Shown here: in pieces, positions 1 to 64,000 of the stretch
How positions within the stretch are numbered: position 1 is the stretch's first letter
Layout: each line of letters opens with the position of its first letter
Notes under the pieces: model-generated
What the model saw: the letters and a program-made list of their open reading frames with translations, nothing else
What the model was told of the DNA's origin: nothing
Database searches by the model: none
Translations under genes and position numbers: made by a program
Source: Celeribacter neptunius
GTDB taxonomy: Bacteria > Pseudomonadota > Alphaproteobacteria > Rhodobacterales > Rhodobacteraceae
Assembly: GCF_900113955.1 (NCBI RefSeq)
Contig: NZ_FORH01000003.1
Coordinates: forward strand, 248,001 to 312,000
Reading direction: 5' to 3'
Length of the DNA stretch: 64,000 nt

Positions 1-1
1 C

Positions 2-367
2 GGGCTTTTGGGCCTCTCGGAGCTGAGCGCCGACATGCAGGTGCTCGAAGCCTCCGACGATCCCCGCGCCAAGGAGGCGATCGACTATTTCGTCTACCGG
101 GTGCGGCGCGAGATCGGCGCCATGGCGGCGACACTCTCGGGCATCGACGCGCTGATCTTCTGTGGCGGGATCGGAGAGAATTCACCGATGATCCGGGGCC
201 GGATCTGTGACCGGCTGGGCTATCTCGGGGTCGAGCTGAATCTCGAGGCCAACAGCCGCAATCAGCGCGACATCTGCGCCGGCACCACGCCGGTGATGAT
301 CATCCCGACCGACGAGGAACAGGTGATCGCCGATGCGGTGGCCAAGGCACTGATTCCGGCCCAATAA
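2..367 (+). CDS. ackA: Acetate kinase, C-terminal fragment (5' end outside window)
   Basis: This is the last 121 codons of acetate kinase, which interconverts acetate plus ATP with acetyl phosphate plus ADP in the cytoplasm. The reading frame is open from the window edge. It begins GLLGLSELSADMQVL, which matches the family's conserved GLLGxSgxSxDxR segment, and it contains the C-terminal ATPase-fold motif FCGGIGENS with a following R (MIRGRI). The stop TAA lies at 365-367. The next gene downstream is on the opposite strand, so this is the end of a plus-strand unit. The upstream partner (phosphotransacetylase or phosphoketolase is usual) cannot be seen. The family call is firm; only completeness is unknown. 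Confidence 0.93.
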   Translation, partial: GLLGLSELSADMQVLEASDDPRAKEAIDYFVYRVRREIGAMAATLSGIDALIFCGGIGENSPMIRGRICDRLGYLGVELNLEANSRNQRDICAGTTPVMIIPTDEEQVIADAVAKALIPAQ

Positions 368-441
368 GCGGCAACTGCGCGCCGTGACAGATGACGACCC
401 GCACCGAAACCTCCCTTTTGGGGGCGTCCCTGCCAATTTAT

Positions 442-3400
442 TCAGGTCGTCCCAAAGCCCCCGCCACCCGGGGTCTCTATGACGAACACCCCGCCTGCGG
501 GCAGCTCGATCTCGTCATTGCCCTTGAGCGCCACCTCTGTCCCGTCGGGCAGAACCGCGAAATTGCGCCCGACCTGACCCGGCGCGCCACCGGCCACGCC
601 AAAGGGCGGCACCACGCGATGCGAGCTGAGCGTCGTCACCGTCACAGGCGTCAGGAATTCCATCCGCCGCACCACGCCATTGCCGCCATGATGCGCGCCC
701 GCCCCGCCGGAGCCCTCGCGAATGGAAAACTCCAACAGCCGCACCGGAAAACGGGCTTCGAGAATTTCCGGATCGGTCATCCTCGTGTTGGTCATATGGC
801 TTTGCACAGCGTCGCAGCCGTCGAAATCCGGCCCCGCGCCCGTGCCCCCGGCGATGGTCTCGTAATTCTGGAATTCATTGTTGCCCCAAACAAAATTGTT
901 CATCGTGCCCTGCGACCCGGCAATCACGCCCAGCGCACCAAAGAGCGCATTACAGGCCGCTTGCGAGACTTCAGTATTGCCCGCAATCACAGCCGCAGGG
1001 GCCAGCGGATTGAGCATCGAGCCTTCGGGCACGATCACGGTCAGCGGCTTGAGGCAGCCCTCGTTCAAGGGGATATTCTTGCCCACCAGCGTGCGGAAGA
1101 CATAGAGCACCACGGCTTTCGAGATCGCCAGCGGCGCGTTGAAATTTCCGAGGCGCTGCTCCGATGTACCGGTGAAATCCACCGTCGCCGAGCGGTTTTC
1201 GGCATCCACCGTCACCGCGACCCTGATCTCGGTCCCCTCGTCCATCGGATAGGTGAATTCCCCATCCGACAGCCGGTCGATGACGGCGCGCACCGAAGCC
1301 TCGGCATTGTCCTGGACATACTGCATATAGGCCTCGACCACATCGGCGCCGTAGCGGGCAATCACCCCCATCAGCGCGCGTTTGCCGGTCTCGTTCGCGG
1401 CCACCTGCGCCTGCAGGTCGGCGATGTTTTGATCAATGTTTCTCGCGGGATAGCGGCCAGATCCGAGGATCGCGCGGATATGCGCATCCTGGAACGCCCC
1501 TTGCCGCACCAGACGGGTGTTCTCGATCACCACGCCCTCATCCTCGAGGCTTTGGCTATCCGGCGGCATCGAACCGGGCGTGCGGCCGCCGACATCGGCA
1601 TGATGGCCGCGCGAGCCAAGCCAGAAGGCGGGTTTTCCCCCGTTCAAACCCTCGACGAAAATAGGCGTCACCACGGTGATATCCGGCAGATGCGTGCCGC
1701 CCCGGAACGGCGAATTCAACACGAATGCATCGCCCTCGGCGGCATCCGGATTTTCCCGCATCACCACCTGGATCGAGTCGGACATGGAGCCGAGATGCAC
1801 CGGCACATGCGGCGCATTGGCCACCAACTGCCCTTGCGCGTCAAAGATCGCACAGGAGAAATCAAAGCGTTCCTTGATATTCACCGACCACGAGGTATTC
1901 GCCAGCGTCGCGCCCATCTGATCGGCGACCGACATGAACAGGTTCGACATGACTTCCAGCAGGATCGGATCGGCCTCGGTCCCGGCGGCGGCCTGATGCA
2001 CCACCGGATCGACCCGGCTCAGCACCAGATTGGCCTGATCGTCGAGCCGCGCCACCCAGCCCGGCTCGATCACATTGGTGCCGGTGGGCTCCGAAATCAC
2101 GGCGGGGCCGGCGATCTCGGCATCACGCGACAGGGTCCCGCGATCGTAAAGCGGCACCTTGCCCCAACCCTCGGCCCGCACGGTGAGCATGGCTTTCGGC
2201 GCAGCCTCACCGGTGGGCATCGGACGGGCGGCGGGGCTTTCGCCCGTGTCACCCACGGCCTCGACCGCGAGCATTTCCAAAATCAGCTCACGTCCCGGCG
2301 GGGCGAAGCCAAACCGCGCCAGATGCGCCTCCTCAAAGGCTTCGGTCATTTCCTCCGCCGAACCAAAGGGCACATCGAGCGTCTGATGTGAGCCCGCATA
2401 GCGCAGATGCGCGCGCGCCAGCACGCGAATGTCGGAGAGCCCCTGCCCGGCCACTTCCGCCTCGGCCTCTGCCCTGAGGACGGCAAGCTGCGCCTCGGCA
2501 GGCGTCAGATCGCTGAGCGGGCAATCGGCCTGTGCCTCGCGCAGCGCCCGCACCTCGGCCAGCCCCATGCCATAGGCAGACAAGACACCGGCAAAAGGAT
2601 GGATCAACACCCGCGACATGCCCAGCGCATCGGCGACGAGACAGGCGTGCTGCCCCCCCGCGCCGCCGAAACATTGCAGCGTGTAGCCCGAAACATCGTG
2701 GCCGCGCTCGACCGAGATCTTCTTGATCGCATTGGCCATATTGTCGACGGCGATTTTCAGGAAGCCTTCGGCCACTTCTTCGGGGCTGAGCATCTGATCC
2801 GTCGCGGCGTTGATCTCTGCCGTGAGCGCTTCGAACCCGCGCCTTGTCGCCGCGACATCCAACGGCTCATCGCCACCCGGTCCGAAGACAGGCGGAAAAT
2901 GATCGGGCGAGAGCTTGCCCAGAAACACGTTGCAATCGGTGACGGTGAGCGGCCCGCCCCGGCGATAGGCGGCAGGTCCGGGATCGGCACCGGCGCTTTC
3001 CGGACCGACCTGAAACCGACCGTCGCGGAAGGAACAGATCGAACCACCGCCCGCGGCCACCGTGTGAATATCCATCATCGGCGCGCGCATCCGCACGCCG
3101 GCCACTTCGGTCTCGAAGCTGCGCTCATAGAGGCCCGCGTAATGCGAGACATCCGTCGAAGTGCCGCCCATGTCGAAACCGATCAGCCGGTCGAACCCGG
3201 CGGCCTCGCCGGTGCGCACCATGCCGACGATGCCGCCCGCCGGCCCCGACAGGATGGCGTCGCGCCCCTGAAACAGCGCGGCATCGGTCAAACCGCCATT
3301 GGATTGCATGAACAACAGCCGTTCGCAGGCATGGCCCAGGGAGAGCGCCTGCGCCACCTGTTCGACATAGCGGCGCAGGATCGGCGACAGGTAGGCATCG

Positions 3401-4035
3401 ACCACGGTGGTATCGCCGCGCGACACCAGCTTCGCCAGACGCGACACCTCATGCGAGACCGAAATCTGAGTGAACCCGATCTCGCGCGCAATCTCGGCCA
3501 CACGCGCCTCATGCGCAGGGGTGAGATAGCCGTGCAGGAAGGCAATGGCGACGGCGCGAATGCCTCGATCATAGGCCGTTTGCAACCCTGTGCGCGCGAC
3601 CTCCTCATCCAGAGGCGTCACCACCTCACCTTCGGCAGAGAGACGTTCGGACACTTCGCAAACCGTCTCGAACAACAGATCGGGCCGTTTGATGTCGAGG
3701 GCGAAAAGATCGGGCCGTGTCTGATAGCCGATGCGCAACAGGTCGCGGAACCCTTCGGTGATCATCAAGAGCACGCGTTCGCCCTTGCGCTCCAAAAGCG
3801 CATTTGTGGCCACGGTCGTGCCCATCTTGACCGCCCCGATCGCGCCTGCGGGAATCGCGTCGCCGGGTGTCAGCCCCAGAAGATCACGAATCCCCTGCTC
3901 GGCGGCATCGCGGTAGCGTTCGGGATTATTGGACAGGAGCTTGTGAGTCTTGAGCCCACCATCCGGTGCCCGCCCGACCACATCGGTAAAGGTGCCGCCC
4001 CGGTCGATCCAGAAATCCCATTTTCCCGTCGTCAT
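442..4035 (-). CDS. oplAH: 5-oxoprolinase, fused HyuA-HyuB type
   Basis: Predicted ATP-dependent 5-oxoprolinase, which opens 5-oxo-L-proline to glutamate in the cytosol. The 1197-residue product is a fusion of a hydantoinase A module (about residues 1-690) and a hydantoinase B module (about 690-1197). The N-terminal [11 protein letters not shown] phosphate-binding motif sits at residues 10-20, an internal [12 protein letters not shown] motif follows, and the chain ends in the glycine-rich GGGGFG typical of HyuB. Its length matches fused oxoprolinases of about 1200-1280 residues. The frame is open further upstream, but ATG at 4035 is preferred because GAGGG lies just before it and family homology starts there. 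It stands alone between ackA and a tRNA gene. A relative acting on hydantoins cannot be excluded, but those enzymes are normally two separate subunits. Confidence 0.88.
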
Positions 4036-4207
4036 TTGCCCTCGCTTCGCTTTGCGCTTCCTCAACCCGGGCGAGACTATGTCAGGCTTCGGACAGCAAC
4101 AAGCATACGACACTGCGGCTCCTGCGCTCGTGGTCAAAATTCTTGGAAATTTCCTGTCATTTCCCTCTTGACCCCCTGCGCCCGGCAGTCTACCTACGCG
4201 GCACTTC

Positions 4208-4284
4208 GGCGGAGTAGCTCAGTTGGTTAGAGCAGCGGAATCATAATCCGCGTGTCGGGGGTTCAAGTCCCTCCTCCGCTACCA
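4208..4284 (+). tRNA. tRNA-Met (anticodon CAT)
   Basis: A 77-nt cloverleaf can be folded by eye. The acceptor stem GGCGGAG pairs with CTCCGCT with one G-U. The D arm is GCTC/GAGC. The anticodon stem GCGGA/TCCGC encloses the loop ATCATAA (anticodon CAT). The T arm is GGGGG/CCCTC with loop TTCAAGT. Discriminator A and CCA are encoded. The body resembles alphaproteobacterial elongator tRNA-Met. A CAT anticodon could also be tRNA-Ile2 or initiator tRNA, but the paired first base argues against initiator. Confidence 0.93.
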
Positions 4285-4553
4285 TTCCCCTTCAGTTCGC
4301 CCCCTTTCGTCCGCCTCATCGGTCGGACACAAAGCGCAGTGCCCCCGTTCCGGTGTCATCGCCTCTGTAGATCAGTGGCGCGATGTTTTGCGGGCACCGG
4401 ACAGTCTTGCGGGACCAGACACGATGGGACCCGGCTCTGACTTCCGCGCCATGTCCTCCATAGCGAACGCATGATGAGAGCGATCTTGTCATTCAGTTCG
4501 AATGTGCCCAGGCTGTCAGCGACGCGTCAGACCCGATGGTACAGAAAGGTGTC

Positions 4554-4925
4554 ATGATCAGATCCCTTCCTTCCTGCTTCGCCTCTTGCCTTATCTCGGC
4601 TTTCTGCCTCGCCACGCCCGCCTTTGCGGATGAGGATCACGACTTTGCCCGCGAGGCTTTCGCCCGGGGCGACATCATTTCGCTGGCCCGCATCCTGCCC
4701 GAGCTCGAAGCACAATTTGACGCGCGTCTGATTGATGCAGAGATCGAACGCGAACACGGTGCTATACTCTATGAAATCACACTGATCTCCGACAGCGGTC
4801 GCCTGATCGAAGTGGAGGTGGACGCAGAGACCGGCGACATTCTGTCCGAGGAGGACAGCGATGACGATGGCAGGAAAAAACACCGCAGCGAGCGGTATAC
4901 TGATGATCATGAGGATGACGACTGA
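4554..4925 (+). CDS. PepSY-domain periplasmic protein
   Basis: Small secreted protein of 123 residues. Residues 1-26 form a signal peptide ending ATPAFA-DED, and the rest is a single PepSY domain with the usual helix plus IxxAeIErehGaxxYEItLis...veVDaeTGdil pattern. An acidic, His/Asp-rich tail (DDDGRKK...DDHEDDD) follows. ATG at 4554 is chosen over the upstream ATG at 4536 because AAGG precedes it and the signal peptide then starts cleanly. Its stop overlaps the start of the response regulator (TGATG), so it is the first gene of a three-gene operon. PepSY proteins beside two-component systems are generally taken to modulate the sensor or act as periplasmic inhibitors; that role here is inference. 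Confidence 0.82.
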   Translation: MIRSLPSCFASCLISAFCLATPAFADEDHDFAREAFARGDIISLARILPELEAQFDARLIDAEIEREHGAILYEITLISDSGRLIEVEVDAETGDILSEEDSDDDGRKKHRSERYTDDHEDDD

Positions 4926-5608
4926 TGCGAGCTCTGGTGGTCGAGGATGATCTGCGCATTGCCGCAGATCTCTGTGCCGCGCTGACGGCGGCCGGGTTTC
5001 ACACCGAGACCTGCGGCGATGGCGAAGAGGCCTGGTTCCTCGGCGACACCGAAGATTACGACCTGATCATTCTCGATCTCGGCCTGCCACGGCTCGACGG
5101 GCTGACCATCCTCAAACGCTGGCGCGCCAATGGCCGGGACATGCCGGTTCTGGTGCTGACCGCGCGCGGCGCCTGGACCGAACGGGTCGAGGGGATCGAC
5201 GCCGGGGCCGATGACTACCTACCGAAACCTTTCCGGATGGAAGAGCTGGTGGCCCGGGCGCGGGCGCTGGTCCGGCGCTCCGCCGGGCGGGCGAGCGCGC
5301 TACAGAGCGTCGGGGAATTGAGTCTGGATGCCAATCGCATGACGGTCTCGGTCCGGGGCGTGCCAATTGCGGCCACGGCGCTCGAATACCGGCTGCTGGC
5401 CTATCTCGTGCTGCATCGCGACCGGGTGGTTTCGCCCACCGAGCTCATTGAACATCTATACGGCGACGATGATGCGCGCGAAGCCAATGCGCTCGAGGCG
5501 CTGATCGCCCGGCTGAGACGCAAGCTCGGCACCGGGATCATCGGCACCCGTCGCGGCTTTGGCTATTTCCTCGAAACCGCTGAGGACGCAACCGGGGACC
5601 GCAGATGA
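4925..5608 (+). CDS. OmpR/PhoB-family response regulator
   Basis: A 227-residue DNA-binding response regulator. The receiver domain (about 1-115) has the acidic pocket E7-D8-D9, phospho-acceptor D51 in LIILDLGLP, T79 and K101 in YLPKPF. The C-terminal winged helix (about 125-222) carries the family ending GTRRGFGYFLE. It starts at 4925 overlapping the PepSY stop by one base, and its end overlaps the histidine kinase start by 4 bp, so the pair is translationally coupled. The cytochrome operon starts about 100 bp after the kinase, making the SHP/DHC genes the most obvious target. Two-component genes next to shp/dhc are known in other bacteria. The input signal cannot be read from sequence. Confidence 0.92.
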   Translation: MRALVVEDDLRIAADLCAALTAAGFHTETCGDGEEAWFLGDTEDYDLIILDLGLPRLDGLTILKRWRANGRDMPVLVLTARGAWTERVEGIDAGADDYLPKPFRMEELVARARALVRRSAGRASALQSVGELSLDANRMTVSVRGVPIAATALEYRLLAYLVLHRDRVVSPTELIEHLYGDDDAREANALEALIARLRRKLGTGIIGTRRGFGYFLETAEDATGDRR

Positions 5609-6969
5609 GAGGCTCGTCGCTGCGCCTCCGGCTCGTACTCGCAGGGGCAGTGGCGATCTCGATTGCGATCGCGGCGGCTCTGCTCGGGCTAACGACCTTG
5701 TTCACCGCCCATGTCGAACGCCAGGCCACGGACGCGCTCACCGTCCAGCTCGATCAGGTGATCGCCGGTCTGGATCTCGGCGAGACCGGCGAGGTGGCGC
5801 TGACGACGATCCCGACCGATCCGCGGTTCACCCGCCCCTATGGCGGTCTCTATTGGCAGGTCTCCGAAGGCGAGACCGTGCTGCGCTCACGGTCTTTGTG
5901 GGATGCGACAATCCCTCTGCCGGTCGATGAGCTGGCGGATGGCGCGGAGCATATTCATACGCTCGACGGCCCCGAGGGGCAGACCCTTCTGGTTGCCGAA
6001 CGCAGCGTGACCCTGCCGGCGCGGCTTGGCGGCGCCCGCACCCGGGTCGCGGTGGCGATGGACCGCGCCGCATTGGCCGAGGCGCGCAATGCCTTCCTGT
6101 TCGACCTGATTCCCTATGCGATCCTGCTGATCCTCGTGCTCAACCTCGCTGGCTGGGTCCAGATCGCGGTCGGGCTGCGGCCGCTGCGTGAAATCGGCTC
6201 GCGGGTTGCCGCCGTGCGCTCCGGCACGGCCGAGCGGCTGGGCGAGGATTTCCCGACCGAGGTGCGCCCGCTGGCCACCGAGGTGGACGCCCTGCTCACG
6301 GCCCGCGAAGCCGATGTGGTCCGCGCCAGGATGCGCGCCGGCGATCTGGCGCATGGGCTCAAAACACCGTTGCAGGCGCTGTTCGGCGAGGCCCAGAGAT
6401 TGCGAGAGACCGGGCGCACCGAAGCGGCGGAACATATCGAGGAGATCGTCGGCAATATGCGCCGCCATGTCGACCGGGAGTTGACCCGGGCCCGCATCGC
6501 CCATCAGGGGCGCGACGCGCACGCCGATGTCGCGCTGGTGGTTGCCGGGTTGCTGCGGGTGATCACACGCACCCATGAGGGCGGCCTCCGGCAATGGGAT
6601 GTCGCCATACCCGACGGGCTCAATGTCGCCGCAGATCCCGCCGATCTGTCCGAAGCGCTGGGCACCCTGATCGAAAACGCAGCCCGTCACGCCAAACGTC
6701 GCGTGTTGATCTCGGCAGAAGCGCAGGACGCCACGCAGCCGGGTCAGATCGAGATCCGGATCGCCGATGACGGTCCGGGGATTCCTGAGGATCAAATCGC
6801 CGCGCTGATGCAGCGCGGTGCCCGCGAAGACACAAGAGGCACAGGGCTCGGCCTCACCATCGCCACCGATATCGCCGAGGCGCTGGGGGGCACGCTGGTG
6901 CTTGGCGCCACCTCTGACGGCGGGCTGGAAGCGCGTCTGACCCTGCCTGCCGCTCATCGTACAAGCTGA
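5605..6969 (+). CDS. Sensor histidine kinase (PhoQ-like H-box)
   Basis: A 454-residue inner-membrane sensor kinase. Its first transmembrane helix is at about 13-34, followed by a periplasmic sensor region of about 130 residues and a second helix at about 168-190. A short HAMP-like linker follows. The dimerisation helix has H250 in DLAHGLKTPLQAL, a form resembling PhoQ-type kinases. The catalytic ATPase domain has the N box (LIENAARHA), G1 (DDGPGIP) and G2 (RGTGLGLTIA). ATGA overlap with the response regulator shows coupling. The sensor region is unlike any domain I can name, so the ligand is unknown; the neighbouring PepSY protein could interact with it. Confidence 0.92.
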   Translation: MRGSSLRLRLVLAGAVAISIAIAAALLGLTTLFTAHVERQATDALTVQLDQVIAGLDLGETGEVALTTIPTDPRFTRPYGGLYWQVSEGETVLRSRSLWDATIPLPVDELADGAEHIHTLDGPEGQTLLVAERSVTLPARLGGARTRVAVAMDRAALAEARNAFLFDLIPYAILLILVLNLAGWVQIAVGLRPLREIGSRVAAVRSGTAERLGEDFPTEVRPLATEVDALLTAREADVVRARMRAGDLAHGLKTPLQALFGEAQRLRETGRTEAAEHIEEIVGNMRRHVDRELTRARIAHQGRDAHADVALVVAGLLRVITRTHEGGLRQWDVAIPDGLNVAADPADLSEALGTLIENAARHAKRRVLISAEAQDATQPGQIEIRIADDGPGIPEDQIAALMQRGAREDTRGTGLGLTIATDIAEALGGTLVLGATSDGGLEARLTLPAAHRTS

Positions 6970-7013
6970 ATCTCCTCTGACATCTCATGGCTGAAACGCT
7001 TGCCTGATATTTC

Positions 7014-7043
7014 GCTGACGGGCGGGGTCAGATTGGCGTCAGC
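7014..7043. promoter_or_regulatory. Inverted repeat upstream of the cytochrome operon
   Basis: GCTGACG at 7014-7020 is answered by CGTCAGC at 7037-7043 with a 16-bp spacer. It lies 41 bp before the chosen start of the cytochrome b gene. A dyad here is a candidate binding site for the adjacent OmpR-type regulator, although that family more often uses direct repeats. The repeat is seen; its function is inference. Confidence 0.4.
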
Positions 7044-7084
7044 CGCATCATGCCATGAAGACGGGGCAGATCAACGAGGCCCCC

Positions 7085-8239
7085 ATGGCACGGAACAAGA
7101 CAGAGAATAACGAGACACAACCGGGCGACGCGGAGACAACCGTCAAGGTCTGGGACATCTGGGTCCGGCTGTTCCATTGGGGACTCGTGATGACCGTGGC
7201 CACGGCGGCGCTGACCGGATTCTTTGCCAATGCCACCTGGCTGCAACTTCATATCATCGGCGGGCTCATGGCCGGGGCTTTGGTACTGGCCCGGATCGTC
7301 TGGGGGCTACTCGGCTCCCGCCATGCCCGCTTCGCCGATTTTGCCCCGAGCCCGCGTGCCGTGATCGATCATTTGCGGACCCAGTCGCGCGGCGGCACGC
7401 ATCGTCATCTCGGGCATAACCCGTTGGGGGCGCTGATGGTCTTTGCCGTTCTGGCGCTGATCCTGTCGCTGGCGCTGAGCGGATTGGGCACCTTGGGCGG
7501 GGTGTTGCGTGTCGGACCGCTGGCACCGGATCTCGGGACCGACACCGGCTTCGCGCTGCGCGAAGCGCACGAGATCCTCGCCCTGATTCTTGCCGCCCTC
7601 ATCGCCCTGCATCTGGGCGGGGTGGCGTTCGAAAGCTGGCGCTCACGTGAGAACCTGACGCGATCGATGGTCACGGGCCGAAAACCGAGCCGGAGCGGAG
7701 ATGTTCGACACGCTCCGGTGCGAGCCCGGGGCCTGATCGCGCTCACGCTGATTGCGCTTGCCGGCGGTGGGCTGGCCGTGGCCAATGCCACGCTCTCGGG
7801 TCGTCCCGTCCCCGGGCTGCCCACCGCCACAATGCCCGAGCTCGTGACCGAGGAATGCGGCGCCTGTCACATGGCCTATCATCCCGCGCTTCTGCCCGCC
7901 GCAAACTGGCACGCGATCATGCGCACGCTCGACGATCATTTCGGCGAGGATGCCTCGCTTGGCACTGACGATGTGGCCGAAATCACCGCCTGGCTCACCA
8001 CCCATGCCGCCGAAACGGTCGACACCAAACCGGCGCGGCTCTTTGCCCGTGGCCCCGAGGATGCGCTGGCGATCACCGCGCGCCCGGCCTGGCAGAGGCT
8101 CCATGCCGATCTGCCGGAGACCTTGTTCACCACGCAACCGGTGGGCAGCGCCTCGAATTGCGCCGCCTGCCATCAGGACGCCGAAACCGGGCGCATGAGC
8201 CCGTTTGCCATCACCCTTCCAAAGGAGACACAGCCATGA
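7085..8239 (+). CDS. Cytochrome b561-type membrane protein fused to a DHC-like diheme cytochrome c domain
   Basis: A 384-residue membrane electron carrier. Residues about 20-205 form a cytochrome b561 domain with four hydrophobic helices and candidate heme histidines in RLFHWGL, QLHIIGG and the AHEIL...ALHLGG helix. After another hydrophobic segment, residues about 245-375 form a periplasmic diheme c domain with CGACH starting at residue 258 and CAACH at 359. This domain resembles the separate DHC two genes downstream, sharing CHMAY and the stretch TLDDHFGEDASLG. ATG 7085 is preferred over 7055 because GAGG precedes it. Its stop overlaps the shp start (ATGA). The protein probably passes electrons between the quinone pool and the SHP/DHC pair; direction and end substrate are unknown. 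Confidence 0.85.
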   Translation: MARNKTENNETQPGDAETTVKVWDIWVRLFHWGLVMTVATAALTGFFANATWLQLHIIGGLMAGALVLARIVWGLLGSRHARFADFAPSPRAVIDHLRTQSRGGTHRHLGHNPLGALMVFAVLALILSLALSGLGTLGGVLRVGPLAPDLGTDTGFALREAHEILALILAALIALHLGGVAFESWRSRENLTRSMVTGRKPSRSGDVRHAPVRARGLIALTLIALAGGGLAVANATLSGRPVPGLPTATMPELVTEECGACHMAYHPALLPAANWHAIMRTLDDHFGEDASLGTDDVAEITAWLTTHAAETVDTKPARLFARGPEDALAITARPAWQRLHADLPETLFTTQPVGSASNCAACHQDAETGRMSPFAITLPKETQP

Positions 8240-8652
8240 CATCACCGATCCCGAGCCTCAAGGCCGCGATGGCCGCCGCAGCCCTGACGGTCCTCGCCGC
8301 CCCCGTGCTGGCGCAGGATACCAGCCCCGACCAGCTTCTCTCTGCCTATGAGGCCGAGGCCGGCGCCAGCGCCGATCTCGCGCGCGGCCAGGCCTTGTTC
8401 ACCGGCCAGCATACGGGCGGCAAACCCGACACGCCGTCTTGCACCACCTGTCACACCATGGACCCGCGCGCCAAAGGCCAGGCTCGCACCGGCAAGGTGA
8501 TCGAACCGCTCGCGCCCGGCGCCAATCCGGAACGCTTCACCGAGACCGCCAAGGTCGAGAAATGGTTCGGCCGCAATTGCAACAGCGTGCTCGGGCGCGA
8601 CTGCACCGCCCTTGAAAAAGCCGACCTCATTGCCTGGCTCTCGAGCCTCTGA
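8236..8652 (+). CDS. shp: SHP, sphaeroides heme protein (oxygen-binding monoheme cytochrome c)
   Basis: A 138-residue periplasmic monoheme cytochrome of the SHP (DUF1924) family. A signal peptide ends near VLAQ (residue 27). The heme site is CTTCH (C69, C72, H73). The C-terminal segment WFGRNCNSVLGRDC carries the unusual distal asparagine: with the mature chain starting at Q27, N114 becomes residue 88, matching the Asn-88 heme ligand known in R. sphaeroides SHP. C115 and C123 could form a disulfide. ATG 8236 has AAAGGAGA before it and overlaps the upstream gene by 4 bp. SHP binds oxygen and NO in vitro and takes electrons from DHC, encoded 11 bp downstream; its physiological substrate is unsettled. 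Confidence 0.92.
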   Translation: MTSPIPSLKAAMAAAALTVLAAPVLAQDTSPDQLLSAYEAEAGASADLARGQALFTGQHTGGKPDTPSCTTCHTMDPRAKGQARTGKVIEPLAPGANPERFTETAKVEKWFGRNCNSVLGRDCTALEKADLIAWLSSL

Positions 8653-8663
8653 AGGAGACCCCT

Positions 8664-9113
8664 ATGCGTAGATTTCTCACCCCGCTTGTGCTCGCGACGC
8701 TTGCCATGCCTGCGTTTGCCGAAGACGACTATATCCGCCCAGTTCAGCACCCTCTGACCCAGGAGGAATGTTCGGCCTGTCACATGGCCTATCCGCCGAG
8801 CCTCTTGCCGGCACGGTCCTGGTCCGAGATCATGAACACGCTCGACGATCACTTTGGCGAGGATGCCTCGCTCGGTGAAGAGGCCCGCGCCGAGATCGAA
8901 GCCTATCTGGTGAGCGCCGCAGGCGACGCCAATGGCCGCCGCTTCCGTGCCGCCCCGGCCGATGAAACGCCGCTGCGGATCACCGACCTGCCGTGGTTCA
9001 ACCGCGAGCACAAGCGCGAGGTCTCCACCCGGATGCTGGAGCGCGCCGGCTCGATGTCGAATTGTTCCGCCTGCCACCGTGGCGCCGAACGCGGCTATTT
9101 CGAAGACGACTGA
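8664..9113 (+). CDS. dhc: DHC, periplasmic diheme cytochrome c
   Basis: A 149-residue periplasmic diheme cytochrome c. It has a signal peptide ending at MPAFA (residue 19), a first heme site CSACH (36-40) followed by MAYPPSLLPARSW, and a second CSACH near residue 134. This is the dihaem cytochrome c family, the known redox partner of SHP. The start has GAAGGAG seven bases upstream. It ends the operon b561-shp-dhc. The similarity to the C-terminal half of the first gene of the operon indicates a duplication in which one copy became membrane-anchored by fusion. No clear terminator was seen after it. Confidence 0.92.
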   Translation: MRRFLTPLVLATLAMPAFAEDDYIRPVQHPLTQEECSACHMAYPPSLLPARSWSEIMNTLDDHFGEDASLGEEARAEIEAYLVSAAGDANGRRFRAAPADETPLRITDLPWFNREHKREVSTRMLERAGSMSNCSACHRGAERGYFEDD

Positions 9114-9402
9114 TCCCGGGAACCTCTGCGCGCGGACCGACGGCGCTTGAGCCGAGCCCGCGCGCCATGACCCTGTAAAGCCCCTGTAAATCATGCCGCT
9201 TTCGGCCGCACCGACCGGGCGCAGTAGATCGCGACCTGTCACAAGTCGCAGGAATATGGCCTTGCCAGAAGCACCGCATGCAATGCGGAGCGCACACCCC
9301 TTCCGATCTTTTCCACCTCCGGCCAGTCCGCGCCACCCCTGTGGTTCGGCGCGCATGCCGCTGCCGAGCCTCAGCTTTCGCGCGGCCAGAAATCAATCAA
9401 AT

Positions 9403-9416
9403 TTGATCTGGATTAA
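9403..9416 (+). promoter_or_regulatory. FNR/FnrL-type box upstream of feoA
   Basis: TTGAT-CTGG-ATTAA differs from the FNR consensus TTGAT-N4-ATCAA at one base. Its centre (9409.5) would be at -41.5 for transcription starting near 9451, which leaves a short leader before the feoA GTG at 9475: the geometry of a class II FNR promoter. FnrL control of feo genes is known in Rhodobacter relatives. Confidence 0.65.
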
Positions 9417-9424
9417 AGCGCCAT

Positions 9425-9448
9425 TGACAAACCCAAACGAAATTGTCA
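9425..9448. promoter_or_regulatory. Dyad TGACAA-N12-TTGTCA in the feoA promoter
   Basis: Perfect 6-bp arms at 9425-9430 and 9443-9448 lie between the FNR-type box and the feoA start, overlapping the expected -10 region and transcription start. The position would suit a repressor, perhaps an iron regulator, but it does not match a Fur or Irr consensus I can name. Confidence 0.35.
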
Positions 9449-9474
9449 GGAAATTGAGCCTGAGAGGTGACCCT

Positions 9475-9756
9475 GTGGAACTCAGACAACTGGACAGTAT
9501 CGACCACCCCGTTTCGCTTGGCGAAGCACGCAAGGGCTATTGCGGTCGAGTGCGCTGCCTGCTGCCGCTCCCGGGCACCGGACGGCTCGCCCCGGAAGAA
9601 ATGGAACGCCGTCTGATCGAAATGGGCTTTATCGAAGGGGTCGATGTCTCGGTGATTCACGAAGGCCCCTTTGGTCGTGACCCGATCGCGGTGCGCGTCG
9701 GAACGGCAACCGTGGCGATGCGCCGACGCGATGCCATGGCCATCCTGACGGAATGA
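9475..9756 (+). CDS. feoA: Ferrous iron transport protein A
   Basis: A 93-residue cytosolic SH3-like protein that works with FeoB in ferrous iron uptake. The core RRLIEMGFIEGVDVSVIHEGPFGRDPIAVRVG and the ending VAMRRRDAMAIL (given here only as landmarks) are typical of FeoA. A GTG start at 9475 is chosen because a strong GAGAGGTGA ribosome site precedes it, although the frame is open much further upstream without homology. feoB follows after 7 bp. The FNR-type box upstream fits expression under low oxygen, when Fe(II) is available. Confidence 0.9.
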   Translation: MELRQLDSIDHPVSLGEARKGYCGRVRCLLPLPGTGRLAPEEMERRLIEMGFIEGVDVSVIHEGPFGRDPIAVRVGTATVAMRRRDAMAILTE

Positions 9757-9763
9757 GTATCTG

Positions 9764-11641
9764 ATGCCAGATGTCTCAACAGAGACCCCCGCGCGCCCCA
9801 CCCGGATTGCGCTCATCGGCGCCCCCAACTGTGGCAAGACGTCTCTTTTCAATGCTTTGACCGGCGCCAATCAGCGAGTTGGGAATTATTCCGGCGTCAC
9901 CGTGACCCGCAAGATCGGGCAGGCTCAAACCCCCGGCATGAATACGCTGCAGATCACCGACCTGCCTGGCACCTACAGTTTGCGCGCCCGCAGCCCCGAC
10001 GAGGTGGTGACCCGCGACATCGTCTTGGGCACGCGCCAGGATGCCGATCCGATCGATCTCCTGATGATCGTCGCCGATGCCACTCATCTGCGCCCCGGGC
10101 TCAGACTGGCCAAGGAGCTCGGCGCCTGCGGCCTTCCGCTTCTGCTGGTCGTGAACATGATCGACATTGCGCGCCATCGCGGCATCGAGATCGATCTCGA
10201 CCGGCTCTCGGAGGAACTGGGGATTCCCGTCGTCGCCTCCACCGCCGTGCGCCGGGGCGGCACCGATGCGCTTTGGCAGGAATTTGACCGACTGATCGAG
10301 GCCGGCCTGCCAGAGCGCAGCGCCTCGGACTGGACCTCACCCAGCGCCGCCGATCTGCGCCGGAACCTGCGCGAAGCCGACCGGATCATCGCCCATGCCG
10401 TGACCACCCCGGCCCATCATCGGAGCCTGTCGGAACGGGTCGACGCGCTGCTGCTCAACCCCGTCGCCGGACCGATCATCCTCTTGCTGATCATGTTCGC
10501 CATGTTTCAGGCGGTGTTTGCCGGGGCAGCCCCGGTGATGGATGCGATTTCGGCCCTGATCGAGGCGCTTGCCGCGACCGTGTCTCAGCTCCTGCCCGAC
10601 GGCATATTGGAGAGCCTCGTGGTGGACGGTGCGATTGCCGGCGTCGGCAGCGTCGTCGTCTTCCTGCCGCAGATCCTGATCCTGTTTGCCTTCATCCTGA
10701 TCCTCGAGGATCTCGGCTACATGGCCCGCGCCGCCTTTCTGATGGACCGGATCATGGGGCATGCCGGTCTGCATGGCCGCGCGTTCATCCCGCTCTTGTC
10801 GAGCTTTGCCTGCGCCATTCCCGGCATCATGTCGGCCCGCGTCATCGATGACGAGCGCGACCGGCTGACCACCATCCTGATCGCGCCCCTGATGACCTGT
10901 TCCGCGCGCATTCCGGTCTATACGCTGCTGATCGGCGCCTTCGTGCCGGCGCGTCACATCGGCCCGGGCATCGGGCTGCAAGGTCTGGTGATGTTCGCGC
11001 TGTTTGCCGCCGGCGTCATCAGCGCCCTCCTCGTGGCCTTCATCAGCCGCATGCTGTTTCGCCGCAACGAGATCCCGGCGCCCCTGATGCTCGACCTCCC
11101 GGATTACAAATTGCCCCAGCTGCGCGGCGTCGCCCTCGGCCTTTGGCAGCGCGCTTACGCCTTTCTGCGCCGCGCTGGCACGATCATCTTCACGGCGAGC
11201 ATCGTGGTCTGGGTCCTCTCGACCTTCCCCTACCCGCCTGCCGGCGCCACCGAACCGGCGATCAACTACAGTTTCGCCGCCATGCTCGGCCACCTGTTGC
11301 AGCCGCTTCTGGCGCCCATTGGCTTCACTTGGGAAATCTGCGTCGCGCTCATCCCCGGCATGGCCGCACGCGAAGTGGCCGTGGCCGGGCTCTCCACCGT
11401 CTATGCCGTCTCCGGCGGTGAGGCGGCTCTGGGACACGCGCTCGCCGCGCAATGGAGCCTCGCCACCGGCGTTTCGCTCATCGTCTGGTACATCTTCGCA
11501 CCGCAATGCCTCTCGACCCTCGCCGTCATCCGGCGCGAAACCGGCAGCGCGCGTTGGATGTGGATCGCCGTCGGCTACATGTTCGCCCTGGCCTATGTGG
11601 CAAGCTTTGCCGCTTACCACATCACCGCCGCACTTTCCTGA
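9764..11641 (+). CDS. feoB: Ferrous iron transporter FeoB
   Basis: A 625-residue inner-membrane Fe(II) permease with a cytosolic G domain. G1 is GAPNCGKTS (19-27), G3 is DLPGT (66-70) and G4 is NMID near residue 130. The membrane part from about 225 has the two family gate regions, including EDLGYMARAAFLMDR and CSARIPVY, each with a conserved cysteine nearby. At 625 residues it is shorter than E. coli FeoB (773), mainly because the linker and C-terminus are reduced, as in many alphaproteobacteria. Its stop lies only 9 bp from the end of the convergent RND pump gene. No feoC is present. Confidence 0.93.
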   Translation: MPDVSTETPARPTRIALIGAPNCGKTSLFNALTGANQRVGNYSGVTVTRKIGQAQTPGMNTLQITDLPGTYSLRARSPDEVVTRDIVLGTRQDADPIDLLMIVADATHLRPGLRLAKELGACGLPLLLVVNMIDIARHRGIEIDLDRLSEELGIPVVASTAVRRGGTDALWQEFDRLIEAGLPERSASDWTSPSAADLRRNLREADRIIAHAVTTPAHHRSLSERVDALLLNPVAGPIILLLIMFAMFQAVFAGAAPVMDAISALIEALAATVSQLLPDGILESLVVDGAIAGVGSVVVFLPQILILFAFILILEDLGYMARAAFLMDRIMGHAGLHGRAFIPLLSSFACAIPGIMSARVIDDERDRLTTILIAPLMTCSARIPVYTLLIGAFVPARHIGPGIGLQGLVMFALFAAGVISALLVAFISRMLFRRNEIPAPLMLDLPDYKLPQLRGVALGLWQRAYAFLRRAGTIIFTASIVVWVLSTFPYPPAGATEPAINYSFAAMLGHLLQPLLAPIGFTWEICVALIPGMAAREVAVAGLSTVYAVSGGEAALGHALAAQWSLATGVSLIVWYIFAPQCLSTLAVIRRETGSARWMWIAVGYMFALAYVASFAAYHITAALS

Positions 11642-11650
11642 TCTGCCGAC

Positions 11651-14600
11651 TTAGCTCTCCGTCGAAAGCCCGCGCTCGGGGTCCTCTGGAGCCTTTGAGA
11701 GCTTGAGCCCCAGATCTTCGAGCACCGCCAGAAAGGCCGGTGTCACGAACAGCGCGAGGAAGGTCGCCGCCGTCAGACCGAAGGCGAGACTGGCCACAAT
11801 AGGCCGCAGGAATTGCGCCTGCGTGCTCTGTTCGAACAGAAGCGGACCCAGCCCCACCACCGTGGTCAGAGAGGTCAGAAAGATCGCCCGGAACCGGTCG
11901 CGCACGGCCTCTCGGCCCGCCTCGATCATTCCCGCCCCGGCGCCGCGCCGCTCCGCGATGAAAGCATCCAGAAGGATCGCGTTATTGACCACGATGCCGA
12001 CCAGGGTCGCCAGGCCGACAAGGCTCGGCAGAGAGATCGCCAGCCCCAAGGCCATATGCCCCCACATCACCCCGATCAGGCTCAGCGGGATCGCCGCGAT
12101 CACCGCAAAAGGCCGGATGAAACTGCTCATGTAGAAGGCCAGCAGGAAATAGACCCCGATCACACCGGCGAGCATATTGCGGCTGAGCGAGGCACCGGTG
12201 GTCGCGGTATCCTCGGCCTCACCCAAGATCTGCACCGTCACGCCGGGGCGCTTTTGCGCCAGCTCTGGGAGGTAATCCGCCTTCATCGCCTGCATCAGCT
12301 CACGCGCATTGGCGACAGCCGGATTGATCGAGCCCTGAACTGAGACCGCACGCTGACCGTTCACATGGGTGATGGTGTTGTAGCCGCGCGTCTCGGTCAC
12401 CTCGGCCACGGTCGAGAGCGGGATCAGCGTGCCATTGGCGCCTGGCACCTCGAGCGAGAGAACATCGCTCAGAGACGCGCGATCGCTGGCCGACAGCCGC
12501 GCCACGACATCGATCTGACCGTAAGGATCGGCAAAGGACACAGCAGAGTCGCCACGAAACGCCGCGCGCAACTCACCGGCCAGCGCCTGTGGCGTCACCC
12601 CCAAGAGCGCCGCCGTGCCCGGACGCATCCGCAACACGATCTCGGGCTTGCCGGGGCGCAGATCGAAACTGACATCGCGCACCCCGTCAAAATCGCGGAA
12701 GAAGCGCCGCAATTCCCGCGCCGTGATCGCCAATTCGTCGAGATCATTGCCAACGAGACGCAGATCGATCGGCTTGCCACCGGCACCGCGCTCCTTGTCG
12801 GTAAAGCGCATCGACGCCATGTCCGGCATCGGCCCGGTGAGCTTTTTCCAGCGATCAACGATATCGGTCACCTCGGTCGTGCGCACGCCCGCCGGCAAAA
12901 GTGCCGCGCTGACCGTGGCCATATTGGGACCGCTGTTCGGCGCATCGGCATTGAAGCCGTAAGTAATCGTGTAGCTCTTGACCAAGGGCTGACCCTCCGG
13001 CTGATCCGGGGTCCAGTCCGCGTCCATCTGTTCGAGCGCTTTGACGACCTTGGCCACCCGTTGCTCGGTGCGCGCGAGCGGCGAGCCCTCGGCCAGCAAA
13101 AGTCGCGCCTCCACCGTGTCGCTCTCAAGGCTCGGGAAACTCTGATATTTGATGAACCCGCCAGTATAAGGCGCGATGGAAAGCCCGACAAACAACACCG
13201 CAAGACCGAGCGTCAGGTAACGAAAACGCAGGGACAGTTCGGCCAGCGGCACCACCACCTTGTCGCGGAATCCATCGAAGACAGCGTTGACCGCGCGATT
13301 GACCCGTCCCGGCCGCGTCTCACCGCCCAAAGAATGCATCATATGCGAGGGCAGGATCAGGAAGGCCTCAATCAGGCTGACCGTGAGGGTGATCAAGAGC
13401 ACGATGGGAATGTATTTCAGGATCGCGCCAATGTTGCCGGTCAGATAGCCCAGCGGCCCGATCACCATGGCGGTGGTGAGAAACGAGGCCAAGACTCCCG
13501 GTCCGACCTGTTTCACGCCATTGATCGCCGCCTCTCTCGGGCTTTCACCGGCCTGTCTGCGGCGCACGATGTTTTCCGAGATCACGATGGCGTCGTCCAT
13601 CAACAAGCCGATGGCGACCAGAAGCGCCACCATGGTCATCATGTTGATCGTGTAGCCCAGAAGCTGCATCACGAAGATGGCGCCGAGGAACGAGACCGGC
13701 AGCCCCATCGCCACCCAGAACGACAGGCGCAGCCCGAAGAACAGCCACATCACCACCAGAACCAGCACCAGACCCTGAATGCCATTGTCGCTGATGATGC
13801 GCAGCCGGTCGCGGATGTTGGAGGTGGAATCCTGCGAAATCGTCAGGGTGATATTGCCCGGCGCCTCGGCCTGGGCCTCTGCAATCTGGCGATCCAGCGC
13901 CGCTTTGACCTTGAGCGCGTCCTGCGACGCGGTCTTTGACACGGCGACGATGGCGGCGCGCTGACCGCCAAAATACGTCGCCTGCGACGGGTCGTCGAAC
14001 CCCGCGCGAATGCTGGCCACGTCGCCCAGACGCACCTCTCCGCCGGCAGCACTTTCGGCAATCGGAATGAGCGCCAGTTCGGCGGGTGTACGTTTCTCGC
14101 CCAGAAAGCGGATCGAACTGTCACCCGCCGCACCTTCGAGCGTGCCGGCGGGCATGTCGAGGCTCTGACGGGAGAGCCCCGCGCCGATGTCGGAGATCTT
14201 CAGCCCGAAGCGTTGCAGGCTGGCCTGATCGAATTCGACGGCGATCTCACGATCCGAGAAGCCATTGACATCGACCTGCGAAATCCCCGGATCGGCACGC
14301 AGCCGTTCCGCCAGCTGTTGCGCATAGGCAAAAAGTACGGCCGGGTCATCCGGTCCGGTCACCGCGACGGAGGAGACCGAGGCCACCCGCTCGACGATCT
14401 GGGTCACCGGATCGTCGGCCTTGTCCGGGAAGGTCGAGACACCGTCCACCGCGTCTTTGACATCGTTGTAGAACCGCGTCATGTCGGCGCCTTCGATGAT
14501 CTCGGCACTGATCTGGGCGGCGTTTTCGCGCGCCACACAGGTCAGTTCCGCGAGGTTCTCGACCTTCATCAGCGGAATTTCGGCAACCGTGCAAATGCCG

Positions 14601-14776
14601 CGCTCGACCTCAGAAGAGGCCGCGCCCGGATAGGCGATCCGCACCGAGACCTCTGAGGGCGGTGTGAGCGGAAAAGTGTCGCGCTGCAACATCGGCAGGG
14701 CCATCAACCCCAATCCCAACAGCGCCAGCATCAGGATATTGGCAGCCGTGCGATGCCCGGCGAACAGCCCGATCAT
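11651..14776 (-). CDS. RND-family efflux transporter, inner-membrane pump
   Basis: A 1041-residue proton-driven RND pump. It shows the duplicated RND plan: one N-terminal helix, a large periplasmic loop, a helix bundle, then the same again. The proton-relay aspartates D394 and D395 lie in GLLMDDAIVISENI, equivalent to AcrB D407/D408. The first 40 residues (MIGLFAGHRTAANILML...) resemble the broad AcrB/MdtB subgroup rather than the metal-exporting CzcA proteins, but substrate cannot be inferred. The start overlaps the adaptor stop by 4 bp. No outer-membrane factor is encoded nearby, so a TolC-like protein must come from elsewhere. Confidence 0.9.
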   Translation of the reverse strand: MIGLFAGHRTAANILMLALLGLGLMALPMLQRDTFPLTPPSEVSVRIAYPGAASSEVERGICTVAEIPLMKVENLAELTCVARENAAQISAEIIEGADMTRFYNDVKDAVDGVSTFPDKADDPVTQIVERVASVSSVAVTGPDDPAVLFAYAQQLAERLRADPGISQVDVNGFSDREIAVEFDQASLQRFGLKISDIGAGLSRQSLDMPAGTLEGAAGDSSIRFLGEKRTPAELALIPIAESAAGGEVRLGDVASIRAGFDDPSQATYFGGQRAAIVAVSKTASQDALKVKAALDRQIAEAQAEAPGNITLTISQDSTSNIRDRLRIISDNGIQGLVLVLVVMWLFFGLRLSFWVAMGLPVSFLGAIFVMQLLGYTINMMTMVALLVAIGLLMDDAIVISENIVRRRQAGESPREAAINGVKQVGPGVLASFLTTAMVIGPLGYLTGNIGAILKYIPIVLLITLTVSLIEAFLILPSHMMHSLGGETRPGRVNRAVNAVFDGFRDKVVVPLAELSLRFRYLTLGLAVLFVGLSIAPYTGGFIKYQSFPSLESDTVEARLLLAEGSPLARTEQRVAKVVKALEQMDADWTPDQPEGQPLVKSYTITYGFNADAPNSGPNMATVSAALLPAGVRTTEVTDIVDRWKKLTGPMPDMASMRFTDKERGAGGKPIDLRLVGNDLDELAITARELRRFFRDFDGVRDVSFDLRPGKPEIVLRMRPGTAALLGVTPQALAGELRAAFRGDSAVSFADPYGQIDVVARLSASDRASLSDVLSLEVPGANGTLIPLSTVAEVTETRGYNTITHVNGQRAVSVQGSINPAVANARELMQAMKADYLPELAQKRPGVTVQILGEAEDTATTGASLSRNMLAGVIGVYFLLAFYMSSFIRPFAVIAAIPLSLIGVMWGHMALGLAISLPSLVGLATLVGIVVNNAILLDAFIAERRGAGAGMIEAGREAVRDRFRAIFLTSLTTVVGLGPLLFEQSTQAQFLRPIVASLAFGLTAATFLALFVTPAFLAVLEDLGLKLSKAPEDPERGLSTES

Positions 14777-16125
14777 TCCGAGCCCTCCTGCGCCTTGCCG
14801 GCGCCACCACCGCCGCCTCCAGCACCGCCGCCGGTCTTGACGGGTGCCGGTGCCTGACCGAGGGCCGCGGCGGTGATCTCACCCTTGCGGGCCTCATCCT
14901 CGACCGGTTTCACCGCCATGCCCGGCACGGCAATCGACGGATCGGTGATCACCAGCTTGTCGCCTTTCTTGAGCCCTTTGCTCACCACCGCGACATCGCC
15001 GGCGACAAAGCTCGTCTCCACCGCACGTTTTTGCAAAGTGCCCTCTTCGGACACCACCAGCGCCGTGCCGCTGCGCACCGCCTCAGTTGGCACCACCAGC
15101 GCGTTTTGTTCGGGGGCGGAAAGTTCCACTTCGACAAACATGTTGCGGCGCAGCGGCGGACGCTCACCTGCCGCGCTCTGGGACAGCGGATCGGTCACAC
15201 GGACCACCACCGGCGCGCTTTGTGTCTGGGCATCGATGGCTTCACCGACCCGTTCGACCCTGGCCGACCAGGTGACCGAATGGCCCGGCGCCGGCAGGCT
15301 TACCTCAGCCGCGAGATCGAACACCGTCGCCCCGTCCCCCATCAGCCGCAACAGCGGCCCGATCTTCCCGATCGGGAATTGCGCGGCAATGTCCACCGCC
15401 TCGATCCCTTCGCCAGACAGCAGTGTCTGACCGGACCCGACGAATTGTCCCATATCGGCGTTGAGCTCGCGCACCCGCAGATCATAAGGCGCGCGGATTT
15501 CGGCAAATCCCAGGTTGCGGATGACGGCGGCGCGCTGGGTCGCGAGCACCTCGCGCTCGGCACCGTTCAAGGTGATCTGGCTTTCCAGCTCCGTCACCTT
15601 GGTGCGCGCCGTCAACTCTTGCCGTCGTGCGGTATCGAGCGCGGATTGTGCGGTCACGCCCTGACTGTTCAACTGTTCCTGGCGGGTGAGATCGGCCCGG
15701 GCCAGCTCAAGATCGGATTTCGCCAGCTCGAGACTGGACCGCACCGTATCATCCTTGATCGCCGAAGCCGAAAGCTGCGCATCTATGTTCGCGAGATCGA
15801 GCTTGAGATCGCTGTCGTCGATCCGGAACAACACCGTGCCTTCGGCGATGATATCGCCGGGGGCCAGGGGCGTCGCCATCTCGATCACCTCGCCGGCGAT
15901 GCGCGACACCGCCCGCCATTCCCGCACCGGCTCGACCGAACCAAAGCCATTGACCCGCGGCACGATCGGCAGCGGCGCCACGGTGATGACCCGCACGGGT
16001 GAGGGATTCTTCGCCATGGAGGAAGGTTCCGGCAGCTTGGCAAAATTGCCCGCATAGACAACGGCCAACCCGCCCATCAGGGCCGGCACCGAAAAAGCCA
16101 CCAGGCGTCCGATTGCTTTCATCAT
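14773..16125 (-). CDS. RND efflux periplasmic adaptor (membrane fusion protein)
   Basis: A 450-residue HlyD/AcrA-type adaptor linking the RND pump to an outer-membrane channel. It begins with a membrane anchor or signal segment (about 6-27). A lipoyl/barrel-sandwich half precedes a coiled-coil hairpin (about residues 95-205: DDTVRSSLELAKSDLELARADL...), and beta-barrel domains follow. The C-terminal tail is rich in Gly and Ala (GGGAGGGGGG). ATG 16125 is chosen since GGAGG lies about 10 bases upstream. It is the first gene of a two-gene operon, coupled to the pump by ATGA. Confidence 0.88.
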   Translation of the reverse strand: MMKAIGRLVAFSVPALMGGLAVVYAGNFAKLPEPSSMAKNPSPVRVITVAPLPIVPRVNGFGSVEPVREWRAVSRIAGEVIEMATPLAPGDIIAEGTVLFRIDDSDLKLDLANIDAQLSASAIKDDTVRSSLELAKSDLELARADLTRQEQLNSQGVTAQSALDTARRQELTARTKVTELESQITLNGAEREVLATQRAAVIRNLGFAEIRAPYDLRVRELNADMGQFVGSGQTLLSGEGIEAVDIAAQFPIGKIGPLLRLMGDGATVFDLAAEVSLPAPGHSVTWSARVERVGEAIDAQTQSAPVVVRVTDPLSQSAAGERPPLRRNMFVEVELSAPEQNALVVPTEAVRSGTALVVSEEGTLQKRAVETSFVAGDVAVVSKGLKKGDKLVITDPSIAVPGMAVKPVEDEARKGEITAAALGQAPAPVKTGGGAGGGGGGAGKAQEGSE

Positions 16126-16227
16126 GGTCAATAGATCCTCCAAATTCGTATCTGCACGGCGCAGAAGGACGCCCTGCCGCACACAAGGCCTCCCGTCGCT
16201 AGGTTAGAAAGATGCCCGCGACCTGTC

Positions 16228-16243
16228 ACACTTTATATTGTGT
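16228..16243. promoter_or_regulatory. Small dyad in the adaptor/pump promoter region
   Basis: ACAC at 16228-16231 and GTGT at 16240-16243 flank an 8-bp AT-rich core. On the minus strand the core reads AATATAAA, which could be a -10 element about 100 bp before the adaptor start. This is a candidate operator/promoter for the efflux operon; the arms are short. Confidence 0.3.
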
Positions 16244-16295
16244 TTCCCGAATGCATATGACGCTTGCGTTTTTAATCGCGACGGATCTTAGCGCA

Positions 16296-16326
16296 AAGAA
16301 AAGACCCCGCCCGAATGGGCGAGGCC
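16296..16326 (-). terminator. Rho-independent terminator after choV
   Basis: On the minus strand CCTCGCCC-ATTC-GGGCGGGG forms an 8-bp stem (one T-G pair) followed by TCTTTTCTTT. It lies just past the choV stop and ends the choXWV transcript. Confidence 0.75.
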
Positions 16327-16357
16327 TGTCGCAAAGCAGTCGGAAACCAGGGTGGCT

Positions 16358-17386
16358 TCAGCGCAGCAGCGAATCCAACAGGGATTTCGGGGTAATCATC
16401 CCGACCCTCAGCCCGTCTCGGAGCACGGCCACGGGCCGATCCTGTTCCGAAAGTTTGCCGGCGAACTCGGCCACCGGCGTCTCTTCATCCACCTCGAATG
16501 CGGTCTCGGCACCGCCGTCGATCATCACATCCTTGGCCCGCAGGAAGGTCAGCGGGTTGGAATGCGCCACGAATTCCGCGACATAGTCATCGGCCGGATT
16601 GCTGGCGATTTCGTTGGGCGTGCCGCATTGCACGATCCGCCCGCCTTCCATGATGGCGATGCGATTGCCGAGCTTGAAGGCCTCATCGAGATCATGCGAC
16701 ACGAAGATGATCGTGCGCTTGAGTTGGGCCTGAAGTTCCAGAAGCTCGTCTTGAAGCTTGGTGCGAATGAGCGGATCGAGCGCCGAAAACGGCTCGTCCA
16801 TCAACAGGATCGGCGCATCTGTGGCAAAGGCCCGGGCCAGACCGACCCGCTGCTGCATGCCGCCCGAGAGCTCACTGACCTTGTTGTCGGCCCAGTTCGA
16901 CAGTCCGACAAGATCGAGCTGCGCGAGCACTTTCTCGCGCCGCGCTTTCTTGTCCATGCCGCCGAGTTCGAGCCCGAGCCCGACATTCTCGGCGACGCTG
17001 CGCCAGGGCAGCAGCCCGAATTGCTGGAACACCATGGCGAGGCGTTCGCGGCGGATGCGCCGCAGATCGGCGGCGGGCGCATCGGTGACATTCACCAGCC
17101 TGTCGCCATCGCGCACATGCACTGCGCCGCGCACCACCGGGTTGAGCCCGTTGATGCCGCGCAGAAGTGTCGATTTTCCGGACCCCGACAGGCCCATGAG
17201 GACGAGAATTTCACCCTCATGGATGTCGAGATTGCAATCGTGCACCCCCAGGACCTGGTCGCATTTCTCTTGGACCGTGGCCCGATCGAGCCCCTGATCC
17301 ATCAGCGGCAGGGCGTTCTCCGGATCACTGCCGAACACGATGGACACATTGTCGATCCTGACGGCGGTCTGAGCCGATGTCGTCAT
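16358..17386 (-). CDS. choV: Choline/betaine ABC transporter ATPase
   Basis: A 342-residue ATPase of the ProV/ChoV (quaternary amine) importer family. Walker A is GLSGSGKST, the signature is LSGGMQQRVGLARA, and Walker B is ILLMDEPFSALD. The long N-terminal insert before the Walker A and the C-terminal extension of about 80 residues are usual for this family; the extension resembles a single degenerate CBS-like regulatory region. It overlaps choW by 4 bp and is the last gene of choX-choW-choV. The divergent bet operon makes choline the most likely substrate; betaine or proline betaine transport would look similar. Confidence 0.88.
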   Translation of the reverse strand: MTTSAQTAVRIDNVSIVFGSDPENALPLMDQGLDRATVQEKCDQVLGVHDCNLDIHEGEILVLMGLSGSGKSTLLRGINGLNPVVRGAVHVRDGDRLVNVTDAPAADLRRIRRERLAMVFQQFGLLPWRSVAENVGLGLELGGMDKKARREKVLAQLDLVGLSNWADNKVSELSGGMQQRVGLARAFATDAPILLMDEPFSALDPLIRTKLQDELLELQAQLKRTIIFVSHDLDEAFKLGNRIAIMEGGRIVQCGTPNEIASNPADDYVAEFVAHSNPLTFLRAKDVMIDGGAETAFEVDEETPVAEFAGKLSEQDRPVAVLRDGLRVGMITPKSLLDSLLR

Positions 17387-18219
17387 TGGTGATCCCCCTT
17401 GTTGAGCATCCGGTCGAGGATGATCGCCACGACCACGATCACCAGCCCGCTTTCAAACCCGAGCGAGGTGTTCACCTGATTGAGCGCGCGCACCACCGGC
17501 ACGCCGAGCCCGTCGGCACCGACGAGCGCCGCGACCACGACCATCGAGAGCGCCAGCATGATGGTCTGATTGAGACCGGCCTTGATCTGCGGCAGCGCGT
17601 AAGGCAGCTCGGCCTTCAAGAGCACATCGCGATTGGTGCCGCCAAAGGCCCGCACCGCCTCGGTCAGGCGTTCGGGCGTCGAGGCAATCCCCAGCTGGGT
17701 CAGCCGGATCGGCGCCGGCAGCACGAAGATCACCGTGGCGATCAGCCCCGGCACCATGCCGATGCCGAAAAACACGATGGCCGGGATCAGATAGACGAAG
17801 GTCGGCAGGGTCTGCATCAGATCGAGCACCGGGCGCAGCGCCGCATAGAACCGCGGTCGATGCGCGGCGGCGATACCGATGGGCACACCGATCGCCATAC
17901 AGACGACACAGGCCGACAGAACGAGCGTGAGGCTCTCGGTCGTTTCCTCCCAATAGTCCTGATTGAGGATGAAGACAAAGCCGAGCGCCACCAGAAGACA
18001 GGTCTTCCAACTGCGTTGAAACAGCCAGGTCAGGGCAACAAATGCCAGGATGATCACCAAGGGCGGCGGCGTTTGCAGCACCCACAAGATTCCCTCGATC
18101 AGGCTCTCCATCGCCACAGAGAGCCCGTCCAGCGCGCCCTCGGCATTGTCACGTATCCAGTCGAATACCGCACTGGCAAATTCGCCAACCGGCAGTTTGT
18201 GATCTGTCAGCCAATCCAC
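17383..18219 (-). CDS. choW: Choline ABC transporter permease
   Basis: A 278-residue inner-membrane permease of the ProW/OpuAB type with about six to seven helices. Its coupling-helix region is GIASTPERLTEAVRAFGGTNRDVLLKAELPYALPQI (named by its ends), containing the family EAA-like motif. It starts with GTG at 18219, preceded by AAGGAG at the right distance. The gap to choX holds a GC-rich hairpin, and it overlaps choV by 4 bp. Membrane partner of ChoV and ChoX. Confidence 0.88.
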   Translation of the reverse strand: MDWLTDHKLPVGEFASAVFDWIRDNAEGALDGLSVAMESLIEGILWVLQTPPPLVIILAFVALTWLFQRSWKTCLLVALGFVFILNQDYWEETTESLTLVLSACVVCMAIGVPIGIAAAHRPRFYAALRPVLDLMQTLPTFVYLIPAIVFFGIGMVPGLIATVIFVLPAPIRLTQLGIASTPERLTEAVRAFGGTNRDVLLKAELPYALPQIKAGLNQTIMLALSMVVVAALVGADGLGVPVVRALNQVNTSLGFESGLVIVVVAIILDRMLNKGDHQ

Positions 18220-18260
18220 GGCCTGCTCCTTCGTTCTTTGAAATCGGTCAAAGCAAACGA

Positions 18261-18276
18261 CCCCGCCGAAGCGGGG
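18261..18276 (-). other. Intergenic hairpin between choX and choW
   Basis: CCCCGC-CGAA-GCGGGG forms a tight stem with a stable tetraloop and no T run. Hairpins in this position commonly protect the upstream binding-protein message and let it outnumber permease and ATPase messages. Confidence 0.55.
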
Positions 18277-18296
18277 CCGAAGCAGATGTGAAGTGA

Positions 18297-19208
18297 TCAG
18301 AGACCGTAGGAGGCTTTCACCGCGGCAAGCGCCTCGCCACCGTCGAGCGTGGTCACGCCCTCGAGCCAGCCGGCGAGGAGATCCGGATGCGCCGTGACAT
18401 AGGCTTTCACCGCGTCATCGGCATCTTCGCCATCGGTGAGGATGGCCCCCATGATTTCGCTTTCCATGCCAACGGTGAAGTCGAGATTGTCGAGCAGCTT
18501 GCCGACATTCGGGCAGTCTTCGACAAAGCCTTTGCGGGTCAGGGTGTTCACGACACCCACACCGCCAAAGAACTCTTCGCCACCGGTGAGGTATTTGAGG
18601 TCGAACTCGACATTCATCGGATGCGGCGCCCAGCCGAGGAAGACCACGTCTTCGTTCTTGTCATAGGCACGGCGCACCTGGCTCAGCATGCCCTGTTCGG
18701 AGCTTTCCTTGACCTTGAACTCGCCCAGACCATGGGTGTTCGCCTCGGTCAGACCGATCAGGTAGTCATTGCCTTCGTTGCCGGGCTCGATCCCGTAGAT
18801 CGTCTCGTCCAGCGCGTCGGCGAATTTGGCGATATCGGCGAAATCCTTGAGACCTTTCTCATAGGTATAGGCCGGCACGGCGAGCGTGTAGACGGTGCCC
18901 TGAAGGTTCTCATGCACGGATTCGATCGACCCGTCTTCGAGATAGGGGGTCACCGCGCCGCTCTGGGCCGGCATCCAGTTGCCGAGGAAAATATCGGTGT
19001 CGCCACCCGACAGCGACGCAAAGGTCACCGGCACGGACAGAACAGAGACGTTCACATCATAGCCGAGCGGCTCGAGAAGCTGCTTCGCGATGGTCGTCGT
19101 CGTGGTGATGTCGGTCCAGCCGACATCGGAAAAGGACACTTCGGAACAATCGGCAAAAGCCGCTGTGGCACAAAGAGCGATAACGGAGGAGGAGAGTGCG
19201 ATCTTCAT
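18297..19208 (-). CDS. choX: Choline-binding periplasmic protein
   Basis: A 303-residue periplasmic binding protein of the OpuAC/ChoX family. Residues 1-19 form a signal peptide (ALCATAAFA-DCS). The mature chain starts DCSEVSFSDVGWTDITTTT and has aromatic residues suited to a quaternary-ammonium cage (W, Y and NWMPAQ). ATG 19208 is chosen because GGGAAA precedes it and the signal peptide starts there. It heads the minus-strand operon choX-choW-choV and is divergent from betI, with one dyad between them likely to control both. Confidence 0.9.
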   Translation of the reverse strand: MKIALSSSVIALCATAAFADCSEVSFSDVGWTDITTTTTIAKQLLEPLGYDVNVSVLSVPVTFASLSGGDTDIFLGNWMPAQSGAVTPYLEDGSIESVHENLQGTVYTLAVPAYTYEKGLKDFADIAKFADALDETIYGIEPGNEGNDYLIGLTEANTHGLGEFKVKESSEQGMLSQVRRAYDKNEDVVFLGWAPHPMNVEFDLKYLTGGEEFFGGVGVVNTLTRKGFVEDCPNVGKLLDNLDFTVGMESEIMGAILTDGEDADDAVKAYVTAHPDLLAGWLEGVTTLDGGEALAAVKASYGL

Positions 19209-19234
19209 GTGGTTTCCCTGAGTTGATATTTTAG

Positions 19235-19260
19235 TTATTGATTGACGAGTCAATTAATAA
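19235..19260. promoter_or_regulatory. Candidate BetI operator between choX and betI
   Basis: TTATTGATTGAC at 19235-19246 faces GTCAATTAATAA at 19249-19260 across GA, with one mismatch in 12 positions. It lies 27 bp from the choX start and 46 bp from the betI start. Position and size fit a TetR-type operator; BetI is the obvious repressor. Confidence 0.72.
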
Positions 19261-19305
19261 TGACCTATCTCGGAAAAGCAAGCATTTGAAGGAGACCCCG
19301 GCTAA

Positions 19306-19992
19306 ATGGCGGGTAAGTCACGGAAATCAGAAGAAGAGCGGCGCGCGGAGCTGATTGCGGCGACGATTCGCGAGATCGGGGCAACCGGTTCTCTCGACGT
19401 GACCACAAGCCAGATCGCCAAGCGCGCAGGGGTCTCTCCCGCCCTCGCCTTTCACTATTTCCACGACAAGGAGGGCCTGTTCCTGGCGGCCATGCGCGCG
19501 ATCCTGACCGAATATGGCGCCGATGTCCGTGTCGCACTCAAGGGCAAGGCCACCCCCGACGAGCGGCTCCAAGCGATCGTGCACGCCAGTTTCGGCATGG
19601 CCAGCTTCCGGCGCGAGGCGATCTCGGCCTGGGTCAATTTCTACGCGCTCGCCCTGCGTTCGGCCCCGGCGCGCCGCCTGCTCTATCTCTACCAACGCCG
19701 CCTGCATTCCAACCTGGTCAATGCGCTGCGTCCGAAGATCCAGAACCGCGCCCCCGATGTCGCCCGCCGCATCGCCGGCCTGATCGACGGGCTCTATCTG
19801 CGCTACGCGCTCGACGCCAAGGCGCTGCACAGCACAGACGAGGCCGTCGGCGTGATCGACGGCTCCGAAGGCGCCCATCACGTGTTGCACGCCATCGCCG
19901 CCGAATGCAGCGAAGCGCAGGAGAACGACGACATCTCGCTCACCAAACGCGATCCCGATCCCATCACCCCACTCGCGAGCCCGCAAAAATGA
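19306..19992 (+). CDS. betI: BetI, TetR-family choline-responsive repressor
   Basis: A 228-residue TetR-type repressor. The N-terminal helix-turn-helix (about residues 10-60) includes TTSQIAKRAGVSPALAFHYFHDKEGLF (cited by position), and the C-terminal ligand domain resembles BetI, which senses choline and controls betaine synthesis. It is longer than E. coli BetI (about 195) because of a polar tail after residue 205 (ENDDISLTKRDPDPITP...) of no evident function. The ribosome site AAGGAG lies 11 bases before the ATG. Its stop overlaps the betC start (ATGA). Confidence 0.9.
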   Translation: MAGKSRKSEEERRAELIAATIREIGATGSLDVTTSQIAKRAGVSPALAFHYFHDKEGLFLAAMRAILTEYGADVRVALKGKATPDERLQAIVHASFGMASFRREAISAWVNFYALALRSAPARRLLYLYQRRLHSNLVNALRPKIQNRAPDVARRIAGLIDGLYLRYALDAKALHSTDEAVGVIDGSEGAHHVLHAIAAECSEAQENDDISLTKRDPDPITPLASPQK

Positions 19993-21500
19993 CCCAACCC
20001 AATATCCTCATTTTGATGGTGGACCAGTTGAACGGCACCCTGTTTCCGGATGGCCCCGCCGACTGGCTGCATGTGCCGAACCTGCGCAAACTGGCCGCAC
20101 GCTCGGTGCGTTTCGCCAATGCCTATACCGGCTCGCCGCTCTGCGCGCCGGGACGGGCCGCCTTCATGTCCGGGCAATTGCCCTCCGGCACCGGCGTCTA
20201 TGACAATGCCGCCGAGTTCGGTTCCGACATCCCGACTTTCGCGCACCATCTACGCCGGGCGGGCTATCGCACCGCGCTCTCGGGCAAGATGCACTTCGTC
20301 GGCCCCGATCAGCTGCACGGGTTCGAGGAGCGCCTCACCACCGATATCTACCCGGCCGATTTCGGCTGGACCCCGGATTATCGCAAACCGGGCGAGCGCA
20401 TCGACTGGTGGTATCACAACTTGGGCTCGGTCACCCAGGCGGGCACGGCCGAGATCACCAACCAGCTCGAATATGACGACGACGTCGCCTTTCAGGCGCA
20501 GCAATGGATCTATGACGCGGCGCGCAGCGGCAATGCCGATCGCCCCTGGTGCCTGACCGCCAGCTTCACCCATCCGCACGACCCATACGTGGCGCGCAAA
20601 CGTTATTGGGATCTCTACGCGGATTGCGACCATCTCGCGCCCATCGAGCCCGCCCTGGCCTTCGAGGATCACGACCCGCATTCGCAGCGCATCTTCAACG
20701 CCAATGACTGGCGCAATTTCGAGATCACCGAGACCGACATCAACAAGGCCCGCCGGGCCTATTTCGCCAATATCTCCTATCTCGACGACAAGATCGGCCA
20801 GATCCTGCAGGTGCTCGAAGATACACAGCAGGAAGCCATCATCTTCTTCGTCTCCGATCACGGCGACATGCTCGGCGAAAAGGGCCTGTGGTTCAAAATG
20901 AGTTTCTTTGAGGGCTCGGCGCGGGTGCCGCTGATGATCTCTGCCCCGGGTCTGGAACCACGGCTCGAAGAAACGCCCGTGTCCACCATCGATGTCTGCC
21001 CGACGCTCTGCGAGCTGGTCGGCGTCGATATGGAAGAGGTCATGCCCTGGACCGACGGCGAGAGCCTCGTCGGGCTGGCCAAGGGCGGCGAGCGCCTCTC
21101 GCCGGTGCGCATCGAATATGCCGCCGAGGCCTCGGAAGCGCCGCTCGTCTCGCTGCGCCGCGGCAGGTACAAGCTCAACCTCTGTGCCCTCGACCCCGAT
21201 CAGCTTTTCGATCTCGAGGCCGACCCGCAGGAGCAACACAACCTCGCCGATGATCCGGACCACGCCGAGGCCCACAAGGCGCTCCGGGCCGAAGCCGAGG
21301 GCTATTGGGATCTTGAGAAATACGATGCCGATGTCCGCAAAAGCCAGGCCCGCCGTTGGGTTGTCTACGACGCTTTGCGCAAGGGTGGCTATTACCCCTG
21401 GGATTACCAGCCGCTGCGCGATGCCTCCGAACGCTACATGCGCAACCACATGGACCTGAACGTCCTTGAAGACGCCAAGCGCTTCCCTCCCGGTGACTGA
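19989..21500 (+). CDS. betC: Choline-sulfatase
   Basis: A 503-residue cytosolic sulfatase that hydrolyses choline-O-sulfate to choline and sulfate. The formylglycine motif is C52-A-P-G-R56 in SPLCAPGRAAFMSG. Metal-binding Asp/Asn motifs occur at the N-terminus (MVDQLNG) and in FVSDHGDMLGEKGLW. A C-terminal extension with YMRNHMDLN is typical of choline sulfatases. It sits between betI and betB. ATG 19989 is chosen by homology and by coupling with betI. A formylglycine-generating enzyme must be encoded elsewhere. Choline sulfate is a marine and plant osmolyte. Confidence 0.93.
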   Translation: MTQPNILILMVDQLNGTLFPDGPADWLHVPNLRKLAARSVRFANAYTGSPLCAPGRAAFMSGQLPSGTGVYDNAAEFGSDIPTFAHHLRRAGYRTALSGKMHFVGPDQLHGFEERLTTDIYPADFGWTPDYRKPGERIDWWYHNLGSVTQAGTAEITNQLEYDDDVAFQAQQWIYDAARSGNADRPWCLTASFTHPHDPYVARKRYWDLYADCDHLAPIEPALAFEDHDPHSQRIFNANDWRNFEITETDINKARRAYFANISYLDDKIGQILQVLEDTQQEAIIFFVSDHGDMLGEKGLWFKMSFFEGSARVPLMISAPGLEPRLEETPVSTIDVCPTLCELVGVDMEEVMPWTDGESLVGLAKGGERLSPVRIEYAAEASEAPLVSLRRGRYKLNLCALDPDQLFDLEADPQEQHNLADDPDHAEAHKALRAEAEGYWDLEKYDADVRKSQARRWVVYDALRKGGYYPWDYQPLRDASERYMRNHMDLNVLEDAKRFPPGD

Positions 21501-21518
21501 ATTGAACGAGACCAAGAA

Positions 21519-22979
21519 ATGACCCAGACCTTCCAGCCGAAAGCCAGCCATTTCATCAATGGCGCCTATGTCGAGGACACGGCAGGCGATGTGATCGAAG
21601 TGATCTACCCGCATACCGGCGAGGTGATCGCGACGCTGCATTCCGCCACGCCCGCAATCATCGACCGGGCGCTCGCCTCGGCGAAAGCGGCGCAGGTCGA
21701 CTGGGCCAAACTGTCCGGCACCGAACGGGGCCGGGTGTTGCGCAAAGCCGCCGAGATCATGCGGGACCGCAACCACGATCTGTCGGTGATCGAGACCCAT
21801 GACACCGGCAAACCGATGTCGGAGACGCTCGTGGCCGATGCCGCCTCGGGCGCCGATGCGCTCGAGTATTTCGGCGGGCTGGCCGGCACACTCACCGGCG
21901 AGCATATCCCGGTGGCGGGTGGCGATTTCGTCTATACCCGCCGCGAGGCTCTGGGCGTCTGCGTCGGCATCGGCGCCTGGAACTACCCGATCCAGATCGC
22001 CAGCTGGAAAGCCGCGCCGGCTCTGGCCTGTGGCAATGCGATGGTGTTCAAACCCTCGGAAATGACCCCGCTCACCGCGCTGCAACTGGCCGAGATCCTG
22101 ATGGACGCGGGTGCCCCCGCCGGGCTTTTCAACGTCGTGCAGGGCTATGGCAATGTCGGCGCCGCGCTGGTCACGGACAGCCGTGTCGACAAGGTCTCGC
22201 TCACCGGCTCCGTGCCCACGGGCCGCAAGGTCTATGCCGCCGCCGCCGAGGGCATTCGTCACGTGACGATGGAATTGGGCGGCAAATCCCCGATCGTGGT
22301 GTTCGACGATGCCGATCTGGAAAACGCCGTCTCGGCCGCGATCAATGGAAATTTCTACTCGACCGGGCAGATCTGCTCCAACGGCACGCGGGTGTTTGTG
22401 CAGGACGGGCTTTATGATGATTTCGTCGCCCGTGTCGCCGAACGCATGGACGGCGCGGTGATCGGCGATCCGATGGATGAGGCCACAACCATCGGCCCGA
22501 TGGTCTCCGCCCGTCAGCGCGAGATCGTCATGGGCTACATCGAGAAGGGCGTGAGCGAAGGCGCGCGTCTGGTCAAAGGCGGCAAATTGATCGAGGGCGA
22601 CGGCTTCTATCTCGAACCGACGCTGTTTGCCGATGTCGAGGACGAGATGTCCATCGCCCGCAAAGAGATTTTCGGCCCGGTGATGTCGGTGCTCCGCTTC
22701 ACGACCGAGGAAGAGGGGCTCAAACGCGCCAATGCCACGGAATTCGGTCTCGCCGCCGGTGTCTTCACCAAGGACCTGACCCGCGCGCATCGCGTTGCCG
22801 CAGGCTTCGAGGCGGGCACGTGCTACATCAACGCCTATAACCTGACCCCCGTGGAGGCGCCTTTTGGCGGCTCGAAGCTGTCGGGCGTCGGGCGCGAAAA
22901 TTCCAAGGCCGCGATTGACCATTATAGCCAGATCAAAACCGTCTACGTCGGTATGAACGATACCGAAGCACCGTTCTGA
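21519..22979 (+). CDS. betB: Betaine aldehyde dehydrogenase
   Basis: A 486-residue NAD(P)-dependent aldehyde dehydrogenase that oxidises betaine aldehyde to glycine betaine. Signature sequences: AWNYPIQI, the glutamate motif MELGGKSP, the catalytic cysteine in [11 protein letters not shown] and the C-terminal [16 protein letters not shown]. The length is typical of BetB. It lies between betC and betA and completes the second step of choline oxidation. Confidence 0.94.
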
Positions 22980-23000
22980 CGCAGATCGAAGGAAGTTTCC

Positions 23001-24659
23001 ATGCAAGCCGAATATGTCATCGTCGGCGCTGGCTCCGCCGGCTGCGCCATCGCCTATCGCCTCGCCGAGGCCGGCAAGACCGTCATCGTCATCGAACATG
23101 GCGGCACCGACGCGGGCCCGCTGATCCAGATGCCCGGCGCGCTGTCCTATCCGATGAACATGAAGCGCTATGACTGGGGCTATATGAGCGAACCGGAACC
23201 GGGGCTTGGCGGGCGGCGTCTGGTGACCCCGCGCGGCAAGGTCCTGGGCGGCTCCTCTTCGATCAACGGCATGGTCTATGTGCGCGGTCATGCCCGCGAC
23301 TTCGACACATGGGAAGAAATGGGGGCACGCGGCTGGGCCTATGCCGATGTGCTGCCCTATTACAAGCGCATGGAAAGCTGGGACTGCGGCGGTCATGGTG
23401 GTGACCCGGATTGGCGCGGCAAAAACGGCCCGCTACATATCTCGCGCGGCAAACGCGACAACCCGCTGGTCAAGGCCTTTGTCGAGGCCGGGGCGCAGGC
23501 GGGCTATCCCACCACCGACGATTACAATGGCGAACAACAAGAGGGTTTCGGCCCTTATGATGCGACGATCCACAAGGGCGAACGCTGGTCGGCCTACAAG
23601 GCCTATCTGAAACCGGCGCTGGCGACCGGCAATGTCACCCTGATCCGCGGCCTTGCCCGCAAGGTGGTGATCGAAGACGGTCAGGCGAAAGGCGTCGAGA
23701 TCGAACGCAAAGGGCAAATCGAGGTGATTTCCGCCAGTCGCGAAGTCATCCTCTCCGCCTCCTCGATCAACTCGCCGAAACTCCTGATGCTCTCTGGCAT
23801 CGGCGACGCGGCGCATCTCAAAGACCACGGCATCGCGGTCGTGGCAGACCGTCCGGGGGTCGGGCAGAACCTGCAAGACCATCTCGAGCTCTACATCCAA
23901 CAGGCCGCGACCCAGCCGGTGTCGCTGTTCAAATATTGGAACCTTGTCGGCAAGGCCTTCGTCGGCGCGCAATGGCTTTTCACCAAAAAGGGTGTCGGTG
24001 CCTCGAACCAGTTCGAAAGCGCCGCGTTCATCCGCTCGAAACCCGGTATTGAATATCCCGATATCCAATATCACTTCCTGCCCATCGCCGTGCGCTACGA
24101 CGGTCAGGCCGCCGCCGAGGGCCACGGGTTTCAGGCCCATGTCGGACCGATGCGGTCAAAATCCCGCGGCGCGGTGACGCTCAGATCCGCCGATCCCTCC
24201 GAAGCGCCGAAGATCTTCTTCAACTACATGTCGCAAGACAGCGATTGGGAAGATTTCCGCGCCTGCATCCGGCTCACCCGTGAGATTTTCGCCCAGGAGG
24301 CCTTCGCCCCTTATCGCGGCAAGGAAATCCAGCCCGGCGCGGCCATGCAATCGGACGAAGAGCTCGATGGTTTCATCCGCGAGCATGCCGAAAGCGCCTT
24401 TCACCCCTGCGGCACCTGTCGCATGGGGGAGAAAGACGATCCGATGGCCGTGGTCGATCCGGAATGCCGGGTGATCGGCATCGAGGGCTTGCGTGTCGCC
24501 GACAGTTCGATCTTCCCGCAGATCACCAATGGCAACCTCAACGGCCCCTCGATCATGACGGGCGAAAAGGCCGCCGACCATATCCTCGGCAGGGCGCCGC
24601 TGGCACGTGAAAATGCCCAGCCCTGGATCGCGCCGAATTGGCAGACGGCTCAGCGCTGA
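23001..24659 (+). CDS. betA: Choline dehydrogenase
   Basis: A 552-residue FAD-dependent GMC oxidoreductase, membrane associated, oxidising choline to betaine aldehyde. The dinucleotide motif VGAGSAGC is at residues 8-15 and the GMC signatures [20 protein letters not shown] and [15 protein letters not shown]-like (here [15 protein letters not shown]) are present. The C-terminal catalytic region has [13 protein letters not shown] and [25 protein letters not shown] precedes ATG 23001. It ends the bet operon, followed by a perfect terminator. Confidence 0.94.
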
Positions 24660-24680
24660 ACTCTCCTTCACCCCAAAAGA

Positions 24681-24708
24681 AAACGACCGGGGCATTGCCC
24701 GGTCGTTT
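24681..24708. terminator. Bidirectional terminator between betA and ald
   Basis: AAACGACCGGG at 24681-24691 pairs perfectly with CCCGGTCGTTT at 24698-24708 around a 6-base loop. A TTTCTTTT run follows on the minus strand (for ald), and TTTGG on the plus strand (for betA). Confidence 0.85.
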
Positions 24709-24731
24709 GGCTTTGCAGATATGGGCTCGCC

Positions 24732-25847
24732 TCAGCCCAGCGCCTCTTCCGGCGAGATGGCATCCAGCCCGAGCGCCGCGCCAACGGCCACATTGGTAAT
24801 CTTGCCGTCCCAGACATTCAGACCGGCCCGCAGATGCGCGTCGTCTTTCAGCGCCTGTTTCCAGCCCTTGTCGGCCAATGCCTTGGCAAATGGCAGGGTT
24901 GCGGCATTGAGCGCATAGGTCGAGGTGCGCGCCACCGCGCCGGGCATATTGGCAACGCAATAATGCACGATACCGTCGACCTCATAGGTCGGTTCGGCGT
25001 GCGTGGTGGCATGCGAGGTTTCGAAACAGCCGCCCTGATCGATCGCCACATCGACGAGCACCGCACCCGGCTGCATGGTCGAGAGCATGTCGCGGGTGAC
25101 GAGTTTCGGCGCCGCCGCCCCGGGGACCAGCACCGCACCGATCACCAGATCGGCCTCGGCCACCTCTTTCGCCAGCCCCGCCTGGGTCGCGTAGAGACAG
25201 CGGGCGGAAGACCCGTAGTGCAGTTCGAGCCGTTCGAGCGTCGGCAGGGAGCGGTCAAGAATGGTGACATCGGCCCCCAGCCCCACGGCCATGCGCGCGG
25301 CGTTGAAGCCGACGACACCGCCACCGATCACCACGACCTTTGCCGGCGCCACACCGGGCACACCGCCCAGGAGCACACCGCGCCCGCCATGGGCCTTTTC
25401 CAAAGCGGTGGCACCAGCCTGGATCGAAAGGCGTCCGGCCACCTGACTCATCGGTTTCAGAAGCGGCAAGCCACCGGCCGCATCGGTCACGGTCTCATAG
25501 GCGATACAGGTCGCACCGCTCTTGACCAGATCCTCGGTCTGAGCCGGATCGGGCGCCAGATGCAAATAGGTGAAGAGCAGATGATCCGGACGCAGACGGG
25601 CCCGTTCCTCGGGTTGCGGTTCCTTGACCTTGACGATCATCTCCGCGGCCTCGAACACCGCTTCTGCCGTCGCGAGGATCTCCGCACCTTCTGCTTCATA
25701 GGCGGCATCCTCGGCTCCGATGCCGAGCCCCGCACCGCTCTCGACCACCACGGAATGGCCGGACGCAACCAGCTCCGCAACGCTCTCGGGGGTCAGCCCG
25801 ACACGAAACTCATTGTTCTTAATTTCCTTAGGGATACCGATGCGCAT
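24732..25847 (-). CDS. ald: Alanine dehydrogenase
   Basis: A 371-residue NAD-dependent alanine dehydrogenase converting L-alanine and pyruvate. It begins [20 protein letters not shown], the family N-terminus, and has the Rossmann motif [12 protein letters not shown] and the catalytic lysine/histidine regions ([19 protein letters not shown]). The frame is open further 5', but ATG 25847 has GGAGGAAG in front and gives exactly the usual length of about 371. It is a single-gene unit. An Lrp-type activator is commonly divergent from ald, but none is present here. Confidence 0.95.
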
Positions 25848-26337
25848 TTCTTCCTCCGCTTCTGTTGGTACAGGGATGCTAGCCCGGAGGAGACAATAAG
25901 AAATTCGAAAGTCTCTCGGGAAATGCACCCAAACGGGATGATTGCATCGAAAGTGAAAAATATTCGGGAAGATGCTTCGATTACAATTCATTAACGCAAA
26001 GGATGACCGGCTCGGCTTTCGAACATCCGTTCCCGGCGCAGGTTCAGAAGAGACCTCGGCCAGCCCTGAAGGACGGAGCTGCCACTGAGTCGTTTCTCGC
26101 CCGAAATGGCACCGCGCCACGTCACGAAACAGCGCGCGATGCCATTTCGGGCGCACAGATTTTCTGCGACGCAGTTCATTTTTGCCGCATCGCAGAACAC
26201 GACGCCGTGAAATCGCGTCAACTGTCTGTGAAAATTCGTGAATCCATCGATGATGCGTCAATCCGTCGCGGTGAAGGCCGGCGCTAACAGGCGTAGCCCG
26301 GGCCCACAAAACTCGTGGTCGGCGTGCCGGCGACCCA
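25848..26337. promoter_or_regulatory. 490-bp intergenic region between ald and cyoA (divergent promoters)
   Basis: No credible coding sequence was found. The region must hold the ald promoter (minus) and the cyo promoter (plus). A stretch at about 25895-25995 is AT-rich relative to the surroundings. A strong hairpin at 26098-26153 is listed separately. Confidence 0.6.
26098..26153. other. Long imperfect hairpin upstream of cyoA
   Basis: CGCCCGAAATGGCA at 26098-26111 pairs perfectly (14 bp) with TGCCATTTCGGGCG at 26140-26153. After one mismatch, CGCGC at 26113-26117 pairs with GCGCG at 26134-26138. The loop is 16 bases. There is no following T run on either strand, so it is not a standard terminator. 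It lies 184 bp before the cyoA start. Confidence 0.6.
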
Positions 26338-27468
26338 ATGAGCCGCCGGGACAGCCGGACAAATAAAAAGGCACGCACATTGCTTAGACTCAGGCCCCTC
26401 CTGCTGGCTTCCGCCGGCGCTTTTGCGCTGTCCGGGTGTCAGTACCATGTACTTTCGCCGCAGGGATGGGTGGGTGATCAGGAACGCAATCTTCTGATCA
26501 TTTCCACCCTGCTCATGCTCATCGTCATCGTCCCCGTATTGATCATGGCGGTCTATTTTCCGCTGAAATATCGCGCCGATCGGGAAGACATGTCGGATTA
26601 CGATCCGACCTTCGAACATTCCAACAAGATCGAAGTGGTGATCTGGGGCGTTCCGATCCTGATCATCGTCGCGCTCGGGTGGTTCACCTATGACTACACC
26701 CACAAGCTCGACCCCTATCGCCCGCTCGACCATCTCGGCGCCGGCGAACCGATCGAGGTTCAGGCGGTCTCGCTCGACTGGAAATGGCTGTTCATCTACC
26801 CCGAATTCGGCGTCGCCTCGGTCAACGAACTGGCGATTCCGGAAGGCCGTCCGGTGAATTTCTCGCTGACCTCCTCGACGGTGATGAACACGCTGTCGAT
26901 CCCGGCACTGGGCGGCATGGTCTATTCGATGGCCGGCATGGAGACCAAACTGCACCTGATCGCGGATACGACCGGCACTTTCCCGGGGCGCTCGGCGCAT
27001 TACTCGGGTCCGGGGTTCTCCAAGATGACCTTCGACACGCTGTCGATGACCGACGAGGATTTCAACGCCTGGGTCGCCAAGGTGAAAGAGACCGGCGGGG
27101 AGCTGACCCGCGCGAGCTATCTTGAGTTGGAAAAACCCACCATCGACGAGCCCGTGCACAGCTATGCCTCGGTGGAAGACGGGCTCTTTGGTCGCATCGT
27201 CGAGATGTGCGTCGAAGACGGCAAGGTCTGCATGGGTCACATGATGATGCAGGACGAATTGGGCGGCGGCGGTCTCGCCGGCATTCCGAATGCCGCGGCC
27301 TATAGCTATGACCGTGCCCGCACCATCGACGGCTTCGGCAATCTCATCGACCTTCCCGAACCCGAAGTGAATGCTTTCCACGAAGCCTTCCTGAACGACC
27401 CGGATGCGATCTGCGGCCCGGATTTCGCGCGCACGTCCGCCCGCACGGAGGAAAAGAACAATGGCTAA
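26338..27468 (+). CDS. cyoA: Ubiquinol oxidase subunit II
   Basis: A 376-residue subunit II of a cytochrome bo3-type ubiquinol oxidase. It is a predicted lipoprotein, with lipobox LSGC and C34 after a hydrophobic signal. Two transmembrane helices (about 48-70 and 93-113) precede a periplasmic cupredoxin-like domain. The copper-A ligand set of cytochrome c oxidases is absent at the position where [13 protein letters not shown] (here [12 protein letters not shown]) occurs, as expected for a quinol oxidase. First gene of cyoABCD; it overlaps cyoB by 8 bp. It is longer than E. coli CyoA (315), with a C-terminal extension of about 60 residues. Confidence 0.93.
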
Positions 27469-29449
27469 CGCACAACCTGCCGAGACCTTCTCGCCGATCT
27501 TCGGGCGGCTGACGCTCGACTGGATCCCCTATCACGAACCCATTCTGATCGCGACCTTTGCCGGCGTGGCCCTGGGCGGGCTCGTGGTCCTCGCCCTGAT
27601 GACCTATTTCAAGCTCTGGGGGCCTTTGTGGCGCGACTGGGTGACCTCGGTCGATCACAAGAAAATCGGCATCATGTATATGGTGCTGGGCTTCATCATG
27701 CTGATCCGCGGTTTCGCCGATGCGCTGATGATGCGCGCACAACAGGCGATGGCCGCCGGTGAGGCCGCGGGCTACCTGCCGCCGCACCATTTCGATCAGG
27801 TCTTCACCGCCCATGGCGTGATCATGATCTTTTTCGTCGCCATGGTCTTTGTCACCGGCATCATGAACTATGTCATGCCGATGCAGATCGGCGCGCGCGA
27901 CGTGGCCTTTCCCTTCCTCAACAATTTCTCCTTCTGGATGACCGTTGCCGGGGCACTGCTGGTAAACATCTCGCTCTTCGTCGGGGAATTCGCCCGCGTC
28001 GGCTGGCTCGCCTTCCCGCCCCTCTCGGGCGCGAGCTATTCGACCGGTCCGGGGATGGATTACTATCTCTGGGCGCTGCAGATCGCCGGCGTCGGCACGA
28101 CGCTTTCGGGCATCAACCTGATCGCCACCGTGCTCAAGATGCGCGCCCCGGGCATGAAGCTGATGGACATGCCGATCTTTGCCTGGACGACCCTGATCAC
28201 CAACGTGCTGATCGTCGTCGCCTTCCCGGTGCTGACCGCCACCCTGGCGCTTTTGACCCTGGATCGTTACTTCGACTTCCACTTCTTCACCAATGACTTT
28301 GGTGGCAACGCGATGATGTACATCAACCTGATCTGGATCTGGGGTCACCCGGAAGTCTACATCCTGATCATCCCCTGCTTTGGTGTCTTCTCGGAAATCG
28401 TCTCGACCTTCTCCGGCAAGCCGATCTTCGGCTACAAGACCATGGTCTGGGCCACCGCCTGTATCATGGTGCTGAGCTTCGTCGTCTGGCTGCACCACTT
28501 CTTCACCATGGGCTCCGGCGCCAGCGTGAACACATTCTTCGGCATCACCACGATGATCATCGCCGTGCCGACGGGCGTGAAAATCTTCAACTGGCTCTTC
28601 ACCATGTACAAGGGCCGCGTGCGGCTCGAAGTGCCGATGTACTGGACCATCGGCTTTCTCGTCACCTTCACCATCGGTGGCATGACGGGCGTGCTGCTGG
28701 CCGTTCCGCCGGTCGACTTCCAGCTCCACAACACGCTGTTCCTGATCGCGCATTTCCATAACGTGATCATCGGCGGCGTGGTCTTCGCCGTCTATGCTGC
28801 GGTGAGCTACTGGTGGCCGAAAGCCTTCGGCTTCCAGCTCAGCGACAAATGGGGCAAGCGCAGCTTCTGGCTCTGGTTCACGGGTTTCTACTTTGCCTTC
28901 ATGCCGCTCTATGCATTGGGCCTGATGGGTGTGACCCGCCGGATGAATTCCTATCCGGACCCCGCCTGGCAGCCCTATTTCATCGTCGCGGCCTTCGGCG
29001 CGGTGCTGATCCTCGGCGGGATCGTTTCGACCTTCGTGAACTTCTATGTCTCGATCCGCGATCGCGAACAGAACCGCGTCGGAGACGACCCCTGGGATGC
29101 ACGTACGCTGGAATGGGCGACGCAATCGCCGCCGGCGCCTTATAACTTCCCCGAAAGCTTCCGCGTCAATGGCCGCGAAGCCTTCTGGCAGATGAAGCAA
29201 CAGGGCTTCAAATGGTCCGGGCATTACACCCCGATCCATATGCCGAAAAGTACCGCCATGGGCGTGCTGATCGCCGCTGCGGCGCTGGTCTTCGGCTTTG
29301 CCATGGTCTGGTACATCTGGTGGCTCGCCATCCTGAGCTTTGCCGGCATGCTGATCCTCGGCATTGCCCATACCTTCAACTACAACCGCGACTATTACAT
29401 CCAGACCGATGTCATTGCCGCGACCGAGAAGAAAGGAGCGACGGCATGA
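27461..29449 (+). CDS. cyoB: Ubiquinol oxidase subunit I
   Basis: A 662-residue heme-copper oxidase subunit I, the proton-pumping catalytic core. H118 and the CuB ligands H296 (WGHPEVYI, with Y300), H345 and H346 (WLHHFFTMG) are present at a constant +12 offset from E. coli CyoB. The ubiquinol-site residues R83, D87 and H110 and the D-channel D147 fall at the same offset, supporting quinol rather than cytochrome c as donor. ATG 27461 lies inside the end of cyoA; the GGAGG before it is clear. Confidence 0.95.
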
Positions 29450-30084
29450 GCCCGCTGGACTCTCCCACCATGACGCCGGAAACGGCCATGACACCGGGTG
29501 TCACCGTGATCACCGATGATCACGGCCACCATGACAGCCCCACGCCCATCGGGTTCTGGATCTACCTGATGAGCGACTGCATCATCTTCGGTGCGCTTTT
29601 CGCGACCTATGCCGTCCTGGGCGGCGGGTTCGCGGGCGGGCCGGGGCCGAAGGACCTGTTCGAGCCTGGGTTCGTCGCCATCGAGACGGCTTTGCTGCTG
29701 TTCTCCTCGATCACCTTCGGCCTCGCCATGCTTCAGGCAGACAAGGGCAAGCTCGGCGGTACCACCCGCTGGCTGATCGCCACCGGCCTGTTCGGCGCCG
29801 GCTTCATCGGCATGGAGCTCTATGAGTTCCGTCACCTGATCCACATTGGCGCAGGGCCGGATCGCTCCGCCTTCCTGTCGTCCTTCTTTGCCCTCGTGGG
29901 CACCCACGGGCTGCACGTCACCGGCGGTCTGATCTGGCTCATCACCCTGGTGGTTCAGATCAACATGCACGGGCTGAACGGGCCGAACATGCGTCGCCTC
30001 GGCACGCTGTCGATGTTCTGGCACTTCCTCGATCTGATCTGGATCGGCGTGTTTTCCTTTGTCTATCTGGTGAGGTTGGTCTGA
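29446..30084 (+). CDS. cyoC: Ubiquinol oxidase subunit III
   Basis: A 212-residue membrane subunit with five hydrophobic helices. Conserved motifs are [20 protein letters not shown] (start of helix 1), the glutamate in [14 protein letters not shown], and [22 protein letters not shown] 29446 follows AAAGGAGC and overlaps the cyoB stop by 4 bp; the open frame further upstream lies inside cyoB and is not used. Its stop overlaps cyoD by one base. Confidence 0.93.
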
Positions 30085-30491
30085 TGTCCGCTGATACGCA
30101 TTCCGCACAGTCCCACGACGCCGGTCATGGCACAGGGCATGGCACCATGGGCCAGTTGATGATCGGTTTCGCGCTGGCCGCGATCCTGACCATCATCCCC
30201 TTCGGCCTCGTCATGGGCGAGGTCGAGATGAACCGGACCGCCCTGGTCGGCATCATCATGGGGCTTGGCGCCATTCAGATCGTGGTGCATCTGGTGTTCT
30301 TCCTGCACCTGAACACCCGTTCCGAAGAGGGCAACACCTTCATGGCCACCATGCTGGCGCTGATCATTCTGGTGATCGTGCTCGCGGGCTCGCTCTGGGT
30401 CATGCACAACATGAACACGAACATGATGCCCCAGCATGAGATGGATCAGCAGATCGAACAGATGAAAAGCCTGCAATCGCAGCAGGGCTGA
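30084..30491 (+). CDS. cyoD: Ubiquinol oxidase subunit IV
   Basis: A 135-residue subunit with three transmembrane helices and the CyoD sequence QIVVHLVFFLHLNTRSEEGN. It starts in the TGATG junction with cyoC. Subunit IV assists CuB site assembly in E. coli. A His/Gly-rich N-terminus (SHDAGHGTGHGT) precedes helix 1. A GC-rich hairpin follows before the SURF1 gene. Confidence 0.92.
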   Translation: MSADTHSAQSHDAGHGTGHGTMGQLMIGFALAAILTIIPFGLVMGEVEMNRTALVGIIMGLGAIQIVVHLVFFLHLNTRSEEGNTFMATMLALIILVIVLAGSLWVMHNMNTNMMPQHEMDQQIEQMKSLQSQQG

Positions 30492-30514
30492 TCACATCTT
30501 TACCGCACCATTCG

Positions 30515-30535
30515 CCGGGGCCCTCGTGGCCCCGG
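30515..30535 (+). terminator. Hairpin between cyoD and SURF1 gene
   Basis: CCGGGGCC-CTCGT-GGCCCCGG forms an 8-bp stem followed by TTTG. It is a partial terminator or mRNA 3' stabiliser for cyoABCD; the short T run suggests read-through into the SURF1 gene. Confidence 0.5.
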
Positions 30536-30557
30536 TTTGCCATTCAGGACTTTCCCA

Positions 30558-31286
30558 ATGCGCCTCTCTCCTCGTCTTTTCTCGCTCAAGATGATCATCG
30601 CCACGCTGCTGGCCGCCCTCGGCATCGCCGGGTTCATGAGCCTCGGCTTCTGGCAGGTGAACCGCCTGCACTGGAAACTCGATCTGATCGATCGGGTCGA
30701 TGCCCGCATCCATGCCGATCCGGTCGCCGCGCCCGGCCCGGCGGATTGGGCCGGCATCACGGCGGAGAAGGACGAATACACCCGCGTCACGCTCAAGGGC
30801 GCGTTCCTCGCCGATCAGGATATCCTGATCTATACGCCCTCAGATTTCGGCCCCGGCGACTGGGTGCTCACCCCGTTTCAGCGCGACGACGGCACCATCG
30901 TGATGGTCAATCGCGGCGTCGTGCCCGACAATCTGGCCCGGGCGGGCGCGTACACCCATGTCACCGGCCCGACAGAGATCACCGGTCTCCTGCGCCGCTC
31001 CGAAGACCAAGGCTGGCTGTTCTCGCGCGACAACGATCCCGAGAACGGCAAATGGTATCGCCGCGACATCGGTTCCATCACAGCGGCCAAGGGCTTTGCC
31101 AATGCCGCACCCTATTTTGTCGATCAGGAGTTGACCGATCCCACCGGTTGGCCGCGCGGCGGCAAGACCGTCGTCTCGTTCCGCAACGCCCATCTGAGCT
31201 ATGCGCTGACCTGGTTCGCACTGGCCGGTGTTGTCCTCCTGGGCTACGCGCTCGTGCTGCGGCTGGAATTCAAGCGCGACACTTGA
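30558..31286 (+). CDS. SURF1-family oxidase assembly protein
   Basis: A 242-residue membrane protein of the SURF1/Shy1 family, which helps insert heme A or O into heme-copper oxidases. Transmembrane helices are at about 12-33 (with GFMSLGFWQVNRLHWK just after) and at about 212-230. The conserved loop VMVNRGVVP and the ending HLSYALTWFALAGVVL are visible. ATG 30558 is chosen over an upstream TTG. Its position after cyoD suggests it serves the quinol oxidase, as described for Surf1q of Paracoccus denitrificans. Confidence 0.88.
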   Translation: MRLSPRLFSLKMIIATLLAALGIAGFMSLGFWQVNRLHWKLDLIDRVDARIHADPVAAPGPADWAGITAEKDEYTRVTLKGAFLADQDILIYTPSDFGPGDWVLTPFQRDDGTIVMVNRGVVPDNLARAGAYTHVTGPTEITGLLRRSEDQGWLFSRDNDPENGKWYRRDIGSITAAKGFANAAPYFVDQELTDPTGWPRGGKTVVSFRNAHLSYALTWFALAGVVLLGYALVLRLEFKRDT

Positions 31287-31338
31287 CAGCGGGTCCTGCG
31301 CGCCCTCCCCTAGCTCCGAACGGACAGGAAGGCGCGCC

Positions 31339-32352
31339 ATGACGGATCACTCTGCATCCCGAAATCTCATCACCGATGTCGCGGGGCTCAAGGTCGGCAA
31401 TGCCTCCTCGCCCCGCCTCAAATCCGGCGTCACCGTGGTGACGGCAGACGTGCCCTTCACCGCCTCCGTGCATGTCATGGGCGGCGCGCCCGGCACCCGG
31501 GAAACCGATCTTCTGGCCCCCGACAAACTGGTCGACGGTGTCGACGCGCTGGTGCTCTCGGGTGGATCGGCCTTTGGCCTCGACGCCTGTTCCGGGGTCT
31601 CGGACGGGCTTTTGCAAGCCGGGCGCGGCCATGCTGTCGGCCCGGCTCGCGTTCCCATCGTTCCCGGCGCGATCCTGTTCGATCTGCTCAATGGCGGCGA
31701 GAAGGAGCTCGCCGAGGCCCCCTATCGCGCGCTCGGGCGCGAAGCCTATGACCGGGCCGCCCCGGACTTTGAGATCGGCACCGAGGGCGCCGGCTACGGC
31801 GCCCTGACCGCGACGCTGAAAGGCGGGTTGGGCTCGGCTTCCACGCGCTACAAAGACTACACTGTCGGCGCTCTGGTGGCGGTGAATGCCGTTGGCGCAG
31901 CGACAACACCGGGCACGGCGCATTTCTGGGCTGCCGCTTTCGAGCAGGGCGCGGAATTCGGCGGATTGGGCCCCGATCCCCGCCGGGGCTTTCGGGCGGA
32001 AGAGCTGCCGACCAAGCTCTCTGCGCTCGAAGGACCGGGCGAGGCCACGACCATTGCCATTGTCGCCACCGATGCGGCGCTCACAAAGGCCGAATGCCAC
32101 CGTTTGGCCGTCGCCGCCCATGACGGGCTCGCCCGGGCGCTGGTGCCGGCGCACACGCCCTTTGACGGAGATCTGGTCTTTGCCCTGTCGACCGGCACGA
32201 ATGAGATCACCGGAGATCGCGCCATGCTCCTGGCCGGGCTGGGCGCCAGCGCCGCCGATTGCCTCGCCCGCGCCATCGCCCGCGGTGTATATGCCGCTCG
32301 GGCGGAACCGGGCGACCTGCTGCCATGCTGGTCGGATCTGAGGAAGGCTTAA
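31339..32352 (+). CDS. P1 (S58/DmpA)-family aminopeptidase
   Basis: A 337-residue member of the self-processing P1 peptidase family (DmpA, BapA and relatives), N-terminal nucleophile hydrolases that release N-terminal amino acids or cleave beta-peptides. Family blocks include LITDVAGLKVGN, LVLSGGSAFGLDA and GAGYGALTATLKGGLGSAS. The likely processing site is in GEATTIAIVATD: family members cut just before a Ser or Thr here, so T237 or T238 should become the catalytic N-terminus. ATG 31339 is chosen from homology. It is 52 bp after the SURF1 gene but functionally unrelated. Substrate unknown. Confidence 0.86.
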   Translation: MTDHSASRNLITDVAGLKVGNASSPRLKSGVTVVTADVPFTASVHVMGGAPGTRETDLLAPDKLVDGVDALVLSGGSAFGLDACSGVSDGLLQAGRGHAVGPARVPIVPGAILFDLLNGGEKELAEAPYRALGREAYDRAAPDFEIGTEGAGYGALTATLKGGLGSASTRYKDYTVGALVAVNAVGAATTPGTAHFWAAAFEQGAEFGGLGPDPRRGFRAEELPTKLSALEGPGEATTIAIVATDAALTKAECHRLAVAAHDGLARALVPAHTPFDGDLVFALSTGTNEITGDRAMLLAGLGASAADCLARAIARGVYAARAEPGDLLPCWSDLRKA

Positions 32353-32404
32353 AGAAGAATCCGAATGATCACAGCCGCCGCGTCAGCTCGGCGACAGGCA
32401 TGTC

Positions 32405-34315
32405 TCAGAACAGCCGCTCCAGCGGCCGGACCCGGTTTTGACGATGCCGCCGAACAAGGGTCTTCTGACGTTTGAGCGGGAGGATCTCCCGCGCCGCAGG
32501 ATAGCGATCCGGATCGCCCTCGATCCCCGGGAAAAGCGCTGAGAGTTCCTCCCAGGCCCCCCGGCTCATCATCTTGCACGCCTGTGGCCCCGGCAAAAGC
32601 GTTTCCGACGGCGCGCCTTCGGCAAAGATAATCTCGTGATGATCGCAGAGCAGATGACAATACACGAGTTCCTCAGGGCCTGATGTGACGGAGATCCCCG
32701 GCATGCCGGCAAGCTTGCGCGCCGAGACGAGGACCTCGTCCTGCCCGGTCATGCGCCGGGCGATGCGGGAACTGATCAACATGCGATGCTGAGGAGAGAC
32801 CCGGAGATCGCGCTTGGGCAGACCGGCCCCCAGCGCCCCGGCGCGGATGTGGATCGGCGCCAGTTTCGGGGTCCAGCCGACACGCGCCCGACCGACCCAG
32901 CGCACCGGCTGGGCGCCATGATCGGCGGTGATCACCATATCCCCGGGGCGCAGCGTCTCCACCGGGCGTTCGCCCTCCGGCGTCAGGATGCCGGTGCCCT
33001 CGGTGAAACAGGTCACGCCGGTGTTCTCGGTGGTGAAGAACGCGCTGTTGGCCGAGGCGCCGGAGAAGGTGAGCGAGCCGGTGCCGAACTGCAGATTGTC
33101 GGAATAATCGACATCGCCGACGCCGTCGTTCGACTGGTTCAGAATGCCATCGTCGGCCTGGTCGGCATAGAGCTCCCAGATGTCGTCGTAGAAGCCCGAC
33201 AGATCGATGAAATCATTGTTCGTGCTGTCGCCATCCGCGAGCGTGCCGGTGTTGCCGCTGTTGAAATCGGTGATGATGTCGGAGCCGTCGCCGACATTGT
33301 AGATGAACGTGTCATTGCCGAGCCCGCCGGTCAGCGTGTCATTGCCGGTGCCGCCGACGATGGTGTCGTCGCCCGAGCCCGCGGTGATGTCGTCATTGCC
33401 GGCGCCACCGTCGAGATAGAGCCCGGAATTGTCGGCCGAAGCATCGATCGTGTCGCCGCCGCTGCCGGTGATGATCGCCTCGATATTGTCGAAGGTGACG
33501 GTGTTGGTGCCGTCGCTGACCGTGCCGTCCTCCGGCGCGGTGAAGGTGACGGTGAGCGGCGCCGAGACGGCGGAGAAATCGAGCGTATCCGTGCCGGTGC
33601 CAGTGCCGTCCCAGTCATCGCCATAGACGATGTCATTGCCCCAACCGTCGTCGAAATAGAAGGTGTCGTCGCCCTCGCCGCCGGCGATCTCATCATTGCC
33701 GCCACCACCAGTGATTGAATCATTCCCGGCATCCCCGAAAATGTAATCATCCCCACTGGTGATCTGATCCCCCTCGGCATCGGTATAGCCGACCCCCATC
33801 GTGTCATCGCCAGCCGTGCCGTCGACAATCGTCGCATAATTCGCGGCATAGCGTTCGGCCGCCATATTCGCCGTGTCGTTGACCACACTATCCAGGGTGA
33901 TCGAGGAGACAGGTTGCGCCTCCAGTGCGACCTGATCGGAGTTGTAGCTCAGTTGCGGGACAAGATAGAGATTGCCCGCCGTGTCCTGCATCACCAGAGC
34001 GTTGATCGTCGTGGTCGAACCATCCGTATAGGTCAGGGTCGCGTTGTAAGAAATCAGCGCGTCAAAGGTCTGAAGCGACCCGCCATCGATCCGGAACGTA
34101 TCATTGGCGATCTGGTTGTTGGTGTCGTAGGTGGTGACGTCACCACCCGAGTAGTTGCCCGGGGAAAAGCTATGCACCTGTTGATGCAACGGATCCGTCG
34201 TCGTTCCGAATGTGGAACCGACAATGGTGCCCGCGTTTTCCGCGGTGGAATTGCTTTCGAACGGGTCGAGATCTCCGATCGTGCCGAGATAGAAAACGTC
34301 AAATGTCGTGGACAT
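32405..34315 (-). CDS. Secreted RTX-type calcium-binding protein with C-terminal Hint domain
   Basis: A 636-residue acidic protein. Residues about 1-150 have no domain I recognise. Residues about 165-360 hold several blocks of hemolysin-type nonapeptides (GGxGxDxxx, for example GGAGNDDITAGSGDDTIVGGTGNDTL by region), which bind calcium and mark type I secretion. From C436 a Hint domain begins: CFTEGTGILTPEGERPVETLRPGD, the autoprocessing fold of hedgehog and inteins, with a histidine-containing VSPQHRMLI block. No signal peptide, as usual for type I export. GAGGGGAC precedes the ATG. Such Hint/RTX proteins are frequent in Rhodobacteraceae; their function is mostly unknown. Confidence 0.83.
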   Translation of the reverse strand: MSTTFDVFYLGTIGDLDPFESNSTAENAGTIVGSTFGTTTDPLHQQVHSFSPGNYSGGDVTTYDTNNQIANDTFRIDGGSLQTFDALISYNATLTYTDGSTTTINALVMQDTAGNLYLVPQLSYNSDQVALEAQPVSSITLDSVVNDTANMAAERYAANYATIVDGTAGDDTMGVGYTDAEGDQITSGDDYIFGDAGNDSITGGGGNDEIAGGEGDDTFYFDDGWGNDIVYGDDWDGTGTGTDTLDFSAVSAPLTVTFTAPEDGTVSDGTNTVTFDNIEAIITGSGGDTIDASADNSGLYLDGGAGNDDITAGSGDDTIVGGTGNDTLTGGLGNDTFIYNVGDGSDIITDFNSGNTGTLADGDSTNNDFIDLSGFYDDIWELYADQADDGILNQSNDGVGDVDYSDNLQFGTGSLTFSGASANSAFFTTENTGVTCFTEGTGILTPEGERPVETLRPGDMVITADHGAQPVRWVGRARVGWTPKLAPIHIRAGALGAGLPKRDLRVSPQHRMLISSRIARRMTGQDEVLVSARKLAGMPGISVTSGPEELVYCHLLCDHHEIIFAEGAPSETLLPGPQACKMMSRGAWEELSALFPGIEGDPDRYPAAREILPLKRQKTLVRRHRQNRVRPLERLF

Positions 34316-34652
34316 GTCCCCTCACCACCGTCAGCTCAAGGGAATGGAAGACCCGAAGACCGCGCCGACCGACCGCAATCGTTCATCGTGCTTCGGACAT
34401 TCCATGTCTTCGCCATCTTAGCCAGTTGCTCCAAACCCCGCCCAGCCCAGCCATCGGATCGTCGCTACGGCACCGGGGTTAACGTCTGATAACAGCAACT
34501 GATTGCCATAGGGTGAACGCCCCCTGACCGGGAATGCCATCGATCGGCGCGGATGAGGACGCGGGCACAGGGCAAATCTCCCCCGAACCGGACAGCGAAA
34601 AGGCCGCCGCAGATCTGCGACGGCCTTCGGTTTTCATCCCTCGGATATTGGA
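34316..34652. promoter_or_regulatory. 337-bp region between the nuclease end and the Hint/RTX gene start
   Basis: No gene seen. It contains the promoter of the minus-strand Hint/RTX gene and, at its high-coordinate end, the terminator of the nuclease gene. Confidence 0.55.
34600..34627. terminator. Terminator after the extracellular nuclease gene
   Basis: AAGGCCGCCGCAGA at 34600-34613 pairs with TCTGCGACGGCCTT at 34614-34627 with one mismatch. On the minus strand it is followed by TTTCG, and on the plus strand by CGGTTTTC. It lies 25 bp beyond the nuclease stop. Confidence 0.7.
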
Positions 34653-37600
34653 TCAGGCGACGGCCAGGCTGAAATCCAGCCCGACGATCAGCGGATCGTG
34701 GTCAGAAGAGGCATAAACCCCGTCATTGTAGAAATCCGAATTGGTGAAGCTGTCGTCATAGCCGATCAAATCCGGCTCGTCGGCGTTGATATGCCATTCG
34801 GTGACACCGGTGACATTGTCCGCCAGAGCGCTGTCGGCCAGGCCCTGATCGAGCGTGCCCTGCGCCCCGTCGAAGACATAGGAATAGGCCTCGTCCTGAC
34901 CGATGAATTGATCGATCAGGTCGGTGAGACCGGCATCATCGTCAAGGTACTGGACCGCATCCTCTTCGGCATAGGAGTTCATGTCACCCAAGAGCAGATA
35001 GTTGCTCGTTCCACCGCCGTTGTACGCATTGGCGATCCAGTCGGCGAGTTCCGTAGCGCCGTCGAGACGGACACCGTTCCAGAACCCCTGACCGTCGCCC
35101 TGATCGAAGTTGGCATCGGCATAGAGATCGGCCAGCAGTCCCTCGACCGTGGCGTAATCCGCGTGCCCCGGGTTCGCGGACAACCAGCTCTCCGCCGCAT
35201 CGGCTACATCCTGCAACCCGCTGTCGCCTTTCGATTTGAAATGCGAGGAAACGACGGTGAAGGTCTCGCCGGTGGCATTGTCCTCAAAGGTCGCTGCAAC
35301 CGAAGGACGGTTGCGCTGGTAGTCCTCGAAGGAGTAGCCGACGAGATCGCCCAGCGTGCCGGCGATGGCATAGGTCGCATCGGCCGAAGTCTCGTCATAG
35401 ACGTGATACTCGGAATGCAGGAGCGTCACCGAAGAGCTATCATAGATGATGCCGGTGGTGATCGCATCCGTGCCGATGAAATCGCCGGTGCCGGTCGGAT
35501 CGACATAGGCATAGCTGGCGCCGGTGCCCTCGGCATTCAACAGATCGACCAGCGTGCCGATCGCTTCGGTGCCGTTGTTCTCGATCTCCTGAAGCGCAAC
35601 GACCTCCGCCCCGGTGCCGATGATGCCGTCGACGATTTTCGACGACTGGCGGGCGAATTCTTCGACCGTATCGGCGCCGCGCGGATCAAGATCGCCATTC
35701 GGCCCGGTGCCCGCGCCAGAGACGTCGATCGTGGTGAAGAAGTTCAGCACGTTGTAGGAGGCGACTTGCAGCGTGCCACCGACATCCTCGGGCGTGGCGT
35801 CACGCGCGCCGGAATTGGTGCTCTCGACGAATTCGATCGTGTCGGTCGCGTTCAGGGTCCATTCGTCGAAGGCGAAGCTCAGGACACCTTCGACGGCGCC
35901 ATCGACCTCGGCGCCCAGACGCAGGGTGGTGCCCGCATCGGAGAAATCATCGCCGCTGTCGAGAATGCCATCGCCATCATCGCCGGCGCCGCCCGAATAG
36001 GCCGCGAAACTGTCCGGGTTCTGGGTCGAGGAGCCGTCATCGATCAGCAGGCGGGCATTATCATTGGCCTCGACATGGGCCGCGATCTCGGCGGCTTGCG
36101 TCTGGGCGTCATAGATCTGCGTCGCCTGCGTCTGTGTGCCGGCGGAGACCACGATCTGACCGTAGCGGTCGAGATTGAAATTCTCGATCACGGTCAGCGC
36201 ATCGGTGGTCCCGGTGGTGACCGAAAGACGCATGCCTTCGAGGGCTTCGTAATTCTGGGCGATATCGGGCGAGAGCGTCACTTCGGTCAGCTCCGGCAGG
36301 GTATTGCCAGAAGAGATGACATCGACCGAGCTCACCGAGGTAATCTCGGTCAGGCCGAAATACTCGGTCACCGAGCCGCTCACCTCGACCAGATCGCCCA
36401 AGGTGACGGCATAGCCCCCGCCGGTGTAGACGAAGATGCCTTCGGAGGTCAGCGCATTGCCATCGCTGTCGGCATCTTCCTCCTGCAGATAGAAGCCGTC
36501 AGAGGTGATCAGCGTGACAATGGCGGAGACCATCAGGCTCTCGCCCACGAAGGAGGAGCTCGCGCCCTCGCCCTGAATGGTGGAGATCAGCGTCGGTTCA
36601 AGCGGCTCTTCCACATCTCCCGCCGCATCCGGATCGGAGGTCACGAGCACATTGTCGATGAACAATGCTTCGGAAGAGGAATTGCTGTCGAATTCCACCA
36701 CGAGCTGGGCGGTGTCAATCTCGGCGTCGATCGTCGCGGACAGGGTGGTCCAGGCGCCTTCGACCCCGAGATCGTCGATGTCCATGCCGGTGCTGTCCAG
36801 AAGCGAGATCCGCCCCTGATCGGTCTCGACATAGATATTGACCAGATCGTCGGCTTCCCAACCGGTGGATTGCAAGAAGGCATCGAGAGACACGGTCACC
36901 TCGCCCACGGCAGAGAGATCGAGCTCGTCGAAGCTCATCACCAGCATGCCATCGGCATCCGAGAGCTCGTAGCCCTGCGTGCCGTCGGTGAAGCTGCCGA
37001 CCGTGCCGGTGTAGCTCTGCACCCCGACATAATCGCCGTCCGAAATGCCGACGTCCCCACGGGTGTTCACCCAAGAGAGATCATAACCCAGCTGACCGGC
37101 GGAGGCCTCGGTGCTGTCCACCGTGGCCAGACCGTCGACATTCACCAGATCGACCGTCTCGCCCAGCGCGACCAGAGACCCGTCCGCCGCGTCGAAATCG
37201 TACCGCCCCCCGGTCGCCTCGGTTTCGAAGCTCTGACCGATGGAATAGATCTCCTGAATGGCGACATTGTCGATATAGAGGTTTTCCGAGCTGGAATTGC
37301 TGTCGAGTTCGACGATCAGCGTGGCCTCGGTGACATCGGCCCCGAGCGTCACGCTCAGATCCTGCCAGGCGCCTTCGATGCCCAGATCGTCGATGTCCTC
37401 GCCCGTCGTATCCAGAAGCGTGACTACGCCCTGATCGGTTTCGACATAGATCTTGATCAGATCATCGGCTTCCCAACCGGTTTCCGCGACGAAAGCGTTG
37501 AGCGAGACTTTGACCACGGTGTTGTCGGCCCGCGCCGAGAGATCCACCGTGTCGAAGCTCAGACGCATCAAACCATCGGCGTCCTGCATCTCATAGCCTT

Positions 37601-38969
37601 GGGTGCCATCGGTGAACTGATCCACCTCGCCGGTGTAACCAGTGACACCAACATAATCGCCGTCGGAGAGGCCGGTATCGCCCCGGGTATTGACCCAGCT
37701 CGCGTCAAAGCCCAACAGGCCGGCGGAAGCTTCCGTGCTGTCGACGGTCGCCGCGCCATTGCTCAGATCAACCTCGGTCCCGATCGGCAGAACCGAGCCA
37801 TCGGTGTCGGTGGCATAATATTTGCCACCCGAGCTTTCGGTCTCGAAGCTCTGGGTCAGACCGATCGGGTCCCAGAGATCGGTGACGGAGACGGTGAGCG
37901 CAGCGCTGTCGCTCGCCCCGAACTCATCGGTGACGATCACCTCGAGCTCATAGAGATTGTCGCCATCGGCATCGGCGGGCGCTTCGAAATCCGGAGCGGT
38001 GTTGAAGGAGATCTCGCCGGTTTCAGCATCGATGGAAAACAGCGCCGCATCGGCTCCGGCGAGGCTGTAGCTCAGCACCGCGCCGGTGTCGACATCGCTG
38101 GCGCTGACGCCAGCATCGATGACAGTGGTGTTTTCGTCGCTGGAAATCGCGGCGTCGCTCAGGCTCAGAACCGGCGCATCATTGGTGCCGGTCACGGTGA
38201 CAGTGACCGTGGCCACATCAGAGCCACCAAAGCCGTCATCGACCGTGTAGGTAAAACTATCGGTGACCACCTCGCCCTCGGCCAGCGCATCGAAGGCCGC
38301 GCCCGGCAGATAGGTGATCTCGCCATTCTCGAAGCTGACCGTCGCGCCCAGCGCCGAGGTGGCATCCACGGCCGAAATCGCAATCTCGTCACCGTCGAAC
38401 TCCAGATCATTCTCGAGCAGCGCCTCTTCCGAGATCACGGTCTCGACGTTCTCAATCGCCTCGACCGCATCGTCACCGGCCAGAACCGCATTGTTCCGCC
38501 CATCGAGATAGAGCGTGTAATCGTCAGCCTCGAAATGCAGCGCCTCGATGCTTTTGAGCTGGTCGACGCCGGTGACATTGCCGTCATCGTCATAAGTGGT
38601 GACCAGCGCGGTAGAGGCTTTCAGCCCCTGATGACCACGACCATGATGATGCCCGTGACCACGAGATGCGCCAAAGAGCGCCAGATCGATGTCGCGGATC
38701 GAACCATCGTAGATCACCGTGTCAAAGCCATGGCCACCATCGATCCGGTCATTCCCGAGAGAGGCGATGATCGTGTCGTCGCCGCGCTGCCCGAAAATGA
38801 AATCACGGCCATCCGTGCCGCTCAGCGCATCATCCCGCTGCGAGCCGAAAACAAAGGTTGGACGGGCATGACCCCAGGCCCAACCGTGAGAATGGCCGTT
38901 CGCGAAAAACAGCTGCGAGAATTTGTGATGGTACATACCAGCCCCCCAGGGAATCAATTGATCGAACAC
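34653..38969 (-). CDS. Large multidomain extracellular nuclease (ExeM/NucH type)
   Basis: A 1438-residue secreted protein. Order: RTX-like calcium repeats (about 40-85, FGSQRDDALSGTDGRDFIFG region); a His-rich patch HGHHHGRGHQ; VCBS/cadherin-like repeats (about 190-365); two tandem copies of a module of about 203 residues (370-574 and 576-777); an OB-like region (about 790-900) common in ExeM nucleases; and a C-terminal endonuclease/exonuclease/phosphatase domain (about 1090-1435). The last has VASYNVLNFF, the metal glutamate in VVALQEIEN, LLLGDMNSY and the terminal SSDHDPLIVGL. No classic signal peptide is evident, so type I export is likely. The frame starts at GTG 38969 (AGGA upstream); ATG 38936 is an alternative. 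Probably degrades extracellular DNA for phosphate or biofilm turnover. Confidence 0.87.
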   Translation of the reverse strand: MFDQLIPWGAGMYHHKFSQLFFANGHSHGWAWGHARPTFVFGSQRDDALSGTDGRDFIFGQRGDDTIIASLGNDRIDGGHGFDTVIYDGSIRDIDLALFGASRGHGHHHGRGHQGLKASTALVTTYDDDGNVTGVDQLKSIEALHFEADDYTLYLDGRNNAVLAGDDAVEAIENVETVISEEALLENDLEFDGDEIAISAVDATSALGATVSFENGEITYLPGAAFDALAEGEVVTDSFTYTVDDGFGGSDVATVTVTVTGTNDAPVLSLSDAAISSDENTTVIDAGVSASDVDTGAVLSYSLAGADAALFSIDAETGEISFNTAPDFEAPADADGDNLYELEVIVTDEFGASDSAALTVSVTDLWDPIGLTQSFETESSGGKYYATDTDGSVLPIGTEVDLSNGAATVDSTEASAGLLGFDASWVNTRGDTGLSDGDYVGVTGYTGEVDQFTDGTQGYEMQDADGLMRLSFDTVDLSARADNTVVKVSLNAFVAETGWEADDLIKIYVETDQGVVTLLDTTGEDIDDLGIEGAWQDLSVTLGADVTEATLIVELDSNSSSENLYIDNVAIQEIYSIGQSFETEATGGRYDFDAADGSLVALGETVDLVNVDGLATVDSTEASAGQLGYDLSWVNTRGDVGISDGDYVGVQSYTGTVGSFTDGTQGYELSDADGMLVMSFDELDLSAVGEVTVSLDAFLQSTGWEADDLVNIYVETDQGRISLLDSTGMDIDDLGVEGAWTTLSATIDAEIDTAQLVVEFDSNSSSEALFIDNVLVTSDPDAAGDVEEPLEPTLISTIQGEGASSSFVGESLMVSAIVTLITSDGFYLQEEDADSDGNALTSEGIFVYTGGGYAVTLGDLVEVSGSVTEYFGLTEITSVSSVDVISSGNTLPELTEVTLSPDIAQNYEALEGMRLSVTTGTTDALTVIENFNLDRYGQIVVSAGTQTQATQIYDAQTQAAEIAAHVEANDNARLLIDDGSSTQNPDSFAAYSGGAGDDGDGILDSGDDFSDAGTTLRLGAEVDGAVEGVLSFAFDEWTLNATDTIEFVESTNSGARDATPEDVGGTLQVASYNVLNFFTTIDVSGAGTGPNGDLDPRGADTVEEFARQSSKIVDGIIGTGAEVVALQEIENNGTEAIGTLVDLLNAEGTGASYAYVDPTGTGDFIGTDAITTGIIYDSSSVTLLHSEYHVYDETSADATYAIAGTLGDLVGYSFEDYQRNRPSVAATFEDNATGETFTVVSSHFKSKGDSGLQDVADAAESWLSANPGHADYATVEGLLADLYADANFDQGDGQGFWNGVRLDGATELADWIANAYNGGGTSNYLLLGDMNSYAEEDAVQYLDDDAGLTDLIDQFIGQDEAYSYVFDGAQGTLDQGLADSALADNVTGVTEWHINADEPDLIGYDDSFTNSDFYNDGVYASSDHDPLIVGLDFSLAVA
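36639..37862 (-). repeat. Tandem protein-module duplication inside the nuclease gene
   Basis: Two adjacent modules at 37248-37862 and 36639-37244 encode copies of about 203 residues. Shared blocks include QSFETE, ATVDSTEASAG, SWVNTRGD, TDGTQGYE, TGWEADDL, IYVETDQG and DSNSSSE. Many positions have diverged, so the duplication is old. The fold looks like a beta-rich carbohydrate- or surface-binding module; I cannot name it. Confidence 0.85.
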
Positions 38970-39209
38970 ATGGCTCTCATCCTAGGGTGACAGGGATATG
39001 AAGCGGCAATCCCAAAGGTAAATTGACATTACGTCACCCAAGCCTGTGACTATTTTTTAATCATTGGTCAAAATTATCGGCGACCTCGCACACCAACCGA
39101 TCCACGCCCCAAAGGCTGTGGAACATAGAGGCCAGCTCCCGGCCCACAAGGTAACAGAGATCACCGCCGCAGTCAGGCTGTCCCCGCTCGACACGGTCTG
39201 ACGCCTCTC

Positions 39210-40124
39210 TCACGAAAGCCAGATGTCCTCGTAGTTGTTGGCCTTGAAGTGATCCGACAGGAATTCGATGAACAGCCGCGTTTTGGCGGGCATGTGCCGA
39301 CGGGCCGGAAAGGCGATATTGATGGTAAGCTGCGGCAGGTCCCAATCATCGAGCACGCGGACCAGACGCCCGGCCTCCAGGTCTTGCTGCACGATATAAG
39401 ACGGTTGGGCGATGATGCCCATGCCGTCACGCGCCGCCGCCATCAAAAGCTGTCCCTCGTTGCTGGTCAGCGTCGGGGTGACATTGATCGTGGTGCGGGA
39501 ATTGCCCTTTTGCATGTGCAGTCTCAAAGGGTCGTCGGCGAGCATGTAGATCATCATGCGGTGACGTTCGAGGTCCTCAGGATGGCGCGGCATCCCCATT
39601 TCGCCGATGTAATCCGGCGAGGCGACAAGGCGGCGCCGGGTCTTGGCCAGCTTGCGCATGGTGATCGAGCTGTCTTCTTCGACGCGCCGGGTGCGAATGG
39701 CCAGATCGACGCCGGTCTCGATGATGTCGTGATAGCGGTTCGAGGCCGCGATATCGACATGGATGCGCGGGTATTTGCGGGTGAATTCCGGGATCAGTGG
39801 CATCAGGTGCAGCATCGAAAACGAGGTCGAAGCCGTCAGTTTCAATGTGCCCGAAGGCGAATGCGAAACACTGCCGACCAGGGCCTCGGCATCCTGGAGC
39901 TCCGACAGGATGGATTTGCCATAGGAACAAAACAGCTCGCCCTCCTCGGTAAAGGAAATCCGCCGCGTGGTGCGATTGACCAGGCGCACGCCAAGACGCT
40001 CTTCGAGAGAGGCAAGGTGGCGACTTGTGGCCGAGACGGATTGTCCCAGAATCTCGGCGGCCTTGCTGATGCTGCCCTGCTCGACGATCTGCACGAGCAC
40101 TTCTATTTCCGTAAACCGATCCAT
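39210..40124 (-). CDS. LysR-family transcriptional regulator
   Basis: A 304-residue LysR-type regulator. The N-terminal winged helix-turn-helix (about 1-65: GSISKAAEILGQSVSATSRH region, then LGVRLVNRTTRRISFT) is followed by a two-lobe effector domain. GGGGAGG precedes ATG 40124. It is divergent from the Dabb gene across 214 bp. The effector domain resembles those of regulators of aromatic or small-acid catabolism only in general terms. Adjacent catabolic genes and a T-N11-A dyad repeated at three cluster promoters make it the likely regulator of the 39-50 kb cluster. Confidence 0.9.
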   Translation of the reverse strand: MDRFTEIEVLVQIVEQGSISKAAEILGQSVSATSRHLASLEERLGVRLVNRTTRRISFTEEGELFCSYGKSILSELQDAEALVGSVSHSPSGTLKLTASTSFSMLHLMPLIPEFTRKYPRIHVDIAASNRYHDIIETGVDLAIRTRRVEEDSSITMRKLAKTRRRLVASPDYIGEMGMPRHPEDLERHRMMIYMLADDPLRLHMQKGNSRTTINVTPTLTSNEGQLLMAAARDGMGIIAQPSYIVQQDLEAGRLVRVLDDWDLPQLTINIAFPARRHMPAKTRLFIEFLSDHFKANNYEDIWLS

Positions 40125-40177
40125 GGACCTCCCCTTCCATGTTTGCCTCCACGTTTGATGTTAGCGATCACGACAGA

Positions 40178-40194
40178 AATAATCTCGGGTTATT
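40178..40194. promoter_or_regulatory. Dyad AATAA-N7-TTATT in the lysR/Dabb intergenic region
   Basis: Perfect 5-bp arms flank TCTCGGG and also satisfy the LysR T-N11-A rule (T40180 to A40192). It directly adjoins the TTGC-N7-GCAA dyad, so the two could be the recognition and activation sites of one LysR tetramer. Confidence 0.45.
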
Positions 40195-40195
40195 A

Positions 40196-40210
40196 TTGCA
40201 AAATAAGCAA
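40196..40210. promoter_or_regulatory. Candidate LysR box TTGC-N7-GCAA, site A (lysR/Dabb)
   Basis: TTGCAAAATAAGCAA, a dyad with 4-bp arms and a T-N11-A core, is 72 bp from the lysR start and 129 bp from the Dabb start. The same pattern recurs at 41920 and 45004. Confidence 0.6.
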
Positions 40211-40338
40211 ATATCTTTTCCGAACCGGGCGATTTCTTTCGGAAGGCGGAAAGGTAGTTTGGGACTCTACTTGATAAAGAAAATGCGCGTTGCGGCTTTT
40301 GCGGTCCTCGCGCGCAGGCGCGTACTGGGAGGAAAATC

Positions 40339-40650
40339 GTGATCAAACATATCGTCATGTGGAACATGTCAGGGCAAACCGCAGAGGAGCGCAGCAAGGC
40401 AGCACAGGTCGTCAAAGAGAAATTCGAGGGCCTGCGGGACGCCATTCCCGGTCTCATCGAACTTGAAATCGGCATCGACGAAAGCGCCGTGGATTATGCC
40501 TGCGATATCGTACTCTATTCGGTTTTTGACTCCCGGGAGGCGCTCGCCGCCTATGCCAATCACCCGCTGCATCTGAAGGTGCGCGAAGATCTGGGCACCC
40601 TGCGGATCGCCCGGCATCAAGTGGACTATCGACCTGCGGCACAGGTTTGA
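40339..40650 (+). CDS. Dabb (stress-responsive A/B barrel) domain protein
   Basis: A 103-residue protein forming one Dabb domain, a dimeric alpha/beta barrel. Features are the N-terminal IKHIVMWNM strand with its histidine, VVKEKFEGLRDAIPGLIELEIGID and the C-terminal YANHPLHLKVREDLG with another conserved histidine. It starts with GTG after GGGAGGAAAA and is divergent from the LysR gene. Some Dabb proteins are enzymes (olivetolic acid cyclase) and the fold is shared with muconolactone isomerase, so a catalytic role in ring chemistry is possible here; that is inference. A strong terminator follows. Confidence 0.85.
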   Translation: MIKHIVMWNMSGQTAEERSKAAQVVKEKFEGLRDAIPGLIELEIGIDESAVDYACDIVLYSVFDSREALAAYANHPLHLKVREDLGTLRIARHQVDYRPAAQV

Positions 40651-40660
40651 GACCTGATCC

Positions 40661-40690
40661 AGCCCCTTCCGAAATCGGAAGGGGCTTTTC
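40661..40690. terminator. Terminator between the Dabb and maleylacetate reductase genes
   Basis: AGCCCCTTCCGA at 40661-40672 pairs perfectly with TCGGAAGGGGCT at 40675-40686, followed by TTTT. It ends the Dabb transcript; on the other strand it lies 4 bp past the reductase stop and may end that transcript too. Confidence 0.85.
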
Positions 40691-40693
40691 GCA

Positions 40694-41758
40694 TCAATGC
40701 TGCGACGGCGGCCGGCCGTGGAAGGCATCCTCGAGCAAGAGCGTCAGCCCCTCACGGTCCAGCGGGCGCGGATTCCAATAGGGATTTTCCAAACTCAAAT
40801 CGACGACCCGGGCAATGCCCTCTTCCGGCATCTCGAGCGCTTTGAGCCCCTCGGGCGCGCCAATCTCACACCCGATCTCATAGAGACGCCGCGCCGGATC
40901 ATCCGTGTTCAGCGTCTCGCGCAGCCGCGCCATGACCTCCGGAATCGCCGGCGCCGTGTAGGCCAGCGCATGCGGCAGAACGATCGTGTGAGTCGCGGCA
41001 TGCGGCAGATCGAAGGCCCCGCCCAGCGCATGGCAGAGCTTGTGATGCAGCGCCATGCCGACGGTGCCCAGACAGGTGCCGCAGAGCCACGCCCCATAAA
41101 GCGCGTCCGAGCGCGCGGCGCGATCCGCAGGGTCCTTGGCAATGCGCGGTAGCGCCTCGGTCAGAGCCCGCACCCCTTCCGCCGCGATCAGCGACGTGAC
41201 AGGGTTCGCCTCCCGACAATAGAGCGCCTCGATCGCATGCGCGACGGCGTTCATACCGCTCAGCCCAGACATGGCGGCAGGCAGGGTCATGGTCAGATCG
41301 ACATCATAGATCACCGTCTCCGGCAGCACCTTTTCGCTCCTGAGCGTACGTTTCACCCCATCGGCGGTTTCGCCAAGGATGGGTGTCATTTCGGAGCCGG
41401 CATAGGTGGTCGGGATGACGATCTGACCCAGATTTGTCCGCAGAGCCAAAGCTTTGCCCAAACCAATGGTGGAGCCCCCGCCCAGCGACACGATCCCGTC
41501 GGCCCCAACGGATTTCAGATATTTGAGCGCCTGTTCGGTGACCTCCGCGGGCGTGTGCATCCGAGCGTCGGAAAACACCCCGGCACTCAGATCGCCAAGC
41601 GTGTCGGACAGGGCCTGCACCTGATCGACCTGCTGCGGTGTGGAGAGCAACAGAACGCGTGTCATCCCGGCGGCCCGGATCTCCTCCCCCAGGGCCTCAA
41701 GCTTGCCAAAGCCGAACAGGATACGTCCGGGATTCGCGGTGTAGGTAAAGCTGTGCAT
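40694..41758 (-). CDS. Maleylacetate reductase
   Basis: A 354-residue iron-type alcohol dehydrogenase relative of the maleylacetate reductase family, reducing maleylacetate to 3-oxoadipate with NAD(P)H. It begins MHSFTYTANPGRILFG and has GGGSTIGLGKALAL (nucleotide binding), PTTYAGSEMTPILG and the histidine segment HHKLCHALGGAFDLPHAATH. The frame extends upstream, but ATG 41758 has GGAGAGAAG and starts the homology. It is the expected step after the hydroxyquinol dioxygenase at 49.4 kb, supporting one pathway. It is transcribed away from the ketopantoate-reductase-like gene. Confidence 0.9.
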   Translation of the reverse strand: MHSFTYTANPGRILFGFGKLEALGEEIRAAGMTRVLLLSTPQQVDQVQALSDTLGDLSAGVFSDARMHTPAEVTEQALKYLKSVGADGIVSLGGGSTIGLGKALALRTNLGQIVIPTTYAGSEMTPILGETADGVKRTLRSEKVLPETVIYDVDLTMTLPAAMSGLSGMNAVAHAIEALYCREANPVTSLIAAEGVRALTEALPRIAKDPADRAARSDALYGAWLCGTCLGTVGMALHHKLCHALGGAFDLPHAATHTIVLPHALAYTAPAIPEVMARLRETLNTDDPARRLYEIGCEIGAPEGLKALEMPEEGIARVVDLSLENPYWNPRPLDREGLTLLLEDAFHGRPPSQH

Positions 41759-41919
41759 GGTCTTCTCTCCGGTCTCGCGGGGGGATCGGCCAGGACGTCC
41801 TGTCGTCTCCCTCAGGGCGCGCGATGGTGTTTCTTTGCAGTCTTCCTCAGCAAGGATTGCGGGTGAAAACTTGGCAGCAGAAGCGCACATTGGGAACGTG
41901 GAAGAGGTGGGAAACATCT

Positions 41920-41934
41920 TTGCAAATTCTGCAA
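41920..41934. promoter_or_regulatory. Candidate LysR box TTGC-N7-GCAA, site B (maleylacetate reductase)
   Basis: TTGCAAATTCTGCAA has 5-bp arms (TTGCA/TGCAA) and a T-N11-A core. It is 162 bp upstream of the reductase start and on the far side faces the divergent reductase-like gene. Same pattern as 40196 and 45004. Confidence 0.6.
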
Positions 41935-42023
41935 TTATGCCGCTTTCGAAGGCTCTTTCGACAGGCTCACCTCCCCCCTTCCCGTTGCGACCAGGCGTCT
42001 GCGACACCAAGTCAAATAGATTA

Positions 42024-42036
42024 TATCAAATTGATA
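42024..42036. promoter_or_regulatory. 13-bp palindrome TATCAAATTGATA
   Basis: A perfect palindrome (6-bp arms, one central base) lies in the AT-rich part of the divergent region; it also fits T-N11-A. Its arms differ from the TTGC/GCAA boxes, so it may bind another regulator or be a weaker site. Confidence 0.45.
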
Positions 42037-42306
42037 ACAATGACTTTATTTTCAACACCCCACCTTTCCGCAACTCTCGTTCGCATAGGTTCTCAGCCGC
42101 CAAAACGGTCCCACCGACTTATGCAAAATTTGGGGCAATTGGGCGCTTGGCACCCTCTCGCCCCCTGACGGCTCTCTGGACATGCAAAGATTTGCGCTCC
42201 TAAGATCAGGGCAACCGAAAGGCCGAGCACAAACGCACAAGTCGCCGCCTTTCATGACAGACAACAGCACCTGGTGGAGCAGGCGCCGGCTCAGGGAGGA
42301 CACAGA

Positions 42307-43398
42307 ATGACACAACCGCGGATCGCCTATCTTGGGACCGGTGCGAACGGCGCCGGGATCGCGGCGGACATGACCCGCGCGGGCCATGATGTGACCCTGA
42401 TCGAGCAATGGCCCGCCCATGTCGAGGCGATGCGCGCGCATGGCATCATCGTCGAAATGCCGGGCGGACGGTCGGAGACGACGGAGGTCACCGTCAGGCA
42501 CCTTTGCGAAGTGGCCCAATTGCGCCAGAGCTTCGATCTCGTCTATCTCGGCATGAAGGCCTATGATACCCGTTGGGCGGTCGAGTTGATCAAGCCGATG
42601 CTGGCCGAAGACGGTGTGGTCATCGGCATGCAAAACGGCATGACACGCGACACAATCGCCTCGATCGTCGGACCGGATCGCTGCCTTGGCGCGGTGATCG
42701 AGGTCACCGCCAATATGTACACGCCGGGCCGAGTCGACCGGCAAAGCTCGCGTGAAGAAAGCTGGTTCGCGCTCGAAGACAGTGCCGAGGTCGGTGCGGA
42801 GCGTGTTGCGCTGGCGGCAGAGGTACTGCGCGCCGCCGGGACCGTCGATGTTGTGGCGGATATTCACTCCGCGAAATGGATGAAGCTGGCGGTCAATGCC
42901 GCCGAGCTGGTGACCTCTGCACTTGTGGGCCTGCCGTTGATGCACGCGGCGAAAGACCCGGCGCTGTTGAATTTCATGCTGGCCGCCGGTCGCGAAGCGG
43001 TGGCCGCCGCCGCCGCGGACGGGGCGGTTTTGATGCCGATCCTCGGCATGCCCGAGGATGTTGACACCTCCGATCCGGCGGCCTTTGCGGATGCGCTTTT
43101 TGGCAAGGTGCTGTCGTCCTTCTGCCTGCCGGACACGGAAACCACCTGTTTGCAGGACTGGCGCAAGGGACGTCGCAACGAGGTGCACGGGTTGAACGGC
43201 CATGTCGCGGAAGTGGCACACAAAAACGGGCTGCGCGCACCGCTCAATGAACTCACCGTCGCCATGGCCGAGCGCATCGAGGCGGGCGAGATGCCCTTTG
43301 ACGAGACCAACCGCGATGCCATGGCCGCCGCCTTGGCCGAACACTATCCGGAGCTTGGCAACCTTGCCGGGCTTCCTCCGCACATGGCCGGCGCCTGA
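42307..43398 (+). CDS. Ketopantoate reductase-like (ApbA/PanE) oxidoreductase
   Basis: A 363-residue NAD(P)-dependent reductase of the PanE family. The N-terminal Rossmann motif is YLGTGANGAGIAADM (residues 6-20), and the C-terminal all-helical domain has the family lysine in SAKWMKLAVNAAELVTSAL. It is about 60 residues longer than E. coli PanE, so true ketopantoate reduction is doubtful. GGGAGGA precedes ATG 42307. Located with hydroxyquinol-pathway genes, it probably reduces or oxidises a hydroxy/keto-acid intermediate of the imported substrate. Exact reaction unknown. Confidence 0.82.
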   Translation: MTQPRIAYLGTGANGAGIAADMTRAGHDVTLIEQWPAHVEAMRAHGIIVEMPGGRSETTEVTVRHLCEVAQLRQSFDLVYLGMKAYDTRWAVELIKPMLAEDGVVIGMQNGMTRDTIASIVGPDRCLGAVIEVTANMYTPGRVDRQSSREESWFALEDSAEVGAERVALAAEVLRAAGTVDVVADIHSAKWMKLAVNAAELVTSALVGLPLMHAAKDPALLNFMLAAGREAVAAAAADGAVLMPILGMPEDVDTSDPAAFADALFGKVLSSFCLPDTETTCLQDWRKGRRNEVHGLNGHVAEVAHKNGLRAPLNELTVAMAERIEAGEMPFDETNRDAMAAALAEHYPELGNLAGLPPHMAGA

Positions 43399-43420
43399 CA
43401 CGCAGGGCCGCGCCACTCTG

Positions 43421-43437
43421 GCTCAGAAAGTCTGAGC
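43421..43437 (+). other. Short hairpin after the reductase-like gene
   Basis: GCTCAGA-AAG-TCTGAGC is a perfect 7-bp inverted repeat 23 bp past the stop, with no T run. Possibly a weak terminator or mRNA processing site. Confidence 0.35.
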
Positions 43438-43538
43438 ACCACGAAATTTGAGCACAGCAAGAATTGCCGATCTGTCCCCGGGCGCCGCACAGCCTGCGGT
43501 CGGGACAGGACATGCACCGACATCAAGGGAGAGAGAGT

Positions 43539-44984
43539 ATGACCAGAATTTTGATCAAGAACGCCGCCGTCGTGACGATGGACGACCGTATCGGCGATTT
43601 CGAGACCGCCGACATCCTGATCGAGGACGGCGAGATCAAGGAGATCCGCCCCGACATCGACGCGGAGGCCAGCGTGGATGCAAAGATCATCGACGCCGCG
43701 GGCATGATCGCCATTCCGGGCCTCTGGGATGCACACCGCCACACCTGGCAGACGGGCCTGCGCGGCATTCTCGCCGACGGGCGTATTCCCGATTACCTGC
43801 GCGGGTTCCGCATCCAGATGGCGACGCTCTATCGCCCCGAGGACATGTATGCCGCGAACTATGCCGGCGGGCTCGATTGTCTTGAGAACGGCGTGACCGG
43901 TCTGGTGGACTATTGCCACAACATCATCAACGAAGATTACGCCCGCGCCTCGGTCGAGGGGCTCAAGGCCTCCGGCGTGCGGGGTCTCTATGGGCATGGC
44001 ATGGTGCCGGTGACGGAGAACACCTTTGCCGATGGGCGCGGCTTGTCCGAAGGCAATGAAAAGGCCGATCTCAGCCACAACTGGCGCTATGAGACCGCGC
44101 GCGAGATCCGCAAGGAATATTTCGGCGACGATGACCTTCTGCGCTTCGGCATCGCGCCACAGGAACTGGCCATCGCCCCCGCCGCAGAGGTGGAGCAGGA
44201 GTTCGATCTGGCGCGTGAGCTGAACGCCCGGATCACCTTCCACAGCAATCAGGTCGCGGTGCCCGACGGCGGGATGCGCGACATGCACACCCTGTCCGAA
44301 CACGGGCTTTTGGGGCCGGATGTGAACCTCGTGCATATGACCTTCACCAATCCGGAAGAATGGGACATTCTCGATGGCTCCGGCGCCTCCGTGACGCTCT
44401 GCGCGGAAACCGAGATGCAGATGGGCATGGGCTTTCCGGTGGCCGTCGAGGCGACGCGCTATACCGAAGCCGGCCCGAGCCTCGGCATGGATTGCACCAG
44501 CAGCACCAGCGGCGACATGCTCGCCCACGCGCGTCTTGTGCTGCAATGCACCCGCTGGCATGGCGACGCGGTGCATTACGAGAACTTCAGCCACCCGAAA
44601 AAAATCCACTGGACGACCCGCGATGCGCTGGCCTGGGTGACGATCAACGGCGCCCGTGCCGCGGGCGTCGACGACATCACCGGCTCTCTGACGCCGGGCA
44701 AACGCGCGGATATCGTGCTCTTGGACATGCGCGGCATCGCCTTTGCCGGCTGGAACCGCAAGGACCCGTGCAGCATGGTCGTGTCGCAGGCCAACAGCCG
44801 CAATGTTCACACGGTTCTGGTGGATGGCAAGATCGTCAAACAGGGCGGGCCTCTGTTGCACGTCGATCCCGAGGCGGCGGTGGCCAAGCTCGAAAGCTCG
44901 CATGATTTCCTCAACGAAGTCATGGACGAAAATGGCGGTTTCATCCCGCAGCCCCCGGTGCCGCTGCCGCTTTACGAAGCGTGA
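43539..44984 (+). CDS. Amidohydrolase-family enzyme (ATZ/TRZ/cytosine-deaminase-like)
   Basis: A 481-residue metal-dependent hydrolase. The N-terminal beta-sandwich (ILIKNAAVVTMDDR) is followed by the TIM-barrel HxH metal site in GLWDAHRHTWQTGLRG, then FHSNQ, VHMTF and the catalytic aspartate in SLGMDCTSSTSGDM, and a C-terminal GSLTPGKRADIVLLD closing motif. This layout matches the subgroup with atrazine chlorohydrolase, guanine/8-oxoguanine and S-adenosylhomocysteine deaminases. GGGAGAGAG precedes ATG 43539. In this cluster it may deaminate or hydrolyse the imported compound before ring cleavage. Substrate not predictable. Confidence 0.85.
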   Translation: MTRILIKNAAVVTMDDRIGDFETADILIEDGEIKEIRPDIDAEASVDAKIIDAAGMIAIPGLWDAHRHTWQTGLRGILADGRIPDYLRGFRIQMATLYRPEDMYAANYAGGLDCLENGVTGLVDYCHNIINEDYARASVEGLKASGVRGLYGHGMVPVTENTFADGRGLSEGNEKADLSHNWRYETAREIRKEYFGDDDLLRFGIAPQELAIAPAAEVEQEFDLARELNARITFHSNQVAVPDGGMRDMHTLSEHGLLGPDVNLVHMTFTNPEEWDILDGSGASVTLCAETEMQMGMGFPVAVEATRYTEAGPSLGMDCTSSTSGDMLAHARLVLQCTRWHGDAVHYENFSHPKKIHWTTRDALAWVTINGARAAGVDDITGSLTPGKRADIVLLDMRGIAFAGWNRKDPCSMVVSQANSRNVHTVLVDGKIVKQGGPLLHVDPEAAVAKLESSHDFLNEVMDENGGFIPQPPVPLPLYEA

Positions 44985-44999
44985 TGGCGGGAGCGTAGT

Positions 45000-45022
45000 T
45001 TTCTTGCGAAATTCGCAAGAAA
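45000..45022. promoter_or_regulatory. Perfect palindrome containing TTGC-N7-GCAA, site C
   Basis: TTTCTTGCGAA at 45000-45010 and TTCGCAAGAAA at 45012-45022 form a perfect 11-bp dyad around one base. The core 45004-45018 is TTGC-N7-GCAA with T-N11-A. It lies 16 bp after the amidohydrolase stop and 141 bp before the YciI gene, so it probably controls the YciI-transporter-dioxygenase unit. Confidence 0.65.
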
Positions 45023-45097
45023 CTTTCCCGAAAACCCCAGATTTTCCCATGTTTTGGGAGATGGCATAGTCAAAAGGCCATAGTCATCAAAGGACCA

Positions 45098-45123
45098 CAG
45101 GGGGCGACAGGCGTCGCCCCCTG
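45098..45123 (+). other. GC-rich hairpin upstream of the YciI gene
   Basis: CAGGGGGCGAC at 45098-45108 pairs perfectly with GTCGCCCCCTG at 45113-45123 (loop AGGC). No T run follows. It sits 40 bp before the YciI start, in the expected leader, and could attenuate transcription or protect a processed 5' end. Confidence 0.5.
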
Positions 45124-45162
45124 CCAGACCCCGCATATCTGCCACACCGCGAAGGAGATACC

Positions 45163-45456
45163 ATGCTGTTCGTTATCCACTGCCTCGATCACCCCGGCAA
45201 AGTCGCGGATCGGCTGGCGCATTATGACGCACACAAAAGCTACCTCGCCTCGGCGCCGGTCGCCTCGGTGGTGTCGGGGCCGCTGCTGGCCGACGACCAC
45301 GAGACGATGATCGGCTCCATGTTCATCGTCGAGGCGGAGAGCATCGACGCGGTGAAACAGTTCAACGCGAACGATCCGTTCCATGCCGCAGGGATTTGGC
45401 AAGAGATCAACATTCATCCGTTCAGCATGCGCGTCGACAATCGCGGCGCCCGCTGA
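45163..45456 (+). CDS. YciI-family protein
   Basis: A 97-residue YciI-like protein with a ferredoxin-like dimeric alpha/beta fold. The family His-Asp pair is in LAHYDAHKSYLASAP, and the C-terminal FNANDPFHAAGIWQEINIHPF matches the consensus DPF..AGl. GAAGGAG precedes ATG 45163. The fold is related to muconolactone isomerase, and YciI homologues occur in chloroaromatic and hydroxyquinol pathways, so an isomerase or hydrolase function is possible. It leads the unit YciI-binding protein-ATPase-permease-dioxygenase. Confidence 0.85.
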   Translation: MLFVIHCLDHPGKVADRLAHYDAHKSYLASAPVASVVSGPLLADDHETMIGSMFIVEAESIDAVKQFNANDPFHAAGIWQEINIHPFSMRVDNRGAR

Positions 45457-45488
45457 TCGGGAAACGGGCCTGCGGGAGGGTGGGGCCG

Positions 45489-45533
45489 GATCAGGAAGTT
45501 CGTGATCAGAAAGCTCATGATCAAAAGGCTCAT
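45489..45533 (+). repeat. Three tandem 15-bp repeats before the binding-protein gene
   Basis: GATCAGGAAGTTCGT, GATCAGAAAGCTCAT and GATCAAAAGGCTCAT follow head to tail. The second and third differ at two positions, the first at more. The array ends 25 bp before the binding-protein start, upstream of its ribosome site. Not coding in any plausible frame. Confidence 0.75.
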
Positions 45534-45558
45534 GAGAGCCAGTAAGGGAGGACGTACA

Positions 45559-46698
45559 ATGACATATTCTTACACGGCCAAAGGACGGGGGGCAGCGCTT
45601 GCCACAACGCTCCTTGGCGCGGCCATGGCCGTCTCGGCACAGGCCGAAACCGCCGACATCGTGGCGCAATCGACCGAAATCGTCGAACAGGGCTACGCCG
45701 GTCTCTACGAGGCGCCGCCAAGCTCCGGCCCGGCCGCCGTCGAGGGCAAGAACATCTGGTATATTTCCTGCGGACAGGCCTTTGTGCTCTGCGCCCAGCA
45801 GGCCGCGGGCTTTGAAGAGGCCGCTGAACATCTCGGCTGGACCGTCAGCATTCAGGACGGCAAGGCGACGCCCTCGATTGCCAGCGACATCATCCGCCAG
45901 GCGGTGGCCGCCAAGGTCGACGGCATCGCCATCTCGGCCTTCGATTGCCCGGGTATCAAAAGCGCCCTGCTTCAGGCCAAGGCCGACGGCGTGCCCGTTG
46001 TCTCGGTTCAGTCGATCGATTGCAGCGCCGATGTGTTCGGCGCGGAAGAGCCGCTGTTCACCGCCTCGGTCAACATGCTGGGCTCCACCGATGCGCGGGA
46101 TTTCTACTACCGTTTCGGCGAATTGCGCGCGCATTACGTGATCGCCAAGACCGGCGGCGAGGGCAAGATCGTCTCCATCGCCGAAACCAGCCAACAGGTT
46201 CAGCAGTCGAACCATCAGGGCTTTATGGACATCATCGGCAAATGCGAGGGTTGTGAGGTCGCGGAATCGACCTTCAACTTTGGTCAGGTGCCCAGCCCGG
46301 CAACGCAAATCTGGCAATCGGCGTTGCTTCAGAACCCCGATGCGGTGGCCGTGGAATACGGCATCGACGCGCTCATGGAGCTTGGGCTTCAGACCGCCGT
46401 GCGCCAAACCGGGCGGCGCGATCTGATCGTGGGCGGCGGCGAAGGCTTCCCGAACAATTTCGAGCAGATCCGCTCCGGCACGCAGACCTTCTCCATCGGG
46501 CTGCCGTTCAAATGGTTCGGCTGGGCCGTGGCCGACACGATGAACCGCGTCCAGGCGGGCGAGGCGCCGGAGGACATGCCGAGCCAAGGCACCGGGTTCA
46601 TGTTCGTCGATGCGGAGCACAACCTGCCCGCGTCGGGGGAGATGCTGGAACCGCCCGTGGATTTCCGCGCCGCCTATCTTTCGATCTGGAACGGATAA
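45559..46698 (+). CDS. Ribose-type ABC transporter, periplasmic substrate-binding protein
   Basis: A 379-residue periplasmic binding protein of the sugar-binding Peripla_BP_4 type. A signal peptide ends at VSAQA-ETAD (about residue 30). The mature chain shows the two-lobe pattern, with NIWYISCGQAFVLCAQQAAGFEEAAEHLGW at the first lobe and hinge segments later. Four or more cysteines (SCGQ, LCAQQ, DCPG, DCSAD, GKCEGCE) are unusual for this class and may form disulfides. ATG 45559 follows GGGAGGA. The ligand is unlikely to be a common sugar given the aromatic-pathway context; this is inference. Confidence 0.85.
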   Translation: MTYSYTAKGRGAALATTLLGAAMAVSAQAETADIVAQSTEIVEQGYAGLYEAPPSSGPAAVEGKNIWYISCGQAFVLCAQQAAGFEEAAEHLGWTVSIQDGKATPSIASDIIRQAVAAKVDGIAISAFDCPGIKSALLQAKADGVPVVSVQSIDCSADVFGAEEPLFTASVNMLGSTDARDFYYRFGELRAHYVIAKTGGEGKIVSIAETSQQVQQSNHQGFMDIIGKCEGCEVAESTFNFGQVPSPATQIWQSALLQNPDAVAVEYGIDALMELGLQTAVRQTGRRDLIVGGGEGFPNNFEQIRSGTQTFSIGLPFKWFGWAVADTMNRVQAGEAPEDMPSQGTGFMFVDAEHNLPASGEMLEPPVDFRAAYLSIWNG

Positions 46699-46733
46699 AC
46701 GAACGGTCGTGCCGGGGGCATCCCCGACACGCC

Positions 46734-46780
46734 GGGACATGTGGCGGCCTCTTCCCATACTCAGGCGCGCCACATGTCCC
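46734..46780 (+). other. Strong hairpin between binding-protein and ATPase genes
   Basis: GGGACATGTGGCG at 46734-46746 pairs perfectly with CGCCACATGTCCC at 46768-46780 (loop 21). A second imperfect hairpin (CGTGCCGGGG/TCCCCGACACG) lies just before it. Typical of sites that raise the amount of binding-protein message over that of the ATPase. Confidence 0.65.
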
Positions 46781-46821
46781 TCTGTGCCCCTGCGGCACAG
46801 CTCGGCAGGAGGAAAACCAAC

Positions 46822-48381
46822 ATGCAACACACAACAGACACGACAGGCCCGTCGCACGCCCTGCGCATCCGCAACCTGTCCAAATCCTTTGGCCAGACAC
46901 AGGCGCTGGATGGGGTGTCCTTTGACATCCGCGCGGGTGCGGTTCACGGGCTCTTGGGCGGCAACGGATCGGGAAAATCGACCCTGATCAAGGCGCTGGC
47001 CGGGGTTCAGACGGCCGAACATGGCGGCGAGATCGAGTTTCTCGGCACCAAGGTCTCCGCCGATCACATGACGCCCGAACTGGCGCGGTCTCTGGGGTTG
47101 CGCTTCGTGCACCAGAACCCGGCGGTCTTCCCCGCGATGACGGTGGCCGAAAACATCGCCATCGGGGCCAAGTTTCCGACGACGGCGGGCAAAATCCGCT
47201 GGAAAGAGCTGCATACACACGCCCAAGAGCTGCTCGACAGGTTCGAGATTGCGGCCAAGGCCGATGATATCGTCGGCGATCTGCGACAGGCGGAACAGAC
47301 GATGATCGCCATCGCCCGCGCGCTTCAGGACGCCGATAAAAACGCCGTTTCCGCGCTGGTGCTCGACGAACCCACTGCCTCCCTGCCCGACCATGAGGTC
47401 GATATTCTGCTCGACGCTGTTCGGCGGTTTGCGGCAGAGGGACATACGATCATTTACGTGAGCCACCGCCTCGATGAGGTGATCCAGCTCACCGATGACG
47501 TGACGATCCTGCGCGATGGTCACCATGTTGTCACCCGCCCGACCGAAGGTCTCTCGGAGACCGATCTGATCGAATTGATCGTCGGGCACAGCCTTGAGAA
47601 ATCCTACGCGTCGGCGCATGCGAAAGCCCCCGTTGCAACGACGCAGCCGCGTCTCGAGGTGCGCAACCTTGCGGGCGGCCCGCTGCAGGACGTGAGTTTC
47701 GATGTCGCGCCGGGCGAAGTGCTTGGCATTGCTGGCCTCTTGGGCTCCGGGCGCACCGAAATCCTGCGCATACTCTTCGGCGATCTGGCGCATGAGGGTG
47801 GCAGTATTGCCCTCGACGGCCAGCCCGTTGCCTTCAAGGAAGTGCGCGAAGGCATGAAGGCCGGTGTGGCGCTCGTGCCGGAAGATCGCAATCGCGAAGG
47901 CGTGTTTCAAGGGCTGTCGGTGCGGCACAATCTGTCGATTGCCGATCTGGGCCGTTTTGCCCGACGCGGTCGGATCAATGGCAAAGCCGAGCGCAAGGAA
48001 GCGCTGCGCTCCGTCGCAAATTACCGGATCAAGACTGCCGACGACGCAGCGCTGATCTCGTCTCTCTCGGGCGGCAATCAGCAAAAGGTGGTGATGGCCC
48101 GCTGGCTGCGCCGCAAGCCGAAATTGCTTTTGCTGGATGAGCCAACCCAGGGCGTCGATGTCGGCGCGCGCGAAGATCTCTACGCCTCGATCCGCGGCAG
48201 CCTCAAGGACGGGATGTCCGTGATCGCCGTCAGCTCCGATTTCGATGAGCTTGCCCAGATTTGCGACCGCGTGATCGTCCTGCGGGACGGTCGCATCACC
48301 GATGAGCTTTCGGGCCAGGACATTAACCGACAGACAATGACCCATCTGGTTCTCGCCAGCAGCGGAAAGGATGCCGCATGA
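46822..48381 (+). CDS. Ribose-type ABC transporter, duplicated ATPase
   Basis: A 519-residue RbsA/MglA-like protein with two ATPase domains. The first has Walker A GGNGSGKSTLIKAL and Walker B ALVLDEPTASLPD; its signature segment is DLRQAEQTMIAIARAL, lacking the canonical LSGGQ. The second has degenerate Walker A GLLGSGRTEILR, signature LSGGNQQKVVMARWL and Walker B LLLDEPTQGVDVGA. This asymmetry is normal for the family. GGAGGAAAA precedes ATG 46822; the permease start overlaps its stop by 4 bp. Confidence 0.92.
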   Translation: MQHTTDTTGPSHALRIRNLSKSFGQTQALDGVSFDIRAGAVHGLLGGNGSGKSTLIKALAGVQTAEHGGEIEFLGTKVSADHMTPELARSLGLRFVHQNPAVFPAMTVAENIAIGAKFPTTAGKIRWKELHTHAQELLDRFEIAAKADDIVGDLRQAEQTMIAIARALQDADKNAVSALVLDEPTASLPDHEVDILLDAVRRFAAEGHTIIYVSHRLDEVIQLTDDVTILRDGHHVVTRPTEGLSETDLIELIVGHSLEKSYASAHAKAPVATTQPRLEVRNLAGGPLQDVSFDVAPGEVLGIAGLLGSGRTEILRILFGDLAHEGGSIALDGQPVAFKEVREGMKAGVALVPEDRNREGVFQGLSVRHNLSIADLGRFARRGRINGKAERKEALRSVANYRIKTADDAALISSLSGGNQQKVVMARWLRRKPKLLLLDEPTQGVDVGAREDLYASIRGSLKDGMSVIAVSSDFDELAQICDRVIVLRDGRITDELSGQDINRQTMTHLVLASSGKDAA

Positions 48382-49412
48382 CACTCGCCAAAGATACCCA
48401 AACCCTTCCTACTCAGGCTCTGAAAAAACCGGCCGGACAGGGCTTTAAAAGGACCGAATTCATCGAGCGCGCGGGGCTGATCCTGTTGCTGCTTCTGGTG
48501 ATCGTGGTGTTCAGCGGGCTGCGCCCGAACACCTTCGCGACCTATGCCAATTTCCGCAGCATCGCGACGGTGCAGCCGGTGATGGCGGTCACGGCGATTG
48601 CCCTGATCGTGCCCCTGATCGGTGGACGGTTCGACGTTTCCGTCGGGGCCACCTTGGGCCTGTCCGCGATTGCCACCGCCTCCGCTATGAGCCATTTCGA
48701 TCTGCCGCTTGTCGTCAGCATTGTCATCGGCATTGGCGCCGGCGCCTTGATCGGGGCGATCAATGGCACCATCGTGGCCTATCTCGGCGTCAACTCGATC
48801 ATTGGCACGCTTGGGATCGCGACGATCCTTGGCGGCATCGTGACCGGCTACACCAACGGCATTCCGATCAGCAGCGGCCTCTCACCCGTCCTGACCAATA
48901 TCTCGATCCAATCGGTGTTCGGCATTCCGGTGCTGTTCATCCTCATGGCGCTCATCGCGGCGGCGGCCTGGTTCCTGCTGACCCAGACGCCCTATGGCCG
49001 CAATCTCGCGGCGGTCGGCTCCAACGCCGAGTCCGCACGACTGGCAGGCATCCGCACCAAGCGAGTCGTGATGCAGAGCTTTGTCATCGCGGGCAGCCTC
49101 GCGGGCGTCGCCGGAGTGCTCCAGATCGGCGCACAGGGCAATGCAGGCCCGCAGCTCGTCGGCATCACCTTTATCCTGCCGGCACTGGCCGCCGCCTTCC
49201 TTGGCGCGACCACATGGGAGCCGGGCAAGTTCACGGTGCAGGGCACGTTGATCGGGATTTTCTTTCTCGGCACAACGATCAGTGGCCTGTCGCTTGTGGG
49301 CATCCAGCCGTGGATCACCGATGTGTTCAACGGGGCCGCCGTGGTGCTTGCGATTGCGCTTTCGGCACAGCTGCGCCGTCGCCGGACCGGGTCGCTGGAA
49401 ATCGGCAGTTAA
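48378..49412 (+). CDS. Ribose-type ABC transporter permease
   Basis: A 344-residue inner-membrane permease of the RbsC/BPD_transp_2 family with about ten hydrophobic helices. The conserved stretch PLIGGRFDVSVGATLGLSA is followed by GAINGTIVAYLGVNSIIGTLG and YGRNLAAVGSNAESARLAGI, the family coupling loop. ATGA overlap with the ATPase. The dioxygenase gene starts 20 bp after it, so uptake and ring cleavage are co-transcribed. Confidence 0.92.
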   Translation: MTLAKDTQTLPTQALKKPAGQGFKRTEFIERAGLILLLLLVIVVFSGLRPNTFATYANFRSIATVQPVMAVTAIALIVPLIGGRFDVSVGATLGLSAIATASAMSHFDLPLVVSIVIGIGAGALIGAINGTIVAYLGVNSIIGTLGIATILGGIVTGYTNGIPISSGLSPVLTNISIQSVFGIPVLFILMALIAAAAWFLLTQTPYGRNLAAVGSNAESARLAGIRTKRVVMQSFVIAGSLAGVAGVLQIGAQGNAGPQLVGITFILPALAAAFLGATTWEPGKFTVQGTLIGIFFLGTTISGLSLVGIQPWITDVFNGAAVVLAIALSAQLRRRRTGSLEIGS

Positions 49413-49432
49413 GAGCAGAATAGGAGACCAAC

Positions 49433-50272
49433 ATGAGCAAATATTTTTCCGAGGAGCGCTCCGCCGAGGTGGTGAACGCGCGTATGGGCGACGCGATCAA
49501 TCCGCGCCTGAAAGAGGTGATGGCCAGCCTCGTGACCCATCTGCACGCCTTCGCCAAGGACGTCGATCTGAGCCAGGAGGAATGGGACATCGCCATCGAT
49601 TTCCTGACACGGACGGGCCAGATCTGCACAGAGGAGCGGCAGGAGTTCATCCTGCTCTCCGACATCCTCGGGTTCTCGATGCTGGTCGACGCGATCAGCA
49701 ACCGCAGGCCCGAAGGCGCGACCGAGAACACTGTCTTCGGTCCGTTTCATGTGGCCAATGCGCCGGTCCGTGAGTTTGGCGAGACCATTTCGCTCGACGG
49801 CAAGGGTGAGCCCTGTCTGTTCACCGGCAAGGTGCTCGACACTGACGGCACGCCCATCGCGGGCGCCTGCGTTGATGTGTGGAGCGACAATTCGGACGGC
49901 TATTACGATGTGCAACAGCCGGATATTCAGCCGAAATGGAACAACCGGGGCCGGTTTATCACCCGCGAGGACGGCAGCTACAGCTTTGTCGGCATCAAAC
50001 CGGTGAGCTATCCGATCCCCGACGACGGTCCGGTGGGCAAGCTTCTGGGCGCGCTGGGGCGGCATCCCTATCGTCCGGCCCATATGCATTTCCTTGTGAC
50101 CGCCGAGGGCCATCAGACCATCGTCACGCATACATTCGTCGGCGATGACAGCTATATCGGCGACGACACGGTGTTCGGCGTCAAGGAAACGCTGGTCGCC
50201 CCTTTCACCAAGACGGACGGTTCCGAGACCTCCTGGCTCTCCGAATTCGACTTCGTGATGGTGCGTGCATAA
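49433..50272 (+). CDS. Hydroxyquinol 1,2-dioxygenase (intradiol type)
   Basis: A 279-residue non-heme Fe(III) intradiol dioxygenase, predicted to cleave hydroxyquinol (1,2,4-trihydroxybenzene) to maleylacetate. The N-terminal helical dimer domain is at about 10-100, then the catalytic beta domain. Fe ligands are Y158 (DGYYDVQ), Y193 (KPVSYPIPDDGPVG), H217 and H219 (RPAHMHF). DGYYDVQ and the RPAHMHFLV form are closer to hydroxyquinol than to catechol 1,2-dioxygenases, which usually have RPAHIHF or RPAHVHF. TAGGAGA precedes the ATG. Chlorocatechol activity cannot be excluded. Confidence 0.88.
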   Translation: MSKYFSEERSAEVVNARMGDAINPRLKEVMASLVTHLHAFAKDVDLSQEEWDIAIDFLTRTGQICTEERQEFILLSDILGFSMLVDAISNRRPEGATENTVFGPFHVANAPVREFGETISLDGKGEPCLFTGKVLDTDGTPIAGACVDVWSDNSDGYYDVQQPDIQPKWNNRGRFITREDGSYSFVGIKPVSYPIPDDGPVGKLLGALGRHPYRPAHMHFLVTAEGHQTIVTHTFVGDDSYIGDDTVFGVKETLVAPFTKTDGSETSWLSEFDFVMVRA

Positions 50273-50304
50273 ACGTCATGAACTGCGGCCGCACCGAGCA
50301 TATC

Positions 50305-51003
50305 TCAATAAAAAGGGTCGTCCAAAAGACGATCCGGTTTTGCAAAACGCTCGAGGTCTGCCTGATCCGAAATCGTAATATGCTGCCCATCGATCGTGAC
50401 GCCATACGCCTGCAGCCCCTTGAAGGCGCGGCTGAGGTTTTCCGGCGTCATCCCGAGATAGGAGGCTAAACGGCGCTTCTCGAAGGGCAGATCGAATTCA
50501 TGCGAAACACCCTCACGTTTCTGATGTCGCAAGAGGTAATTCGCCAGGCGTTCAAGCGACGTGCGCAGTTTCTGTTCCTTTTGCGTCTTGATGACAGCGC
50601 GATAACACTCCGCCAGTTCAGTCACCATGGCACGCGCAAAAGCATTGTCCAATTCGAAGACCTTGCGCACATCCTCGCTGGGGATCAGGGCGACACGGCT
50701 CTTCTCCAATGTCCGCGCGGACATGAGATAAGGCGCATCCTTGATGGTTGCAGCCAGAATGAAGCTGTTCACAGGGCGAAGTGTGGCCATGATCGTTTCC
50801 CGTCCGTTCCAGCTGGAAAAGAGATCAACGGAACCGGACAGAAGGACGTGGAGAAAGTCGCTTGCGGCCCCCTCCTCGATCAATTCGAGCTGCGGCGGGA
50901 AATTCTGAACATAGGCACCCCGCATGAGCATCTGAAAATGCTCATCCGACATTTCTGAGAACAAGTGAAGCTCCCGCACATCCTGATGGGATAATGCTGG
51001 CAT
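50305..51003 (-). CDS. narR: NarR, Crp/Fnr-family regulator of nitrate respiration
   Basis: A 232-residue Crp/Fnr-type activator. A cyclic-nucleotide-like beta barrel (about 20-120) is followed by a long dimer helix and a helix-turn-helix with RLASYLGMTPENLSRAFKGLQ. It has no N-terminal cysteine cluster, so unlike FNR it does not carry an oxygen-sensing 4Fe-4S centre. This fits NarR, which in Paracoccus is encoded next to and needed for narKGHJI expression in response to nitrate or nitrite. It is divergent from narK1, with an FNR-type box between. AGGAGG precedes ATG 51003 at a long spacing of about 11. Confidence 0.85.
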   Translation of the reverse strand: MPALSHQDVRELHLFSEMSDEHFQMLMRGAYVQNFPPQLELIEEGAASDFLHVLLSGSVDLFSSWNGRETIMATLRPVNSFILAATIKDAPYLMSARTLEKSRVALIPSEDVRKVFELDNAFARAMVTELAECYRAVIKTQKEQKLRTSLERLANYLLRHQKREGVSHEFDLPFEKRRLASYLGMTPENLSRAFKGLQAYGVTIDGQHITISDQADLERFAKPDRLLDDPFY

Positions 51004-51029
51004 CGTGTTTCAACCTCCTGTTGCGCACC

Positions 51030-51039
51030 GACAATTGTC
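51030..51039. promoter_or_regulatory. Palindrome GACAATTGTC upstream of narR
   Basis: A perfect 10-bp palindrome 27 bp before the narR start. It could be an operator for narR itself; short palindromes also arise by chance. Confidence 0.35.
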
Positions 51040-51163
51040 AGGCCTTGGCGCAAAATATGTCAAGCACAAGAGACATCAGGTGCAATTCGACTGCATAAAC
51101 ATGCCATCCACGCCCATGACAAATTTATGTAAGTCATTTATATATCAAGATTTTCTGCATTTC

Positions 51164-51177
51164 GTGATATAGATCAA
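51164..51177 (+). promoter_or_regulatory. NarR/FNR-type box upstream of narK1
   Basis: GTGAT-ATAG-ATCAA differs from TTGAT-N4-ATCAA at one base. Its centre at 51170.5 predicts a start site near 51212, 47 bp before narK1. Most likely bound by NarR, perhaps also by an FnrL protein. Confidence 0.68.
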
Positions 51178-51258
51178 GTCCCAATTCGCCCCTTCCGTTC
51201 TTTTGTCGGCCAAGCCCTCTCCGGGCGTTTCGTCACTCTGCCAATTAGGGGAACAACG

Positions 51259-52683
51259 ATGGAGCTCGAAAACAAGGCCACCGCATTGTGGTCCAACTTT
51301 CTGAACGTCAAAATGCCACAGATCAGAACCTTCCACATGACGTGGTTCGCGTTCTTTTCCTGTTTTTTCGCGTGGTTCGGTATCGCGCCGTTGATGAGCG
51401 TCGTGCGTGATGAATTGATGCTGACCAAGGATCAGATCGGCTGGGCCATCATCGGCTCCGTGTCGATCACGATTTTTGCCCGCCTGTTCATTGGCTGGCT
51501 CTGCGACAGAATCGGGCCGAGGAAGGCCTACACCTGGTTGTTGGTGATCGGCTCCCTTCCGGTGATGGGAATCGGGCTAAGCTGGAACTTCGAAAGCTTT
51601 CTGCTGTTCCGCGTCTTGATCGGTGGCATCGGCGCATCCTTTGTGATCACCCAATACCATACAACGGTTATGTTCGCCCCCAACGTCGTCGGCCAGGCAA
51701 ATGCGACATCCGCCGGATGGGGTAACCTCGGCGGTGGCGTGACGCAATTCGTGATGCCTCTGCTGTTCTCGGTCTTCGTTGTCGGCTTCGGCTTTTCCGA
51801 GGCGGTTGGCTGGCGCCTGTCCATGGTCGTCGTCGGCGTCATCATTCTGTTGATCGGTATCGCTTATTTCTTCCTGACCCAGGATGCGCCGGACGGCAAC
51901 TTCGACGATTTGCGGGCGCAAAACCGGATGCCCGAAAAGAAAAAGGTCACCGGGAACTACATGAACGCCCTCAAAGACCCGCGGGTCTGGGTGCTCTTCG
52001 TCATCTATGGCTCCTGCTTCGGTATCGAACTGACCGTGAACAACGTCGCCGCACTCTATTTTGCGGATTACTTCGATCTCTCGCTCGTCGCTGCCGGGTT
52101 CGTCGCCGCCTCCTTTGGCCTGATGAACCTGTTTGCCCGCACCCTGGGTGGGGTTTTCGGTGACAATTTCGGGGCGCTCTGGGGCTTGAAAGGGCGCAGC
52201 TTCTGGCTGTTCATCTGTCTGCTCTTCGAAGGCATCGCCCTGATCATCTTCAGCCAGATGCAGGTGCTCTTTCTCGCCCTGCCTTCGCTGATCGTCTTCT
52301 CGTTGTTCACCCAGATGGCCGAAGGTGCCACCTATTCCGTCGTTCCCTTCATCAACAAGAAAGCGCTCGGCGCCGTGGCCGGTGTCGTGGGCGCCGGCGG
52401 CAATGCCGGCGCGGTTCTGGCCGGGTTCCTCTTCAAGAATATGATCGACTGGTCCGAAGCATTCCAGGTGCTCGGTATCGTGGTCGCGTGCGCCTCCTTC
52501 CTCGCCTTCTTTGTGCGGTTCTCGACCCGCCAGGAAGACGAGGAGCGCGCCGCCTTTGCGATCGCGAATATCGAGACTTTGCGCCGTCGCGCGGAAAAGG
52601 CGAATGCCGCGCTCGAACATGGCCTGAACGCGCTTGAAGCGCGCCGGCCCCAGGCGGCGCAAGACGGACAACCCGCGGAATAA
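51259..52683 (+). CDS. narK1: NarK1-type nitrate/H+ symporter
   Basis: A 474-residue major facilitator protein with 12 hydrophobic helices of the nitrate/nitrite porter family. Signature regions include RLFIGWLCDRIGPRKAYTWLL after helix 2, and helix 5 contains GWGNLGGGVTQFVMP (nitrate signature GxGNxGGG). Type I NarK proteins are thought to import nitrate with protons. First structural gene of the nar operon. In some Paracoccus strains NarK1 and NarK2 are fused into one 24-helix protein; here they are two genes. Confidence 0.88.
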   Translation: MELENKATALWSNFLNVKMPQIRTFHMTWFAFFSCFFAWFGIAPLMSVVRDELMLTKDQIGWAIIGSVSITIFARLFIGWLCDRIGPRKAYTWLLVIGSLPVMGIGLSWNFESFLLFRVLIGGIGASFVITQYHTTVMFAPNVVGQANATSAGWGNLGGGVTQFVMPLLFSVFVVGFGFSEAVGWRLSMVVVGVIILLIGIAYFFLTQDAPDGNFDDLRAQNRMPEKKKVTGNYMNALKDPRVWVLFVIYGSCFGIELTVNNVAALYFADYFDLSLVAAGFVAASFGLMNLFARTLGGVFGDNFGALWGLKGRSFWLFICLLFEGIALIIFSQMQVLFLALPSLIVFSLFTQMAEGATYSVVPFINKKALGAVAGVVGAGGNAGAVLAGFLFKNMIDWSEAFQVLGIVVACASFLAFFVRFSTRQEDEERAAFAIANIETLRRRAEKANAALEHGLNALEARRPQAAQDGQPAE

Positions 52684-52691
52684 ACCAACCT

Positions 52692-52712
52692 GCGCCCCGC
52701 CGCGCGGGGCGC
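52692..52712 (+). other. Hairpin between narK1 and narK2
   Basis: GCGCCCCGC-CGC-GCGGGGCGC, a perfect 9-bp GC stem without T run. Probably an mRNA stability or processing element within the operon. Confidence 0.5.
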
Positions 52713-52748
52713 GCATAACAATCCCAACGCCAAGTGGAGGAGAACCCA

Positions 52749-54146
52749 ATGGCGATTGCTCAAACACATCCCGAAAACCACGGTCACACGCTGATCGACT
52801 GGCGTCCGGAAGACGATAAATTCTGGACCGAGACCGGCAAATCCATCGCAACCCGCAACCTGTGGATTTCCATTCCCAACCTGCTCCTCGCCTTCTCGGT
52901 GTGGATGGTCTGGTCGGTGGTCGTGGCAAAACTGCCGGCAATCGGTTTCGATTATTCCACCGGCCAGCTGTTCTGGCTGGCCGCCCTGCCCGGCCTGTCC
53001 GGCGCAACACTGCGCATCTTCTACAGTTTCATGATCCCGATCTTCGGGGGCCGAAAATGGACCGCATTGTCGACCGCATCGCTGCTTCTGCCGGCGCTCG
53101 GGATCGGGTTTTCCGTGCAGAACCCGGACACGCCCTACATGGTCTTCCTGCTTCTGGCGCTGATGTGCGGCTTCGGCGGCGGCAACTTCGCCTCCTCGAT
53201 GGCCAATATCGCGTATTTTTATCCGAAGAAAACCAAAGGCAATGCTTTGGCGCTCAATGCCGGTCTCGGCAACCTTGGCGTCTCCGTCATGCAATTTGTC
53301 GTTCCGATGGTCATCACCGCAGGCGTGTTTGGCGCCATCGGCGGCGAGCCCGTCACATTGGCGGATGACAGCCAGCTCTGGATTCAGAACGCGGGCTTCA
53401 TCTGGGTGCCCTTCATCGCCGTAAGCGCGATCGCAGCCTGGTTCGGCATGAACGATATCGCCGATGCCAAGGCCTCGTTCAAGGAGCAGTCCATCATCTT
53501 CTCGCGTCGGCATAACTGGATCATGTGCATTCTCTACACCGGCACCTTCGGCAGCTTCATCGGCTACTCCGCCGGCTTCCCGCTGTTGATGAAAACTCAG
53601 TTCCCGGACGTCAACGTGCTGTCCTACGCCTTCCTCGGTCCGCTCGTGGGCGCGCTGTCCCGCGCCGGAACCGGCTGGATCTCCGACCGTTTCGGTGGCG
53701 GCCGGGTCACTTTCTGGACTTTCCTCGGCATGATCATCGCCGTGTGGGGCGTGCTGCAGTTCCTGCCGTCCGAAGCCGCACCTGCGGGCAATTTCTGGGG
53801 GTTCTTCGCCTGTTTCATGGCGCTCTTCTTCCTGACCGGTGTCGGCAATGCCTCGACCTTCCAGATGATCCCCTCGATCATGCGTCAGGAAATCCCGCGC
53901 CTGATGCCAGGCCTCGACGATGCCGCGACGCTCAAGCAATCCGAGCGCGAAAGTGCAGCCATCATCGCCTTCACCAGTGCGATCGCAGCCTATGGTGCCT
54001 TCTTTATCCCGAAAGCCTACGGCACCTCGATTGGCATGACCGGGGCGCCGAACGGTGCGCTCTGGGCCTTTCTGATCTTCTACGTTCTCTGCGTCGTGAT
54101 CACCTGGATCTTCTACAGCCGCAAGAACGCGCCTGTCCCCTGCTGA
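52749..54146 (+). CDS. narK2: NarK2-type nitrate/nitrite antiporter
   Basis: A 465-residue 12-helix porter of the NarK family, type II. Motifs are LAALPGLSGATLRIFYSFM near helix 2, GFGGGNFASSMANIAYFYPKKTKGNALALNAGLGNLGVSVMQF around helices 4-5 (two nitrate signatures, cited by ends) and GFPLLMK and SDRFGG later. Such antiporters exchange external nitrate for internal nitrite. ATG 52749 is used; an in-frame GTG at 52734 would overlap the GGAGGAG ribosome site. Confidence 0.88.
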   Translation: MAIAQTHPENHGHTLIDWRPEDDKFWTETGKSIATRNLWISIPNLLLAFSVWMVWSVVVAKLPAIGFDYSTGQLFWLAALPGLSGATLRIFYSFMIPIFGGRKWTALSTASLLLPALGIGFSVQNPDTPYMVFLLLALMCGFGGGNFASSMANIAYFYPKKTKGNALALNAGLGNLGVSVMQFVVPMVITAGVFGAIGGEPVTLADDSQLWIQNAGFIWVPFIAVSAIAAWFGMNDIADAKASFKEQSIIFSRRHNWIMCILYTGTFGSFIGYSAGFPLLMKTQFPDVNVLSYAFLGPLVGALSRAGTGWISDRFGGGRVTFWTFLGMIIAVWGVLQFLPSEAAPAGNFWGFFACFMALFFLTGVGNASTFQMIPSIMRQEIPRLMPGLDDAATLKQSERESAAIIAFTSAIAAYGAFFIPKAYGTSIGMTGAPNGALWAFLIFYVLCVVITWIFYSRKNAPVPC

Positions 54147-54155
54147 CCCAACAAC

Positions 54156-54185
54156 GGGGTCACGCACGCCCCTGTGCGTGGCCCC
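54156..54185 (+). other. Hairpin between narK2 and narG
   Basis: GGGGTCACGCAC at 54156-54167 pairs with GTGCGTGGCCCC at 54174-54185 (one G-U). Loop 6, no T run. It lies 24 bp before narG, just before its ribosome site, and may set a processed 5' end for the narGHJI message. Confidence 0.6.
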
Positions 54186-54209
54186 CTGCCATCCCCAAGG
54201 AGAGCCGAA

Positions 54210-57200
54210 ATGAGCAACCTGCTTGATAGACTGAATTTTTTTCAGCCCAAGGAGCTGGAAAGCTTCGCCGATGGCCACGGACAGGTCACGCGCGAAAACC
54301 GGGACTGGGAAGACACCTACAGGAATCGCTGGCGCCACGACAAGATCGTGCGTTCGACCCATGGCGTGAACTGTACCGGGTCCTGTTCCTGGAAAATCTA
54401 TGTGAAATCCGGGATCGTGACCTGGGAAACCCAACAAACGGATTATCCGCGCACACGGCCCGATCTTCCGAACCACGAACCGCGCGGCTGCGCCCGTGGC
54501 GCGTCCTACAGCTGGTATCTCTATTCCGCCAACCGGGTGAAGAACCCGCTGATCCGCGGCAAGCTCATGAAGGTCTGGCGCAAGATGCGCGAGACCATGG
54601 GCCCGATCGAGGCCTGGACCGCCATTCAAAGCGACCCGATCCTGCGCCAGGGCTATGTCGAGACCCGCGGCAAGGGCGGTTTCGTGCGGGCGAGCTGGGA
54701 TGAAGCCACGGAAATCGTCACCGCAGCCAATGCCTATACGACCAAGACCTATGGTCCGGACCGGATTTTCGGCTTCTCCCCGATCCCGGCCATGTCGATG
54801 ATCTCTTATGCGGCCGGCACCCGCTACCTGTCGCTTCTGGGCGGGACCTGTATGTCCTTCTACGATTGGTATTGCGATCTTCCGCCGGCCTCGCCGATGA
54901 CCTGGGGCGAACAGACGGACGTGCCGGAATCTGCCGACTGGTACAATTCCAATTATCTCCTGCTCTGGGGCTCGAACGTGCCACAGACCCGGACCCCGGA
55001 CGCTCATTTCTACACGGAGGTGCGCTACAAAGGCGCCAAATCCGCCGTGATCTGTCCCGACTATTCCGAGGCGGCGAAATTTGGCGATGTCTGGTTGAAC
55101 GCGAAACAGGGCACCGACGCGGCACTCGCCATGGCCTTTGGTCATGTCATCCTGCGCGAATTTCACCTCGATCGTCAGGCCCCTTATTTCGAGGAATACT
55201 GCCGCAAATACTCCGACTTCCCCATGCTCGTGAAACTCGAGAAAAAAGATGGGAAACTCATCCCCGGACGGTTCCTGCGCGCCGACGATCTCGACGGCAA
55301 GCTCGGCGAAGACAACAATCCGGAATGGAAAACCGTCGCGATCGACGAGGCTTCAGGCGGCCTCGTCGCTCCCAATGGCTCGATCGGGTATCGTTGGGGA
55401 GAACAGGGCGAATGGAACCTCGAGGAAAAGGCTGCCGGGGCAGAGACCAAACTTAAGATGACCCTGGTCGTCGAGGGCGACCATGACGATGTGGTCGGCG
55501 TGGATTTCCCTTACTTCGGCGCCGATGCGACCGAGGCTTTCTCCACTGGGGACAAGCGCCCGAATGTCTTGACCAGGAACCTTCCGGTAAAACGGCTCAA
55601 GACCGCAGAGGGCGAAGTGGCGGTGGCCACCGTCTTCGATCTGTTCTGTGCCAATTATGGGCTGGATCGTGGTCTGGGCGGCGAATGGGTGACGCAGGAT
55701 TTCGACGAGGACATCCCCGGCACTCCGGCCTGGGCCGAAAAGATCACCGGTGTCGATCGTGCCAAGATCGTGCATGTGGCCCGTGAATTCGCCCAAAATG
55801 CGGAACAGACCAATGGTCGTTCGATGGTGATCATCGGGGCGGGCATGAACCATTGGTACCATATGGATATGAACTACCGTGGCATCATCAACATGCTGGT
55901 GATGTGCGGCTGTGTCGGCCAATCCGGCGGTGGCTGGGCCCATTACGTCGGACAGGAAAAACTGCGCCCCCAGACCGGCTGGCTGCCGGTGGCCTTCGCG
56001 CTCGATTGGGGACGCCCGCCGCGGCACATGAATTCGACCTCGGCCTGGTATGCACACACCGATCAATGGCGCTACGAGACCCTCACGGCGGGCGAAATCC
56101 TGTCTCCCACCGCTCCGGAAGGAGATTGGGACGCGGGTATGATCGATTACAACATCCGCGCAGAGCGCATGGGCTGGCTGCCCTCCGCACCGCAACTCAA
56201 GACCAACCCGCTCGAGGTGGCGAAAGCCGCCAAGGAAGCCGGTCAGGAGGTTGCGCCCTATATCGCGGAACAGTTGAAATCAGGCGCGCTCGAAATGTCG
56301 TGCGAAGATCCGGATGCACCGGAAAACTGGCCGCGAAACCTCTTCGTATGGCGTTCGAACCTGTTGGGATCGTCGGGCAAGGGTCATGAATATTTCCTCA
56401 AACACCTGCTGGGCACGGACAATGGCGTGATTGGCAAGGATATGGGCGAGGAAGGCAAGCAATTGCCGAAGGAAGCCAAGTGGCACGATGAAGCGCCGCG
56501 CGGCAAGCTCGACCTGTTGGTGACGATCGATTTCCGCATGTCGACCACCTGCGTCTATTCCGACATCGTGCTGCCGACCGCATCTTGGTATGAAAAAGAC
56601 GATCTCAACACCTCGGACATGCACCCGTTCATCCACCCGCTTCAGGCGGCGGTGGACCCGGCTTATGAATCGAAATCCGATTGGGAGATCTTCAAATCCC
56701 TCGCCAAGAAATTCCAGGAGATAGCCCCCGGATATCTCGGTCAGGAAACCGATGTGGTGGCGTTGCCGATCCTGCACGATACCCCGGCGGAGATCGCCCA
56801 AGACCAGGTCAAGGATTGGAAAAAAGGGGAATGCGATCTGATCCCCGGCAAGACGGCGCCGAACTATATCGCCGTGGAACGGGACTATACCGCGATCTAC
56901 GACCGGTTCACGGCGCTTGGCCCGCTCATGGACAAGCTCGGCAACGGGGGCAAGGGAATCGCCTGGAACACCGAGGACGAAGTGCGGGCGCTGAAGGATC
57001 TCAATGGCGAACGTCTCGACGGCTCTGCCAAGGGGCGCCCGATCATCGACACCGCAATCGACGCCGCCGAGGCAGTCCTGATGATGGCACCGGAAACCAA
57101 CGGGGAAGTGGCGGTGAAAGCCTGGCAAGCTCTTGAAAAGGCCACGGGACGCGAACATGCGCACCTGGCCGAGGGCGAGCATCACAACAAGATCCGCTTC

Positions 57201-57940
57201 CGCGACATCGCCGCACAGCCGCGCAAGATCATCTCCTCGCCGACCTGGTCGGGGATCGAGAGCGAACATGTGAGCTACAACGCCGGCTACACCAATGTGC
57301 ATGAGCTGATCCCCTGGCGCACCCTCACCGGCCGTCAGCAACTGTATCAGGATCACCTGTGGATGCGGGCTTTCGGCGAGAGCTTCATGTCCTACCGCCC
57401 GCCGGTGGATCTCAAGACCGTCACGGCAGAGATCAACAGCGAGAACGGTGCGCCGCATGTCGTGTTGAACTTCATCACGCCACACCAGAAATGGGGCATC
57501 CATTCGACCTATACCGACAACCTGATGATGCTCACGCTCAATCGCGGCGGTCCGGTGATCTGGATTTCCGAGAATGACGCGAAAACCGCGGGCATCGTCG
57601 ATAACGACTGGGTGGAACTGTACAACGCCAACGGGGCGCTGACGGCCCGCGCGGTGGTGTCGCAACGCATGAAGGACGGCACGACCTTCATGTATCACGC
57701 GCAGGAGAAAATCGTGAACACGCCGGGTTCCGAGAAAACCGGTCTCCGCGGCGGCATTCACAACTCGGTCACCCGCGCCGTGCTCAAACCCACGCATATG
57801 ATCGGCGGCTATGCCCAGCAATCCTACGGCTTCAACTACTACGGCACCGTGGGGTCGAACCGCGATGAGTTCGTCATCGTACGCAAGATGAACAAGGTCG
57901 ACTGGCTCGACGACGAAGCCACCCCGAAGGAGGCAGCAGA

Positions 57941-57944
<4 letters not shown>
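54210..57944 (+). CDS. narG: Respiratory nitrate reductase alpha subunit
   Basis: A 1244-residue molybdopterin catalytic subunit reducing nitrate to nitrite on the cytoplasmic face of the membrane. The FS0 4Fe-4S ligands are H51, C55, C59 (HGVNCTGSC) and C94 (RGCARG), matching E. coli H49, C53, C57 and C92. The Mo ligand aspartate is expected in YDWYCDLP (D223). ATG 54210 follows AAGGAGA. narH starts in ATGA overlap. There is no twin-arginine leader of the exported type, as in other NarG proteins. Confidence 0.96.
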
Positions 57945-59463
<1,519 letters not shown>

Positions 59464-59467
<4 letters not shown>

Positions 59468-60195
59468 CACGCCACCCCGAGACGCCCCCAATGGATCGTA
59501 CGCTCAAATCTCTATCGCTGCTGCTGAGCTATCCGACCCGGGAGCTGCAGAAAACGATGCCAGAGATCGGCGGTGTCCTCGCCTCCGAAACCCGGCTCAC
59601 GGCGGCCGCGCGGCGCGCCCTGCGCCCACTGATCGAAGAGCTCGGCAGCCGGAACATCTTCGATCTTGAAGAGCAATATGTCATGCTTTTCGATCGCTCT
59701 CGCACCCTCTCGCTGAACCTGTTCGAACATGTCCACGGCGAAAGTCGCGACCGGGGCGGAGCGATGGTATCGCTGATGGAAACCTACCGTGAGGGCGGGT
59801 TCGAGCCTGCCACCACGGAATTGCCGGACCATTTGCCGGTGCTGCTGGAATTCCTGTCGACCCGTCCGTTCGGCGAGACCAAGGATATTCTGGCAGATGC
59901 GGCTCATATCTTCGAGGCGCTGAACGCTCGGCTGGTCCGCCGCGAGAGCCCCTATGGTGCCGTATTCGCGGCGCTCATGCAGATCGCCGGCACCAACCCG
60001 GACAGAGAGGCCGTCGCGGAGCTCCTGGAACAACCGGAAGTCGATCCGGACGATCTCGAAGCGCTCGACGCCGTCTGGGAAGAGAGCGAAGTCCGATTTG
60101 GTCCCGACCCGAACGCCGGATGCCCGCAGGTGCGCGATATGCTGTCGCGCATGGATCAACCCGTAACACCCGCGCCGCAGGCGCAGGCCAATTGA
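59464..60195 (+). CDS. narJ: Nitrate reductase assembly chaperone
   Basis: A 243-residue cytosolic chaperone (NarJ/TorD-like), needed for molybdenum cofactor insertion into NarG and for membrane attachment. Visible family features are the N-terminal LLSYPTRELQ, the motif EEQYVMLFDRSRTLSLNLFEHVHGESRDRG (cited by ends) and the PDHLPVLLEFLS segment. ATGA overlap with narH; narI starts 11 bp after its stop. Confidence 0.93.
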
Positions 60196-60206
60196 GGGAG
60201 GCCGCC

Positions 60207-60917
60207 ATGCACAACTTCTTCTTCGGAATATACCCCTATATCGCGCTCGGCGTCGGGATCATGGGAAGCATCGCCCGCTATGAACGCGATCCTTTCACCT
60301 GGAAATCTTCATCGTCGCAACTGTTGCGCCGCAAGCAGCTGGTGATCGGATCGGTCCTGTTCCATGTCGGGGTTCTGTTCATTTTCCTCGGACATCTGTT
60401 CGGCCTTCTGGTTCCGCACCAGATCTATGAGGCCATCGGCATCCATGCCGAGGCCAAGCAACTGCTCGCCGCCGTCGCCGGTGGCATTGCCGGTGTCGCG
60501 GCCATCGCCGGCGGGATCATGTTGGCGCAACGCCGCCTGTCCGACCCACGCATCCGCGCCACCTCCAGCTTCTGGGATACGACCATCCTGCTCATGCTGA
60601 TCGCCCAGCTCGCACTCGGACTGATCAGCGTTCCCTATTCGATCGCCACCGCCGAACATGGCGAGGTGATCAAGTTCATGGAATGGGCCCAGGGCGTGTT
60701 CATCTTCCAGCCCGATGTGGCCGAACACATCATCGATGTCCCGCTGATCTACAAGTTGCACATCGTGCTCGGACTGACGATATTCCTCGTCTTTCCCTTC
60801 ACCCGGCTGGTTCACATCCTTTCGGGCTTTGCTGCCCCGTTCCGCTATTTCTTCACCCGGACGGGCTATCAGATCGTGCGGTCGCGCCGTCAGGCTCCAC
60901 GCAATCCGGCGGAGTAA
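60207..60917 (+). CDS. narI: Respiratory nitrate reductase gamma subunit (cytochrome b)
   Basis: A 236-residue membrane diheme cytochrome b that oxidises quinol and anchors NarGH. Five helices. Heme ligands H53, H63, H185 and H203 match E. coli H56, H66, H187 and H205 with preserved spacing. ATG 60207 follows GAGGGAGG; the frame is open further upstream inside narJ but homology begins at MHNFFFGIYPY. Confidence 0.95.
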   Translation: MHNFFFGIYPYIALGVGIMGSIARYERDPFTWKSSSSQLLRRKQLVIGSVLFHVGVLFIFLGHLFGLLVPHQIYEAIGIHAEAKQLLAAVAGGIAGVAAIAGGIMLAQRRLSDPRIRATSSFWDTTILLMLIAQLALGLISVPYSIATAEHGEVIKFMEWAQGVFIFQPDVAEHIIDVPLIYKLHIVLGLTIFLVFPFTRLVHILSGFAAPFRYFFTRTGYQIVRSRRQAPRNPAE

Positions 60918-60922
60918 CGGAG

Positions 60923-61738
60923 ATGAACACCACGCTTTTTCCAGATCTGGTCGTCAATGGCGAAACCGTGCCCCATCATCTGATTGCGGCAGAGGCCCAG
61001 AACCACGAGGCGCCGAAAGGAAAACCCGGCATAGCCTGGCGCAAGGCCGCGAAGGCCATCACAATGCGCACCCTGATGTTGCAGGAGGCACAGCGGCGTG
61101 GGATCACGACCCTGCCCGAAGAGATCGGCCCCGGTCGTTTCGAAACCGACGAGGAGGCCCTGATCAGGGGCCTTCTCGAACAGGCCGTCGAGGTTGCGCC
61201 CCCCGGCGATGCCGAAATCCGTGCCGAATGGGCGCGCGATCCGGCACGTTTCAAGGCGCCGCCGCTCTGGGAGGTGTCCCACATCCTCTGTGCCTGCGAT
61301 CCGCGCGACGAAGAGGCCCGCAACCACGCCGAAAGGCGCGCAGGCGAGCTCACACGCGAGGCATTGGCCACCCCGAAACATTTTGCCCGTCTGGCCAGCG
61401 AACATAGCGACTGCGGATCGAAATCATCGGGCGGCGCCCTCGGACAGCTCGGCCCGGGCGATACGGTGCCCGAATTCGAGGCCGTCTTACGTGTGCTGGC
61501 AGAGGGAGAGATCACGACGGAGCCGGTTCTGAGCCGCCATGGCTGGCATGTCATTCGGATGGACGCCTGTGCCGCCGGATCCGAACTGCCTTACGAGGCT
61601 GTCAGAGAGCAGATCGCGCAGGCGTTGGAAAAAGCCGCCTGGACAAAAGCCGCAAAAGCCTTTGCGCAAACCCTCGTCGCCAGCGCCGAAATCTCGGGCG
61701 TAGATATGGATGGGACGTTAGAGGAGGAATATCCATGA
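60923..61738 (+). CDS. Parvulin-type peptidyl-prolyl isomerase
   Basis: A 271-residue protein with a PpiC/rotamase domain at about 110-215: EVSHILCAC, ASEHSDCGSKSSGGALGQLGPG, FEAVLRVLAEGEITTEPVLSRHGWHVIRMD (cited by ends). A helical N-terminal region resembles NifM/SurA-like chaperones. No signal peptide is seen, so it is probably cytosolic. It follows narI by 5 bp and overlaps the hemerythrin gene by 4 bp. PpiC genes downstream of narI recur in proteobacteria; a role in maturing NarGHI is likely but untested here. Confidence 0.88.
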   Translation: MNTTLFPDLVVNGETVPHHLIAAEAQNHEAPKGKPGIAWRKAAKAITMRTLMLQEAQRRGITTLPEEIGPGRFETDEEALIRGLLEQAVEVAPPGDAEIRAEWARDPARFKAPPLWEVSHILCACDPRDEEARNHAERRAGELTREALATPKHFARLASEHSDCGSKSSGGALGQLGPGDTVPEFEAVLRVLAEGEITTEPVLSRHGWHVIRMDACAAGSELPYEAVREQIAQALEKAAWTKAAKAFAQTLVASAEISGVDMDGTLEEEYP

Positions 61739-62292
61739 AATCCGTGATTTCGAATACGCGCCGCGGCAATCCCGGGGATGATGCCACCAAGCTGGAATTG
61801 CTGGAAGAGCCGCTGGAGTTCATCAAGGAAGACCATATGCACATGCGTGCCGTGTGCGATCAGATCGACCATATCGCCGATACGCCGCTTCCCAAGAAGA
61901 TCGAAATTTCGAACGTCTTACGCGCCCTGTCCAATGAAGTTCCGCTTTTGGTCAAGGACGAGGAGGAGGACCTCGCCGCGCTCATCCTGGCGCGCTGCAC
62001 CCCGGACGACGAGATTGAGGTCACACTGGAGCGTCTTCACCGGGAGCATCTGATCTTGTCGGAACAATTGCCCGCGATACGCAGGACATTGGAGGTGCTG
62101 CATGATGCCCATCGCCGTGCGACAGAGCAGGAGCGAACAGAACTGCGGGCATTTTCCCATCAGTTGCGCCAGCACATCATCGTAGAAAACGCCCTGCTCC
62201 TGCCCTTCGCAAAGGCGCGATTGACCGAAGACGACCTCACCACGTTGCGAAACAAAATGATCACCCGTCGAATTCAGACGATGGTGCGTTGA
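61735..62292 (+). CDS. Hemerythrin-like (HHE) domain protein
   Basis: A 185-residue four-helix protein. Candidate iron ligands are H34 or H36 (EDHMHMR), E76/E77 (KDEEEDL), H102 or H105 (LHREH) and H147/E151 (QHIIVENALLLPF). In relatives I recall, the second helix carries PLHVxDEEEDL; here L72 stands where that His would be. Such proteins linked to nitrate reductase operons may bind oxygen, NO or iron to protect the metal enzymes. ATGA overlap with the parvulin gene. Confidence 0.78.
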   Translation: MKSVISNTRRGNPGDDATKLELLEEPLEFIKEDHMHMRAVCDQIDHIADTPLPKKIEISNVLRALSNEVPLLVKDEEEDLAALILARCTPDDEIEVTLERLHREHLILSEQLPAIRRTLEVLHDAHRRATEQERTELRAFSHQLRQHIIVENALLLPFAKARLTEDDLTTLRNKMITRRIQTMVR

Positions 62293-62315
62293 GAACACTC
62301 AGGCCCGGCTATCCA

Positions 62316-63602
62316 ATGATCCCAACACAAAAGTTCGAGAGCCTCGGATGTGGTTGTGACACATCCGAGGACCCCAATGGTCTACCGAGCATCGATACCG
62401 CGCTTGAACGGATTGCATCCTTGTGCGGCCGGCCGATCGCGGGGACCGAAACCCTCCCGCTCGGCCAAGCGCATGGGCGTGTTCTCGCTGAGGCGATACA
62501 TGCACAGGGCGCCACACCACCGTTCGATGCCTCCGCGATGGACGGATATGCGCTCTCCTCGAAAAGCCTGACCGGACAGGGACCGTGGCATCTGAACATC
62601 GTCGACGAGGTAACGGCGGGAAGCCTCGGCGAGGGAAAGTCGCTGAGCCCCGGCGAGGCCAGTCGGATCTTTACCGGCGCCCCCCTGCCCCACGGAGCCG
62701 ATACGGTGGTGATGCAGGAACGGATCGAACGGCAAGGCGACCGGTTCCGCCTCGATTTCAGGCCGCTGGTCGGGGAAAACGTACGCAAGCGAGGCGAGGA
62801 CATGTCCCCCGGCGACATCATCCTTTCTCCCGGCAAAAGACTCGGTCCGCGCGAGATCGCGGCCCTGGCGGCCGCCGGGGCAGATGAGGTTATCGTCCGC
62901 AGGAAACTCCGCGTCGCGCTGATTGTCACGGGCAATGAAATTCGCGAACCCGGCACGACCCTGGCTGCTGCGGAAATCCGCGACGTCAACACGCCGATGC
63001 TGCAATCGGCTCTGACCGATGCGCGCATTTCGCTGATTGCATGCCACAGAACCGGCGATGATCCGGACAAATTGCGCCGCCTCCTCGACGAAATGGCGGA
63101 TGCTTCGGATCTCATCGTCACCACCGGCGGCATTTCGGTCGGCGACAAGGACCATGTGAAACCGGCTATGCTCGAACTTGGCGCCGATCTCTGGTTCAGC
63201 GGCGTCGCGATCAAACCGGGAAAGCCGGTGACGCTCGGCAAACTCCGCCAGTCGATCTGGCTCGGCCTGCCCGGTAATCCGGTATCCGCGCTGACCACAT
63301 GGACCCTGTTCGGGCAAGCGCTCCTGGCACATTTATGCACAGAGGAGACGCCAAACCACCGCAAACGACATGTCGTCACGAGCGCCTCGCTGCGCTGCCA
63401 CGCCAGCCGCTGCGAACTGCGCCCGGCCCGGCTTGTCGGTTTCGACGGTGCCGGACGGGAACTGGTCACCTTTGACAGCGCAACGCATTCCGCGCGCGTC
63501 GCGGGCCTGCCGCAGGCCGATGGCTTCATCTTCATCCCCTCGGGACAAGACGCCCTACCCGCCGGAGCGGTGGTGGAATTCTTACCCTTTTGCGAGAACT
63601 GA
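62316..63602 (+). CDS. moeA: Molybdopterin molybdenumtransferase
   Basis: A 428-residue MoeA, inserting molybdate into adenylylated molybdopterin. Motifs: PPFDASAMDGYAL, RKRGEDMSPGD, VTTGGISVGDKDHVKPAM and GLPGNPVSALTTW. An additional N-terminal stretch (ESLGCGCDTSEDPNG) has two close cysteines not typical of E. coli MoeA. ATG 62316 has only a weak ribosome site; a TTG at 62289 overlaps the previous stop (TTGA) and would add nine residues. Placed in the nar operon, it secures cofactor for NarG. Confidence 0.93.
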   Translation: MIPTQKFESLGCGCDTSEDPNGLPSIDTALERIASLCGRPIAGTETLPLGQAHGRVLAEAIHAQGATPPFDASAMDGYALSSKSLTGQGPWHLNIVDEVTAGSLGEGKSLSPGEASRIFTGAPLPHGADTVVMQERIERQGDRFRLDFRPLVGENVRKRGEDMSPGDIILSPGKRLGPREIAALAAAGADEVIVRRKLRVALIVTGNEIREPGTTLAAAEIRDVNTPMLQSALTDARISLIACHRTGDDPDKLRRLLDEMADASDLIVTTGGISVGDKDHVKPAMLELGADLWFSGVAIKPGKPVTLGKLRQSIWLGLPGNPVSALTTWTLFGQALLAHLCTEETPNHRKRHVVTSASLRCHASRCELRPARLVGFDGAGRELVTFDSATHSARVAGLPQADGFIFIPSGQDALPAGAVVEFLPFCEN

Positions 63603-63614
63603 AAGGCTACAAAC

Positions 63615-64000
63615 ATGAAAATCGCCTACACGATGGCGCCGGGCCGCGGCGATATGGACGGCCTGCTGATTCAGGTTGCGAACAGACTGATGTCGCGCGG
63701 TTTCCGGCCTGCGGGCACGGTTCAGATTAATACCGACCGTCCCGGAGGCGGCCCGTGCGACATGGACATCAAGGTCCTGCCCCTGGGCCCGATCCTGCGC
63801 ATTTCTCAACATCGCGGCGCCCACGCCCGAGGATGCCGGCTTGATCCGAATGCCCTGGAGACGGCAGTGGCGCAGGTCTCCACCGACATCGCCACTGAAG
63901 AGCTCAGCCACGTCCCGGACTGTCTCATCGTGAACAAATTCGGCAAACACGAAGCGGAAGGCCGCGGCTTTCGCCCGGTTATCGCAGATGCCCTGATGCG
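63615..64000 (+). CDS. DUF2478-family protein, N-terminal part (runs off window)
   Basis: An open frame from ATG 63615 to the window end (about 128 codons). It begins MKIAYTMAPGRGDMDGLLIQ and includes GPCDMDIKVLPLGP and LIVNKFGKHEAEGRGFRPVIADAL. This pattern, especially VNKFGK.EAeGrGfr, is that of DUF2478 proteins, which I recall near molybdenum transport and molybdoenzyme genes and which resemble nucleoside-triphosphatases without an obvious P-loop here. It follows moeA by 12 bp in the nar operon, suggesting a role in molybdenum handling. The C-terminus is not visible. Confidence 0.8.
   Translation, partial: MKIAYTMAPGRGDMDGLLIQVANRLMSRGFRPAGTVQINTDRPGGGPCDMDIKVLPLGPILRISQHRGAHARGCRLDPNALETAVAQVSTDIATEELSHVPDCLIVNKFGKHEAEGRGFRPVIADALM

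Follow-up and report, generated by a model that had tools for sequence, protein, structure and literature searches.

What does a ten-gene block ending in the hydroxyquinol pathway take up, and how does it arrive at hydroxyquinol? We examined this question in Celeribacter neptunius, using a window of 64,000 nucleotides (the whole stretch of DNA that was analysed) in which the block occupies positions 39210–50272. It encodes a LysR-type regulator, a Dabb protein, a maleylacetate reductase (MAR), a PanE-like dehydrogenase, an amidohydrolase (AHase), a YciI-family protein, a CUT2 importer, and a predicted hydroxyquinol 1,2-dioxygenase (HQD); the MAR and LysR genes are on the minus strand and the remaining eight are on the plus strand (Table 1). 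Every gene named in an earlier note on this DNA was found in its place. The same note had remarked on the lack of a flavin monooxygenase, and none was present inside this block or in any of the four blocks of its kind (type I, the window's included), in which the largest gap is <0.6 kb and leaves no room for a monooxygenase.

Table 1. Features of the block, with positions in the window.
Feature	Position	Strand	Basis or remark
LysR-type regulator	39210..40124	-	Pfam HTH_1 + LysR_substrate
Operator-like box TTGC-N7-GCAA	40196..40210		LysR/Dabb intergenic; exact in 3/4 blocks, not Salipiger
Dabb protein	40339..40650	+	PF07876
Inverted repeat + T-run, probable terminator	40651..40693		By eye, between convergent Dabb and MAR genes
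Maleylacetate reductase (MAR)	40694..41755	-	Fe-ADH families
Operator-like box TTGC-N7-GCAA	41920..41934		MAR/PanE intergenic; exact in 4/4 blocks
PanE-like two-domain dehydrogenase	42307..43398	+	ApbA + ApbA_C
ATZ/TRZ-fold amidohydrolase (AHase, PRK08204 subfamily)	43539..44984	+	Amidohydro_1, NF006056
Box TTGC-N7-GCAA, operator or terminator stem	45004..45018		AHase/YciI intergenic; exact in 3/4 blocks, not Rhizobium MAG
YciI-family protein	45163..45456	+	PF03795
CUT2 importer, periplasmic binding protein	45559..46698	+	Peripla_BP_4
CUT2 importer, double ATPase	46822..48381	+	Two ABC_tran stretches
CUT2 importer, permease	48378..49412	+	BPD_transp_2
Predicted hydroxyquinol 1,2-dioxygenase (HQD)	49433..50272	+	Dioxygenase_N + Dioxygenase_C

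Outside the window, a close copy of AHase was found in three genomes (Salipiger abyssi, Tropicimonas, and a Rhizobium MAG), and each of them has all ten genes in the same order and orientation (62–95% identity); the type I hosts span Roseobacteraceae and Rhizobiaceae. The gene order is thus kept in four genomes, which disposes of the objection, raised in advance, that the genes do not stay together. The 10-kb flanks on each side of the window's block match none of the other type I loci, and the surroundings differ. The block is rare: it was found in at least 2 of the 390 genomes of Celeribacter's order, the window's own included, and in none of the five other same-genus genomes among those listed. 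The scan that located the AHase relatives relied on two peptide patterns and can miss orthologues.

The best solved relatives of HQD were 8r2x, named "6-chlorohydroxyquinol-1,2-dioxygenase" (E 1.8e-131), 3n9t (PnpC), and 1tmx (hydroxyquinol 1,2-dioxygenase). Alignment with the solved relatives placed all four of the Fe(III) ligands claimed earlier (Y158, Y193, H217, and H219) in position. Moreover, L74, D77, V101–F105, I195, P196, R214, and V247 of HQD match in the alignment what we take to be, in list and numbering, the corresponding pocket residues of 1TMX; a 2005 structure paper on 1TMX is said to hold these residues responsible for the preference for hydroxyquinol. These results indicate that the protein is a hydroxyquinol 1,2-dioxygenase by its fold, iron ligands, and hydroxyquinol-type pocket, with a predicted specificity for this substrate. 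In regards to MAR, the Fe-ADH fold, the identity of 52–60% to five annotated maleylacetate reductases, and the nearby HQD assign the protein to that class, and its NCBIfam matches included no dedicated maleylacetate reductase model. The relatives and residues of HQD and the identities of MAR support the earlier claim that the block leads from hydroxyquinol to 3-oxoadipate, and we conclude that it is a real catabolic system with this end. A pcaF gene and four pcaJ-family genes, all over cut-off in a profile search, lie elsewhere in the same genome.

AHase scored 408.8 against a cut-off of 391 for NF006056/PRK08204, a subfamily labelled "hypothetical protein" of which no characterised member was seen among the AHase matches and relatives compared here. 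A fold search with its AlphaFold model (pLDDT 70) retrieved AtzA, TrzN, and SAH/adenosine deaminases; this match places the modelled protein in the AtzA/TrzN/deaminase group and carries no substrate information. The putative metal ligands H66, H68, H235, H266, and D318 (HxH, H, H, D) were invariant in all seven aligned sequences. The position of the catalytic Glu of AtzA (HMAE, an HxxE motif; presumably E246) was occupied by Gln238 in the four type I AHases and by a residue other than Glu in the three type II AHases aligned (see below). AHase therefore has the fold and metal ligands in common with AtzA, TrzN, and SAH deaminase but differs from them in its identity of ~20% and in the lack of the HxxE Glu. 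Because this usual catalytic residue is absent, simple deamination by AHase is not supported and the assumed hydrolysis becomes uncertain, which weakens the step that had been described as "hydrolysed or deaminated".

The importer has the composition of a CUT2 system, with a Peripla_BP_4 binding protein, a double ATPase, and one BPD_transp_2 permease. The best NCBIfam models were xylose/ribose ATPases for the ATPase and a ribose permease for the permease, both below cut-off; the binding protein gave weak PDB matches to solved sugar-binding proteins, and its AlphaFold model, built from 4 sequences, had a pLDDT of 34. The earlier statement that known hydroxyquinol clusters usually use MFS transporters was too strong: Liv-type ABC importers occur in two of the four HQD clusters of the monooxygenase/hydroxylase type that were inspected, so that the presence of an ABC importer is in itself nothing unusual. 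What is unusual is the combination of a CUT2 importer and an AHase without a monooxygenase.

The PanE-like protein scored 136.8 bits against the curated cut-off of 141.35 bits for TIGR00745 and thus falls short of assignment as the ketopantoate reductase PanE. Four hydroxyquinol clusters, from Rhizobium, Sinorhizobium, and Loktanella, contain copies of this protein (53–54% identity), and copies of YciI (50–60%) occur in related hydroxyquinol clusters. Dabb relatives adjoin MAR and HQD in all eight plasmid contexts inspected that have Dabb without AHase (L029, L031, L032, L034–L037, and L039), and we propose that Dabb is a tautomerase-like helper of the lower pathway. The window LysR is 93–94% identical to its counterparts in Salipiger and Tropicimonas, 77% to that in the Rhizobium MAG, and 48% to the LysR of a Bosea vaviloviae cluster.

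The motif TTGC-N7-GCAA occurs three times in the whole 64-kb window, each time in an intergenic region of the block. Three boxes are not exceptional for a sequence of this length (3 or more arise in 18 of 100 shuffles), and the significance of the boxes lies only in their position and conservation. Three further matches were found in the Rhizobium MAG locus, one in the MAR/PanE region and two elsewhere. Among the type II loci scanned (L043, L044, L068–L070, L072, L074, and L075), L072 alone contained a match, outside the LysR/Dabb region; the box is therefore not common to type II. The block is probably co-regulated, and the window LysR may exert this control.

A second arrangement, type II, is distinguished by different AHase and HQD clades and a HIBADH-type dehydrogenase, and was found in Bosea, Skermanella, and the order of the Rhizobium MAG. 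In that order, at least 37 of 397 genomes gave an AHase profile match at E<=1e-90, the counts being lower bounds as the AHase searches scored up to four candidates per genome. The ten top-scoring AHases, the MAG's own excluded, each lay ~1 kb from an HQD on its contig, three of these loci (G1025, G1099, and G1112) being judged by coordinates only. MAR, the HIBADH-type dehydrogenase, CUT2 genes, and YciI were labelled in all seven fetched loci, and LysR/Dabb in six, by BLAST against our own reference set rather than a profile library; L073 has neither Dabb nor LysR beside MAR, and in L070 HQD and MAR are split over two frames. Co-location of AHase and HQD (same contig, within ~6 kb) was observed in 14 of the 37 AHase-positive genomes (G770, the ten of the top tier, G1066, G837, and G872); the remaining 23 carry HQD elsewhere or show none nearby, and several small contigs among them could hide a link. 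Type II resembles the window block in its AHase subfamily, HQD, MAR, and CUT2 importer and mostly also in the divergent LysR/Dabb pair and YciI, whereas its AHase is 36–38% and its HQD 49–53% identical to the window's, its dehydrogenase is of the HIBADH rather than the PanE family, and it has two permeases, a different binding protein, and usually an extra FAD-linked oxidase. At a threshold of 1e-5, BLASTP did not match the window binding protein to its counterparts in Bosea vaviloviae, Skermanella, R. tumorigenes, or R. leguminosarum, so type I and type II may import different compounds. Both the AHase and the HQD trees separate type I and type II into clades of their own, and the pairing of AHase with HQD was therefore probably made more than once.

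On balance, we lean towards reading the block as a LysR-controlled catabolic island that converts a hydrophilic ring compound to hydroxyquinol without an oxygenase and then to 3-oxoadipate; the oxygenase-free upper half is our best inference. We infer the steps upstream of hydroxyquinol, the substrate class, the LysR control, and the roles of Dabb and YciI as follows. The CUT2 importer would bring in a small ring compound of hydrophilic character, either free or conjugated. AHase would hydrolyse a C–N or C–O bond of the substrate, or work as a metal lyase/isomerase, and the PanE-like enzyme would catalyse an NAD(P)-linked redox step. These reactions would yield hydroxyquinol, or a compound that readily becomes hydroxyquinol, with no oxygenase acting up to that point. 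HQD would cleave the hydroxyquinol ring to give 3-hydroxymuconate/maleylacetate, probably helped by Dabb and YciI in a tautomerase-type role, and MAR would then form 3-oxoadipate by reducing maleylacetate; other parts of the genome would provide CoA transfer and thiolysis.

An unlikely alternative, though the most probable of those considered, is a pathway of the resorcinol or phenol type, in which a monooxygenase encoded elsewhere makes hydroxyquinol while AHase and the PanE-like enzyme only remove a side chain or conjugated group (amide, ester, or sugar acid) from an aromatic compound. The window HQD shares one clade of the HQD tree with the HQDs of resorcylate-type and FAD-monooxygenase clusters, and in L071, a genome of the window's family, an AHase and an HQD cluster with an FAD monooxygenase lie on either side of a LysR gene. 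Because the near HQD relatives serve monooxygenase/hydroxylase clusters, an unlinked hydroxylase could still supply hydroxyquinol. This reading is opposed by the four compact type I blocks without a monooxygenase; furthermore, the Bosea vaviloviae annotation has none in the Dabb–YciI interval and none is labelled between MAR and YciI in the seven fetched type II regions. An FAD monooxygenase-like gene lies just outside the type II cluster in L044 and L070, and in the plasmid relatives a monooxygenase is missing by annotation only, the PLSDB gene tables being incomplete.

It is improbable that HQD acts on a substituted (chloro-, amino-, or methyl-) hydroxyquinol from a xenobiotic or plant compound, with AHase removing the substituent in the fashion of AtzA or TrzN. 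The name of the nearest solved HQD relative and the predicted fold of AHase agree with such a role, but the catalytic Glu of AtzA is replaced, and because the block is conserved across two families a natural compound would fit better than a recent xenobiotic. It is very improbable that a self-contained lower pathway for hydroxyquinol came by chance, or transiently, to lie beside an unrelated uptake operon of CUT2 and amidohydrolase genes: the HQD and AHase trees differ, the island is patchy within the genus, seven of the ten loci found for AHase relatives (L022–L028) have no HQD within the DNA examined (short for L025), and the actinobacterial L024, L027, and L028 pair AHase with CUT2 genes only, but against this stand the identical ten-gene order in four genomes, the re-assembly of a like functional set in type II, and the same box in three intergenic regions.

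Within the preferred reading of an oxygenase-free upper half, we tentatively consider an undescribed pathway class in which non-aromatic polyhydroxylated rings (cyclitol-like or N-substituted), imported by CUT2 systems, would become aromatic, as hydroxyquinol, through dehydrogenation and dehydration/hydrolysis only, the window block representing an amidohydrolase-dependent branch. Such a class would link carbohydrate-like compounds to the 3-oxoadipate pathway with no oxygenase acting ahead of ring cleavage. The available parts of the open-licence literature matches listed contained no description of the gene set or of a cyclitol-to-hydroxyquinol route. 2-Deoxy-scyllo-inosose can be converted chemically to hydroxyquinol. 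A deoxy-inositol also fits by arithmetic (C6H12O5 - 2 H - 2 H2O = C6H6O3, hydroxyquinol).

Three other candidate substrates were rejected on general chemistry: mycosporine-like amino acids have a 1,2,3-oxygen pattern and need demethylation, inositol has one oxygen too many for hydroxyquinol, and s-triazines have no benzene ring. Paracetamol/4-aminophenol is one published source of hydroxyquinol-type intermediates; the route proposed there, in which hydroxyquinol may be an intermediate, uses amidases and RidA-type deaminases (PMC9420511), which is not the window gene set.

If the upper half is oxygenase-free, hydroxyquinol would be an entry point for hydrophilic ring compounds as well as hydroxylated aromatics, and the sugar-importer annotation of a group of binding proteins would be wrong. 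That such clusters recur in the order of the Rhizobium MAG and on plasmids of Bosea and rhizobia suggests that the substrate is possibly a root or nodule metabolite. Once identified, the substrate would allow many clusters to be annotated together and provide a reaction for a PRK08204-subfamily amidohydrolase.

We compared the block with two further kinds of hydroxyquinol cluster. Seven cyclitol-type clusters (four of Rhizobium and one each of Sinorhizobium, Loktanella, and Aureimonas) all have HQD, MAR, and a CUT2-like importer in common with the window, and share YciI in six, Dabb in five, and the PanE-like protein in four cases. They carry Gfo/Idh/MocA-, Zn-dehydrogenase-, SDR-, or TIM-barrel-type genes, and no AHase of the PRK08204 subfamily was found in them. 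Among the three whose dehydrogenases and TIM barrels were profile-scanned (L029, L032, and L034), a true IolG over cut-off was found in one (406.6 vs 355), and the other family matches (QuiC-like TIM barrels, IolM-like, and Gfo/Idh/MocA dehydrogenases) were far below cut-off. The earlier idea of a polyhydroxylated ring thus gains indirect support from related clusters with cyclitol-type enzymes but not from the window block itself, in which no IolG- or IolE-type (inosose-dehydratase) enzyme occurs among the family matches listed for the ten proteins. The resorcinol/gamma-resorcylate-type clusters on plasmids of Rhizobium etli, Paracoccus, Pseudosulfitobacter, and Thioclava have HQDs 75% and MARs 51–55% identical to the window's. 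All four encode a flavin-dependent hydroxylase beside HQD (annotated in three; in R. etli we take a flavin reductase and acyl-CoA-dehydrogenase-like pair to be the hydroxylase), whereas this linked hydroxylase, the mark of the resorcinol/gamma-resorcylate pathway, is absent from all four type I blocks. Compared with these clusters, the window block adds AHase, the PanE-like dehydrogenase, Dabb, YciI, and the CUT2 importer.

The earlier note had assigned the genes of the block and the four iron ligands of its hydroxyquinol 1,2-dioxygenase (HQD) correctly, the latter as read from the window protein sequence. Matches to the ATZ/TRZ-fold amidohydrolase (AHase) at E≤1e-60 were found in 5 of 390 genomes of the window's order: the close copies were the window's own and one from another genus (91% identical), the remaining three were 36–41% identical, and the AHase was absent from all five other same-genus genomes listed. 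Among 385 genomes of the class, the window's own genome alone passed 1e-85. Scanning GTDB contigs yielded 10 relatives. Three are orthologues, from Salipiger abyssi (95%), Tropicimonas sp. IMCC34043 (91%; on the contig of the other-genus match) and an uncultured Rhizobium MAG (82–83%). The gene-order comparison proposed in the earlier note found that the genes stay together, all ten having the same order and orientation in the three orthologue loci, with protein identities of 77–95% in S. abyssi and Tropicimonas and 62–82% in the MAG. Against each locus the block gave 4–6 matching pieces, whereas the window flanks (10 kb each side) and five flanking proteins had no match within the approximately 5 kb compared on each side of these loci. 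These results indicate that the block is a discrete island. The other seven GTDB loci carried the AHase alone (four) or with genes of a ribose-type ABC (CUT2) importer (three), and none of the seven contained an HQD. Judged by gene order and protein identity, the block is a real, conserved unit, and no description of its system was found in the open-licence literature searched.

Features of the block, its surroundings and additional loci (MAR, maleylacetate reductase; PanE-like, two-domain dehydrogenase; Dabb and YciI, proteins proposed as lower-pathway helpers)
Feature	Sequence	Position	Strand
1438-residue protein with repeats, by eye an extracellular nuclease-like domain; directly upstream of block	window	34653-38969	-
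Ten-gene block, genes in order:	window	39210-50272	
LysR	window		-
Dabb	window		+
MAR	window		-
PanE-like	window		+
AHase	window		+
YciI	window		+
CUT2 binding protein	window		+
CUT2 ATPase	window		+
CUT2 permease	window		+
HQD	window		+
TTGC-N7-GCAA, LysR/Dabb region	window	40196	
TTGC-N7-GCAA, MAR/PanE region	window	41920	
TTGC-N7-GCAA, AHase/YciI region	window	45004	
Crp/Fnr-like ORF, two transporter-like ORFs, 1256-residue ORF (by eye nitrate reductase alpha chain-like); directly downstream of block	window	50305-57944	
Inositol 2-dehydrogenase (true), Dabb, MAR, HQD, CoA transferase, PcaF in one run	Aureimonas sp. AU20 plasmid, L034	8893-16997	
Glutamine-synthetase-like, ring-hydroxylating dioxygenase, HQD, Dabb, MAR in one run	Stutzerimonas stutzeri CSW02 plasmid, L037	5265-15421	
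Three tandem amidohydrolases, then directly HQD-like dioxygenase, SDR, BKACE-family gene	L064	7878-12990	
Same arrangement	L065	6818-11907	
HQD cluster including a FAD monooxygenase, a Liv importer, BKACE and ThuA, plus an amidohydrolase across a LysR gene	L071 (G229)	4040-16984	
Second Tropicimonas HQD-like gene, split over two reading frames	G340/G772	C5:794885-795728	

A sequence scan found the box TTGC-N7-GCAA three times in the window, always in intergenic regions of the block, and the exact box stands at matching places in all three regions in Tropicimonas and in two of three in both Salipiger and the MAG. Its count is ordinary (mean 1.42 in 64-kb shuffles; ≥3 copies in 18 of 100), so it is the position and conservation of the boxes that carry the case. 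The third box could alternatively be a terminator stem, and the LysR/Dabb box was not found in the scanned loci of type II, the AHase-HQD clusters described below. Position and conservation suggest that the block is probably co-regulated.

The closest solved relatives of the window HQD are hydroxyquinol-type (8r2x, 440.8 bits; 3n9t PnpC, 253; 1tmx, 248.5), compared with ≤141 bits for solved chlorocatechol and ≤139 for solved catechol enzymes. At the 1TMX pocket positions said to set hydroxyquinol preference, the window HQD has the corresponding residue throughout. On other contigs the genome holds pcaF (681 bits; cut-off 597) and four pcaJ-family genes above cut-off, and 3-oxoadipate can therefore be finished. 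From hydroxyquinol cleavage onwards, the sequence-based assignment of the pathway is made with good confidence.

In regards to the AHase, alignment and predicted structure place its fold and metal ligands in the AtzA/TrzN/SAH-deaminase group. Unlike that group, which has the catalytic HxxE Glu, the AHases of the block and its orthologues (type I) have Gln and those of type II a residue other than Glu; the aligned AHases of both types instead share an invariant E-x-E-M stretch (E290, E292). The earlier note had the substrate hydrolysed or deaminated; hydrolysis is retained as a proposal, but since the HxxE Glu is absent we do not commit to deamination. With low confidence, the AHase may act on a hydroaromatic ring by C–N or C–O hydrolysis or by a metal-lyase reaction.

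Plasmids of Bosea vestrisii, Bosea vaviloviae and Skermanella rosea carry a same-subfamily AHase (36–38% identical) with HQD, MAR and CUT2 genes, the Bosea clusters additionally having LysR/Dabb and YciI; a HIBADH-family dehydrogenase adjoins the AHase in B. vaviloviae and Skermanella, the two scanned. The AHase profile matched 37 of 397 genomes of the MAG's order at E≤1e-90, and HQD was searched in 36 of them and separately in the MAG. AHase and HQD lie within ~6 kb in 14 of the 37 and not so in 23. Beside the ten best AHases other than the MAG's (631–665 bits), an HQD lay ~1 kb away in every case. Of these ten, seven loci were retrieved; their recurring order is Dabb-MAR-AHase-HIBADH-HQD-(FAD oxidase)-ATPase-permease-permease-binding protein-YciI, except that one (L072) lacks the FAD oxidase and another (L073) Dabb and LysR. 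Types I and II form separate, well-supported clades in the AHase tree; in the HQD tree type II is a clade of its own and the window HQD groups with those from resorcinol-type clusters and from some of the cyclitol-type ones, although deep branches join long rows and their order is thus unsure. The separate clades suggest that AHase and HQD probably came together on two or more occasions, and this speaks for a functional link. Separately, the L064, L065 and L066 dioxygenases form their own clade, a fourth amidohydrolase lies ~4 kb further on in L064 and L065, and across a LysR gene from the L071 HQD cluster is an amidohydrolase ~51% identical to Skermanella's.

The CUT2-type binding protein weakly resembles solved ribose-binding proteins. 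Its best plasmid relative (Streptomyces chartreusis, 35%) is encoded with flavin oxidoreductases, cupin, FAH and maleylpyruvate isomerase, which looks like gentisate-type ring catabolism; this one case fits a ring-compound ligand. In Rhizobium lentis, the gene of a more distant relative (26%) is surrounded by sugar-acid genes.

Clusters without AHase in Rhizobium tumorigenes, Rhizobium sp. WL3, Sinorhizobium sp. B11 and Loktanella salsilacus share PanE-like (53–54%), YciI, MAR and HQD genes, with Dabb in two of the four, a CUT2-like importer, annotated butanediol/zinc dehydrogenases, SDRs and Gfo/Idh/MocA. Among the four, the R. tumorigenes cluster was scanned, and both its zinc enzymes are nearest IolM (144 and 164 bits; cut-off 450). 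The Rhizobium leguminosarum cluster has SDRs and two TIM barrels nearest QuiC (46 and 36 bits, well short of the cut-off), and that of R. beringeri is annotated similarly. In Aureimonas sp. AU20, an inositol 2-dehydrogenase that passes the curated cut-off, a second Gfo/Idh/MocA and a QuiC-like TIM barrel precede Dabb-MAR-HQD-CoA transferase-PcaF; this locus (L034) stands out most clearly as a candidate for a route from cyclitol to hydroxyquinol. The annotation of these seven clusters, itself incomplete, has no flavin monooxygenase beside HQD. By arithmetic, one dehydrogenation and two dehydrations would turn a deoxy-inositol into exactly hydroxyquinol. Not every Dabb-HQD cluster fits this pattern: the Stutzerimonas one (L037) comes after genes for a ring-hydroxylating dioxygenase and a glutamine-synthetase-like protein, lies near a mercury-resistance transposon and resembles an aromatic-amine-to-hydroxyquinol route, and Agrobacterium leguminum has yet another arrangement. 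Dabb therefore marks the lower pathway rather than the substrate.

The block is a variation on hydroxyquinol/3-oxoadipate catabolism whose lower end follows from the sequence and whose upper half is inferred.
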